Positions 1-48,309 of a DNA stretch of 48,309 nt are shown piece by piece; within the stretch, counting starts at the first letter, position 1, and the number at the start of each line of letters is the position of its first letter. The position numbers were made by a program, and so were the translations under genes. Source of the DNA: Nitrospirota bacterium (GTDB lineage: Bacteria; Nitrospirota; Nitrospiria; SBBL01; JAADHI01); assembly GCA_029261215.1 (NCBI GenBank), contig JAJDBT010000009.1, forward strand, positions 1 through 48,309, read 5' to 3'. The notes beneath the pieces are model-generated. The model did no database searches. It saw nothing but the letters and a program-made list of their open reading frames with translations, and was not told where the DNA came from.

Positions 1-138
1 ACAATTCTACAGATTTTGAGCGTCACCGTATTCGATAAAATGCCATTAAATCAAGTCGTTGCAGATTCAAAATACAAACCAGAGGACTTCTCCATGTCTA
101 ACCAATTGAATTTATTCAACTATTTAACCGGACAGTAG
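1..138 (+). CDS. IS4-family transposase, C-terminal fragment (5' end outside window)
   Basis: Frame 1 is open from the first base to a TAG at 136-138, giving 45 residues. It begins with a Leu-Gln-Ile-Leu-Ser-Val-Thr-Val-Phe segment and ends QLNLFNYLTGQ. Many IS4-family DDE transposases end this way: a hydrophobic ILQxLSVTLFEK-type helix, then a variable linker, then a QLxLF terminus. The catalytic residues would lie upstream of the window, so activity cannot be judged. A second in-frame stop (TGA, 139-141) follows at once. The assignment rests on recalled family C-termini only. Confidence 0.7.
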   Translation, partial: TILQILSVTVFDKMPLNQVVADSKYKPEDFSMSNQLNLFNYLTGQ

Positions 139-140
139 TG
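123..140 (+). mobile_element. Probable right end of the IS4-type insertion sequence
   Basis: TTTAACCGGACAGTAGTG overlaps the transposase stop codon. Its reverse complement resembles the left ends I associate with IS4-group elements (CACTACTGTCCGG...). The left end and target duplication lie outside the window, so the exact boundary is an inference. It fits the fact that the next reading frame starts in mid-protein at about 142. Confidence 0.45.
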
Positions 141-141
141 A

Positions 142-1401
142 GTGCTTCCGTATTTTCCACCCTTCACGATTTATGCACCGACGCCGGTTGGATGTTACAC
201 GTATTGGAACTATCAGTGCGGAACGGAAGTAATGCTCTACACTAACAGTCCCTGGGCAATCACATGCACACCCTGTCCGCCGGTTATTGCACCAGACAAG
301 TGGGTGCTCTTTATGGCGGTCGGCAATCATCCATTGAGTTTAATTCGCGGAACGGGAAGCACTCTGATTGCGACGACGAACCTGACCAATATTGGACTCA
401 CGGAGGGCAGCGCGCCTTGGGCCGGGCTGTTGCGACCGCGTATTGAGTTCGACAACACGCTACGCCAGGATTTGAATGTGAAGTATTACAAGGTCTCTTG
501 GCGCAAAGTAAATGCAAACTCCGAAATCACAAATCCCCCAATTCTGCCAACTGAATGGACGGAGCTGACGCCGGGCGATGGAGACGTATACCGTCACTAC
601 GCTCACATGGTCGGAACGACGCTGGTGATCGATCCATATCAACTCGGACCAAAAACGGTAAACGGGATTTCCAACCTTTTGGAGATTCCACCGGCAATGC
701 CGCCGCTCGGTCAATGGAGTTTGCCAAACGTTGTGGAAGATACCGCAAGCGCGAAGTTTCCCACGACAACTCACGCACCCGCACTGCAAGCAGGCAAGTA
801 TCAACTAAAACTTGACCTGTTTGACAACACCGGCTCGCCAGTCAACATCGTCACAACGGGAATCAAGTACGTCGTGCCGACCTCTACCGATCTCACTTCC
901 ACCATTAACACGATCGAAGCGGACGCCTCGGGCTTGAACCTTGTTCACGCGAATTCAATGATTATCACGCTGCACCTTGATAACAACGTGTGCAACGCGG
1001 AGATCCCAGCGCCTTCGCTCAGCGGTACTTTTGCAGACGACGATTGTGGCGTATTGGAGTACGATCCGAACAATCCCGGCTCCGTACAGATGGATTATTT
1101 CGCATCCCATCCGAATGGATTCGCGAAACGTGGGTTCTCCGTCTATCGTGGTTCTAATTTGGTCTTGAGTGAAAGCGGTAATGTTGGAGGAGGGAGTTTC
1201 TCCAGAACGGAAACGGTTGCAAACCTTCTTTCAATCAACAGTCCGGGCGGCGGTTGCTGTATAGCAGGCTTCTCTGAAAATCTGAGTGTTGACGCAACAG
1301 CAACCGATGGTTGGTCGCGCCAGAGTCAGTACGATCGCGACGACGTCCGAGCATTCGTACTGACTCAACCATGCGAATGCAAAAACATTTTTGGCAAATA
1401 A
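142..1401 (+). CDS. Unknown protein, probably 5'-truncated by the adjacent IS
   Basis: This is an open frame of 419 codons with no recognised family. The GTG at 142 lies immediately after the transposase stops, has no ribosome-binding site and no signal peptide. The frame therefore probably enters a gene whose 5' part was separated by the insertion. The product is rich in Thr, Pro, Asn and Gly, and predicted beta-strands seem likely. It contains cysteine pairs (CTPC near residue 42, GGGCC near residue 373, CEC near the C-terminus), which suggests an extracytoplasmic protein with disulfides or bound metal. The end FVLTQPCECKNIFGK is followed by the large inverted repeat at 1418-1480. Without the N-terminus, its role cannot be assigned. 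Confidence 0.5.
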   Translation: MLPYFPPFTIYAPTPVGCYTYWNYQCGTEVMLYTNSPWAITCTPCPPVIAPDKWVLFMAVGNHPLSLIRGTGSTLIATTNLTNIGLTEGSAPWAGLLRPRIEFDNTLRQDLNVKYYKVSWRKVNANSEITNPPILPTEWTELTPGDGDVYRHYAHMVGTTLVIDPYQLGPKTVNGISNLLEIPPAMPPLGQWSLPNVVEDTASAKFPTTTHAPALQAGKYQLKLDLFDNTGSPVNIVTTGIKYVVPTSTDLTSTINTIEADASGLNLVHANSMIITLHLDNNVCNAEIPAPSLSGTFADDDCGVLEYDPNNPGSVQMDYFASHPNGFAKRGFSVYRGSNLVLSESGNVGGGSFSRTETVANLLSINSPGGGCCIAGFSENLSVDATATDGWSRQSQYDRDDVRAFVLTQPCECKNIFGK

Positions 1402-1417
1402 GGAATGAAGTGACATC

Positions 1418-1480
1418 CACATCGCCCGCCGAAAACTGACCTAAAACGAGGTAAAGCAAGCGTTTTCGGCGGGCGATGTG
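1418..1480. repeat. 19-bp perfect inverted repeat with 25-base loop
   Basis: The left arm CACATCGCCCGCCGAAAAC (1418-1436) is exactly complementary to the right arm at 1462-1480. No T-run follows, so it is not a standard intrinsic terminator. It lies 17 bases after the stop of the truncated gene. It could be a factor-dependent or bidirectional terminator, an mRNA-stabilising hairpin, or the trace of a small mobile element. Confidence 0.85.
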
Positions 1481-1484
1481 ATAC

Positions 1485-1509
1485 TTGACAGATCAGTGTG
1501 ATCTGTCAA
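1485..1509. promoter_or_regulatory. Palindrome with 11-bp arms, operator-like
   Basis: TTGACAGATCA (1485-1495) and TGATCTGTCAA (1499-1509) are perfect complements separated by GTG. The arm length and short spacer resemble a binding site for a dimeric regulator, and the left arm contains a TTGACA -35-like hexamer. No gene directly downstream is an obvious target; the metalloprotease starts about 470 bases away. The regulatory role is inferred. Confidence 0.4.
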
Positions 1510-1699
1510 CAAACAAAGCAAAAAATGAGGACGAAAAATGGACAATGACTAAAAAAATAAAAAACAGGAAAAATACGAAGGCTGTGATCATTCAGCAGAG
1601 AACGACCTTAAGCAAATTATACTCGAAATTATATTCATCTTCAGTGCCGCTGGTGTTCCCTCCGAAGGCCGTTTCATCCATCTGCACTGAAACATAAAA

Positions 1700-1775
1700 C
1701 CCGGAAACAAGAGGACTATTGTTTTCCGGGTGCTGCCCATCGGGCAGCATGGTGCCGGTGGTTCTCATTCGGCAC
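1700..1775 (+). other. Three consecutive hairpins, possible structured RNA
   Basis: Three stems follow each other. CCCGGAAACA (1700-1709) pairs with 1720-1730, with one bulged T. TGCTGCCC (1731-1738) pairs with GGGCAGCA (1742-1749). GTGCCG (1752-1757) pairs with CGGCAC (1770-1775). The close packing about 200 bases upstream of the metalloprotease start suggests a structured leader or small RNA. I do not recognise a known riboswitch, and polarity is assumed from the downstream gene. Confidence 0.35.
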
Positions 1776-1976
1776 AGGTTTTGGACCAAACAAACACACA
1801 TTTACCAGACAGAAAAATTTGAGGCCCTCTGCTGGGGTCTCTGTCCGGAACGACCATCACGAGCATTACAATTCCCCGGAGAACTAAGAGTTCAGTGGGA
1901 TGGCAAAATAGGACTTTCTTCTGGGTGGGAAGGCCTGTTTTAAATCAAAACACCTAGAAAAAAGAGGAGGAACGAT

Positions 1977-4111
1977 ATGTTCAAGAAAATAGGGTTTATT
2001 TGTAGTTTGTTATTCGCAGGGACACTCGTATTTTTATCCGGCACAAGGGCCTCCGCAATAGATCTGAGTGTGGAAAATATGGAGGTCACCCAGTCCATTC
2101 AATACCTGGACAATCCGGCAAACACGGACAATAGCCTGACCCTTGTTCGTGGCCGAAGAACCACGGTTCGCATGTATATCGATGTTTCCGGTCCAGCCCC
2201 AGTCGCCGGAGTCGATGGACAGCTTGAGGTTTTGGTCAATGGTGTGGCCATGACCGGCTCACCGTTTGGCTCGAAGAACGGCCCCATTACGGCACCACTT
2301 GCTCCGCTAGACCGGGAAGAAACCCAGCACACCCTGAATTTTGAATTTGAAATTCCGGGCATTGGTTTTGGGCCGACAACATCCGATGTGGAACTGATCG
2401 GCACCGTAGACCCTGCCGGACTGATTGCCGAGTCCGATGAGGGCAATAATTCAATGACATTGGAGCATGTCAGTTTTGAATGCCGCAAAGCCCCAGCATT
2501 GCCTATATGCCCATTAACTATACCTTCGCCGAACCAGACCCAGCGAACATGGGTCTGCCTTCCGTTTTCAGGATGCTTCCGGGGATCGGGGATGATTTTA
2601 TCTGGCACACCTATCCCATCCCGGATCCGCCGAACTATTATGCCGCACCCGTGCCTGCGCTGAATTTCGTAACAGATGTGGATACGACCAGCGGGACCCT
2701 CCTCAACGATCTTGAAGCAACCCGTGTCCTGCTTGCCCCCCAACCGGATTATATTTACGGTTGGCTGCCGGGGAATCCCTTTTATGGAAACGGACAAGCG
2801 GCCGGCATCGGGTCTGGCAACGCGGCTTTTGGCAACACCCAAAATTCGCCCAACCGCTATCAACGGACATTTGCCCATGAAATTGGGCACTTATTGGGCC
2901 TTTCCCACAACAGCCGAATATTGGATCCTGATGTGGGTTTTGACGGCGGTTTCCCAGGACTTGAAGTCACTGTGACAGACGACTGTGATCCAGCAGGTGT
3001 TCAGGGAACCAAGTGTCGAGATTTAAAAGACTTCATGTACGCAGGTCAGCTCACACCGGCGGCCTGGATTGATCCTATGACCTATGACCATATTGCAGGT
3101 CATGCCTTAACTCAAAACGAAGGGTGTTCTATCAGCATTTTCAAACCCCTTAAAATCAAGGAATTTTTCATGATTCCGGTCGAGTTTGTCCGTCCAGGCT
3201 GTGAACTTGTGGACTGCTGCCCGGGATGTCCCGGCCCCGGCTATCTGACGCACATTTACGAGTTAAGGGGACCCGTTGCCTTTACGCGTGAAAACCCGAA
3301 AGGAACACGACGCATTGAGCTTCAGGACGTGAAAGGAAACCTGCTTTTTGGCCAAAACTTCGAGGTTTCATTTCATGCCACGGACTCGGAAAAACCAGCC
3401 AATGTCGCGCCGTTTACCTTGCTCGCGCCCAAGATCAAGAACGTCCATCAGATTGTTCTGATCTCCGAGGGAAAAAAAATTGCCAGAAAAGTTCGATCAG
3501 TGAATTCACCCGTCATTCGACTGCTTTCTCCCAAGCAGGGTGAAACCTTAAAAGATATGACCGCTATTCGCTGGGATGCTTCGGATAAAGATGGTGATCC
3601 GCTCCGCTTTTCCCTGCAATACAGTCCGGACGGGGGAGAGACATTCGTACCGCTCGCGGTTAATTTAACGGGACAGGCCTTTCAGCTTGATCCATCTCAT
3701 ATCCCTGGAAGTCTTGAGCAGAACGGACTAATTCGGCTCATCGCCACTGACGGGCTGAATACAACGACAACAGAGGTGAGTACACTTTCTGTATTCGGGA
3801 AAAAACCAACGGTCCAAATACTCAAGCCCGTTTCTTCCCTTTCGCGTAAGCCAGTCACTATTCGTCAGGGGAGCCCATTGATCCTGGTCGGACAAGGATA
3901 CGACCCGGAGGATGGCTTCCTCACCGAGAGATCCCTTCAGTGGATCATTGATGGAAAAAGGGTTGGAAAAGGACGTGTGCTTCAGATAGACACAAAAACC
4001 CTGTCCTCGGGGGAACACAAGGTGATTCTGACCGGGACAGACAAAAACAAGAACAGTGTTGAAACCACAGGAGTCGTCATCATCGACGACAGAACAGGGC
4101 AGAGGCAGTAA
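1977..4111 (+). pseudogene. Secreted metzincin-like zinc metalloprotease, disrupted by one frameshift
   Basis: The first frame (1977-2663, ribosome-binding site GAGGAGG) encodes a signal peptide ending about GTRASA and a CARDB-like beta-sandwich. Recognisable coding in that frame ends near 2490. A second frame, open from 2480 to 4111, continues with the catalytic domain: HEIGHLLGLSH at 2876-2908 fits the metzincin HExxHxxGxxH zinc site, and DFMYAG or DPMTYD could supply the Met-turn. Two Ig/cadherin-like domains with DxDGD-type loops follow. A TGA at 2477-2479 blocks the second frame upstream, so a single shift between about 2480 and 2500 joins the two into a protein of about 711 residues. 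The shift is -1 in reading sense and there is no canonical slippery heptamer. Sequencing error, recent inactivation and recoding all remain possible. Confidence 0.75.
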
Positions 4112-4270
4112 AGCTTCAGAAAAAGAACACACGGATTTGGGCCCTTGTAACAAGGACCCAAATCAGAAATGAGAGACAGGACAAGTGAACCGCATGACCT
4201 ATGGCACCGGCCCGGTGCTGCAAGGTGATTTTGAAGTGGTGGGAACCCTGCATTAAAATGTATTCATCAA
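4112..4270 (+). other. Intergenic segment with hairpin and a possible gene-end remnant
   Basis: A hairpin at 4134-4147 / 4151-4164 (14-bp stem, one mismatch, TAA loop) follows the metalloprotease stop. A short frame from GTG 4185 to TAA near 4256 encodes about 23 residues ending DFEVVGTLH, which looks like the end of a longer protein. No family was recognised. This frame is followed by the terminator at 4271. Confidence 0.35.
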
Positions 4271-4301
4271 GGGGGCCTGGCTTAAAAGCAGGCCCCCTTT
4301 T
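4271..4301 (+). terminator. Rho-independent terminator
   Basis: GGGGGCCTG (4271-4279) pairs perfectly with CAGGCCCCC (4289-4297), with a 9-base loop and a TTTT run immediately after. It insulates the DUF5069 gene from upstream transcription. Confidence 0.85.
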
Positions 4302-4381
4302 GATTGGAAGCGCATTGGGTTTGTGGTAGTCTGAGAAAAGAGCTATTTTAAAAAAAATATCAAAATAAAGAGTACCTGTCC

Positions 4382-4828
4382 GTGAAAAATCATTCCCCTG
4401 ATTTAACAAAAACGTTTCCGAGAAGCCCTTATGAAACATTGGGTGGCATGGTTCACCTGCCCAGAATGACGGATAAGGCCCGAGCCAAACAGGCCGGGCA
4501 GCTCGGGGAATACATCTACCCCTGCCCCCTGGATCAGGGCTTACTTGCCTTTTTAGAAATAGATGCCGAAACGTTCTTTGAGCGCGTGAATCAACAGAAT
4601 GATGATGAACTCGCGCACTGGATTCAAGAAACAGGGGCAAAGCGGACTGAAGCAGAAGTTCGGGAATGGAACACCACATTTTTAAGCCACGCGCCTTTAG
4701 ACGACGAAACAAAAGCACGATTTTTAAAGATGCGCGCTGAAATCGCTCCGGAGCGCAGCGATGTCACCACTTGGGTCGATTTGATCGAGCTCGACGAAGG
4801 CCGCCCGGTTCCCCTCCGCACAATTTGA
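4382..4828 (+). CDS. DUF5069 family protein
   Basis: This 148-residue soluble protein carries the family's PRSPYETLGGMVHLPR segment at residues 13-28, then MTDKARA and YIYPCPLD. The C-terminal half has the Thr-Trp-Val-Asp-Leu-Ile-Glu-Leu-Asp-Glu-Gly stretch typical of the family. The function of DUF5069 is not known. Translation probably begins at GTG 4382; the upstream sequence has only a weak ribosome-binding site. It converges on uvrA, with 44 bases between the two stops. Confidence 0.8.
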   Translation: MKNHSPDLTKTFPRSPYETLGGMVHLPRMTDKARAKQAGQLGEYIYPCPLDQGLLAFLEIDAETFFERVNQQNDDELAHWIQETGAKRTEAEVREWNTTFLSHAPLDDETKARFLKMRAEIAPERSDVTTWVDLIELDEGRPVPLRTI

Positions 4829-4872
4829 GTGCACACACCAAATCGTTATGGACGCTCGGAAATGACCGCTTT

Positions 4873-7695
4873 CTATTCGTCCAGCAGCTTTTTTAAAAAC
4901 TGACCGGTGTAGGAGTTTTCGACTTTGGAGACCTGCTCCGGTGTGCCGGTGGCGATCACGTGCCCGCCGCCGGTGCCGCCTTCCGGGCCTAGGTCGATGA
5001 TCCAGTCGGCGTTTTTAATCACATCCAGATTGTGCTCGATCACCACCACGGTATTGCCGGATTCCGCGAAGCGGTTGAGGACATCCAGCAGTTTTTGAAT
5101 GTCGGCAAAGTGCAGACCCGTCGTGGGTTCATCCAGAATATACAGGGTTTTTCCCGTCGGTCGTTTGGACAATTCTTTTGACAGTTTGATGCGCTGCGCT
5201 TCCCCGCCCGAAAGCGTGGTGGCGGACTGGCCCAGTTTGATATAACCCAGACCGACTTCCTGAAGCGTCAACAGCTTGGAAGCAATCGAGGGAATGGCCT
5301 TGAAAAAGGCCGCGGCATCCTCGACCGTCATGTCCAGAATTTCGGCGATATTATTACTGCGGTAATGAATATCGAGGGTTTCCCGATTGTAGCGTTTTCC
5401 AGTGCACACTTCGCAGGTGACGTAAACATCCGGCAAAAAATGCATCTCGATTTTAATCACCCCGTCGCCCTGACAAGCCTCGCAGCGTCCGCCTTTCACA
5501 TTGAAGGAGTACCGCCCCGCCTTATATCCCCGTACACGGGATTCGGGCAGTTGCGCAAAAAGATCGCGAATAAAGGTAAAGACCCCCGTATACGTCGCGG
5601 CATTGGAGCGCGGCGTGCGGCCAATCGGGGTTTGGTCGATGTGAATGACTTTGTCGATTTGATTGAGGCCGATAATTTTTTCGCAGCTCCCTGGTTTGTC
5701 CGAACTGTGATTCAGGGTTTGCGCGATGTTTTTATAGAGGGTTTCAAGCACGAGGGTGGACTTCCCGGAGCCGGATACGCCCGTGACGCAGGTAAAAAGC
5801 CCCAGCGGAAAATCGACATCAATCCCATTGAGATTGTTTTCAACGGCCTTTCTGATTTGAATAAAACCTTTGGGTTTTCGCTTGCTGAGAGGCAGGGAAA
5901 TCGTTTTCTTTTTTGAAAGGTATTGCCCGGTGCCGGAATTCGGGTCCGCGATAATGTCCGCAGGGGTTCCCTGAGCCATCACTGAACCCCCGTGAATCCC
6001 CGCCGCTGGCCCCATATCAATGACCCAGTCGGCGCTTTGAATGGTTTCTTCGTCATGCTCGACGACCAGTACCGTATTCCCGATATCCCGCAAATGCCGC
6101 AAGGTGTCCAAAAGACGCAGGTTGTCCCGCTGATGCAGCCCGATACTGGGTTCATCCAATATATAAAGCACCCCCACGAGGGACGAGCCAATTTGTGTCG
6201 CAAGACGGATGCGCTGGCCTTCCCCGCCGGAAAGCGTGCCAGCCGCCCGGTTTAAATTCAGATAATCCACCCCGACGTTGACCAAAAATCCCAGCCGCTC
6301 CCGCACCTCTTTCAGGATGCGTGCGCCAATCAGGGATTCCCGTTCCGTCAAGGCCAGATTGTCCACAAAAACAAGCGCCTCCTTGATTGAAAGCGCGGTG
6401 GCTTCCGCAATCGATAAACCGCCGACTTTTATCGCCAGACTTTCCGGTTTTAAGCGTTTGCCTCCGCAGGTTCCGCAGGGATGTTTGGCCATGTACAGCT
6501 CTATTTCCTGCCGGATATAGCTGGAATCGGTCTCTTTGTAACGCCGCTCCAGATTCGGAATCACGCCCTCAAAAGGCCGCCGGTAGCTCACCATTTCACC
6601 CTCGCGCATCCCTGTGAATTCAATTAAAGTCGTGCCGGAGCCGTAGAGTAAGGCCTGTTGGTGTTTGGGTGCCAGTTTTTTAAAGGGCCTCGTCCGGTCC
6701 ATTTTGTAATGATCCGAAATCGACTCCATCACCTGGTCATAAAAGCTCGATCCGCGTCTGGCCCAGGGTTTGATCGCGCCATCCCGAAGGGAAAGCGATA
6801 AGTTCGGGACAATGAGCTGCGGATCCACATCAAGCGTTGTGCCGAGCCCGTCGCAGGCGGGGCAGGCACCTTGCGGGGAATTAAAGGAAAAAATACGCGG
6901 TTCAATCTTGGGATAACTCACACCGCAGTCAATACAGGCCAAGTGCTCCGAAAAAAGGATCAGCTCCTCTCCTTTGAGGATCAGAACAAGACCGTCTCCC
7001 ATTTTTGCGGCCAGTTCCAAGGAATCGGCCAGCCGCCGTTCCAGCCCGGCTTTCACAATGAGCCGGTCAATCACGACTTCAATATCGTGTTTTTTGTTTT
7101 TTTCCAGATCAACCATCTCTCCGTCCTGAGAGAGATCAATGATCTTTCCGTCGATGCGCACGCGGATAAAACCGCGTTCCCGAACAACACGCAGTTCTTT
7201 TTTATATTCCCCTTTTCGACCCCGAACAATCGGGGCGAGGATATGAATCTTTTCTCCGGCCGGAAACTGCATGACCACATCCACCATTTGCTGAATGGTC
7301 TGCGATGTAATTTCTTTGCCGCACTGATAACAGGTGGGACGGCCGATCCGGGCAAACAAGAGCCGGAAATAATCATAAATTTCCGTCACCGTCGCGACGG
7401 TCGAACGTGGATTCTTGCTCGTGGTTTTTTGCTCAATGGAAATCGCGGGCGACAACCCCTCAATCGCATCCACATCGGGCTTGTCCATCTTGTCTAAAAA
7501 CTGACGGGCGTAGGCGGAGAGCGATTCCACATAACGCCGCTGGCCCTCGGCATAAATCGTATCAAAAGCGAGCGAAGACTTGCCGGAGCCGGAAAGCCCC
7601 GTAATCACCACCAGCTTGTCACGCGGGATTTCCAGGTCGATGTTTTTGAGGTTGTGCTCGCGGGCGCCTTTAATGTGGATGCTGCGTTCTTTCAT
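4873..7695 (-). CDS. uvrA: Excinuclease ABC subunit A
   Basis: A full-length protein of 940 residues. UvrA is the damage-recognition ATPase of nucleotide excision repair and works in the cytoplasm with UvrB and UvrC. Two ABC modules are visible. The first has Walker [10 protein letters not shown] near residue 33 and [12 protein letters not shown] with [14 protein letters not shown] near residues 490-520. The second has Walker [10 protein letters not shown] near residue 640, the [11 protein letters not shown] signature and [14 protein letters not shown]. Zinc-binding cysteine pairs are present ([38 protein letters not shown]). The first signature reads GEGQR rather than GEAQR, a tolerated variation. 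It is divergent from the permease region and lies 66 bases downstream of rluD on the same strand. Confidence 0.97.
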
Positions 7696-7761
7696 AATCT
7701 AAGCCCTATCCATACGGAAAACTGAAATACTATCATGCGGCATGAGAGGGTGACAATTGGC

Positions 7762-8697
7762 TTATTCAGACTTTGTTTGAAGGCGTTCCAAAATCACCGC
7801 CATATCCGGCGGCGGGGGTGTTGTGAAAGACAATCGTTCTTTTGTGGAAGGATGCACAAAACCCAGCATCGCCGCGTGCAGCATGTGTCGATCTGCGCTG
7901 AGGCCGAGCGATTTTTCCATTTTTCCGCCGTATTCCTTGTCGCCAATAATAGGGTGGCCGATGTGCGCCATGTGCACACGGATCTGGTGTGTGCGGCCGG
8001 TTTGCGGGGACACTTCCAAGAGGGTCGCGGGTTTAAAACGTGCTTTGATCATGTAATGCGTTTCCGCTTCACGCGGGCTAGAAGTCCGGGCAGAAATCTT
8101 TTTGCGGTGAATGCGGTCGCGCCCGATGGCGAGATTGATTTTGCCCGCTTTTTTTACCTTGCCACACACCAGCGCCAAATAGAGCCGGTCGATGCTGTGA
8201 TCTTTAAACTGTTTTGAAAGAAAGCGGTGGGCCTCGTCCGTTTTGGCAATGACCATCACGCCAGAGGTTTCTTTGTCCAGTCGGTGCACAATGCCCGGCC
8301 GCTCGCGCCCGCCGATGCCGGTGAGGTCATGACAATGGTGCAAGAGGGCGTGCACCATCGTCCCTTCGTAATGCCCCGGCGCGGGGTGCACCACCATGCC
8401 CGCCGCTTTGTTCAGCACAAGCAAGGCACTATCCTCGAACAAAATATCCAGCGGAATATCTTCCGGAATAAGCTCCAAAGGGGTCGGCGGCGGAATCGTG
8501 ATATCAATACGATCCCCTTTTTTGACTTTGTAACTCGCGCGGACGGGTTCGCCATTTAAAAGAATCTGTTCTTCCGAAATCAATCGCTGAATTTGAGACC
8601 GCGCTATCGAAAGCCCTTTTTTAATGAGATAAAGATCCAGCCGTTCAGGATTTTTTTCATCGGGCACAAGAATGGGAGATTTTGGGAATGTGGGCAT
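7762..8697 (-). CDS. rluD: RluA-family 23S rRNA pseudouridine synthase (RluD type)
   Basis: This 311-residue enzyme isomerises uridine to pseudouridine in RNA. An S4 RNA-binding domain covers roughly residues 20-80 (LYLIKKGLSIARSQIQRLI...). The catalytic domain follows, with the HRLDKETSG motif near residue 138 carrying the catalytic Asp. RTHQIRVHMAHIGHPIIGDKEYGG is conserved near residue 235. S4 domain plus length fits RluD, which modifies helix 69 of 23S rRNA; assignment to that site rather than another RluA-family target is by similarity only. It is encoded upstream of uvrA on the minus strand and may be co-transcribed with it. Confidence 0.9.
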   Translation of the reverse strand: MPTFPKSPILVPDEKNPERLDLYLIKKGLSIARSQIQRLISEEQILLNGEPVRASYKVKKGDRIDITIPPPTPLELIPEDIPLDILFEDSALLVLNKAAGMVVHPAPGHYEGTMVHALLHHCHDLTGIGGRERPGIVHRLDKETSGVMVIAKTDEAHRFLSKQFKDHSIDRLYLALVCGKVKKAGKINLAIGRDRIHRKKISARTSSPREAETHYMIKARFKPATLLEVSPQTGRTHQIRVHMAHIGHPIIGDKEYGGKMEKSLGLSADRHMLHAAMLGFVHPSTKERLSFTTPPPPDMAVILERLQTKSE

Positions 8698-8799
8698 AAT
8701 AAATTGAAGCTTACTCGATATTAATTTTTTCTAAAACCAATGGAACATTAAGATCGCGTTCAAATATACATATCATTTTTTATCTGACTTACCGTTTCA

Positions 8800-9438
8800 T
8801 CACGAATCGTTCGATGTTTTCTTTATAATGGCGGACTTAATTCCATTAAGCTCTGAAATATTTTTCGTAACAGCATCCTTAATCCCCTTCAGTTGCGAAA
8901 CAGTAGAATCAGGAGGAACGACACTTTTAACGTAGGCTCGAAGATCTATTGTACTCTCTTCCTCTACCTTTTTATCGCCATATTCATAGACTGCGGCTAT
9001 TGTGAATACACTGGGAGTTAGATCTTGATTGGCATCTGGGCCTAAAATATGAAAACCAGAACCTAGGGCAAAGAAGATTTTTTCACCTGAGGATAAAGAG
9101 GCTGTTTTAGAAGAAAAAGCGTGGAGGTTTCGAAGGTTATTCTGTTCTTTTTTTTCTGCATATTGATAAAAATCTTTATTAATTTGCAACGTCAAATTCT
9201 TTGCCCCAGTTTTTCCAGAGTTTTCAATCTTCAAGTAGAATATTCCCTTCTCCGGAAAAGAGATCGGAGCCACAGAGATATAGGGTCGATACAGCATTTC
9301 TTGCTGGAGATGCATTTGTTGTAAAACGCCCTCATTCGCTTTGAGAATTTTAAATGTCACCCATGCGTAGAAGGCCGTGATGACAATAAGAAGGAAAGTC
9401 AGATTCTCTATGCTGATCATCTTTTCAATGTCACTCAC
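8800..9438 (-). CDS. Membrane-anchored protein of unknown function
   Basis: A 212-residue protein with one N-terminal membrane segment (about residues 13-30, NLTFLLIVITAFYAWVTF), a short helix, and a beta-rich domain beginning RPYISVAPISFPEKGIFYLKI. That domain resembles the immunoglobulin-like folds seen in membrane-anchored proteins of defence and accessory islands. The gene is visibly more AT-rich than uvrA or guaB and sits next to a toxin-antitoxin pair, so it may have been acquired. An alternative start lies six codons in (MISIENL). No family was recognised. The 243 bases to the next gene on the right contain no clear gene. Confidence 0.65.
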   Translation of the reverse strand: MSDIEKMISIENLTFLLIVITAFYAWVTFKILKANEGVLQQMHLQQEMLYRPYISVAPISFPEKGIFYLKIENSGKTGAKNLTLQINKDFYQYAEKKEQNNLRNLHAFSSKTASLSSGEKIFFALGSGFHILGPDANQDLTPSVFTIAAVYEYGDKKVEEESTIDLRAYVKSVVPPDSTVSQLKGIKDAVTKNISELNGIKSAIIKKTSNDS

Positions 9439-9681
9439 AACGGAAGTCCGTAGCTTTTATTGCAGTATGCTTCAGTCTGAGGCGCATATTTCGCCATGTC
9501 TAAACGAAGAATTGATCATACTATTTTTTCAGGATAAAAAGAACCACTGATTCCCGAGAAGTGATGACATGTGACGAGCATACATTTTTTGCAACACGGG
9601 TGTTTTATCCAGCGTTAAGTGATATTATGAAACCGAAGATATCGCCTTTTTAAATTGAGACGTTGAAAGTCGAACATAAAA

Positions 9682-9951
9682 ATGCTGACAAAATCGGATC
9701 ACCTCAAAATTCAGGAAATTTCTCGAAAGTATCATATCAAAAAGGTGCTTCTGTTCGGCTCCAGTCTGGAGCCTGAGAAAGAAAGCCGCGACATTGATAT
9801 CGCCGTAGAGGGCATCGCCCCAGAAGACTTTTATTCATACTGTGGTGAACTCCTCTTGACCTTATCAAAACCCGTTGATGTGATTGACCTTTCAATCTCG
9901 TCAAAATTTACCGATTTAGTCAAAAAGGAAGGCATGCCGTTCTATGGTTGA
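9682..9951 (+). CDS. mntA: MntA-like minimal nucleotidyltransferase (antitoxin)
   Basis: An 89-residue protein with the nucleotidyltransferase fold. GSS at residues 26-28 stands for the GSxARG motif, DID at 37-39 supplies two metal-binding aspartates, and VDVID at 65-69 a third acidic site. In characterised MNT/HEPN pairs the nucleotidyltransferase adds AMP to a tyrosine of the HEPN toxin and so blocks its RNase activity. The motif is slightly degenerate (no Arg-Gly after GS) but the aspartates are present. Its stop codon overlaps the start of the HEPN gene by 8 bases, as expected for translational coupling. Confidence 0.8.
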   Translation: MLTKSDHLKIQEISRKYHIKKVLLFGSSLEPEKESRDIDIAVEGIAPEDFYSYCGELLLTLSKPVDVIDLSISSKFTDLVKKEGMPFYG

Positions 9952-10360
9952 TTACCGGCAGCGCATTGATGCCGAATATGAAGCGATCGAAAAAGTACTT
10001 GCTGGATTGCCCAGAAAAAAAACCCTGCCTCATCTTTCTCAATTAGAACTCGCCGGAGTAGCGGCCTTTCTCCACAATTTTTACAATGGTATCGAAAATA
10101 TTTTAAAACAGCTTTCTTTATCAAAAAACATGAACATCCCACAAGGCGCGACTTGGCATCGCGATTTATTGCTCAATGCCGTCTCTCAAAAATTGATCAG
10201 TGAATCGATTGCCGAAGACCTGAAGCCGTTTTTAGCCTTCAGGCATTTTTTTAGCCACGCCTATGCCCTGGATTTAGATACAGATAAGATCGCGCCGCTG
10301 GTGGAAGCCGCCCCAACCTGTTTCATAACATTCAAAAACAAAGTGGACCAATACATCTGA
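9944..10360 (+). CDS. hepT: HepT-like HEPN ribonuclease toxin
   Basis: A 138-residue alpha-helical protein. The motif R100-HFFS-H105-A-Y107 matches the Rx4HxY active site of HepT toxins, where Arg and His form the RNase centre and the Tyr is the AMP acceptor for MntA. The segment TWHRDLL near residue 70 is typical of a HepT-like subgroup. It starts inside mntA, consistent with a two-gene toxin-antitoxin operon. No separate promoter is evident. RNase activity and neutralisation by AMP transfer are known for homologues, not shown here. Confidence 0.8.
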   Translation: MVDYRQRIDAEYEAIEKVLAGLPRKKTLPHLSQLELAGVAAFLHNFYNGIENILKQLSLSKNMNIPQGATWHRDLLLNAVSQKLISESIAEDLKPFLAFRHFFSHAYALDLDTDKIAPLVEAAPTCFITFKNKVDQYI

Positions 10361-10379
10361 TTTCGTCTGAAAGACCACA

Positions 10380-11864
10380 TTGACCGTACAACCCAAACTC
10401 CTTAAACAAAAGATGTTTTGGATCGGGATTCTTTATTTTGCAGAAGGGTTTCCGCTCGGCATTTTTTATGACCTTTTCCCTGTGCATTTCAGGCAGCAGG
10501 GCGTCGCGCTTTGGAAAATCGGATTTATGTCGCTTTTGGGGCTTTCGTGGACTTTGAAATTTCTTTGGGCTCCGGCCATTGATCACTACCGGCATCATCG
10601 GCGCTGGATGTTTGCCGTCGATGTCTTGATGGGCATGGTTATTCTCGTCTTCGCAATCAAGTCAGGTTTTGGCCCCTGGGTGTGGGTGGCCATCGGAGCG
10701 TTTACGCTGCTTTCCGCGACAAACGACATTGCCATTGACGGCTACACGATTGAACTGTTGCAAAAAGGAGAATTGGGTCTGGCCAACGGGCTTCGCATCG
10801 GCTTTTATCGGGTCGGCATGCTGGCTTCCGGCTTTGTATTAATTTTGAGTGACTATATTGGCTGGTCCGGGGCCTATCTTTGTGCGGCAATCATTCTCTG
10901 TCTGCTGGGCACGGCCTGCCTCCGCGCGCCCAGGGAACACGTGATTCAAAAACAAGACGCCATCGCCTTCACAAAGGAAATGCGGACCATCTTCCTTCAC
11001 CCCTGGGCTCTTGCCACCGTGCTGCTCTTTTTATTGGGTACGCTCTGGCTGATCAATCAAGCGACGGAATGGTCAAAAACAACGACTGCCTTTTGGCCCT
11101 CGGCTTTCGGGGTCGCCGCCTTGCTCTTGGTCTTGAGTGTCTCGGCCAAGACTGCTTTTAAAAAAGATGAACAACCGGAAACACCCGGCAGCATCACACA
11201 AGGACCGATGTTCGGCACTTTAATGGATATGGTGCGTCGGCCTTATTTCGCGCCAGTCATTGTATTCATCCTGATTTTCAAACTGGCCGACAGTTCGATG
11301 GGCTTTATGATTAAACCCTTTTGGGTCGATGCCGGATTCACCGCGACAGAAATCGGTCTGGTTTCGGTCAATATCGGACTCGTGCTTTCCATACTGGGCG
11401 GTATCCTCGGCGGATGGATTACAGACCGCACCTCCATTTTTAAAGCCCTTTGGCTTTTGGGTCTTTTTCAGGCCATTTCAAACCTGGGCTACGCCTTCGC
11501 AGCCTTTGTGATGCCGACGGGGGAGGCAGTCACGATGATTCCCTTTGCACACAAACTGATGATTTATTCGGCCAGCGCGATCGAGTCCTTCACTGGAGGT
11601 CTGGGGACGGCGGCTTTTTTGGCTTTTTTAATGGCGATTGTGAACAAACGCCATTCGGCAACAGAGTACGCCCTGCTTTCATCTGTTTTTGCCCTCAGCC
11701 GCTCAGTGGCCGGATGGGCGGGGGGCTTCGGTGCGGAAACACTTGGATACGCCCCCTATTTTTTGTTGACCTTTTTTCTGGCCTTTCCCGCCTACCTGCT
11801 CTTGCCCTGGGTAAAAAAAATGATCCAATATGCGGATAATCAGGAAGACTGGGAATCGCATTAG
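10380..11864 (+). CDS. AmpG-like major facilitator superfamily permease
   Basis: A 494-residue integral membrane protein with about 12 hydrophobic segments. The opening FWIGILYFAEGFPLGIFYD and the following RQQGVALWKIGFMSLLGL are characteristic of the AmpG/PAT branch of the superfamily, whose best-known member imports anhydromuropeptides for cell-wall recycling. The loop near residues 255-280 is charged. Substrate identity is inferred and could differ. The start is taken as TTG 10380; ATG 10413 is an alternative in the same frame. It begins 20 bases after hepT but is probably an unrelated housekeeping gene. Confidence 0.8.
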   Translation: MTVQPKLLKQKMFWIGILYFAEGFPLGIFYDLFPVHFRQQGVALWKIGFMSLLGLSWTLKFLWAPAIDHYRHHRRWMFAVDVLMGMVILVFAIKSGFGPWVWVAIGAFTLLSATNDIAIDGYTIELLQKGELGLANGLRIGFYRVGMLASGFVLILSDYIGWSGAYLCAAIILCLLGTACLRAPREHVIQKQDAIAFTKEMRTIFLHPWALATVLLFLLGTLWLINQATEWSKTTTAFWPSAFGVAALLLVLSVSAKTAFKKDEQPETPGSITQGPMFGTLMDMVRRPYFAPVIVFILIFKLADSSMGFMIKPFWVDAGFTATEIGLVSVNIGLVLSILGGILGGWITDRTSIFKALWLLGLFQAISNLGYAFAAFVMPTGEAVTMIPFAHKLMIYSASAIESFTGGLGTAAFLAFLMAIVNKRHSATEYALLSSVFALSRSVAGWAGGFGAETLGYAPYFLLTFFLAFPAYLLLPWVKKMIQYADNQEDWESH

Positions 11865-11888
11865 CTGCTGACAATGCGACGCTATTTG

Positions 11889-11917
11889 TTGACCTTAGAA
11901 TTTCTGTATGGTAGAAA
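11889..11917 (+). promoter_or_regulatory. Sigma-70-like promoter of guaB-guaA
   Basis: TTGACC (11889-11894), a 17-base spacer and TAGAAA (11912-11917) lie 33 bases before the guaB start. The predicted transcription start near 11924 leaves a leader of about 26 bases. Confidence 0.65.
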
Positions 11918-11943
11918 TGGCGTTATTCTTTTTTTGTGATTGA

Positions 11944-13419
<1,476 letters not shown>

Positions 13420-13460
13420 CCGAACCGTGCTTTCCCTAGCATTCACACACAAAAGGTTCG

Positions 13461-15005
13461 ATGCAAACTGCTACTGAAAAAATACTTATTCTCGATTTTG
13501 GCTCCCAATATACCCAACTGATTGCACGACGTGTGCGCGAGAGCAAGGTCTATTCCGAGATTGTCCCCTTCCATCTCTCGCTTGAAGAGATCAGGAAACA
13601 CCGGCCGACAGCACTCATTTTATCCGGTGGGCCGTCTTCTGTTTTCAATAAAAATGCGCCCTTATGCGACCCCGGTGTCTTTGATTTAGGACTGCCGGTT
13701 TTAGGCATTTGTTATGGTATGCAGCTGATGACCCATGTCCTCGGAGGGGTCGTCGCAAAGTCACAAAAACGGGAATATGGCCGGGCCGATTTAACCCTGG
13801 ATCATCGTTCGCCTCTATTTAAAGACTTGCCCAAAGAAGTTCCCGTTTGGATGAGCCACGGAGATCGCATCGAAAAAATTCCGGCCGGATTTCGCGCCAT
13901 CGCAAAAACAGGGAACTCCCCCACAGCCGCAATCCAAGATCCGAAACGCCATTTTTATGCCTTGCAATTTCACCCCGAAGTCGTGCACACGCCCAACGGT
14001 CTGAAGGTGCTTCAGAATTTTCTCTATTCGATTTGCGACTGCAAACCGGCTTGGGACATGGGGTCTTTTGTCCATTTGGCAGAAGAAGAAATCGCTCAGA
14101 CGATCGGAAAAGACAAGGCCCTTTGCGCTTTGAGCGGCGGGGTCGATTCGTCCGTCGCCGCCGTGCTTGTACAGCGGGTGATCGGCAAACGGTTGACCTG
14201 TATTTTTGTGGATAATGGCCTGCTGCGGAAAAATGAAGCGCAAACAGTCATGAGTACCTTTAAAAAACAGCTCAAGCTCAATATTAAAAAAATCGACGCA
14301 TCAGATCTCTTTTTAGGCAAACTGGCCCTTACCATCCAGCCTGAAAAAAAACGGAAAATTATCGGACGCACATTTATAAGCGTTTTTGATGAAGCGGCCA
14401 AAAATGTGGGCAAGGTCAATTTTCTGGTTCAAGGCACACTCTACCCGGATGTCATCGAAAGCGTCTCGGTCAATGGACCTTCCGCAACCATCAAAACGCA
14501 TCACAATGTGGGCGGACTGCCTAAACGCATGCGCATGAAAGTCGTCGAGCCGCTCCGAACCCTCTTTAAGGATGAAGTTCGGCGGCTGGGGATCGAACTC
14601 GGCATTCCGGCTGAACTGCTCTACCGGCATCCTTTTCCCGGGCCAGGTTTAGCTGTGCGTGTCGTGGGCAAAGTCACGCCGGACAGATTAGATCGACTGC
14701 GCGAAGCCGATGCGATTTTTGATGAAGAAATTCGTGCCGCAAATCTCTATGATGCAATCTGGCAAGCCTTCGCCGTCTATCTTCCCATTCAGTCCGTTGG
14801 CGTGATGGGAGACGAGCGGACCTATGAAAATGCCATTGCCCTTCGGGCCGTCACCAGTCAAGACGGCATGACCGCCGACTGGTACGAATTTCCGCACGAT
14901 GTGCTGAAGCTCATTTCCAACCGGATCATCAACGAAGTCAAAGGCATCAACCGCGTTGTTTATGACGTGTCGTCCAAACCCCCCAGTACGATTGAGTGGG
15001 AGTAG
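13461..15005 (+). CDS. guaA: GMP synthase (glutamine-hydrolysing)
   Basis: A 514-residue cytoplasmic enzyme that converts XMP to GMP using ATP and glutamine. The N-terminal class I amidotransferase domain shows GICYGMQLM near residue 82 (nucleophile Cys) and FHPEVVHT near residue 173 (His and Glu of the triad). The ATP-pyrophosphatase loop ALSGGVDSS is near residue 223, and the C-terminal dimerisation domain includes [12 protein letters not shown] and the terminal KPPSTIEWE. It is the second gene of the guaBA operon. The 292 bases that follow hold no gene but contain the regulatory region of the next operon. Confidence 0.98.
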
Positions 15006-15080
15006 CCTAATCCCTCCTCGGCGTGGCTTTGCCCGCCTATTGTCCTGCTTGATTCACATTCAGTCTATTTCGTTCCGGTT

Positions 15081-15111
15081 TTTCTGAATTCCGAAAACTG
15101 TTTTCCAGAAA
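15081..15111. promoter_or_regulatory. Dyad upstream of the sigma-54 promoter, possible enhancer site
   Basis: TTTCTG (15081-15086) is complementary to CAGAAA (15106-15111), and between them GAAAAC (15093-15098) and GTTTTC (15100-15105) form a 13-base palindrome. It lies about 80-105 bases upstream of the sigma-54 -24 element, where activators of sigma-54 commonly bind. The function is inferred from position only. Confidence 0.35.
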
Positions 15112-15187
15112 CTAAAAAATTATCACTAATCTTCCTTATATACAGACAAAAGAGCCGTTTTAGGGCCTCCTTTTAAAAATATTATTT

Positions 15188-15203
15188 TGGCACGCCACTT
15201 GCT
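15188..15203 (+). promoter_or_regulatory. Sigma-54 (RpoN) promoter
   Basis: TGGCAC (15188-15193), five bases, then TTGCT (15199-15203) is an exact match to the sigma-54 consensus TGGCAC-N5-TTGCW, with the invariant GG and GC in the correct spacing. Transcription would start near 15215 and leave a leader of about 83 bases before the first small secreted-protein gene. Sigma-54 promoters need an AAA+ enhancer-binding protein, so the operon should be strictly inducible. No such activator gene lies in the window. Confidence 0.85.
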
Positions 15204-15233
15204 TTATGTACATTCCGTAACGCAATGACGGCG

Positions 15234-15261
15234 AATGAGAAAGCAGCGGGGCATTCTCATT
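15234..15261 (+). other. 5'-leader hairpin
   Basis: AATGAGAA (15234-15241) pairs perfectly with TTCTCATT (15254-15261) around a 12-base loop. It lies within the predicted leader and could protect the mRNA 5' end. The ribosome-binding site (AAGGAG) is outside the stem. Confidence 0.45.
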
Positions 15262-15297
15262 ACTTAAAATAAAACAAAAAAATAAGGAGAAATAACA

Positions 15298-15660
15298 ATG
15301 AAAAAAATGACAATGATTGCAGCGTTTTTAGGATTAGGATTAGTGCTTGGATCAGCTGGTATCAGCGAAGCCGGATGTTTCATCGGCTGCGGTGGCGATG
15401 ATGAATCCGTCAACATTGATGCCAGCCGGGAAGACAGTGACAATATCGGCGGAGACCAAATTGACAACATGGGACAGTTTGCAGTCGACAGCGTTGTCGC
15501 AAAAGACGTCACCATTGAATCCGGTGATACCCATGCACACATCAGCGGCGACGTCATCGGCAGCCAGGTGCAGGCCAACTCCACGGCTTTGATGCAAGGT
15601 GTGGATAAGAGCCATGACAATATCTCGACCACAACGACCACTTTTAATGTAAATCAGTAA
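15298..15660 (+). CDS. Small secreted protein A, GCxxxC N-terminus
   Basis: A 120-residue precursor. Residues 1-22 form a signal peptide ending SEA, giving a predicted mature start GCFIGCGGDDESVNID. The -3 residue is Glu, so this is not a standard lipobox, and cleavage by signal peptidase I is more likely. The mature part is acidic and rich in Asp, Ser, Asn, Gln and Thr, with alternating hydrophobic residues (DSVVAKDVTIESGD). It ends with LMQGVDKSHDN and a Thr/Asn tail, which suggests beta-strands or a fibre-forming chain. It is the first gene behind the sigma-54 promoter, with AAGGAG nine bases before the ATG. It is a close paralogue of the next gene. No known family was recognised. Confidence 0.75.
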   Translation: MKKMTMIAAFLGLGLVLGSAGISEAGCFIGCGGDDESVNIDASREDSDNIGGDQIDNMGQFAVDSVVAKDVTIESGDTHAHISGDVIGSQVQANSTALMQGVDKSHDNISTTTTTFNVNQ

Positions 15661-15678
15661 TTGGTAAAAAAATCAATT

Positions 15679-15710
15679 CCGGGAGAGGTTCAGACGATAA
15701 CCTCTCCCGG
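15679..15710 (+). other. Intercistronic hairpin 1
   Basis: CCGGGAGAGGTT (15679-15690) pairs perfectly with AACCTCTCCCGG (15699-15710) around 8 bases. No T-run follows, so it is more likely an mRNA-stabilising or processing element, or a partial terminator, between secreted proteins A and B. Confidence 0.75.
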
Positions 15711-15744
15711 CTTAAAAACCCACTTAAAATAAGGAGAAATGACA

Positions 15745-16107
15745 ATGAAAAAAATGACAATGATTGCAGCTTTTTTAGGATTGGCCATGATTCTTGGAAC
15801 AGCAGTTCAGAGTGAAGCCGGATGCCTTTTCGGCTGCGGCGGCGACGACGAATCGGTCAATATCGACACCAGCCGCAACGACAGCGATAACATCGGTGGC
15901 AATCAAACGGACAACATGGGGCAATTTGCAACAGACAGCGTGGTTGTTAAAGATGTGACCGTTGAAGCCGGTGATACACACGCCCATGTCCGCGGCGATG
16001 TGGTCGGCAGCCAAGTACAAGCCAACTCCACGGCCTTGATGCAGGGCGTTGACAAAAGTCATGACAACTTTTCTAGAACAACCACCGAGTTTAACGTGAA
16101 TCAATAG
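15745..16107 (+). CDS. Small secreted protein B, paralogue of A
   Basis: This 120-residue precursor is very similar to protein A along its whole length, including the MKKMTMIAAFLGL signal start, GCLFGCGGDDESVNID, DNIGGNQTDNMGQF, DSVVVKDVTVEAGD and LMQGVDKSHDN. Start choice: the ATG at 15739 is only two bases from the GGAG motif, while ATG 15745 has normal spacing and aligns with the start of A. The signal peptide is predicted to be removed before Gly-Cys. The two genes and their leaders (ACTTAAAATAAGGAGAAAT) look like a tandem duplication. It is probably exported with A. The function is unknown. Confidence 0.75.
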   Translation: MKKMTMIAAFLGLAMILGTAVQSEAGCLFGCGGDDESVNIDTSRNDSDNIGGNQTDNMGQFATDSVVVKDVTVEAGDTHAHVRGDVVGSQVQANSTALMQGVDKSHDNFSRTTTEFNVNQ

Positions 16108-16117
16108 TCGATACAAA

Positions 16118-16150
16118 GTGAGTGTCGGGAGGATTTCTCCCGGCACTCAC
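16118..16150 (+). other. Intercistronic hairpin 2
   Basis: Bases 16118-16131 pair with 16137-16150 in a 14-bp stem with one G-T pair and a 5-base loop. It occupies the same position after gene B as hairpin 1 does after gene A, but with a different sequence. TTTAGATT follows, which is too weak for a clear intrinsic terminator. Confidence 0.75.
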
Positions 16151-16188
16151 TTTAGATTCATTCATGCAACTTCAAGGAGACTTTGAAA

Positions 16189-16539
16189 ATGAACAAAAAA
16201 ATCTATATCGCAATTATCACAGGCATATTGTTTTTTTTGGGAAACACCCAGTCCATTAAAGCGGGATGTCTCATGTCCTGCGAGGAAGACACATCCGAAG
16301 CCTACATGGAAGACGAAGAAAAACTTCCCAATGAGGAAGCGCAAAAAGATGAGCGCACACAGCATTTTGGAAACTTAAGAGACAGCGTGGTGGTCAGCGG
16401 CGTTGAAATGAATTCGTCGAATCACGTGACCGTCGGCTCAAATTCCGGAGACATCAACACCACTTCAAGCACCATCATCATGGGCGTGAACAAAAGCCAC
16501 AGCAATACAAACAATACGAATACGACGAGTAATCGATAA
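16189..16539 (+). CDS. Small secreted protein C, divergent relative of A and B
   Basis: A 116-residue precursor starting at ATG 16189, eight bases after AAGGAGA; the in-frame TTG 16183 is too close to it. A signal peptide ends SIKA, giving the mature start GCLMSCEEDTSEA, again a GCxxxC terminus. The middle is Glu/Lys-rich and the C-terminal part keeps DSVVVSGVEMNSS, IIMGVNKSHSN and an Asn/Thr tail, matching A and B. The low-complexity tail suggests a flexible or amyloid-like end. It is the third cistron of the sigma-54 operon. The family is unknown. Confidence 0.7.
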   Translation: MNKKIYIAIITGILFFLGNTQSIKAGCLMSCEEDTSEAYMEDEEKLPNEEAQKDERTQHFGNLRDSVVVSGVEMNSSNHVTVGSNSGDINTTSSTIIMGVNKSHSNTNNTNTTSNR

Positions 16540-16589
16540 TGTTGAGCAATAAAAACGGGTCATTTGATCAGTCTGAAGGGAGAACAACC

Positions 16590-17066
16590 ATGCACATAAA
16601 AAACGCAGCGACAACCAGAATACTTCTCCTTTTTGCCTTATTCTCTGGAGGCCAAATAGGACAAAGCCTTGCGGCCCCTCCAATTCTCAGTGAAGCGGCT
16701 GTTCAAGAAACGGCAGAAGCGAAAAAAAACGAGGAAAAAGAAAAAACACCGGAAGAACTTAAAAAAGAAAAAGAAGCAAAAGCGTTTTCAAAGGAATTAC
16801 GCGGGGTGAGGCAGCGTCAGGAACGTGTTGAACAACAGATCCGAGTTCGTGCGAATATCTTTCCTTCCACTCCGCCCGACGTTGAATGCACGGCAGCGGA
16901 CCGTGCCCGCTCCCGGCTCGAAAAAGTCACCGGAGAGGGCGGGGTTGTGATTTTGGGAGATGTGGTCATCGATTCGAGCAATGACGCCAATGTGGAAAAC
17001 AACGATGGCAGCATCAATAATGAAGTAAACGTCAACATTATCAACCAAACCGAAAAACGATGTTAA
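16590..17066 (+). CDS. Secreted coiled-coil protein with Asn-rich C-terminus
   Basis: A 158-residue precursor. The start is ATG 16590, preceded by GAAGGGAG; an upstream start would add a hydrophilic extension before the signal peptide. The signal peptide ends about SLAA. Residues 30-85 are highly charged (repeated EKEK, EELKKEKEAK, QRQERVEQQ) and probably form a coiled coil. The end (GVVILGDVVIDSSNDANVEN...) alternates hydrophobic and Asn/Asp residues like proteins A-C, and a final Cys could pair with the Cys near residue 98. It lies between the small secreted proteins and the CsgG-like gene, suggesting a chaperone or minor subunit. No family was recognised. Confidence 0.7.
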   Translation: MHIKNAATTRILLLFALFSGGQIGQSLAAPPILSEAAVQETAEAKKNEEKEKTPEELKKEKEAKAFSKELRGVRQRQERVEQQIRVRANIFPSTPPDVECTAADRARSRLEKVTGEGGVVILGDVVIDSSNDANVENNDGSINNEVNVNIINQTEKRC

Positions 17067-17092
17067 AAGGATTTAAAGACGAGGAGTGTATC

Positions 17093-18154
17093 ATGGGAAA
17101 GACACAAAAAATCTATTCAGTCATCCTCTTCAGTTTACTGACTTTATGTTCAATTCACCCCGCATGGACAAGCGCCGCATCTGCCTCGGGCGGGGGGGTT
17201 AAGGTTCGCGTGGCGGTTGCCCGGTTTGGGGCAACCGACCGTTTTGCTCAGGTCTACGGCGGCTGGGATATTGGAGGCGGACTTTCAGCCCAACTCGTGA
17301 CGGAGTTAATCGACTCAGGTCAGGTGATTGTTGTAGAACGGGCCATCCTTTCCCAGATTTTACGTGAGCAGGAACTTACGGACTCCAAACTTGTAACCAA
17401 AGAAACGGCCGCACAAGTTGGACAACTGCTCGGGGTGGACTATTTAATTGTCGGTCAAGTCACCGAATTTGAACAAAAAGCAGTCGGCGGCGGCGCACGG
17501 GCGGGCTGGCTTGGCGGCATTTTTCCAAAAGCCTCGGGAGAATTCACCGCAGCGCATGTCGGCATTGATTTGAGAATTATCGATACATCCACGGGGGAAA
17601 TCTTAAGTTCCCACCGTGCGGAAGGCCGATCCTGGGAAAAAGCCCTCGCCCTGGACTTTAGTTTTCCGCTTTTTACCTTTGGCGGAGATGCTTTCCACAA
17701 AACCCCATTGGGAAAGGCGACTCGAAAAGTCATCGGCGAATCACTTCGTTTTGTTTTGGGGGCCGTTAAAGAGCGGATGGAATCCTATTCAAGCTGGCTT
17801 GGGAAAGTGATTCATGTCGAAAATCAAGTGGTCTATCTCAATGCAGGGACAGAGACCCAAGTACAAGTTGGAGATCGTCTCTCGGTTTTTTCAATCAAAA
17901 AAGTACTGACCGACCCGGAAACGAATCAGGTGATCGGTTTAATTGAAAACCCCATTGGGGAACTGGGGGTGATTTCCGCTAAAGAAAAATTCTCAAAAGC
18001 ACGTATGGTGAGCGGGACCGCGCTTCCCAAAACAGGAGATATTGTTCGTTTTGCACAGACGCATTCAAAGTTTGGCACAGGGCCGGACTTTGAAAGCAAA
18101 CAGGACATCCAAAAACTAAGCCTCAAAGGGAAAGAATACATGGTTCTTGAATAA
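17093..18154 (+). CDS. CsgG-family protein with FlgT-like C-terminal domain
   Basis: A 353-residue exported protein starting at ATG 17093 (ribosome-binding site GAGGAG). The signal peptide covers about residues 1-32. Residues 40-215 match the CsgG fold: VRVAVARFGAT, WDIGGGLSAQLVTELIDSG, IVVERAILSQILREQEL and LLGVDYLIVGQVTEF, followed by IIDTSTGEILSSHRAEG. CsgG forms the outer-membrane pore for curli subunits. The C-terminal part (GKVIHVENQVVYLNAGTETQVQVGDRL... to DIVRF) resembles the FlgT C-terminal domain. Unlike E. coli CsgG there is no clear lipobox. It is the last gene of the sigma-54 operon, so it is the best candidate export or assembly factor for proteins A-C. That role is inferred. 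Confidence 0.8.
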   Translation: MGKTQKIYSVILFSLLTLCSIHPAWTSAASASGGGVKVRVAVARFGATDRFAQVYGGWDIGGGLSAQLVTELIDSGQVIVVERAILSQILREQELTDSKLVTKETAAQVGQLLGVDYLIVGQVTEFEQKAVGGGARAGWLGGIFPKASGEFTAAHVGIDLRIIDTSTGEILSSHRAEGRSWEKALALDFSFPLFTFGGDAFHKTPLGKATRKVIGESLRFVLGAVKERMESYSSWLGKVIHVENQVVYLNAGTETQVQVGDRLSVFSIKKVLTDPETNQVIGLIENPIGELGVISAKEKFSKARMVSGTALPKTGDIVRFAQTHSKFGTGPDFESKQDIQKLSLKGKEYMVLE

Positions 18155-18174
18155 GAAGACGACCGACGAAACCC

Positions 18175-18203
18175 TTGACCCTATAGGCCGTCTGTCCTAG
18201 AAT
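18175..18203 (+). promoter_or_regulatory. Sigma-70-like promoter for the protease-kinase operon
   Basis: TTGACC (18175-18180), 17 bases, TAGAAT (18198-18203). A CCTA...TAGG element overlaps the predicted start site and could bind a regulator. It allows the genes from 18260 onward to be expressed separately from the sigma-54 unit. Confidence 0.65.
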
Positions 18204-18259
18204 GCGCCTAGTACGTTTAGGATAAGTTGACCCTTTTAGATTAAAGAAACCATAAAAAA

Positions 18260-19735
18260 ATGACAAAAAAAAACCCATATATTTTAATCTTCATTATCTC
18301 ACTTACCCTGGTGACAGGGTGCGTTCGCCGCATTGCGCCGAACGGCATCGGCCCGACAAACCTGGAAGAAGGGTTAATCGCATACGACCAGGGGGAATGG
18401 GAAAAGGCCCTGTCTCATTTAGACAAAGCCATTCAAAATGATCCTGAAAATACAGAAGCCTATTTTAAGCGCGGCGTTATTTTCCAGCGCATGGAAAAAA
18501 TTGACTCCGCAATCTTAAATTATCGGGAAGTGGTCCGCATCGACCGGAAGCACTTTAAAGCCCATTACAACCTAGCCAATCTCTATTCCTTTGAAAAAGC
18601 AGATGCTGTTCAGGCCGTCTTTCACTATCGCCGATTTCTTAAAATGGCTCCGAATCACCCGCTTGCACCCAAGGCACGGGACAAACTGGCCAAGCTGACA
18701 AAAGTTGCGGGAGATAAAAACCCCTTTCTCTCCTCGGAAAAAGAACAGGACAGACTTGCAAGTGGATCCCCTTTTGCCGGAGAACTTGTGCAGCCGCCGA
18801 TTTCCCCGCCCCCTTTTTCAAAACCCTCTTCAGAAAAACCAGGTCGAGGCGGCGTCTTTCCTCAGGTTGTCTGTATCAGCGGGATGGTGGGGCAAACACA
18901 GGTCGAAGGGAGTGGTTTTATTGTGGGAGAACAGGGCTACATTCTTGCCAGCGGGCATCAGGTAGAGCGGGCCACACGACTTACTGTAAAATTTCAGGAT
19001 GGCAGCACCTATCCGGCCAATCTGCTTTCAGTCAGCGAAGCACTCGATTTATCCCTGCTCCAAATTCCTTTTCAGGGGATGAGCCCCTTAGCCTTTGATC
19101 TTGAAAAATCCGCCAGCGTGGGAGATCCCGTGCTCGCGGTGGGCTGCCCTTTTGGGCTCAACCACTCGGCTTCGCAAGGGATTATCAGCGCTCCGGAGCG
19201 AAAAATAGGCGAAAAACACTTATTGCAAACAGATGTCGCGATTAATCCGGGAAGCAGCGGCGGCCCACTACTCAGTCGGGAAGGAGAAGTCCTGGGTGTT
19301 GTCGTCGGCATGCTTCCACAGGCCCAAGGCATCGCATTTGCGCTCCCGGCACGGGAAGTCCGTCATTTTCTTGGGGAGACTTTCCTGCAAATCGGAAACC
19401 TCTATGCCGAGGTAAACCGCTACACTGAAGCGGCCGAAGCCCTGTTGATCAGCAGCAATTTTTGGCCGGAGTCGCCACAAGCCCTGAATAATCTGGGCGA
19501 AGTCTATCGAAGGCTCCAACAATTTGATGCGGCAGAGACCGCTTATTTAAGATCTTTATTAAGTAATCCGAGGTATGCGGAAGCCCATTACAATCTGGGT
19601 ATTCTTTACGACAACCATTTAAACAAACGAAAACAGGCCGCCACGCATTATCGAAAATATCTTGAACTCAAACCCAGATCAGCCGATGCCGCGCAAGTCG
19701 GACAGTGGCTGACGGCGGCGGAATCAGGCCAATAG
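18260..19735 (+). CDS. Lipoprotein with TPR, trypsin-like protease and TPR domains
   Basis: A 491-residue lipoprotein: the signal ends LVTGC, a good lipobox. TPR motifs cover about residues 33-145, a Pro-rich linker follows, then an HtrA/DegP-type serine protease domain (about 195-385), then further TPRs (about 390-480). The triad is intact: His233 in LASGHQVE, Asp263 in ALDLSLLQI, and Ser333 in NPGSSGGPLL (the family norm is NPGNSGGP). There is no PDZ domain, so the TPRs may take over substrate selection. It would act in the periplasm, anchored to a membrane. Eight bases separate it from the kinase gene, indicating one operon and possibly protease-kinase cooperation. Confidence 0.85.
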   Translation: MTKKNPYILIFIISLTLVTGCVRRIAPNGIGPTNLEEGLIAYDQGEWEKALSHLDKAIQNDPENTEAYFKRGVIFQRMEKIDSAILNYREVVRIDRKHFKAHYNLANLYSFEKADAVQAVFHYRRFLKMAPNHPLAPKARDKLAKLTKVAGDKNPFLSSEKEQDRLASGSPFAGELVQPPISPPPFSKPSSEKPGRGGVFPQVVCISGMVGQTQVEGSGFIVGEQGYILASGHQVERATRLTVKFQDGSTYPANLLSVSEALDLSLLQIPFQGMSPLAFDLEKSASVGDPVLAVGCPFGLNHSASQGIISAPERKIGEKHLLQTDVAINPGSSGGPLLSREGEVLGVVVGMLPQAQGIAFALPAREVRHFLGETFLQIGNLYAEVNRYTEAAEALLISSNFWPESPQALNNLGEVYRRLQQFDAAETAYLRSLLSNPRYAEAHYNLGILYDNHLNKRKQAATHYRKYLELKPRSADAAQVGQWLTAAESGQ

Positions 19736-19743
19736 GATCTCCA

Positions 19744-21195
19744 ATGACAACATCGGTGCGATATCAAATCATTGAGGAAATCGGGCGCGGGGCCATGGGA
19801 ATCGTTTACCTTGGGAAAGATCCCAAAATCAACCGGGATGTCGCCTTAAAATGTCTTCGGCCCCATATTCTGGAAGCCCATGAAAGCGCTGGCAAACGCT
19901 TCCAGCAGGAAATCCTGGCCCTCGGCCGATTGATTCATCCCAACATCGTCACGATTTTTGATGTTTGGGAAGATCCTGCTTCAAACAACACTTACATTGT
20001 GATGGAGTATGTTGAAGGCACTTCACTGGCCCAACTCATTAAAGAGAAATCGCCTTTCTCAGCGGAAGAAGTGGTTTATATTGGCGTTGAAATCTGCAAA
20101 GGGCTTCATTTTGCCCATTCCAAAGAAGTTGTTCACCGGGACATCAAACCCGCAAATGTCTTGCTCTCGGAAGACTTGAGCACCGTAAAAATCACGGATT
20201 TTGGGATTGCGCGTCTCGACAGTATCGGCCTGACCCAGAGTGACCACCTGGCCGGAACCCCTCAATATATGTCCCCCGAACAATGCCGGGGAGAAACGCT
20301 CAGCGGTCGATCTGATCTTTTTGCCGTGGGCGCATTGCTTTATGAAATGCTCACCTATCAAAAAGCCTTTCAGGGGGACTCGGTGACGGGCATCATGCAT
20401 AAAATTCTGACCCATACGCCCTATCCTCCGTACCTCGTTTCCGATGATGCTTCGGAAGCATTAAGTGCAGTCGTGATGCAAGCACTTGAAAAGGACGCCG
20501 ACAAACGATTTTCATCCGGGTTTGCAATGGCCGATGCGCTAAGGGTCTCTCTCGAAGAGACAGCAGTAGACACGGACCCTTCGTTCCAGTCGACCCCCTC
20601 CATTTCATCCTCTCACTCAATGACGGAAAAAATAGAGCATATCGGAGAGACGGCCGAGACCCGGGCCGCGCCTCTCTCTCCAGAGACACTGGATACACCT
20701 GAAAGACCTGTGGCTTCCGAAACCCGTATCCCGCGGATTGAAAAGAAGGCTCGCGGAAGACGTCTCCCCCTCATGCTGCTTCCGATTGCCCTGCTTGTAG
20801 TCATTGGCATTTTGTACACACTGCAACTGACTCCAAACACCCCGCTGAAAGGCCCTTCAGACCCAAAATCGGCGGGGTCTGCCCCACAGGATAAAAACAG
20901 ACAACCGCAATCAAAACCAACAGCCGCACCGATCCCCAGGATGCGCGAAAAAATCGACATAAAACCCCAGGTTTTGTTCGGGCAAGTCATTTTTGCCACG
21001 AGCCCAAGCGGGGCAGATATTTTAATTAATGGCATCAATAAGGGGAAGAGTCCTGTGACACTGGATCTTCCCGCAGGGTCACATGACTTGCTTGTTTCCA
21101 AAAAAGGCTATCATGCTCTGGAGGCGACCATTGATGTGCCCTCCGGAGAAAAAACACCTGTCACCCTGAAACTACTAGAGGAGAACACGCCATGA
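19744..21195 (+). CDS. Transmembrane Ser/Thr protein kinase with PEGA domain
   Basis: A 483-residue eukaryotic-type kinase starting at ATG 19744. Visible motifs: glycine loop GRGAMGIVYLG (14-24), Lys36, catalytic HRDIKPANVLL (His131, Asp133), DFGIA (Asp152), and GTPQYMSPEQ in the activation segment. A variable Ser/Thr-rich linker leads to one membrane helix (about 341-360), a Pro/Gln-rich stretch, and an extracytoplasmic PEGA domain (about 415-480, ATSPSGADILINGINKGKSP...). The kinase domain faces the cytoplasm and PEGA the periplasm, where it could sense or bind the surface system encoded around it. Its stop overlaps the next start (ATGA), so translation is coupled. Confidence 0.93.
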   Translation: MTTSVRYQIIEEIGRGAMGIVYLGKDPKINRDVALKCLRPHILEAHESAGKRFQQEILALGRLIHPNIVTIFDVWEDPASNNTYIVMEYVEGTSLAQLIKEKSPFSAEEVVYIGVEICKGLHFAHSKEVVHRDIKPANVLLSEDLSTVKITDFGIARLDSIGLTQSDHLAGTPQYMSPEQCRGETLSGRSDLFAVGALLYEMLTYQKAFQGDSVTGIMHKILTHTPYPPYLVSDDASEALSAVVMQALEKDADKRFSSGFAMADALRVSLEETAVDTDPSFQSTPSISSSHSMTEKIEHIGETAETRAAPLSPETLDTPERPVASETRIPRIEKKARGRRLPLMLLPIALLVVIGILYTLQLTPNTPLKGPSDPKSAGSAPQDKNRQPQSKPTAAPIPRMREKIDIKPQVLFGQVIFATSPSGADILINGINKGKSPVTLDLPAGSHDLLVSKKGYHALEATIDVPSGEKTPVTLKLLEENTP

Positions 21196-23120
21196 AGACA
21201 ATCAAGTACCTGATGATGCTCGGACTGATCATTCTCCCTTTTCTCAGACCTGCAATCGGGGAAGCCGCGCTGACAAAAGGCGCCGTCGCGCCCTCTTTTA
21301 CCGCCCTCGAAACCCACAAAAAAGTGCCGATGATCATCCTTTATTTCTTTAAACATACCTCCAACCCTTCGATCGAGGGACTGGAAAACCTGAAGACCCA
21401 ATATGCTTTGTATCAAAAAGCCGGGATCAAAATTATCGCCATCAGTAAAGATCCAGCCCCTGCTTTGAATCAATATCTGAAAAAGGCGGCTCTGCCCTTT
21501 CCTGTTGTAAACGACACCGGGAAAATATTTAAGGATTACGGCGTTCAGATTATTTTTCCAACCACCATCATCCTTGGCCCCGGCGGGCGGGTCACCGACA
21601 CGCTCGAAGGCGGCGGACCTTCATCAAAACAATTTATCACCACCGTCGCACAACGCAGTATGCAGCTCAAACAAAATACCCTCGCAAAAACACTCTACAC
21701 CCAGGTTTTAAAGAATGACCCAAAAGATGTTGCAGCCCAAACGGGCCTGGGTGAAATTTTGCTCAAAGAAGGCAAGTTCGACCAGGCCCAGGCGACATTT
21801 TCAAAAGTGGTGGCATTAAACGCTCCTGAAGCCATTTTAGGAAAAGAAGGACTGGCCGCACTCCATCTTGAAAAAGGAGAAACAGCTCAGGCGATTGCCG
21901 TGGCAGAGGAAATTCAAAAAGACGATCCGGAAAATGGACTGGTTCACCTCATCAAAGCCAATGTCCTTGCAAGCCGGGGTGATCAGGATGGGGCATTATC
22001 TGAGTACAATGAAGCGATTGATGGAAAGCTGAGCACAGATTTACAACGAGCTGAAGCCTACAACCAGGCGGGGCGCATCCACTCGGAACGCGGAAACTAT
22101 GACCAGGCGGAATCAATGTACCAGCAGGCGGTCAACCAAAATCCCTATTCCTCCGAAATTTTAACCAACAGCGGGGCGCTCTACGAAAAACAAGGCCAAC
22201 CTCACAAGGCGCTGGCATTTTACCAGGAAGCCCTCACCGCCGACCCTGCCGACGAAGTGGCCCAGCTTCTCTCCATACGTATCACCCAGCACCTCGAATT
22301 CAAAGAAGACATGGCCCGTCAGGAGCGTGTAGACAAACTCGTAACCGAACTGGCAGACCGCTTCAAGGCAGGGAGAATCGCATCTGATACCCCTTCAGAT
22401 CATTGGTCTTCGCGACCCATGACCGTCGCCTTTTTAGGATTAAAGTCCATCGGAAGCGGGGGGCTCTTGCGTGAAGGCATGACACAAGTGCTTCAAGAGG
22501 AAATCGCTCAAAAAATGATGTCTTCCCAACGCATTTCAATGGTTGAACGTGAGATTCTGGAGAAACTTTTGATGGAGTTGAAACTCGGATCCTCCGAACT
22601 GGCCGATCCCGAAACTGCATTAAAACTGGGAAAAATCCTGGCTGCGCGCCTTATTGTCACTGGCAGCCTGATTCAAGTGCCAAACGGTATCCGGCTCAGC
22701 CTGCGCATCATTGACCCTGAAACCTCAGCGATCAAAATGACCTACTCGGACGAGATGGGCCCGAATAAAGGGTTGATGGCGCTTGCGGATGCTACCGGAC
22801 GAACCTTAAGCGAACGCATCAGGACGACTTACCCGCTTCGTGGCAAAATCGCTCTGGTTGAAGAAGACCATCAGGTCATCGTCAACCTCGGTCGAAAACA
22901 TGGCATGCAAGCCGGGGTCAAAATGAAAATTATCGCAGACGGCGACGCCATTATGATGGACGGAAAAGTCATTGGTCATCGAAAAAAGAAGGTCGGCCTG
23001 CTTGAAATTGTGAGCGTCGAAGAAGGGCTTTCATACGCGAAATTGACCGAAGAGACCGCAACCATCCAAAAGGATCAAAAGGTTCTGGAAAATGTGGAAA
23101 AAGCACCCAAGGCTTTCTAG
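21192..23120 (+). CDS. Fusion: redox-dead thioredoxin fold, TPRs, CsgG/FlgO-like and FlgT-C-like domains
   Basis: A 642-residue exported protein (signal peptide about 1-25). Residues 28-160 have the AhpC/TlpA-like thioredoxin fold (VAPSFTALE, MIILYFFKHTSNPSIEGL, GIKIIAISKD, FPTTIILGPGG). The active-site CxxC is replaced by Ser57-Asn-Pro-Ser60, so no disulfide chemistry is expected. TPR repeats cover about 165-385. A FlgO/CsgG-like domain follows (about 405-540: MTVAFLGLKS, MVEREILEKLLMELKLGSSEL, LGKILAARLIVTGSLIQ), then a FlgT-C-like domain (GKIALVEEDHQVIVNLGRKHGMQAGVKM). It overlaps both neighbouring genes, placing it firmly in the kinase operon. It is likely a periplasmic scaffold; the role is inferred. 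Confidence 0.8.
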   Translation: MKTIKYLMMLGLIILPFLRPAIGEAALTKGAVAPSFTALETHKKVPMIILYFFKHTSNPSIEGLENLKTQYALYQKAGIKIIAISKDPAPALNQYLKKAALPFPVVNDTGKIFKDYGVQIIFPTTIILGPGGRVTDTLEGGGPSSKQFITTVAQRSMQLKQNTLAKTLYTQVLKNDPKDVAAQTGLGEILLKEGKFDQAQATFSKVVALNAPEAILGKEGLAALHLEKGETAQAIAVAEEIQKDDPENGLVHLIKANVLASRGDQDGALSEYNEAIDGKLSTDLQRAEAYNQAGRIHSERGNYDQAESMYQQAVNQNPYSSEILTNSGALYEKQGQPHKALAFYQEALTADPADEVAQLLSIRITQHLEFKEDMARQERVDKLVTELADRFKAGRIASDTPSDHWSSRPMTVAFLGLKSIGSGGLLREGMTQVLQEEIAQKMMSSQRISMVEREILEKLLMELKLGSSELADPETALKLGKILAARLIVTGSLIQVPNGIRLSLRIIDPETSAIKMTYSDEMGPNKGLMALADATGRTLSERIRTTYPLRGKIALVEEDHQVIVNLGRKHGMQAGVKMKIIADGDAIMMDGKVIGHRKKKVGLLEIVSVEEGLSYAKLTEETATIQKDQKVLENVEKAPKAF

Positions 23121-23811
23121 GTTCCCTTTGACTTGTCTGACAATGTTTTGTATCGTGCAAGCCTGTACTTCAAAACCAGACATTAAGAATTCGGAGGTCG
23201 CCCTCCCCCAAATGTATACGGTTGCCGTCATGCCTTTTAAAGACAATAGCATGAGTCACTCCCCGGAAACCCTCGGGTTGGCCCAGACCGTCGTTGAACG
23301 CATTTCAGAGCAACTGGCCGGTGCTCACGGCATTTCCCTCATCGACCGGGATTCGATTGAAAAACTATTAAATGAACTTTCCCTTTCCAGCCAGGGTCTC
23401 ACCGAATCGGAAGGACGGCTTGAGCTTGGAAAACTCCTCGGGGCCCATTATCTGTTGATGGGGGAATATAGTGAAATTTTTGGGAATCTCCGTCTGGATG
23501 CCCGCATTGTCGAAGTACAAACAGGAAAGATCATTGGTTCAAACGAAATGAATGGCGCTGTCACCAAAAGACCGCAACTGGAACAGGTTTTTTCAGAAAA
23601 AACAGCGGCGCTCCTGCTTTCGAAAACCGGAGGAACGCGTACTCCTAAAGCGAGCAGCAGCCAGGATTACCTGAAGCTTGGACTCAAGTACGAACAGGAA
23701 AATAAACCGGATGAGGCCTTAAACGCATATCAAAAAGCCCTTTCCCTCAATCCGGAGAACCAAGAGGCAAAAGACCGCATGGAAACCCTGATGATTATGG
23801 CCATTGAATGA
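23092..23811 (+). CDS. FlgO/CsgG-like lipoprotein with C-terminal TPR
   Basis: A 239-residue lipoprotein: a basic start (MWKKHPRLSR), a hydrophobic segment and lipobox VQAC. The FlgO/CsgG-like domain covers about residues 40-180: YTVAVMPFKDNSM, LIDRDSIEKLLNELSLSSQGL, LGKLLGAHYLLMGEYSEI, ARIVEVQTGKIIGSNEM. One or two TPR motifs follow (YLKLGLKYEQENKPDEALNAYQKALSLNPEN). Proteins of this type sit in the outer membrane in flagellar (FlgO, FlgP) or curli (CsgG) systems; no flagellar or curli structural gene is nearby. It overlaps the preceding gene by 29 bases, so co-translation is likely. Confidence 0.8.
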   Translation: MWKKHPRLSRFPLTCLTMFCIVQACTSKPDIKNSEVALPQMYTVAVMPFKDNSMSHSPETLGLAQTVVERISEQLAGAHGISLIDRDSIEKLLNELSLSSQGLTESEGRLELGKLLGAHYLLMGEYSEIFGNLRLDARIVEVQTGKIIGSNEMNGAVTKRPQLEQVFSEKTAALLLSKTGGTRTPKASSSQDYLKLGLKYEQENKPDEALNAYQKALSLNPENQEAKDRMETLMIMAIE

Positions 23812-23913
23812 AAATCGGTATAAAAACACGGCACAACATTGCGACAGACATGGCATGACATGCTGAATTCAAGCGATAGCAGACCTCATCGTCTTATCAG
23901 ACAAAGGATAAAA

Positions 23914-26094
23914 ATGCACACCCAAAATGCAACACAATCTCTTTTTTTTGCAAGCCTGCTTTTTCTTTTTTTTCTGGCGGCCTGCGGCCAAGGGGAAAAG
24001 CCTTCAAATGGCGCAGCATCGGTGGGCCTTAGTCTGAAATTCGCCGCCGAAGACAGTCAAAAGGGATCATCAGAACCGCGATTGAAACCGCCTGGGGAGT
24101 ATGTGCTATCCGTCAAAATTCAGGTCACCACAAATACAGGCTCGCCCGCAGCGGACACTGTTGTTGCGAACGTGACTCCAGGCGAGACACTGATTGTAGA
24201 AATTAAAAATGTGCAAACCGGCCCCGCACGCACATTCACGGTGGAAGCCTTTTCCGGACCCAATGGAACAGGCAATCTGGTTTTTCAAGGGCAAAAAACC
24301 GTTGACCTTCTTCCAGGAACAAGCGTAGCACTTACAATCGACATGCGTCCGGCTGAAGGCCCTTCGCCGGGAGAATCCATTGCACTTACACCCAAAGAAG
24401 TCACGGTTGAACTTTTGAGCGCAACGACATTTACCGCAGATACCCCCGACCCCGTATTGGAATGGTCTGTCAATGATGTCATTGGCGGAAATGAAGCACT
24501 GGGAACCCTTGTCATCCAGGGCAACATCGCAACCTATACTGCTCCAGCGGCTTTTCCTGAAACAAATGTCCTCACCATCAAAGCCCTCAGTGTCACAGAT
24601 CCAACGTCTTTTGGAACCGCGAAGGTCAACCTGAAAAATCCAGAATTTCAGATTTCACCCCGCTCAGCCATCGTTCCAAAAATACAGAAACAGGCATTTA
24701 CCTTAAGTGGCATTGCCCCTTCTAATGTCACATGGCAAGTCAATGAAGTCATTGATGGGAACAGCACCCTTGGGACAATTGATCAAAACGGTCTTTATAC
24801 TGCCCCGGCTTTGATTCCCATTGATACCAAGCAAACAACCATCGGCGTGCCGCTGCCGATCCGGGTAGAAGCGCACAGCAAGACCAATCCTGCTTCAATC
24901 GATATGGCCACGCTTCGGGTCATGACCGGATCACAGATCGGTTTTGGCGAAAACATGCCGCTCTCAAATGCCGGCGTGTCCACCCGATCTGCCGGACAAA
25001 GGAGCATCGCTTTTTATAAAGGAATCGTTTACGCGACCTGGAGTGACGGGACCAATATTTTCTTCGCACAAAGTACAGATGGCCTGAACTGGTCAGATCC
25101 GGAACTTATTTTTGCCTGTACCGGGGGCAATGCAAAAAACCCCGCAATGGCCATCGGCTCAAAGGGCGAAATCTACATCATTCTTGAAGAAACAATCCAG
25201 GGCCAAGGCACTTCTGTTTGGCTTTTAATCCGGGCGAGTGCAACGGCCGAGTTCCAAGCGGAACAAATCGTGAAAGACAGCTCGCCCTCACCCGAACCCA
25301 GCATCGCCGTCGCACCGAACGGCACTGTTTTTATGGCGTGGGCGACTGAACAAGAATTGACCGGCTACGACATCTTCTTTCAACGCTTGAATTTCGACGG
25401 AACCCCTCTGGATGAAAGCCCAAGGCCACTCACACAAAAATCACTTTCTGAAAAATCGCCTGTTTTGAATGTTTCAGAAAGCGGCCTTGTCTTTGCCGCC
25501 TGGATAGAACAAACCTTTGACTCAAGCCAAACCACAGCCGCTTTTGTGCAATCCACAAACAGCCTTTTTGCCGCCTCATCGACTGATGGCGGGGTGTCCT
25601 TTTCGGCTTCCGTTCAAATCGATGATCTAAGCACGCTCAATCCTGCTAATGCCATGCGGCCCTCCTTGGCTGCGGGGCCTGCCGGAACCGTCTATGTCGC
25701 TTGGGAACGTGATACCTGCGGGGATGGCTGCGTTGAGATTGCCTTCGATACGGGAAAAATGGGTGCCTCTGGTTTATCTTTCGGGTCTGATCAAAGTGTG
25801 CGTCGAGCGGATCAGGAATCCTTTCCCCGACAATATTCACCCAGCGTCGCATGGGACGCGGCCAACGGAATCTATGTCGGGTTTTTAGAAGAAGGTTCGG
25901 ATGACCTGATCTATCTGGCCAAAAGCACAGACGAAGGCACGAAATTCTCATTTTCAAGAATAAGTGATATCGCAGGCTTTCCGAAGTCAAACCCTGCCAT
26001 TGCCGTAGATCGTGCAGGACGGGTCTTCTCCATTTGGGCAGGGCCAGGCGAAAGCGAATCAGGCAATGTGGCCTGGTTTTCCTGGGGAGAATAA
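23914..26094 (+). CDS. Large lipoprotein: Ig-like domains and beta-propeller
   Basis: A 726-residue protein. The start is ATG 23914 with AAAGGA upstream; a longer frame to 23839 would bury the signal peptide. Lipobox LAAC. After a Ser/Gly linker comes a beta-sandwich (about 45-145), then two Ig-like modules with WSVNDVIGGNEALGT and WQVNEVIDGNSTLGT. From about residue 370 a sialidase/BNR-type propeller follows, with repeated Ser-x-Asp-Gly-x-x-W-like blades (STDGLNWSDPELI, SSTDGGVSFSASVQI, STDEGTKFSFSRI). No sialidase Arg triad is obvious, so it is more likely a binding than a hydrolytic propeller. The N-terminal half is paralogous to that of the lipoprotein at 27483. Probable surface exposure is inferred. 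Confidence 0.75.
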   Translation: MHTQNATQSLFFASLLFLFFLAACGQGEKPSNGAASVGLSLKFAAEDSQKGSSEPRLKPPGEYVLSVKIQVTTNTGSPAADTVVANVTPGETLIVEIKNVQTGPARTFTVEAFSGPNGTGNLVFQGQKTVDLLPGTSVALTIDMRPAEGPSPGESIALTPKEVTVELLSATTFTADTPDPVLEWSVNDVIGGNEALGTLVIQGNIATYTAPAAFPETNVLTIKALSVTDPTSFGTAKVNLKNPEFQISPRSAIVPKIQKQAFTLSGIAPSNVTWQVNEVIDGNSTLGTIDQNGLYTAPALIPIDTKQTTIGVPLPIRVEAHSKTNPASIDMATLRVMTGSQIGFGENMPLSNAGVSTRSAGQRSIAFYKGIVYATWSDGTNIFFAQSTDGLNWSDPELIFACTGGNAKNPAMAIGSKGEIYIILEETIQGQGTSVWLLIRASATAEFQAEQIVKDSSPSPEPSIAVAPNGTVFMAWATEQELTGYDIFFQRLNFDGTPLDESPRPLTQKSLSEKSPVLNVSESGLVFAAWIEQTFDSSQTTAAFVQSTNSLFAASSTDGGVSFSASVQIDDLSTLNPANAMRPSLAAGPAGTVYVAWERDTCGDGCVEIAFDTGKMGASGLSFGSDQSVRRADQESFPRQYSPSVAWDAANGIYVGFLEEGSDDLIYLAKSTDEGTKFSFSRISDIAGFPKSNPAIAVDRAGRVFSIWAGPGESESGNVAWFSWGE

Positions 26095-26184
26095 ACACAG
26101 ATTGAACCACGGGTGGGATTGATAGCCCCCGAACACAAGGGCAACTCATCCTGAACTTTTAATGATAATAGGAGCGCATTCGTC

Positions 26185-27429
26185 ATGTTCCATCACAAAG
26201 ATGTAGTTCAAGACCCTCACCGTATCACCAAGCAGGGCAGGCTTCTGCCGCTCTTTTTTACGGTCTTAATCCTCAGTTCATTTTTAATGCCTCCCGGGGC
26301 ATCGGCACTTTCAGGGATTTCAGACAAAGCGCTCAAAAAACTCTACGGGAGCGGGCAGTATAAAGAAGTTGTTGAAGCCCTGGCAGGCTCGGAAGATTGG
26401 AACTCAGAACAATCCCTCTACCTCGGCCTCAGTCATTTGCGTTTGGGGAATCCCCTGCAAACCATCCGGGCATGGCAGCATTATGTACGCCTGGAAAAAG
26501 GGAGCGAAGGTGGACGAAAAATTTCTCAATACCTGACGCAGCTCTTGAAGCAGGAAGCGACACAAAACGCAAAAGAACAAATAAACCGTGAAAAACAGCT
26601 TGCAATCCAGCTCGACCCCAAGGCGATTGCAGTATACCCCTTTGAAAATAAGGGATCGGAAACCTACGCGCCGCTTTCAAAGGGCCTTGCGGCGATGATC
26701 ATTACAGATCTTTCAAAAGTAAAAGGACTCACCGTTGTCGAAAGAATCCAGCTTCAAGCGGTGCTCAATGAACTGAAAATCGCAAAATCCGGCATCGTCA
26801 ATCCCTTGAGCGCCCCAAGTGCCGGAAAGCTCGTCGGCGCGGCAAAGTTTACGACAGGCAGCATTCTGGATCTGGATGAAGAAAAGATGCGGATTGACGC
26901 CAAAGTCACGCACACAGAAAGTGGGAAACAGGTTTCAGCGGTCGATACTGCCGGAGAACTGGCGTCTTTTTATACCCTGGAAAAAATGCTGGTCTTTAAA
27001 CTGCTTTGCGGCCTCGGGTATTGCCCTGAAAGTCTGGACAACCAGACACGATTGGCCATCGACAAAATTCACACCAAAAACTTTAAAGCCTTTCAGCATT
27101 TTTCAGAAGGTCTTGATTTTTTTGACGAAGCAAATTATCGGGAAGCAGCTCGCTCCTTTGTGCTGGCATTGGAAGAAGATCCTAATTTTGAATTGGCCAG
27201 AAAAGCCTTATTGGAGACCCCCCTATTGCGGCTGACGATTGATCAAATGATTGCTGGCGCAGAATCCATTAATAAAAACACAGACCTGCAATTCCGTTTT
27301 GAAGCAGCGGGTTCTGTCACCCCGAATATTCGTATCGTCAACCCTGTTATCCCCCCGCCTTACTGCACGACATGCACCAGTGCTGGCGGAACGACTGTAC
27401 CCGTGGAGATCCAGATTGATTTTCCATAA
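26185..27429 (+). CDS. Exported FlgO/CsgG-like protein with TPR-like helices
   Basis: A 414-residue protein preceded by AATAGGAG. A signal peptide (about 15-42) ends PGASA; there is no lipobox. Helical repeat-like segments (LYGSGQYKEVVEAL, YLGLSHLRLGNPLQTIRAWQHY) lead into a FlgO/CsgG-like domain (about 150-290: KAIAVYPFENKGSE, VVERIQLQAVLNELKIAKSG, GKLVGAAKFTTGSILDL, DAKVTHTESGKQVSAV). A TPR-like hairpin comes next, then a Pro-rich tail with a CTTC motif. It lies between the two large lipoproteins and is probably periplasmic or attached to the inner face of the outer membrane. It is the fourth CsgG/FlgO-type protein in 10 kb. Confidence 0.75.
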   Translation: MFHHKDVVQDPHRITKQGRLLPLFFTVLILSSFLMPPGASALSGISDKALKKLYGSGQYKEVVEALAGSEDWNSEQSLYLGLSHLRLGNPLQTIRAWQHYVRLEKGSEGGRKISQYLTQLLKQEATQNAKEQINREKQLAIQLDPKAIAVYPFENKGSETYAPLSKGLAAMIITDLSKVKGLTVVERIQLQAVLNELKIAKSGIVNPLSAPSAGKLVGAAKFTTGSILDLDEEKMRIDAKVTHTESGKQVSAVDTAGELASFYTLEKMLVFKLLCGLGYCPESLDNQTRLAIDKIHTKNFKAFQHFSEGLDFFDEANYREAARSFVLALEEDPNFELARKALLETPLLRLTIDQMIAGAESINKNTDLQFRFEAAGSVTPNIRIVNPVIPPPYCTTCTSAGGTTVPVEIQIDFP

Positions 27430-27482
27430 AAACGAAGAGATCCATTGTTCACAATGCAACCTTTAAATAAATGAGTCCTTGA

Positions 27483-30400
27483 ATGAAATGTTCATCTAAA
27501 ATGCCACATCCAATTCGAAACATGTTTGCGTGCATGTTCATCCTCGTCTGTTTTTTATCCGCCTGCGGTCAGAGCGAATCACCCGGCAGCGCCGGATCGG
27601 GGGGGACGGCCTCTGTCGGGATCACAATCACCACGAAAGGGGCGAATCGTCAAAGTGCCTCAAAAACGTTTCAGGCTGCAGAAGCCCCTGCCTCTATCTC
27701 GGAAGTGCGTGTCATCGTCACCACGACCAACAATGCCGAGTTAGCACGCGACCGGGCCACGGTCACAACCGGGCAAGCCGTCATTCTCAGGTTGGATGTC
27801 CCCGTTGGGACAGATCGTATTTTTACGGTTGATGCATTCGATGAAGAGGGGCACGTCCAGCTTTTTGGCCGCGCAGTCACAGACCTTGTTGCTGGAACGC
27901 AAGCAGTGGTTCTGCCCATCACCGTTTCTCCCCCCGTCACGCTCGACCCTGAAGAAGCCATCGTTCCAACAGGACAAACTCAAAACTTTACCGCAAGCAT
28001 CCATCCCCAGCTCAATCACAGCAAAACGCTCTGGTTTGTAAATGACATCCCCGGCGGCAATGCCACTTTGGGCACCATTACCTCACCCACTTCCAATACG
28101 GCCATTTATACCGCGCCTGACGTGCCACTCGAACAAACAATCGTCGTCAAAGCGGCCAGTGATGAGAACCCTGACCTATATTTTGATAAATCTCCCGTCA
28201 CCATCGCAAATGTACGTCATGTAAATCGGAATACGGGCAACGACACGCAAGACTGTGGGACAGAAAACGATCCCTGCCGAACCATCACCCAGGGTTTGTC
28301 TTTGGCGATAGCAGGAAATGTGGTCCTGGTCGCCCCAGGCACTTACCCCTTTGGTTCTGCGACCGGAGATGAGACATCTCCCCTTCTATTAAAATCCGGG
28401 GTGATTCTAAGAGGACAGACTCTGGACGACAGGCCGCCCATCATCGATTTTATCGATCCGGGACAATCAAATAGCACTGCAACCGGGATAGTGGGCGCGG
28501 ACACGGCCACCCTCGAGAATTTTACAGTACAAGGCAGTGGTCTTTTTGACAACCTGATTCAAACCCAGGGCACATCCCCCGTCATTATCAACAACATTTT
28601 TAAAGCCAGATCATCATGTGCTGACTGTAGCCCAGGGACAGAAGGTTCGGCCATACTCGCCGACACCGCCGGGTTAGCTGTGATTCAGGGCAATACTTTT
28701 GGAGAAGATGATTTTCGAGGTTTTTCAGAAGCAATCCACGTCAGCGGTGAGGCCGCACCGCTTATGACAAAAAACACCTTCATCGGAAACAATACGGCGA
28801 TCGAAATCATCGAAAATGCCATGCCGGTTCTTGCCGAAAACATCATTTCTGGTAATGGGATAGGGGTCGCCGTATCGGGCAATGCCGCACCGGATTTAGG
28901 CCGCAAAGGCGGCAGCCCCGGACAAAACATTCTAAGCTGTAATTTCAATGCAGACCTTTTGAATAACACATCCACAACCCTCTTCGCCCAAAATAATCAG
29001 TGGGATCATGTACCGCCTCAACGAGGGAGCATTAATGATGAAACCTCGGGGATCGATATCCGATTGGGGAACAGGGAAAGCGATGTTAATTCTGGCGGTG
29101 CTCAACAATACCCGAATGGCAATTGCAATATTGGCATCCGCGCGACACCTGACGCGGGTCTCGTGACCAGCGAGGCGGGGGGAACGGACGGAAGCGACAC
29201 TTTCAGCGTCACCCTCGGCACGCAGCCCATCGCCGATGTCGTGATTGCCCTTTCATCCGGCACCCCAGGAGAAGGAAGTGTCTCTCCAGGCAGACTCACT
29301 TTTACTTCAACAAACTGGAATCGTCCTCAGGAAGTGACGATCACCGGCGTGGATGATGACATTGTGGACGGATCGCAAGGTTACAACATCAACCTGACTG
29401 CAACCAGCGAAGACTTAAACTATATTGAAGCGGCTGCAAGTGTCTCAGCAACAAATACCGACAATGATTTGACTCTCGAATTGACCCAGACAGGTTCCGG
29501 CAGGGTCACAGGTGAAGGCACTTATGATTTTGGAACCTCCGTTTCAGTCAGCGCCACACCATCAAGCGGATCTACTTTTACCGGCTGGACAGGCCCTGAC
29601 GCCGCAGAATGCGCAAGCGGTTTCGTCACCATGAACGCCGACAAAAGCTGTACGGCCAATTTCAGAATTGATATTCGCACCCTGACGGTTGCCATTGCGG
29701 GGGCAGGCAGTGGAAACGTCATCTCGGAACCTGCCGGAATCAATTGTGAGAGTGATTGCACTGAGAATTACCCTGTGAATACCGTGGTTGCCCTGACCAC
29801 CCGCCCAGTGACCGGGTCTGTTTTTGTCGGCTGGTCCGGTGACCCTGATTGCAGTGATGGCTCCCTCACCATGAATTCAAACAAAACATGTACAGCCACC
29901 TTTGGCCTTGATACCCGAACGTTGACAGTCATCACAACTGGAACAGGTACTGGCCGCGTGTTTAGCTCGCCTGCGGGCATTGACTGCGGCAGTGGTTGTA
30001 CAATTCAATCGGCAGACTTTAATGCCGGTAGAAATGTTAATCTGACTGCTGAGCCTGCCATCGACTCGGATTTTACAATCACCGACTGGTCTGGCTGTGA
30101 TAATACCGGGTTCAGGAACTGCTCCGTAACCATGAATGCCAACAAAACCGTTACGGCCAATTTTAGATCGACTGCCATTTTTCGCGCACATTTTAATGAG
30201 GACGACCCCGCAAAACCGCCCAACCTTTCCCCCCCAGGCCCACCAGAAAGAGATCGATTGGAGCTCCGCTTAAACCCTGATCTTGACGGAACGATTCTTG
30301 TTCAGGAGAAAGTGGGAGACCTCGATATAAAACCGCTTCTTTTGAATGTTTCAGGTGAAGGTCGTTTTGGTTTCGATGGCTTTGTCTCAGGTGATCCGCC

Positions 30401-30785
30401 AAGGTCTGGTGTATATCTGATCCGATGGCGGTCACTGGTTACGAGCACCTTGACGAATGCAAATGTCACGATCATTGTTCGAGACAGTATTCGCGCTTTC
30501 ATGACAGGCCTTATCTATGATGAAAAAGTTGTTTCCTTTATTGACCAAAGTGTCGTGCCGTGGCAAGCGGGCGTTTCTCAATTATTTGAGTTTACACTCG
30601 ATTTTGATAAAAAAGTTTCCAGTTTGCGTGTTGACGGGAAAGACATTTACGAGGGTTTCGAAATTTGCGGGCCCGGTACGGAAACAAGCTGCGATTTGTC
30701 TGAAATTTCAATCACCATGACAACGAACAGACCTTCCCCTCAGGGGTTCGCGATAGACCAAATAGCAATATTTAAAGTGCCTTAA
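27483..30785 (+). CDS. Very large lipoprotein: Ig-like, beta-helix, Calx-beta-like and bacterial repeat domains
   Basis: A 1100-residue protein with lipobox LSAC. Order: Ser/Gly linker; beta-sandwich and Ig-like module (about 60-245, WFVNDIPGGNATLGT) related to the lipoprotein at 23914; DUF1565-type right-handed beta-helix (about 255-510, starting VNRNTGNDTQDCGTENDPC); a Calx-beta-like module (about 560-655); then three bacterial repeat domains (about 660-895) each ending in MN(A/S)(D/N)K(S/T)-type strands followed by CTANF or a variant. Cysteine pairs occur in the later repeats. A C-terminal jelly-roll-like region completes it (about 900-1100). The build resembles adhesins or polysaccharide-binding surface proteins; no catalytic site was identified. 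It directly precedes the TPR/beta-barrel gene that could export it. Confidence 0.78.
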   Translation: MKCSSKMPHPIRNMFACMFILVCFLSACGQSESPGSAGSGGTASVGITITTKGANRQSASKTFQAAEAPASISEVRVIVTTTNNAELARDRATVTTGQAVILRLDVPVGTDRIFTVDAFDEEGHVQLFGRAVTDLVAGTQAVVLPITVSPPVTLDPEEAIVPTGQTQNFTASIHPQLNHSKTLWFVNDIPGGNATLGTITSPTSNTAIYTAPDVPLEQTIVVKAASDENPDLYFDKSPVTIANVRHVNRNTGNDTQDCGTENDPCRTITQGLSLAIAGNVVLVAPGTYPFGSATGDETSPLLLKSGVILRGQTLDDRPPIIDFIDPGQSNSTATGIVGADTATLENFTVQGSGLFDNLIQTQGTSPVIINNIFKARSSCADCSPGTEGSAILADTAGLAVIQGNTFGEDDFRGFSEAIHVSGEAAPLMTKNTFIGNNTAIEIIENAMPVLAENIISGNGIGVAVSGNAAPDLGRKGGSPGQNILSCNFNADLLNNTSTTLFAQNNQWDHVPPQRGSINDETSGIDIRLGNRESDVNSGGAQQYPNGNCNIGIRATPDAGLVTSEAGGTDGSDTFSVTLGTQPIADVVIALSSGTPGEGSVSPGRLTFTSTNWNRPQEVTITGVDDDIVDGSQGYNINLTATSEDLNYIEAAASVSATNTDNDLTLELTQTGSGRVTGEGTYDFGTSVSVSATPSSGSTFTGWTGPDAAECASGFVTMNADKSCTANFRIDIRTLTVAIAGAGSGNVISEPAGINCESDCTENYPVNTVVALTTRPVTGSVFVGWSGDPDCSDGSLTMNSNKTCTATFGLDTRTLTVITTGTGTGRVFSSPAGIDCGSGCTIQSADFNAGRNVNLTAEPAIDSDFTITDWSGCDNTGFRNCSVTMNANKTVTANFRSTAIFRAHFNEDDPAKPPNLSPPGPPERDRLELRLNPDLDGTILVQEKVGDLDIKPLLLNVSGEGRFGFDGFVSGDPPRSGVYLIRWRSLVTSTLTNANVTIIVRDSIRAFMTGLIYDEKVVSFIDQSVVPWQAGVSQLFEFTLDFDKKVSSLRVDGKDIYEGFEICGPGTETSCDLSEISITMTTNRPSPQGFAIDQIAIFKVP

Positions 30786-30821
30786 GCCCCACAAAAAACA
30801 TAAAAGAACCGAGGAGTCTAC

Positions 30822-32369
30822 ATGTTACTGAAAAAACAAATATTACGAACATGGCTGATCGCGGCCTTTGTCTTAACCCTTCCGGCTGTGTCGATGGCGC
30901 AAATAAAGGGGCCCTATTACGACCAACTTTCTGCGGGGGTGACTCAGCTCAACCAAAACAATCTCAAAGCCGCCTTGACCCAATTTAAGTCGGCCATTCA
31001 GGAAAATGAAAATGGCATCGAGGCCCATTATTACCTAGGTGTTGTACAGGCAAGGGAAAACCGGGATCATGAGGCGGAAATCCACTTTTTAAAGGCACTT
31101 TCGCTTGACCGCACCTTTATCCCTGCACGCTTTGACCTAGGGGTCCTTTATTTTCAAATCCGCAAAGACAAAAGCGCGATGGAGGCCTTTGATATTGTGG
31201 AAGCCGTCGATCCCGGCCGGGCACGTGTGCATTATTACCAGGGACTCATTTTGCGCCGAAACGGAAACCTGAAGGAGGCCGAAGCCAAACTCAAAACCGC
31301 CGTTCGACTTGACCCTGAGCTGGCCGTTTCCGTCAGTTTTCAATCCGGAGTTGCCTTTTATGAAGCGGGCGCCGTTGAATCGGCCAAAGGAGAATTTCAA
31401 CAAGTCCTCGACCTTGCTCCCCAGAGTGAGTATTCCGGGCCTGCTTCAGACTTTATCAAAAAAATAGAAAGCGAATCTGTCCATAAAAAGCCCTGGAAAA
31501 TTCTGACATCCTTCGGGCTTCAGTACGATGACAATGTTGTGCTTGATCCAGGTGGCTCAACACTCCCTTTCGGCATCACCCAAAAAGATGATTTAATCGG
31601 CGTGTTTTATCTGCAAGGCAGCTATGACTGGCTGAAAAAGAATCTTTGGAGCAGCACAATCGAGTATCGTTTTTTTCAAAACCTTCACGCAGAAAGCACC
31701 CTGGATCATTTCAATATTCAGGATCATCAGTTCATCCTCACTGGCCGCCGGGCACTCGGGGCGAATGAGCTCAGCCTTGTTTATGAATTTCAATATGTCA
31801 CGCTGGGTGGAGATACCTATCTGATGAGACACGAAATTGGTCCCCGCTTTGCTATCAAACATAACGAAAAACATTTCAGCGAGCTCATATACAGTTATGG
31901 AAACAAGAATTTTGATAATATCTCACCGCTTTTTACAAGCAACTCGGATCGGGATGTCAACGCACACCGCCTCGCAATCAACCATATCGTGCTGTTTGGG
32001 GAAAAGGGGCACTTTTTTGGCGGTTACCAGTATGAGGTAGATAATGCAGGCAGCAGCGCCACGGAAAACGACTGGGGATATTACGGCCATCGCGTAAATC
32101 TCGGTCTGACTCTCCCTCCCTGGAAAACACTGGTTTTTTCTTTGGAAACCGATTTTGTTCGGCGGAATTATAGTGATGTAAACGGGCCCAGCCCAACAGG
32201 CGTGAAACGCGAGGATGATGACGTCCTTTTTATCGGGATGCTCTCCAAACCGGTGACCGAAAAAGTCACCATTTCAGCGCAATATCTCTTTCAAAACAAT
32301 AATTCAAATGTGCCCGTTTATGATTATCAACGAAATATCGTAGGACTTATCATGACGGCTGAGTTTTAA
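30822..32369 (+). CDS. TPR plus outer-membrane beta-barrel, Slam-like translocon candidate
   Basis: A 515-residue exported protein (ribosome-binding site GAGGAG; signal peptide ending SMAQ). Five or so TPR motifs cover about residues 32-215 (DQLSAGVTQLNQNNLKAALTQFKSAI and following). Residues 225-515 form an aromatic-rich outer-membrane barrel of about 290 residues, ending in Phe as expected for BAM substrates. This arrangement and length match Slam proteins (TPR domain plus DUF560 barrel), which move lipoproteins to the cell surface. The two large lipoproteins just upstream are natural candidate clients. Without a family search it could instead be another TPR-barrel, for example a polysaccharide exporter. 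Confidence 0.7.
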   Translation: MLLKKQILRTWLIAAFVLTLPAVSMAQIKGPYYDQLSAGVTQLNQNNLKAALTQFKSAIQENENGIEAHYYLGVVQARENRDHEAEIHFLKALSLDRTFIPARFDLGVLYFQIRKDKSAMEAFDIVEAVDPGRARVHYYQGLILRRNGNLKEAEAKLKTAVRLDPELAVSVSFQSGVAFYEAGAVESAKGEFQQVLDLAPQSEYSGPASDFIKKIESESVHKKPWKILTSFGLQYDDNVVLDPGGSTLPFGITQKDDLIGVFYLQGSYDWLKKNLWSSTIEYRFFQNLHAESTLDHFNIQDHQFILTGRRALGANELSLVYEFQYVTLGGDTYLMRHEIGPRFAIKHNEKHFSELIYSYGNKNFDNISPLFTSNSDRDVNAHRLAINHIVLFGEKGHFFGGYQYEVDNAGSSATENDWGYYGHRVNLGLTLPPWKTLVFSLETDFVRRNYSDVNGPSPTGVKREDDDVLFIGMLSKPVTEKVTISAQYLFQNNNSNVPVYDYQRNIVGLIMTAEF

Positions 32370-32384
32370 TCAAAGAGGCACGCG

Positions 32385-33098
32385 CTAATCTCGTTTGTAC
32401 CAGTATCCGCAGAGTTTTTTGAAATAGATTGAGAAGGGGAATAAAACACAGATGAGCGTGGCCGCGATCACGCGTCCGGGGTGATCCAGTTTTCGTGCGG
32501 AGGTCAGCACGGGAAAGTCTGTGATAATCTGAAATTTTTTATGGTGTTGCCGCCCCCATTTTTTGAGCGCCCATGAAAGCCGGATTTCTTCACCGGCATA
32601 GAGAGATTGACTAAACCCGCCCACATCTTCAAAAGCTTCACGCAAACAATAGACAAAACTTCCGGCAGCCAGTTGATAGCGGATTGAAACCCACACCCAG
32701 AACTTAATGATCATACTTGCCATCCAGCCAGTTTCCCTGTCGAAAGAAACCAGGGCGCCTCCGCCAACATATTGTCCACCACTCAGGTTTTCAAGCGCAG
32801 TCCGTAATAATGCCTCGGAAATGATCGTATCAGCGTCCACGAAAATCAGATAAGTTCCCTTCGCGACACGCGCTCCGGCATTGCGTGCACGCGAGATTTG
32901 ATTAATTGTTTCATAGACCACCGTCGCCCCGTGCTCCCGCGCCACAGTGGCCGTTTGATCGCTTGAGTGGTTGTCCGTCACAATCATTTCGCCATTGAGA
33001 TCGATTGAGGCCATTGCCGTTTTAAGGGCTTGAATGGAGTGAGGAAGCCACTTCTCTTCGTTATAAGCCGGGATAATGATCGAGTAATCAAGCACCAT
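32385..33098 (-). CDS. Family 2 glycosyltransferase
   Basis: A 237-residue GT-A fold enzyme. The start MVLDYSIIIPAYNEE is preceded by AAGAAGGAG; a longer frame to 33161 has no ribosome-binding site. Motifs: IIIPAYNEEKWLP (nucleotide-sugar site), NHSSDQTATVA, ARNAGARVAKGTYLIFVDAD (the DAD motif for metal and nucleotide binding), and GGFSQSLYAGEEIRLSWAL with the acidic catalytic region. A hydrophobic C-terminal helix (VIAATLICVLFPFSIYF) probably ties it to the inner membrane. The sugar and acceptor are unknown. It is convergent with the barrel gene, 15 bases between stops. Confidence 0.88.
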   Translation of the reverse strand: MVLDYSIIIPAYNEEKWLPHSIQALKTAMASIDLNGEMIVTDNHSSDQTATVAREHGATVVYETINQISRARNAGARVAKGTYLIFVDADTIISEALLRTALENLSGGQYVGGGALVSFDRETGWMASMIIKFWVWVSIRYQLAAGSFVYCLREAFEDVGGFSQSLYAGEEIRLSWALKKWGRQHHKKFQIITDFPVLTSARKLDHPGRVIAATLICVLFPFSIYFKKLCGYWYKRD

Positions 33099-33296
33099 GT
33101 TCTCCTTCTTGAACTGTATTTCATTTAAGAGCATAATGTATGCATAGGGAGGGGTCAACAAAACATGAGACGTCTATTCCTTGCAAAACACACCTTAAAA
33201 ACCCATGACTTCTTCAAAAAAATCGATGCAGGCTCAGGCCTGTGGAGAGAGCCGACTCAACACATCAGATCATCATAAAATGAAAGGGAGGTTATC

Positions 33297-33743
33297 ATGA
33301 GAGGAATTGATTTTATGAATGGGGGTAAAACCATCAGGGACATGAATGCAGCTCATATCATGGAAAGAAATGTGATTTCTTGTGAAAGAGAGACGACCTG
33401 CCATGAAATGGCGGAGATCCTATTTGAACATCACTTTGGAAGCCTGCCGGTTGTGGATGCCGAAAATCATTTAATCGGGATTATCAGCGAGTCTGACCTG
33501 CTCGACGCGATGATTCAAGGGCTGAATTTCCGTGAAACCACTGCGCGTGAGGTGATGACCGAACTGGTGATTTCTGTGCCTGAAGAGATGTCGTGTGACG
33601 AGATTTACAAACTGCTTCAATCGCGTCACTTGATCCGGGTTCCGGTTGTTGATCACAAAGGAGAACTGGTGGGAATCGTTGCCAGACGCGATATCCTGGG
33701 AAGCTATATCGAATCGACGGTCCCTCCGCTCCCGACTTTCTAG
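33297..33743 (+). CDS. CBS-pair domain protein
   Basis: A 148-residue protein preceded by AAAGGGAGG. Two CBS motifs form one Bateman module: VISCERETTCHEMAEILFEHHFGSLPVVDAENHLIGIISESDLL (about 26-70) and VISVPEEMSCDEIYKLLQSRHLIRVPVVDHKGELVGIVARRDIL (about 88-135). Such stand-alone modules bind adenine nucleotides and often act as energy or stress sensors. The partner is unknown. It is transcribed alone; the roughly 270 bases to the next gene hold nothing recognisable. Confidence 0.88.
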   Translation: MRGIDFMNGGKTIRDMNAAHIMERNVISCERETTCHEMAEILFEHHFGSLPVVDAENHLIGIISESDLLDAMIQGLNFRETTAREVMTELVISVPEEMSCDEIYKLLQSRHLIRVPVVDHKGELVGIVARRDILGSYIESTVPPLPTF

Positions 33744-34012
33744 GAATTCATCGGGCTCGTCTTTCGACCTGAATCGTGCCTTTGTCCTTCGGTCTGGCCT
33801 TGGGAATATGGGGTTCCCTATCCTCCTCGGCAAGACACCACGTCTCCTTTTTGACCTCTCCCATCGCATTGACATTTTTTCTTTCGATGTGTACAAATTA
33901 ATATACCGGCGCGTTTTTCCGTCCCATTCAAAAAAACCTTGAGCGACGCCTTGTTTAAAAACCTCAAAAACGACAAATGCTTCCTTACCTACATCGACAG
34001 GAGAACATCATC

Positions 34013-35503
34013 ATGATCAATCGCACAAGAATGAGTCTCGTCCTTTCAATCTTCACCGCATTCATATTTTTTCAAAGTACATCGACCGTAGAAGCAGGTG
34101 AATGGCAGATCGTCGGGCCAAGGGCATTAGGGATGGGCGGGGCCAATGTCGCCGTCGCCAATGATGAGACAGCTGCTTACTGGAACCCCGGCGCCTTTGG
34201 TTTTTTTAAAAATGCGGAGGACGATTATTATGGAAAAAGACGCTGGAGTGCGACCTTGAGCGAAGCCACTGTTGGCGCACAGACGCATGACGATTTTGGT
34301 GAAACGCTTTCAAAATTTACCGAGATCAACTTCGACGGGATTGATGATAATAATCTTACTTCAGATAAAGTTACGGATTTCATCTCGCTTCTCAGTGCCC
34401 TTGAAGAATTCAGAGGAAGAGAGAATCAATCGGCAAGCATTATTGCCAATGCCCGCATGGGCGTGCAAGCAGGGCACTTTGGATTAGGGGCCCAAGTCTC
34501 ACTTGATGTCTCCGCGACACCGAATTTTGATTTTAACAACCTTGGCCCGGACGGGACGGTCACATTTACAATTAATGAATTTACAGATCCAGCAAGACTG
34601 GGCTGCCCCTCATGCAGCACAGCGAGTATTACTGCAAGCACACTGACAACGGGTCAGACAAATGCCATTGACACAGAACTCACGGCCTTAGGATGGAGCC
34701 CCACTCAGCGAAACGGGTATATCAACTCAGTCGATAACGGCTTGACACAAGCGGGGGTCCCTGCACCTGCAGATATTGTGGCGCAAACCGTTAATGCAGC
34801 AAGACTCGCCAATACGGCAGCGGGCACCGGCGGCCCGCTCTCCCAAAACCAGTCGACGCTTCGTTTTAAAGGAATCGCGCTGATGGAAATTCCGCTGACG
34901 TATGGCCACGCCATTTCAAACAACCTTTCCATCGGCGGCAATTTAAAGTATATGAAAGCCCGTGTGTATGACCGCACCGTTGATATCTTACGTCAAGATT
35001 TCGGGGATGCACTCGATGATGCGCTTGATCAGTATGAAGAAAAAAGTAATTTCGGTATTGACCTGGGCATGCTCTATCGAGTGGGGGATTCTTTTCGTGT
35101 CGGTCTTGTCGGAAAAAATCTGAATGCCCCCAAGTTTGGCAGTATTAAAGAAGAAGCACAGGTGCGCACGGGCATCGCATATCAAGCGGGAAAATCATTA
35201 ACGCTCGCAGCAGATCTTGATCTTACCAAAAATGATGCGAGCGCGGGAAATACCCTGAAATCTCAGAATATTGGCGCAGGGCTGGAATTCGACATGTTCT
35301 CATTCCTCAAGTTAAGAGGCGGCATTTACAAAAACCTGGCCGAAAGTGACATTGGTTTGGTGTATACCGCAGGTCTCGGCCTCAATCTCTGGCTCCTGCA
35401 AGTTGATATTGGGGCTGCCGTTTCAGAAGACAAGACGAAAATTGATGATTCCGATATTTGGGAAGAAGCGCGCGCAGCCTTTGCCTTAACCATGCTTTTT
35501 TGA
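34013..35503 (+). CDS. Outer-membrane protein of the TraF/PorV (UPF0164-like) type
   Basis: A 496-residue exported beta-barrel. The start is ATG 34013, eight bases after AGGAGA. The signal peptide ends VEAGE. Mature start WQIVGPRALGMGGANVAVANDETAAYWNPG is the hallmark of PorV/TraF_2/FadL-like barrels. Later strands show GIALMEIPLTYGHAISNNLSIGGNLKYM, GIDLGMLYRVGDSFRVGLVGKNL and GAGLEFDMFSFLKLRGGIY, and the chain ends MLF. A long Asn/Thr-rich insertion (about 175-265) with one CPSC motif is probably an external loop or plug. The substrate is unknown. A promoter for the next gene overlaps its stop codon. Confidence 0.78.
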   Translation: MINRTRMSLVLSIFTAFIFFQSTSTVEAGEWQIVGPRALGMGGANVAVANDETAAYWNPGAFGFFKNAEDDYYGKRRWSATLSEATVGAQTHDDFGETLSKFTEINFDGIDDNNLTSDKVTDFISLLSALEEFRGRENQSASIIANARMGVQAGHFGLGAQVSLDVSATPNFDFNNLGPDGTVTFTINEFTDPARLGCPSCSTASITASTLTTGQTNAIDTELTALGWSPTQRNGYINSVDNGLTQAGVPAPADIVAQTVNAARLANTAAGTGGPLSQNQSTLRFKGIALMEIPLTYGHAISNNLSIGGNLKYMKARVYDRTVDILRQDFGDALDDALDQYEEKSNFGIDLGMLYRVGDSFRVGLVGKNLNAPKFGSIKEEAQVRTGIAYQAGKSLTLAADLDLTKNDASAGNTLKSQNIGAGLEFDMFSFLKLRGGIYKNLAESDIGLVYTAGLGLNLWLLQVDIGAAVSEDKTKIDDSDIWEEARAAFALTMLF

Positions 35504-35529
35504 CAGAGCACATCAGTTTTGGGTATGAT
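35500..35529 (+). promoter_or_regulatory. Sigma-70-like promoter
   Basis: TTGACA (35500-35505), 18 bases, TATGAT (35524-35529), overlapping the stop codon of the barrel gene and ending 20 bases before the start of the next gene. Confidence 0.65.
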
Positions 35530-35549
35530 TCGCGTCTTTGGAGCGCAGC

Positions 35550-35864
35550 ATGCCGTCAAAATCAACGCAAGAAAAGTCGACACAGATTGCCATCATTCTC
35601 TCGGGCATCTTCCCCGGAGTCGGTCAGTTTTACAATGAAGATTGGGCAAAAGGGGCCGCTTTTTTTATCGCCTCGCTTGTTTTGGATGTCTTCCTCTTGC
35701 CTGAAGGCGTCGGATATTGGGACATTATTCAGGGAAAAGAAGAACTCACCCTGAACCTTTATCTTCGACTGCTGGGCCTGGTTCTTTTTCGCATCGTTGC
35801 TGTATTGGATGCCGAGCGTTCCGCTCGGCGAAAAAATGCAGAGACAAAAACCCAGCAGGGATAA
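35550..35864 (+). CDS. Small integral membrane protein (TM2/DUF5683-like)
   Basis: A 104-residue protein starting at ATG 35550 (GGAG upstream). The segment AIILSGIFPGVGQFYNEDWAKGAAFFIASL resembles the Pro-Gly-x-Gly-Gln-x-Tyr core of TM2 and DUF5683 membrane proteins. A second hydrophobic region (about 62-82) gives two or three membrane passes, with a basic, hydrophilic C-terminus (AERSARRKNAETK). The function is unknown. It has its own promoter. Confidence 0.7.
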   Translation: MPSKSTQEKSTQIAIILSGIFPGVGQFYNEDWAKGAAFFIASLVLDVFLLPEGVGYWDIIQGKEELTLNLYLRLLGLVLFRIVAVLDAERSARRKNAETKTQQG

Positions 35865-35946
35865 CACCCTGTTGACCGCCACAGATAGATTAACCACCCT
35901 TTCAACTTATGCCAGGAGATGCAAGCGTGGGATTTATGATTAAGTC

Positions 35947-35975
35947 TTGCTCCACGAACAAGGGCCCCCTATAAT
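35947..35975 (+). promoter_or_regulatory. Sigma-70-like promoter placing transcription start at an ATG
   Basis: TTGCTC (35947-35952), 17 bases, perfect TATAAT (35970-35975). The expected start, seven bases after the -10 hexamer, coincides with the A of ATG 35982. Confidence 0.6.
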
Positions 35976-35981
35976 AAGGAC

Positions 35982-36164
35982 ATGGATCAGTTAGAGAAAC
36001 TGAAAGGCAAACAAATCGAAGTCACTTATCAGGGCATCCTCTACAAAGGAAAACTCCTTGGTGCGGGCATGGCGGAAATCTATTTGCAAACACCCACAGG
36101 ACAGATTGAGCTGCCGATGTCGGGCGTAACGCGTGTTCGTGAATTACCGAAACGGAAAGGGTAA
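35982..36164 (+). CDS. 60-residue protein with small beta-barrel (Sm-like) pattern
   Basis: A short protein (MDQLEKLKGKQIEVTYQGILYKG...) with strand-turn pattern GKQIEVTYQGILYKGKLLGAG, EIYLQTPTGQIELPM, GVTRVREL. This resembles an Sm/Hfq-like or SH3-like barrel, but no family was recognised. There is no usable ribosome-binding site: AAGGA is one base from the ATG. With the promoter position this suggests a leaderless mRNA. Its stop lies three bases before the site-2 protease start, so it may regulate or bind that gene's product. Confidence 0.6.
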   Translation: MDQLEKLKGKQIEVTYQGILYKGKLLGAGMAEIYLQTPTGQIELPMSGVTRVRELPKRKG

Positions 36165-36167
36165 TCC

Positions 36168-37190
36168 TTGCCATTGAATGAGCATGACCCGGTGCGTACC
36201 GAGAATGAGGTCACAAAGCCAACTGAACCGACCCTAAACGGGACAAACCTTGAAGACCTTGCCATTGGTCCTTTCCCTCCGGAGACTCTGGATTCCGAAC
36301 CCTTCGACATTCAAAACCCGACTTCAACAGAAATTGAAAAACCAAAGGGTCGTCATCCCCTCATAGTTCCTGTCATTCTTTTTATCTTAACGGCTTACAC
36401 AACGCTCCTGGCGGGTGCATTTCAGGAAGGGGCGAGTCCCTTTGAAAATCCGATTGAACTCCTTTTGGGTTTTCCCTTCGCGGTGACTCTTCTGCTTATT
36501 CTGTTTTGTCATGAAATGGGACATTACATTGCATCAAGATGTTACGGGGTTCAGGTCACACCGCCTTATTTTGTGCCGGGGCCCTGGTTTCCCTTTGGCA
36601 TTGGAACCTTTGGCGCATTTATTCGGATCAAGTCTCCGATATTTAAAAGGAATGCACTGCTGGATATTGGTGCGGCAGGACCCATTGCAGGGTTTATCGT
36701 ATCTATTTTTGCAGTTGCCATCGGTCTGAATTCATCACAGATTGTCCCTGTATCAACTGATATGGCACTTATCCATTTAGGGGATCCCCTCATTTTCACG
36801 ATGATTGCCACAGCGCTCGGAAAAGTCCCGCCAGAAGGTTATGACCTGGCCTTGAATTCGGTCGCTTTTGCGGGGTGGATTGGGTTTTTTGTGACGACCT
36901 TAAATCTACTGCCTATCGGTCAACTGGACGGCGGCCATATCACCTATGCCCTGCTCGGGAATAAACATCGTTATATTTCCATGGCGGCCATTGTTATTTT
37001 GCTGATGCTCGGATTGAATGGATGGAAAGGCTGGTATCTTTGGGCGATTTTAACTTCCGTGATGGGCGTCAGTCATCCGCCCGTGGTCGATGGCCCGACG
37101 CCACTTGATTTTAAACATCGTATGGTGGCCTTGGCGTCGTTTATTATCTTTGTCGTTACCTTTATGCCGAATCCATTCATGGTGCTTTAA
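36168..37190 (+). CDS. Site-2-type membrane metalloprotease (M50 family)
   Basis: A 340-residue membrane protein starting at TTG 36168. A hydrophilic N-terminus (about 1-60) precedes six or more membrane segments. The zinc site HEMGH lies in ILFCHEMGHYIASRCYGV (near residue 117), and the distal Asp is in NLLPIGQLDGGHITYALLG (near residue 255). The sequence FVPGPWFPFGIGTFGAFIRIKSP resembles the EGY1/SREBP-site-2 protease subgroup. It cuts substrates within the membrane; the substrate is unknown. It forms a two-gene operon with the 60-residue protein and converges on the FAD oxidoreductase gene. Confidence 0.9.
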   Translation: MPLNEHDPVRTENEVTKPTEPTLNGTNLEDLAIGPFPPETLDSEPFDIQNPTSTEIEKPKGRHPLIVPVILFILTAYTTLLAGAFQEGASPFENPIELLLGFPFAVTLLLILFCHEMGHYIASRCYGVQVTPPYFVPGPWFPFGIGTFGAFIRIKSPIFKRNALLDIGAAGPIAGFIVSIFAVAIGLNSSQIVPVSTDMALIHLGDPLIFTMIATALGKVPPEGYDLALNSVAFAGWIGFFVTTLNLLPIGQLDGGHITYALLGNKHRYISMAAIVILLMLGLNGWKGWYLWAILTSVMGVSHPPVVDGPTPLDFKHRMVALASFIIFVVTFMPNPFMVL

Positions 37191-37218
37191 GACAAAAATG
37201 CATTTTAGCTTTTATGAT

Positions 37219-38622
37219 TTAAGCGGACTTTTCGATAATGCCTGAGAGTCGGTGTCCGGCAAGAAAAGGAGCGCCCCAGGCAATAAAGGCCGTTTCTTCT
37301 GAGTCCACAAGATACACATTTTTATAGGCCTTCGGCTGAAGGTAAGTAAGGACTCCTTTCATCACTTCTTTTGAAGTTCCCACACATTCACTCCTCAATA
37401 AAAAGGGCCGGGCGGCGGCTTCCGTTTTTTGGGGATTCTCGACCACCTTCATTTCTGATTCAGAAAAAGGGATGACCCAGTAGAGTCTTTCCAGAATTCT
37501 GTTTTTTAAATATTCCTGAGTCGTTTCCGATAACGCATTCTCACTCTGAAGCAACACCGAAACAACCATGAGACGCTCTTTTGATGATTGGCTTTCTTCG
37601 GTGACGGGGTTCATCCGAATCACGAGCAGATCTTCAACATTTTTGGGGAGATCTTGTCCCCAGGTCATGAGCACCGTATCTTTCATCGGTTCGGGAATCA
37701 AATGTTTAGGGAGTGTAAAATAAAAATCCACCCGCTTTTTTTCCGATGGCTGCGCAACGACAATATGAGCGCTGCTCACCTTCGACCCGTCAGCAAGGGC
37801 AATCCCTTTTATTCTCAGGTTTTGAGGATCTGAAATGGCGCTCACTTTTCCCTTCAGGATCGTCCCCCCACACACTTTAATAAGATGATGAAAAAAGGAG
37901 ACCAGCGTCGGATAACCTTCAGGAAAACAGACTGCGCCCTTTTGTAAAGAGTAAAACAATTGAAGCAGTTCAAATGTAGACCCCGATTCAAGGGGTTTGT
38001 GGTAGGCCCACATAAAAATCAGATTCAGATATTCAAAGACATCTGAAGATAACGAATGTGGATGGAGAAATTCAATCGCGGTACCTTTTTGGTGCTGCTG
38101 GAGCGCCGCCGCGTAATCAATAGCCTTTTTCCATTCATTGATCCGATCCGCCACACCTTCAATTTCTACCTGAGGGAATTGGCCCACCTGCGGATAATAA
38201 AAAGCGGCTTCACGGGATATTTGCCCAAAGAGTGTTTTCAGGTTTTGAGACAGTGGGGCAAACTCACGGGCAAGCTCATCAAAATAAGATTCTTCATCTG
38301 TGTGCAAACTGATTCGGTGTTTTGGCAGGACAACCTGAACCATCGGCGTGACTTTTTGAAATGAAAACCCTTTTTTCTGGAGGCTGGGGATGGGATACGC
38401 GAGTTTTGAAAAAAAACCTTCCATCGCGCCCCATTTTTCGTATCCAAAATAGAGACAGGGCCCCAGAGAAAATTTAAATGTGTCATTGGGACTATTTTGC
38501 GCTGCCGCAGCGTCACCATCAAGCAAGAGAACGGATTTTCCATTTTTGGCAAGCACTGCGGCGGCAGCGAGAGAAGTGAGTCCTTGCCCAACAAAAATAG
38601 CATCGTAATGCTGAACAGTCAT
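37219..38622 (-). CDS. FAD-dependent oxidoreductase, phytoene dehydrogenase-like
   Basis: A 467-residue protein with the Rossmann dinucleotide motif YDAIFVGQGLTSLAAAAVL (about 6-24) followed by VLLLDGD with the ribose-binding acidic residue. The middle part (YPTLVSFFHHLIKVCGGTILKGKVSAI) matches the FAD-domain region of the carotenoid/phytoene dehydrogenase superfamily. The C-terminus NVYLVDSEETAFIAWGAPFLAGHRLSGII resembles the FAD-contacting end of that family, though the usual Gly pattern is weak. The substrate is unknown. It follows ndk on the minus strand by 48 bases. Confidence 0.72.
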   Translation of the reverse strand: MTVQHYDAIFVGQGLTSLAAAAVLAKNGKSVLLLDGDAAAAQNSPNDTFKFSLGPCLYFGYEKWGAMEGFFSKLAYPIPSLQKKGFSFQKVTPMVQVVLPKHRISLHTDEESYFDELAREFAPLSQNLKTLFGQISREAAFYYPQVGQFPQVEIEGVADRINEWKKAIDYAAALQQHQKGTAIEFLHPHSLSSDVFEYLNLIFMWAYHKPLESGSTFELLQLFYSLQKGAVCFPEGYPTLVSFFHHLIKVCGGTILKGKVSAISDPQNLRIKGIALADGSKVSSAHIVVAQPSEKKRVDFYFTLPKHLIPEPMKDTVLMTWGQDLPKNVEDLLVIRMNPVTEESQSSKERLMVVSVLLQSENALSETTQEYLKNRILERLYWVIPFSESEMKVVENPQKTEAAARPFLLRSECVGTSKEVMKGVLTYLQPKAYKNVYLVDSEETAFIAWGAPFLAGHRLSGIIEKSA

Positions 38623-38670
38623 TATAACAGGAGCGACCTCATTGAGAAGGATCAGTGCATAAAATCAGGA

Positions 38671-39069
38671 TCAAGAAAAGAAAAATGCCGTTTCAATCGC
38701 TGCATTTTCCAGAGAATCGGAACCATGCACGGCATTGGCATCGATGCTGTCGGCAAAGTCGGCGCGAATCGTCCCTTTTTCTGCTTCTTTCGGGTTTGTT
38801 GCACCCATTAAAGCGCGATTTTTTACAACCGCATCTTTCCCTTCAAGCACCATGATAAAACAGGGGCCGGAAGACATAAACGCAACCAAGTCCGCAAAAA
38901 AAGGCCTTCCTTTGTGCACTTGATAAAATTCGCCAGCGACCTCTTTCGTCAAGGTCTGCATTCTGGCTTCAACAACTTTGAGTCCGGATGCTTCAAATCT
39001 TGAAATAATCGCGCCAATCACATTTTTTGCGACCGCATCGGGTTTGATGATCGATAATGTTCTTTCCAA
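38671..39069 (-). CDS. ndk: Nucleoside diphosphate kinase
   Basis: A 132-residue enzyme that transfers phosphate between nucleoside tri- and diphosphates through a phosphohistidine. [15 protein letters not shown] opens the chain. The active-site His115 lies in NAVHGSDS, and [21 protein letters not shown] is the conserved region before it. The start is TTG, with AAAGGAG eight bases upstream. Length is slightly below the usual 140. It may be co-transcribed with the FAD oxidoreductase, an unusual pairing. Confidence 0.96.
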
Positions 39070-39198
39070 AATGTCACTCCTTTTTAGCTGAAAATGCCTG
39101 TGAAATCGGCGCTAAAGATAGCCCAATGCTAAAATGATGTCAATTTTTTGTAAAAGTGAGATGCGGCTTCCTAATTGAAATCGACCCGTTTATGTAGA

Positions 39199-39228
39199 TT
39201 GACGGCTTAAAAGAAAAGATGATATAAG
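39199..39228 (+). promoter_or_regulatory. Sigma-70-like promoter of the Met tRNA
   Basis: TTGACG (39199-39204), 18 bases, TATAAG (39223-39228), ending 18 bases before the tRNA. Confidence 0.6.
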
Positions 39229-39246
39229 TGAGCCCCAATTCTCCAT

Positions 39247-39319
39247 GGCGGCGTAGCTCAGTTGGTAGAGCAGATGAATCATAATCATCGGGTCGGGGGT
39301 TCGAGTCCCTCCGCCGCTA
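39247..39319 (+). tRNA. tRNA-Met (CAT anticodon), elongator type
   Basis: All arms pair: acceptor GGCGGCG with CGCCGCT (terminal G-T), D stem GCTC/GAGC, anticodon stem GATGA/TCATC with loop ATCATAA (CAT at 39280-39282), and T stem GGGGG/CCCTC with loop TTCGAGT. The 3' CCA is not encoded: ACCT follows. A CAT anticodon can also belong to initiator or lysidine-modified Ile tRNA. The paired acceptor end argues against the initiator, and the GGCGGCGTAGCTCAG start favours elongator Met. Confidence 0.92.
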
Positions 39320-39432
39320 CCTTAAGCATCAATAAGTGATAATTTCTGCGTGAGTTGACTCACACTATCTGCTCAACAATACGTCGATATTTTTATAGTT
39401 CTCCATAGAGTCAGCCACCGCACTTCTATATT

Positions 39433-40209
39433 TTAAAACCGATATTCCAGGCCTGTGCTGTAAATCGTGTCTGTTTTTTTGACGGTTTGCGGGGGTTGGC
39501 TGTCGTGGGCAATGTTCAACGAAACCTTGAGGCGAAATTGCCCCGATATTTTGACGGACATCGTGAGTTCTTCGCGAAGACGATAGTCTGAAAATGCGTC
39601 AACGACAGGTTGATAATAAGTCGACGTCAAAAAATAGACTTGCTCGTCTATCTGGTGTGTGTAGGTGAAGTAGATATTGAAACGCCAAAAGTGGTCATCC
39701 CCGCCGTCAGTCGTGCCTTTCCGGGCTTCAATGCGCTCTGTTAAATAAAATGCGCCCGCGCCAAAATAAGCCTGGCTTTCAAGACTTTCGTTAAGGGTAT
39801 ACCGTTCCCCCGCACCGATGAGGCCTCGAAAGGAAAGTCTGGAGAACTCATCCCTTGCAGCTTGAACAAACAATTCCTGGGCACGCCATGCGGAAAACTG
39901 GAAGACCCGGCGCACATGTAAAAAGGATCGGTCGGTATCGCGCTTTCCCTGACTTTCTCCATAGGCATAACGCAGAATCAGGAAGTCCGTCTGCTTTCCT
40001 TCTCGAACCTGTATCCGGGTTCCGATATTGGTGCTGAGTTTTTCGGTATTGCCGGAACTGCCACCCACCGAGATTTCCAGCTCTCCGCTGAATCCGTCTT
40101 TTTCATTGATGTGGCGTACCCCTTCAATATTCACAATTGCTTGTGCGGTCAAAGGCCACAAGAGGGGGAAAAATAAAAAAACAGCGATTTTAATGAGGGA
40201 GGCTTTCAT
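39433..40209 (-). CDS. DUF481 family outer-membrane protein
   Basis: A 258-residue exported barrel. The start is the ATG at 40207-40209 (MKASLIKIAVFLFF); a longer frame to 40284 runs through a probable -10 box (TATACT, 40267-40272 on this strand). The signal peptide ends LTAQA. The mature protein begins IVNIEGVRHINEKDGFSGELEISVGGSSGNTEK, typical of the DUF481/YdiY family, and continues with alternating aromatic strands to a terminal LEYRF. Outer-membrane location follows from the family and terminal Phe; the role is unknown. Confidence 0.82.
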   Translation of the reverse strand: MKASLIKIAVFLFFPLLWPLTAQAIVNIEGVRHINEKDGFSGELEISVGGSSGNTEKLSTNIGTRIQVREGKQTDFLILRYAYGESQGKRDTDRSFLHVRRVFQFSAWRAQELFVQAARDEFSRLSFRGLIGAGERYTLNESLESQAYFGAGAFYLTERIEARKGTTDGGDDHFWRFNIYFTYTHQIDEQVYFLTSTYYQPVVDAFSDYRLREELTMSVKISGQFRLKVSLNIAHDSQPPQTVKKTDTIYSTGLEYRF

Positions 40210-40347
40210 GGGAAGGGCTATATCAGGCAGATGGAGTGATCTCGGCAAGCGTTTTTCATCGGGCGCAGTATACCAGAGGGTCAAAGACTTAAAAAAGCCA
40301 AAAATGTTAGAACTTCAATATTTAAGCAGTTAAGTCAACAAGTGAAA

Positions 40348-40377
40348 TTGACCCTGTAGAGAAAGCCGTGATAAGCT
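40348..40377 (+). promoter_or_regulatory. Possible promoter of the nfuA-like gene
   Basis: TTGACC (40348-40353), 18 bases, TAAGCT (40372-40377). The -10 match is weak (4 of 6), but the position, about 50 bases before the gene, is suitable. Confidence 0.35.
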
Positions 40378-40425
40378 GTGTGCAGGTTTCACAGAGGGAT
40401 CAGACCTCCCTCAATTTAAGGAGAT

Positions 40426-41052
40426 ATGCCGAAAATGATCGAAATTACAGATTATGCAAAAAAACGAATCACGGTTTTAATGCAGGACCAGATCGATAAT
40501 CACAACAAAAAAATATCGGGTCTACGCCTGACCATGAGCGGAAAAGTCCCAAACATCGAATATGCCTTGGCTTTTGTCGAAGCCGGCAAAGAGGAACTGG
40601 GCGATATTTCCGTTGAAGCAAACGGCGTTAAAGTCTTTATGGAACTGAAAAACGGGAAATTTCTGGAAGATGTGAAGATTGACTTCCTTCAAACACTTCA
40701 GCAAACAGGCTTTAAAGTCGAAAATCCTAAAGTCATTCCAGAACAACCGGCGGCTCCCACAACACCGGCCAACCTGGATACGCCAGAGGCGATTGCCGTT
40801 CAAAAAGTGCTCGACACCGAAATCAATCCCGGCGTGGCCTCACACGGGGGGCACATTACCCTCATTGATGTAAAAGACCAGGTTGCCTATGTTCAGCTGG
40901 GTGGCGGATGTCAGGGCTGCGGCATGGCAAGCGTGACCCTTCAACAAGGCGTGATTACGGCGATTCAAAAAGCAGTCCCCTCGATCACCAATGTGATGGA
41001 TGTGACCGATCATGCGGGTGGGGCGAACCCCTATTTCAGCCCCGGAAAATAA
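40426..41052 (+). CDS. NfuA-like iron-sulfur cluster carrier
   Basis: A 208-residue protein. The N-terminal half (ITDYAKKRITVLMQDQ... FMELKNGKFLEDVKIDF) has the A-type scaffold (IscA/HesB) fold without its cysteines, as in NfuA. An Ala/Pro linker leads to the NifU C-terminal domain (about 125-198) with Cys162-x-x-Cys165 in GGGCQGCGMASVTL, which binds a [4Fe-4S] cluster between two subunits. NfuA delivers clusters to target enzymes. Start choice: ATG 40426 is two bases from AAGGAG and ATG 40435 eleven, so the second may be used. The ATP-grasp gene follows almost directly. Confidence 0.85.
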   Translation: MPKMIEITDYAKKRITVLMQDQIDNHNKKISGLRLTMSGKVPNIEYALAFVEAGKEELGDISVEANGVKVFMELKNGKFLEDVKIDFLQTLQQTGFKVENPKVIPEQPAAPTTPANLDTPEAIAVQKVLDTEINPGVASHGGHITLIDVKDQVAYVQLGGGCQGCGMASVTLQQGVITAIQKAVPSITNVMDVTDHAGGANPYFSPGK

Positions 41053-41057
41053 TTTCA

Positions 41058-42314
41058 TTGGGGCAGCACCTCCTTCTTCTCATTCCCAGTGATTCCTATC
41101 GCGCGGCCGACTTTCTTGCAGCGGCTGACGCGGTGGGAATGGATGTTGTCGTCGCCTGCGACCAAAACCAAACACTGGAACACACCGTTTCGGGCAAACT
41201 ACTCACCCTCAATTTTCTGGATTTAACCAGATCGACTCAGCGTGTTCTATCCTTTTCAGAACACTATCCCATCGTCGCCGTCGTCCCAACAGAAGACCGT
41301 GCAACGTCCCTGGCTTCGGTACTGTCTAAAGCGCTCAACCTGCCCCACAACACCCTTGCCGCCGTTGAAGCCGCCAATAATAAAAAAATCCTTCGGGAAC
41401 GACTAAAACAAGCAGGGCTTCCCTGTCCGGATTTTCAGGTGTATTCAAGCGCCTTGTGGCCCGAGACCATCGCCGACGGTCTTGACTATCCCGTCGTTCT
41501 CAAACCCACAGGACTCTCTGGAAGCCAAGGCGTCATTCGAGCCAACGGGCCGGATGAATTTGTGGCCGCATTTCAACGCATCAAACGCTTATTTGATGAT
41601 CCCGATATCATTCGCAGAAAAGGAGAACACCCCGAAGAAATCCTTGTCGAACAATACATCCCTGGAAAAGAAGTGGCCCTGGAAGGATTTTTACTCAAGG
41701 GCGCGCTTTCATGTTTGGCCCTTTTTGATAAACCCGACCCGCTTGAAGGCCCGTATTTTGAAGAAACCATTTATGTCACCCCTTCACGGATACCTCACCT
41801 CTTACAACAAAGCATCACCACGACTGTGGCCAAAAGTGCTGAGGCGCTTGGATTGACAGAAGGGCCGATTCATGCCGAAATTCGTATCGATCAAAACACA
41901 CCCTATGTCATTGAGCTTGCCGCCCGCTCTATCGGGGGCCGCTGCGCCAGCGTTCTACGGTTCGGTACCGGGTTTTCCCTGGAAGAGATCATCATCCGGC
42001 ATGCATTGGGAAAACCTCTGCCCTCTCTTGAGCGTGAAAAACAGGCGGCAGGGGTGATGATGATCCCCATTCCGCAGGCTGGGATTTTGAAAGAAATTAA
42101 AGGACTCCCTATCGCGAAACAGGTCACGGGAATAAACGACATTGAGATAACTGCACTCGTAGGACAATCGCTTGTGCCCTTACCCGAAGGCCGCCACTAT
42201 CTCGGGTTTATCTTCGCCAAAGGGAAAACCCCCGAATTCGTCGAAAGCGCCCTGCGGCAGGCCCATCAAAAACTCACTTTTGTGATTGATCCGTCACACG
42301 ACATACATCCCTAA
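41058..42314 (+). CDS. ATP-grasp ligase, carbamoyl-phosphate-synthase-like
   Basis: A 418-residue protein starting at TTG 41058, five bases after the previous stop; earlier in-frame starts would lie inside the NfuA gene. The N-terminal pre-ATP-grasp region (HLLLLIPSDSYRAADFLAAADAVG) is Rossmann-like. The ATP-grasp domain includes NNKKILRERLKQAGLPCPDF, YPVVLKPTGLSGSQGV, EILVEQYIPGKEVALEGF and the metal-binding HAEIRIDQNTPYVIELAARSIGG. Family members join an acid to an amine using ATP; substrates here are unknown. It is coupled to the iron-sulfur carrier gene. Confidence 0.85.
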   Translation: MGQHLLLLIPSDSYRAADFLAAADAVGMDVVVACDQNQTLEHTVSGKLLTLNFLDLTRSTQRVLSFSEHYPIVAVVPTEDRATSLASVLSKALNLPHNTLAAVEAANNKKILRERLKQAGLPCPDFQVYSSALWPETIADGLDYPVVLKPTGLSGSQGVIRANGPDEFVAAFQRIKRLFDDPDIIRRKGEHPEEILVEQYIPGKEVALEGFLLKGALSCLALFDKPDPLEGPYFEETIYVTPSRIPHLLQQSITTTVAKSAEALGLTEGPIHAEIRIDQNTPYVIELAARSIGGRCASVLRFGTGFSLEEIIIRHALGKPLPSLEREKQAAGVMMIPIPQAGILKEIKGLPIAKQVTGINDIEITALVGQSLVPLPEGRHYLGFIFAKGKTPEFVESALRQAHQKLTFVIDPSHDIHP

Positions 42315-42451
42315 TTTTTACGGTCAGTTCTTTTTCTGACGATAAGGCCATTGTGGTGTTCCAAAACATCTCAATCACCCCTGTTCTTAAAGAAAATTGC
42401 TTTTTATAAGCAGTTGTGGTTGACTGTTCCCAGTACACGGAGAGAAACCAT

Positions 42452-42913
42452 TTGAAAAAATATCTATCTGTTCAAGGTATGGGGATTTTTACCCTTCTCT
42501 TTTCGATGCTGCTTTTGCCGATGCTTCATCTTCACCCGGCCTACGCGCATGTCTCTGGCGAATTGGAAGGGCACCATCATCAGGCAGCGATTCATGCCGA
42601 TTTTTTTCCTCATGCGACGCATGGACATAAACATCAAGTACATCATGATCAAAATGTGTTGGATGTCGCTGTTTCAATAGAGATCTCGCATCACTCTCTC
42701 TCCCAAATCGACCTCTTTTCGCTCCATGTCGGTCGATCGCTTCAATCGGCCTCACTCTTCAAAAAACAGCCGCTTGCCCTGGTTCAGGATGTATCCTTAC
42801 CGCCCACCTATTCCCAGCTTCAAAAAGGAATCCTGTTACAACAACAGGCTCCTCCGTTACAAATTATCCAGTTTTCACCCCCGACGCTTCGCGCGCCACC
42901 CTATTTCGTATAA
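42452..42913 (+). CDS. Histidine-rich exported protein
   Basis: A 153-residue precursor. TTG 42452 has GGAGAG eight bases upstream; a GTG at 42416 lacks one. The signal peptide ends PAYA, and the mature chain begins HVSGELEGHHHQ. Over the first 50 mature residues about one in four is His (GHHHQ, HATHGHKHQVHHDQN), which suggests metal binding in the periplasm. The rest is Leu/Gln/Ser-rich with a Pro-rich end. It resembles the His-rich leader proteins found ahead of CusCBA/CzcCBA operons, but no named family was recognised. It lies 90 bases before the efflux genes. Confidence 0.75.
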   Translation: MKKYLSVQGMGIFTLLFSMLLLPMLHLHPAYAHVSGELEGHHHQAAIHADFFPHATHGHKHQVHHDQNVLDVAVSIEISHHSLSQIDLFSLHVGRSLQSASLFKKQPLALVQDVSLPPTYSQLQKGILLQQQAPPLQIIQFSPPTLRAPPYFV

Positions 42914-43002
42914 AACATCCGTTTTTTTAATCTTTAATCCCTAAAATCGTTCGCTCTTTTCTGTAAAAGTGCGTTCTTTTTTTGAATCTCGCGGAGGAAT
43001 CA

Positions 43003-44418
43003 ATGTATTTGAGTACCCGAATCGTGCTCAGTCTTGCCTTGGCAGCAACACTCACAGCCTGTGCGCCACAGCCTGAACAGATGACCTGGCCCACACCACG
43101 TCCTCTGGGTCAGGACATCCCGGTTTTTCAACCACCGACAACATCCGAAGAAAACGCAAAAACACCGCCTTTTCTGGAGGTACCCGGTGCGGAGCTCACA
43201 TTAAAAACGGCGCTCACGCTGGCCCTGATCCATAACCCGGAACTCAAAAGTTTTTCCTGGGCGGTCCGCGCCCGTGAGGCAGGCGCACTGCAAGCCGGTC
43301 TTTTCCCCAACCCCGAACTGGACATCAACATCGAAAACGTTGCGGGATCAGGCGCTTTTAACGACACAGCCCAAGCCGAAACGACCATTCAATTGAGTCA
43401 GTTGATCGAACTGGGCGGAAAACGCGCTGCCCGGACGCGAAGTGCTGTGCTCGAACAAAATCTATCTGCCTGGGATTATGAGATCAAGCGCATGGAGGTA
43501 TTTACCCAGGTCTCAAAAGCCTTCACCAAGGCCTTGAGTGCGCAGGAAGGTCTTGCCTTAATGGAAGAAGTACTCCAGATTGGCCAAAAGGTTGTGGAAA
43601 CCGTTTCAGCACGGGTCCAAGCCGGGAAAGCATCCCCCGTGGAAGAAACCAAAGTCAGAGTCACCCTGGCCTCTCTTAATATTAAACTGGGACGTGCCCA
43701 ACGAGAATTGATGCTTTCGCGTAAAAACCTGGCCGCAACCTGGGGCAGCAACAGTCCGCGATTTGAGCGGGTTCTAGGACAGCTTGATGCGGTCTCTGAC
43801 ATCCCTACTCAGGAAACATTGGCGCAAGCCCTGTCCCAAAATCCGGAACTGGCCCGCTGGGCGGTTGAAATTTCAACACGTCAAACAGCTGTTTCGCTTG
43901 AAAAAAGTAAAGCCATTCCGGATGTGACCCTCAGTGGCGGTTTCCGGCGTTTGAATGGATCAGATGATGATGCCTTTGTCTTTGGTCTTTCTTTTCCCTT
44001 GCCTCTCTTCAACCGCAATCAGGGCGGAACGCTCGAAGCCCGGCACGAATTGGCAAAGGCCGAAGAAGCCCGGCGTGCGGCAGAAATCCAGCTAAATAAC
44101 AATCTAAATGCCGTCTACAATACTCTGGCGGCGGCGCAAGCTGAACTAAAGGCGCTCAATCAACAAGTACTTCCCGGTGCAAATCGTGCTTTTGAAGCGG
44201 TGAACGAAGGCTATCGTTTAGGGAAATTCAGCCTCATGGATGTCCTGGATGCCCAGCGCACGATTTCGGATTCAAAAATGCAATATCTGGAAACCTTGAC
44301 AAATTATTATCTGGCGCTGGCTGATCTGGAACAGTTGATTGGCACATCCATTTCGTCTCAGGCGGACAGCGCCAACAAAAAAAATCCCGCGATGCAACAG
44401 AAGGAGGGCGCTCAATGA
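43003..44418 (+). CDS. TolC-type outer-membrane factor (CusC/CzcC-like)
   Basis: A 471-residue lipoprotein: the start is ATG 43003 (GGAGG upstream), with lipobox LTAC. Two repeated OEP halves are visible, the first with LTLKTALTLALIHNPELKSFSW and LFPNPELDINIEN, the second with LAQALSQNPELARWAVEI, IPDVTLSGGFR and GKFSLMDVLDAQRTI. These form the trimeric outer-membrane channel of a tripartite efflux pump. Its stop overlaps the next start (44415), so the three efflux genes are translationally coupled. Confidence 0.92.
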   Translation: MYLSTRIVLSLALAATLTACAPQPEQMTWPTPRPLGQDIPVFQPPTTSEENAKTPPFLEVPGAELTLKTALTLALIHNPELKSFSWAVRAREAGALQAGLFPNPELDINIENVAGSGAFNDTAQAETTIQLSQLIELGGKRAARTRSAVLEQNLSAWDYEIKRMEVFTQVSKAFTKALSAQEGLALMEEVLQIGQKVVETVSARVQAGKASPVEETKVRVTLASLNIKLGRAQRELMLSRKNLAATWGSNSPRFERVLGQLDAVSDIPTQETLAQALSQNPELARWAVEISTRQTAVSLEKSKAIPDVTLSGGFRRLNGSDDDAFVFGLSFPLPLFNRNQGGTLEARHELAKAEEARRAAEIQLNNNLNAVYNTLAAAQAELKALNQQVLPGANRAFEAVNEGYRLGKFSLMDVLDAQRTISDSKMQYLETLTNYYLALADLEQLIGTSISSQADSANKKNPAMQQKEGAQ

Positions 44419-45620
44419 ACATTTTTTCAAAGATGACGATCATAAAATCCGCATGGGGACTCTCACTGCTTGCATTCACACTGGGATACGCGATGCCACT
44501 CCAAACCGCCAAAGCGCAGGGAACAGACACTGCATCTGCTGTAAATCTCACCCTGACGGATGAGGTCATTAAAAATGCACAAATCACTCTTGAAACCGCA
44601 GGACCGGGTCATATAAAAACCGACTTGAGTTTTCCTGGGCAGGTCACATTAAACACCGACAAAGTCGTACAAGTCGTGCCCAGGTTGAGCGGGGTAGTGA
44701 CGGAGATCCGCAAAACCCTGGGGGATGTCGTCAAAAAAAATGAAGTTATTGCCGTCATCGAAAGCCGCGAGTTGGCCAACGCCAAAAGTGATTACATCGA
44801 AGCAGTCAGTCGTCTTGAATTTGTCCAGGTTTCTTTTGCCAGAGAAGAGTCCCTTTTAAAACAGAAAATCTCATCAAAAGAAGACTTCCTTATCAGCCGT
44901 CAGGCTTTGCAGGAAGCCGCGCTCAATAAACAATTGACGGGACAAAAGCTGCTCGCCCTGGGCCTGAAACCTGCGGAACTTGCCGGCCTCGTAAGCGTGC
45001 CAAAAAACGAGAAAAACAGCGGGGGCGTTTCAGGTTTATCGCTGACACATTTTGAGATCCGGGCTCAAAGCGCCGGCATGGTCATTGAAAAAAATGTCCT
45101 GTTGGGCGAAGCCGTGGACGAAAAAACGCCGCTTTTTTCACTGGCCGATATGGAAAGCGTCTGGGTCGATGCCAGGGTGCTGGCAAAGGATTTAAACCTG
45201 CTCAAGCTGGGTCAAAAGACAAAAATAACCTCTAAAAATGCGGGTCTGGAAGGACTGGGAGAAGTCATCTACATCGGCGCACGTTTTGATGAAAAGACAC
45301 AAATGGGCATGGTGCGCATCCGCGTTCAAAACCCAGACAACAAATGGCGGCCCGGACTCTTTGTAACGGTGGATTTACTCCGCAAAGAAGTGTCGGCGCC
45401 TGTGGCGGTTCCCATGGAGGCAATCCAGGTCATCGGGGATCGCAATGCCGTTTTTGTTCAAATCGGAAAACGCTTTGAAGTGCGTCCGGTGACACTTGGA
45501 ATTTCCGATGGACGGCAGGTCGAAATTCTGGAAGGGCTTGCGGGCGGAGAGCAGGTCGTGACCCGCAACAGCTTTGTCATTAAGGCCGAATGGCTCAAAA
45601 ACGGGGGGGCATTGCAATGA
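44415..45620 (+). CDS. RND periplasmic adaptor (CusB/CzcB-like)
   Basis: A 401-residue membrane-fusion protein. The signal peptide ends TAKAQ. Order: barrel-sandwich (biotinyl-lipoyl-like) half with VVPRLSGVVTEIRKTLGDVVKKNEVIAVIESREL, a helical hairpin (about 125-190), the second lipoyl half HFEIRAQSAGMVIEKNVLLGEAVDEKTPLFSLADMESVWVD, then beta-barrel and membrane-proximal domains (WRPGLFVTVDL to VVTRNSFVIKAEWLKNGGAL). It joins the inner-membrane pump to the outer-membrane channel. The N-terminal Met metal-binding cluster of CusB is not evident. Confidence 0.92.
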   Translation: MNIFSKMTIIKSAWGLSLLAFTLGYAMPLQTAKAQGTDTASAVNLTLTDEVIKNAQITLETAGPGHIKTDLSFPGQVTLNTDKVVQVVPRLSGVVTEIRKTLGDVVKKNEVIAVIESRELANAKSDYIEAVSRLEFVQVSFAREESLLKQKISSKEDFLISRQALQEAALNKQLTGQKLLALGLKPAELAGLVSVPKNEKNSGGVSGLSLTHFEIRAQSAGMVIEKNVLLGEAVDEKTPLFSLADMESVWVDARVLAKDLNLLKLGQKTKITSKNAGLEGLGEVIYIGARFDEKTQMGMVRIRVQNPDNKWRPGLFVTVDLLRKEVSAPVAVPMEAIQVIGDRNAVFVQIGKRFEVRPVTLGISDGRQVEILEGLAGGEQVVTRNSFVIKAEWLKNGGALQ

Positions 45621-48309
45621 TTACACATCTCATTCGCTTTGTTTTAACGCAGCGGCTGATGGTGCTGGTTTGTGCCCTGGGGCTTTCTGCGGCGGGCACC
45701 TGGGCGTTTATGAATTTGCCCATTGATGCCTTTCCCGATGTTTCTTCGCCACAAGTCGTAATTATTGTGAAAGCGCCGGGCATGTCCCCCCTTGAAGTCG
45801 AGCGGCGCATTACCCGCCTCATCGAAATAGAAGTCAATGGCATTCCCCGCCAAACCGTGATCCGCTCTTTAACCAAGTATGCGCTTTCTTCCATCAAAAT
45901 CGATTTTGAGGAAGGCACGGATATTTATTGGGCGCGGCAGCAGGTTTCCGAACGACTGAACCAGGTTTGGAGCAGTCTGCCCGGCGGTGTGGAGGGTGGA
46001 CTGGCTCCGATTACAACCCCACTCGGCGAAGCCTACATGTTCATGGTCGAAGGTGAGGGCCATGACAATATCGAACTGCGCGGCATCCTCGATTGGGTGA
46101 TTCGCCCGCGTCTGCTTTCAGTGGATGGTGTGGCCGAAGTCAACGCCCTGGGTGGGGAAGTCCGCAGTTACCATGTGATTCCTGACCCGGAAGCGCTCTT
46201 GGCAATGGACCTGAATATCGGCGACTTGAAAAAAGCATTAGAAAACAATAACCGCAACGCGGGCGGGGATCGCGTCGTTCGAAATAACGAAGTGCTGCTC
46301 GTGCGAACGGTGGGACAAATCGAGTCGGAGGAAGATATCCGAAACATCACTGTCGCCACGCGGGAGGGCCAGCCGATTCATATCAAAGACCTGGCGACGG
46401 TCAGCATCGGTTCGCTCACCCGATACGGCGGGGTCACGAAAAACGGGGAAGGGGAATTTGTCGAAGGACTCATACTCAATCGAATGGGTGCCAATGCCAG
46501 CAAGACCGTCGCGGGCATCAAAGCCGCGATTGTCGAAATTGAAAAAACCTTGCCGCCCGGCGTCAAGATTGTCCCGTTTTATGACCGGACAGACTTGGTC
46601 AATACCGCCATTTCCACGGTGACTTCGGCGCTGGGGCAGGCTCTGATTCTGGTGATGATCGTCCTGATTGTTTTTTTAGGAGAGATGCGTAGCGCGCTCA
46701 CGGTCGCCGCGATTCTGCCGCTGGCGATCTTGTTGACCTTTATCCCGATGTATGTCGGAGGAGTTTCGGCAAACTTGATGTCTCTGGGTGGACTGGCCAT
46801 TGCTATTGGGGTGCTGGTTGATCCGGCGGTGGTCGTCGTGGAGAACATTCAGACCCATCTCGCCCGTCGATTAAAAGGCGTCGATCCGCTGCACATTGTT
46901 TACCGTGCGGTCACTGAAATGGCACAGCCGGTGGTCTCCGGCACGCTTATTATCATTGTCGTTTTTTTGCCCTTGCTCAGCCTCACGGGTTTGGAAGGAA
47001 AGCTGTTTTCGCCGCTGGCCGTCACCATTTCCCTGGCGCTTGCGGTATCGATGCTCATTGCCCTCACCGTCATTCCGGTGCTCGCGAGTTTCTTGATGAA
47101 TGGCAGCGGCCCTGCAAAAGAAAACCGTTTGATCGAAAAGCTCAAAAACCTTCATCGGCCAATGGTTGCCTTTTCACTTAAACATCGAAAACTGTCGGTC
47201 GGCATTTCCCTGTTACTTTTGGCGGGATCGCTCGCCCTGTTTCCCTTTATCGGCAAGGAATTTATGCCTGTATTGGATGAAGGGATGACCGTGGTGATTG
47301 TCGAAAAACTGCCCAGTATTTCTCTTGAACGTTCGCTTGAAATTGACGGCGACATTCAGCGGGCCTTGATGACCCTGCCCGAAGTGGAAGGCGTGGCCGC
47401 CCGCATGGGTTCCGACGAAGAACGGCTCGATCCTATGGGACTTTATCAAACGGATAATTTCTTGCTGACGAAGCCCCGTTCTGAATGGACGGTGGATGGC
47501 CCGGCGGAACTGGAAGTGAAACTCCGTGAAATTCTGGACCAGTTTCCGGGCATCGAATATGCTTTTACACAACCGATTGACATGCGTGTTTCCGAAATGT
47601 TGACCGGCGTTCGTGCTGCGCTGGCCATCAAATTGTATGGCGAAGACCTGGCTTTGCTTGAGGAGATCTCAAAGCAGATTGAGGCCATTGTGGAGAAAAT
47701 TCCCGGCAATGTCGATCTGGTTCGAACGCCCATCACCGGGCAGCGTTACCTGGAGGTGCGTATGCGTTCCGGGGAGATGAGCCGCTTTGGCATCAACGCC
47801 GAAGACATTAACGCACTGGTCAGCACTGCTGTGGGCGGCGCGCTGGTCACTGATGTCATGGAGGGTGTTCGGCGGACGCCTGTGCTGTTGCGATATCCCG
47901 AAGCCTTTCGCAACTCCGCCGAAACCATCGGCAATATTTTGATCGACACGCCCACCGGCAATAAAGTCCCGATCAGCCTTTTGGCCGATATCGTAGACGT
48001 GGACGGCCCGGTTCAAATTTTCCATGAAGGTGTGCTGCGGCAGGTAGTGATTCAAACCAATCTGGAAGGTCGGGACATTGTGGGTTTTGTGGATGAAATT
48101 CAGGCAGCTATTCAACAGAACATCACACTTCCACCCGGATATTTTGTCGAATTTGGAGGGCAGTTTGAAAACCAGCAGCGTGCAGCAAAACGATTGGCGA
48201 TTGTGTTGCCGATTGCCGTCATGCTCATTTTTCTCTTTTTATTCACCACCTTCAATTCCATCCGGCAAGCCGGACTGATCCTCTTGAATATTCCCTTCGC
48301 CATGATTGG
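45617..48309 (+). CDS. Heavy-metal RND efflux pump, partial (CusA/CzcA family)
   Basis: ATG 45617 overlaps the previous stop (ATGA); the frame stays open for 897 codons to the window end, about 86% of the usual 1040. The product is the proton-driven inner-membrane pump of the tripartite system. Conserved parts: PIDAFPDVSSPQVVIIVKAPGMSPLEVERR, VPFYDRTDLV, and the fourth membrane segment GGLAIAIGVLVDPAVVVVENI. This last segment keeps one acidic residue, as in CusA (GGIAIAIGAMVDAAIVMIEN), rather than the two of CzcA (DFGIIVDGAVVMVEN). That favours Cu/Ag-type transport but does not prove it. Confidence 0.95.
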   Translation, partial: MITHLIRFVLTQRLMVLVCALGLSAAGTWAFMNLPIDAFPDVSSPQVVIIVKAPGMSPLEVERRITRLIEIEVNGIPRQTVIRSLTKYALSSIKIDFEEGTDIYWARQQVSERLNQVWSSLPGGVEGGLAPITTPLGEAYMFMVEGEGHDNIELRGILDWVIRPRLLSVDGVAEVNALGGEVRSYHVIPDPEALLAMDLNIGDLKKALENNNRNAGGDRVVRNNEVLLVRTVGQIESEEDIRNITVATREGQPIHIKDLATVSIGSLTRYGGVTKNGEGEFVEGLILNRMGANASKTVAGIKAAIVEIEKTLPPGVKIVPFYDRTDLVNTAISTVTSALGQALILVMIVLIVFLGEMRSALTVAAILPLAILLTFIPMYVGGVSANLMSLGGLAIAIGVLVDPAVVVVENIQTHLARRLKGVDPLHIVYRAVTEMAQPVVSGTLIIIVVFLPLLSLTGLEGKLFSPLAVTISLALAVSMLIALTVIPVLASFLMNGSGPAKENRLIEKLKNLHRPMVAFSLKHRKLSVGISLLLLAGSLALFPFIGKEFMPVLDEGMTVVIVEKLPSISLERSLEIDGDIQRALMTLPEVEGVAARMGSDEERLDPMGLYQTDNFLLTKPRSEWTVDGPAELEVKLREILDQFPGIEYAFTQPIDMRVSEMLTGVRAALAIKLYGEDLALLEEISKQIEAIVEKIPGNVDLVRTPITGQRYLEVRMRSGEMSRFGINAEDINALVSTAVGGALVTDVMEGVRRTPVLLRYPEAFRNSAETIGNILIDTPTGNKVPISLLADIVDVDGPVQIFHEGVLRQVVIQTNLEGRDIVGFVDEIQAAIQQNITLPPGYFVEFGGQFENQQRAAKRLAIVLPIAVMLIFLFLFTTFNSIRQAGLILLNIPFAMI

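Follow-up and report, generated by a model that had tools for sequence, protein, structure and literature searches.

The question raised by this locus is whether a CsgG-family protein encoded together with a set of small exported proteins serves as their exporter. CsgG-family proteins far outnumber curli systems and the role of most of them is unclear; most matches to the Pfam CsgG model were counted as non-curli (PMC3521004). Here such a protein comes with the same small exported proteins and a single partner each time, under a tightly conserved switch, so that export by a non-curli CsgG protein can be tested directly. We analysed a window of 48,309 nucleotides, that is, the whole stretch of DNA under study, for which the original prediction had proposed a curli-like (type VIII-like) secretion system. 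The five open reading frames described there (A to E, all on the + strand) were confirmed at their coordinates. A tandem element upstream of the promoter and hairpins after A and B, which had been missed, complete the following list:

15082–15117, +, conserved tandem element 5′ of the promoter, a pair of TTCCGGAATCCGAAA-like dyads with a spacing of about 21 bp; the block is conserved in the promoters
15188–15203, +, sigma-54 (-24/-12) promoter TGGCACGCCACTTGCT, exact
15298–15660, +, gene A, exported protein of 120 aa; mature part acidic, with a pI of 4.1 and 33% Asn/Gln/Ser/Thr
15679–15710, +, RNA hairpin following A, perfect stem of 12 bp without a T-run; intergenic stretch -24.4 kcal/mol, z -5.3
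15745–16107, +, gene B, paralogue of A, 82% identical
16115–16153, +, RNA hairpin after B, 17-bp stem; intergenic stretch -35.1 kcal/mol, z -5.9
16189–16539, +, gene C, distant relative within the A family (identity about 28–30%), 41% Asn/Gln/Ser/Thr
16590–17066, +, gene D, exported protein of 158 aa, with a charged, helical N-terminal half and a conserved C-terminus that is Asn-rich and of beta type
17093–18154, +, gene E, CsgG-family domain and FlgT_C/TsaP-like C-terminal domain; both hairpin regions, no lipobox

This operon is best read as encoding a surface-protein system of the CsgG/HfaB-like kind, inducible and with putative substrates that are new.

Sigma-54 control had been proposed from the promoter motif. 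TGGCAC-N5-TTGCT at 15188–15203 is the sole match in the window with one mismatch permitted and, because 1.9 such matches are expected by chance in a window of this size, the lone site is weak evidence. The case for a promoter is made by its conservation before A. The site lies 91–124 bp 5′ of A in 15 promoters from 12 genomes of the order (13 exact, two with one change), these genomes being related, so that the conserved sites are not independent of one another. Across the 15 promoters the -24/-12 bases are invariant save one C-to-T, while the spacer varies. The 3.37-Mb genome holds seven exact sites, against two for a reversed control pattern, and carries rpoN (Sigma54_DBD, 4.1e-58). The tandem element was found in 14 promoters at -86 to -131 relative to the sigma-54 site, scoring 39.7 bits compared with 20.0–20.6 in shuffles, and has one match genome-wide with up to three mismatches allowed. 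This position fits the range of sigma-54 upstream activator sites, about -80 to -150, and the element looks like the binding site of a putative sigma-54 activator. With the exact site, its conservation in 12 genomes, the tandem element and rpoN, the promoter claim is supported. No second tandem element accompanies the other sigma-54 sites of the genome; one single half-site lies 105 bp 5′ of another such site. An activator gene was not recognised among the upstream neighbours viewed. A gene for a GAF histidine kinase lies near one locus.

A, B and C carry signal peptides, as predicted, but the description of three related proteins fits A and B far better than C, which matches A with an E value of 1.4e-7 at the low identity listed above. 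All three lack a supported match in Pfam, NCBIfam and PDB sequences. A has an invariant CxxxC at the mature N-terminus. LIGC or FIGC occurs at the second Cys in only 8 of 28 A–C proteins, after charged residues, and a lipoprotein assignment was rejected as a general feature. The curlin repeat (Curlin_rpt) matched 0 of the 28, and internal repeats in most members were not above shuffles; amyloid formation by A–C is not supported so far. The predicted structure of A is disordered (pLDDT 40) and uninformative. A and B are under purifying selection (dN/dS of 0.04–0.07 for A and 0.05–0.06 for B).

Two observations suggest that A and B are highly expressed. Hairpins lie 3′ of 23 A/B-type genes, with stem sequences that differ across genera, and C-type genes are without them; after A, relatives have hairpins at the same place with different stems. 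In one genome (G006), two copies form separate units, each with the upstream element, the sigma-54 site and a hairpin followed by a T-run. Synonymous divergence (pS) in the same genome pairs is lower for A/B, at 0.49–0.66, than for E (0.67–0.78) or guaA/guaB (0.71–0.79), a difference that gene conversion between A and B could partly explain.

A–C are restricted to one little-studied order of Nitrospirota: they occur in 12 of its 18 genomes and in none of the other genomes of a 396-genome phylum sample. Wherever contigs allow, they adjoin D and E, in support of the proposed pairing of exported small proteins with a CsgG-family gene. D is present in 13 of the 18 genomes and lies directly 5′ of E wherever the locus can be read; its two Cys are invariant. 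Kinship of D with A, suggested by the motif GD[IV]..SN.AN, was rejected, since the profile comparison aligned signal peptides only. In a member of a sister family (G015) D and E stay together, but the exported protein encoded ahead of them is quite different and rich in Asn/His, a pattern to be expected of a fast-changing substrate in the leading position. The probability of homology of that protein to A came out at 23%, which decides neither way, and it was treated as unrelated. We found nothing specific in the literature on such an operon or on a CsgG exporter with such substrates.

The assignment of E to the CsgG family was upheld by a Pfam CsgG match of 1.3e-29 over nearly the whole model (profile positions 9–202 of 210), and a broad profile aligned to PDB CsgG across the same span. 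The Pfam model is unspecific, with 171 of 601 matches being true curli CsgG (PMC3521004). A possible, if doubtful, alternative is that E forms a FlgT/TsaP-like periplasmic ring or anchor with no pore, in an operon that builds or stabilizes an envelope structure, while A–C, as envelope or surface proteins, leave the cell otherwise (e.g. by a type II or pseudopilus route) or stay in the periplasm. FlgT is the best structural match of E, across two domains (Z 16.1, compared with 10.9 for CsgG), and the C-terminal domain matches TsaP. A lipobox is lacking in E and its relatives within the order and present in the canonical CsgGs of two other members (G007 and G014). Relatives of E outside the order (31–41% identity) occur without A–D, and the one such locus scanned has FlgT_N and LPP20 genes alongside; the genome also has a sigma-54 site 5′ of a pseudopilin/pilus operon. 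By sequence, however, CsgG is by far the better family for E, at 103 bits against 25.4 for FlgT_M (cut-off 31.2) and 16 for FlgT_C (cut-off 27), and E has no FlgT_N domain. Moreover, its two hairpin regions, of 41 and 33 residues, stay near the length found in two canonical CsgGs of the order (38 and 38), whereas the first is about 15 residues in the operon's two other CsgG-fold proteins, and flagellar genes were not recognised in the neighbourhood. The model of E shows long strands at 117–133, 147–164 and 170–187 with weakly predicted tips (pLDDT 43–51), whose hydrophobic alternation is no more marked than elsewhere in E. The match to the NCBIfam HfaB equivalog, at 27.8 bits, falls short of the cut-off of 300.

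The operon extends beyond 18154, where the original prediction ended it, to about 23811, through four genes whose order is conserved in relatives:

18260–19735, +, TPR protein with trypsin/HtrA-like protease domain (Pfam Trypsin_2 2.8e-28, TPR)
19705–21195, +, Ser/Thr kinase with PEGA domain (Pkinase 9.7e-55, PEGA 8.2e-15); GTG start, the true start may be a few codons downstream
21192–23120, +, AhpC/TSA-type thioredoxin fold with TPR and CsgG-fold domain, without the first pore hairpin
23092–23811, +, third protein with a CsgG fold (CsgG/LpoB-like), lacking the first pore hairpin

The conserved kinase, HtrA-like protease and TPR/CsgG-fold proteins would fit an envelope signalling or stress module, with E as a scaffold and with A–C and D acting in the periplasm as ligands of, or sensors for, the PEGA kinase and the TPR-protease. 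We consider this improbable: A and B, with their hairpins and low synonymous divergence, look like abundant structural proteins and not like signals, and a 105-bp gap separates E from the downstream genes, which may have a promoter of their own. Still more improbable is a genuine curli system in which divergence has made the subunits and accessory proteins unrecognisable. The full-length CsgG domain of E, the small, exported, Asn/Gln/Ser/Thr-rich A–C and the csg genes of relatives are in its favour. Yet no CsgF match above cut-off was obtained, either in the genome of the window or in the genomes that carry D, in line with the original remark that no CsgF homologue is visible; CsgE is likewise missing among the operon proteins scanned (Pfam, NCBIfam), A–C are without curlin repeats, and E is without a lipobox. 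Recognisable csgE/F/G genes do persist in the same order, in the only two members found to have them, both lacking A–E: G007 has a curli locus with three curlin-repeat proteins and G014 has csgEFG. This exclusion (csgF in 0 of 13 genomes against two of five) depends on two genomes, too few for significance.

What stands of the curli-like proposal is the CsgG-family E, the exported small proteins and the sigma-54 control; the unspecific CsgG model, missing lipobox, FlgT fold match, relatives without A–D and want of curlin repeats reduce curli-like secretion to a plausible analogy. On the favoured surface-protein reading, for which we infer activator control, high expression, export by E, a partner role for D and assembly at the surface, the putative activator would bind at 15082–15117 and open the promoter at 15188. 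A and B would then be made in bulk, helped by the mRNA hairpins behind them, C at a lower level and the later genes in smaller amounts. A–C would cross the inner membrane by the Sec route, and E would form a ring or pore of CsgG/HfaB type in the outer membrane, its FlgT/TsaP-like C-terminal domain lying in the periplasm. D would be its dedicated partner, in the role that CsgE/CsgF or HfaD have elsewhere, and A–C would be the extruded subunits that build a layer or fibre outside the cell, for attachment or as matrix. We give this proposal as a whole, an inducible cell-surface operon in which E exports A–C as extracellular subunits, an even chance of being correct. That the operon constitutes a distinct outer-membrane protein secretion system, with a CsgG domain joined to a FlgT/TsaP-like one, D as dedicated partner, a new family of small Cys-pair subunits as exported proteins and a dedicated sigma-54 activator, replacing curli in the order, is put forward tentatively. 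The manganese-oxidising Manganitrophus group appears to belong to the order; the one genome paper on this group that was searched mentions neither CsgG, curli nor amyloid (PMC9040806). Should A and B turn out to be matrix proteins made in abundance, they would, speculatively, be candidates for the substance within which manganese-oxide nodules develop.

Among known systems, the Pseudomonas Fap functional amyloid also has an operon of exported subunits and an outer-membrane exporter, but the latter, FapF, is an unrelated barrel; no operon protein matched the Fap families. With FlgT of the flagellar H-ring and with TsaP, E shares a middle domain of CsgG/TolB type and, after it, a beta domain of FlgT_C type, but it differs from FlgT in the domain, score, hairpin and neighbourhood features given above. 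Curli (type VIII) shares a CsgG-family protein with both hairpin regions and small exported Asn/Gln/Ser/Thr-rich proteins, whereas the operon is without CsgF, curlin repeats or a lipobox in E and has an added FlgT_C/TsaP-like domain and a sigma-54 promoter; it has the look of a locally evolved alternative to curli for building cell-surface material. Sigma-54 commonly controls the bacterial exterior (PMC3162934). Caulobacter HfaABD likewise combines a CsgG relative with partners other than CsgE/F, and HfaB is required for the surface placement of the small proteins HfaA and HfaD (PMC6707917). It differs in that E scores far below the HfaB cut-off, HfaA is described as CsgA-like while A–C lack curlin repeats, and holdfast sugar-secretion genes were not recognised among the operon's neighbours. 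The analogy with curli-like secretion, a plausible one, is nevertheless nearest to HfaABD.

The 3.37-Mb genome from which the window, one of its contigs, derives carries downstream of guaB-guaA an operon with the following parts.

15082-15117, + strand, tandem upstream element
15188-15203, + strand, sigma-54 site (TGGCAC-N5-TTGCT)
15298-15660, + strand, gene A, small signal-peptide protein
15745-16107, + strand, gene B, small signal-peptide protein
16189-16539, + strand, gene C, small signal-peptide protein
16590-17066, + strand, gene D, exported protein
17093-18154, + strand, gene E, CsgG-family protein

Genes for a TPR-protease and a PEGA kinase lie 3' of E, and after them come two more for CsgG-fold proteins, the first of which is also a TPR protein. 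Eighteen genomes of the order, representing five families, were compared. A search with A as query identified relatives in 12 genomes, and D was present in 13, including G015, a member of another family. The order A-type gene, D, E, TPR-protease, kinase, TPR/CsgG-fold and CsgG-fold gene was constant at all loci of A-bearing genomes with sufficient contig; the upstream neighbour varied, being guaBA in the window's genus and other genes in other genera. G015 retained solely a leading protein, D and E, and its genes 3' of E had no match to those after E in the window. The leading protein there (L079, contig 64), an exported 140-residue Asn/His/Asp-rich protein very unlike A-C, holds their position before D-E, its gene lying about 890 bp upstream of E. 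Among 396 sampled genomes of the phylum, a profile of A-C picked up no further members. When one genome of each bacterial and archaeal species was scanned, close relatives of A turned up in only two, both of this group. The gene set and its lineage restriction are established: the operon recognized in the original prediction is borne out and enlarged, and widespread occurrence of A-C without a CsgG neighbour was looked for and not seen. Downstream of the operon, at 27483-30785, the window encodes a secreted, lipoprotein-like protein of 1100 residues that contains DUF1565 and InlB B-repeat-type domains.

The promoter is established too. Fifteen sigma-54 sites precede A-type genes in the 12 genomes (a second G003 locus included), 13 exact and 2 with a single C-to-T change, with the five spacer bases variable; in 14 promoters the site lies 91-124 bp from the start of A. 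The window's genome encodes rpoN and contains only seven exact sites. One (L114, contig 37, from 5415) lies 53 bp 5' of a PilC-like gene, which is accompanied by a series of pseudopilin/pilin-like genes. Another, together with a single half-site of the tandem type 105 bp upstream of it (L115, contig 50, 5384-5489), lies 59 bp 5' of a small HicB-like gene. An ungapped block search revealed a tandem dyad element (half consensus TTCCGGAATCCGAAA) in 14 promoters, 86-131 bp upstream of the sigma-54 site, scoring 39.7 bits versus 20.0-20.6 in shuffled sequences, values that overstate independence because the promoters are related. No second copy of the window's element, with up to three mismatches, occurs elsewhere in its genome. 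A dedicated activator probably binds the element and would control the operon.

Twenty-three A/B-type genes are followed by hairpins whose energy is about -15 kcal/mol or stronger, with stem sequences unlike between genera; no such hairpin occurs 3' of C-type genes, nor at one locus (L099). Two copies in G006 form separate units: each has an upstream element and a promoter to itself and ends in a hairpin plus T-run. The G006 locus (L030, 4121-7239) has three A-type genes, all preceded by an upstream element and sigma-54 site of their own; terminators made of a hairpin plus T-run close the first two, and one aquaporin-like and one arsenate-reductase-like gene (named by eye) lie between them. 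Among the three nearest genomes, the fraction of synonymous sites that differed was 0.49-0.66 in A and B; in E it was 0.67-0.78, and in guaA/guaB 0.71-0.79. The low values for A and B are in line with codon-biased, highly expressed genes, although gene conversion between them could contribute; we infer that A and B are abundant. Selection on both is evident (dN/dS 0.04-0.07).

In mature form, A and B are acidic proteins of pI about 4.1, one-third Asn/Gln/Ser/Thr, with an invariant CxxxC directly past the predicted signal-peptidase site. None of the family models searched fits A-C, and A is disordered in its AlphaFold model. Self-alignment exceeded shuffles in some relatives only, A and B not among them. 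In D, one half is helical and charged, the Asn-rich C-terminus is conserved, and two cysteines are invariant.

E covers the CsgG model almost end to end. A broad profile including two canonical CsgGs matched PDB CsgG (E-value 2.6e-33); a profile of order members only gave a weak match (0.003). The hairpin regions of E have 41 and 33 residues, whereas in the canonical CsgGs of G007 and G014 both have 38; the first is only about 15 residues in the operon's two other CsgG-fold proteins. In the model of E, whose mean pLDDT is 69.9, these regions form long strands with low-confidence tips. Four CsgG-fold proteins lie within 10 kb (17093-27429, at 17093, 21192, 23092 and 26185); that at 17093 retains long pore-hairpin regions, and those at 21192 and 23092 lack the first hairpin. 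A serious rival to a CsgG-like pore is a FlgT-like ring: the top structural match of E was FlgT, across both domains (Z 16.1, versus 10.9 for CsgG), and TsaP also matched its C-terminal part. No lipobox was found in E. Relatives outside the order (31-41% identity) occur without A-D, and at the one such locus examined LPP20 and FlgT_N genes adjoin. E fell below the cut-offs of the HfaB, CsgG-equivalog and FlgT models and is therefore filed only in the broad CsgG/FlgT superfamily, a membership that is firm.

Curli-like secretion, as originally predicted, is a reasonable hypothesis. In the likeliest mechanism E would act as exporter, with D as its partner, and the products would assemble at the surface. 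Recognizable curli genes occur in two genomes of the order, both without A-E: G007 (L111, contig 43, 6377-12172) has csgE, csgF, csgG and three curlin-repeat proteins, and G014 (L112, contig 37, 2569-4126) has csgEFG, with CsgE below cut-off. CsgF exceeded its cut-off in no genome with D. Replacement of curli by the operon would fit this pattern, in too few genomes for proof. Of 601 hits to Pfam CsgG, no more than 171 were counted as curli CsgG, such hits being taken as paralogues (PMC3521004), so the CsgG name alone is no proof of export. The closest working analogue is HfaABD, in which the CsgG relative HfaB is required to place two surface proteins (PMC6707917).
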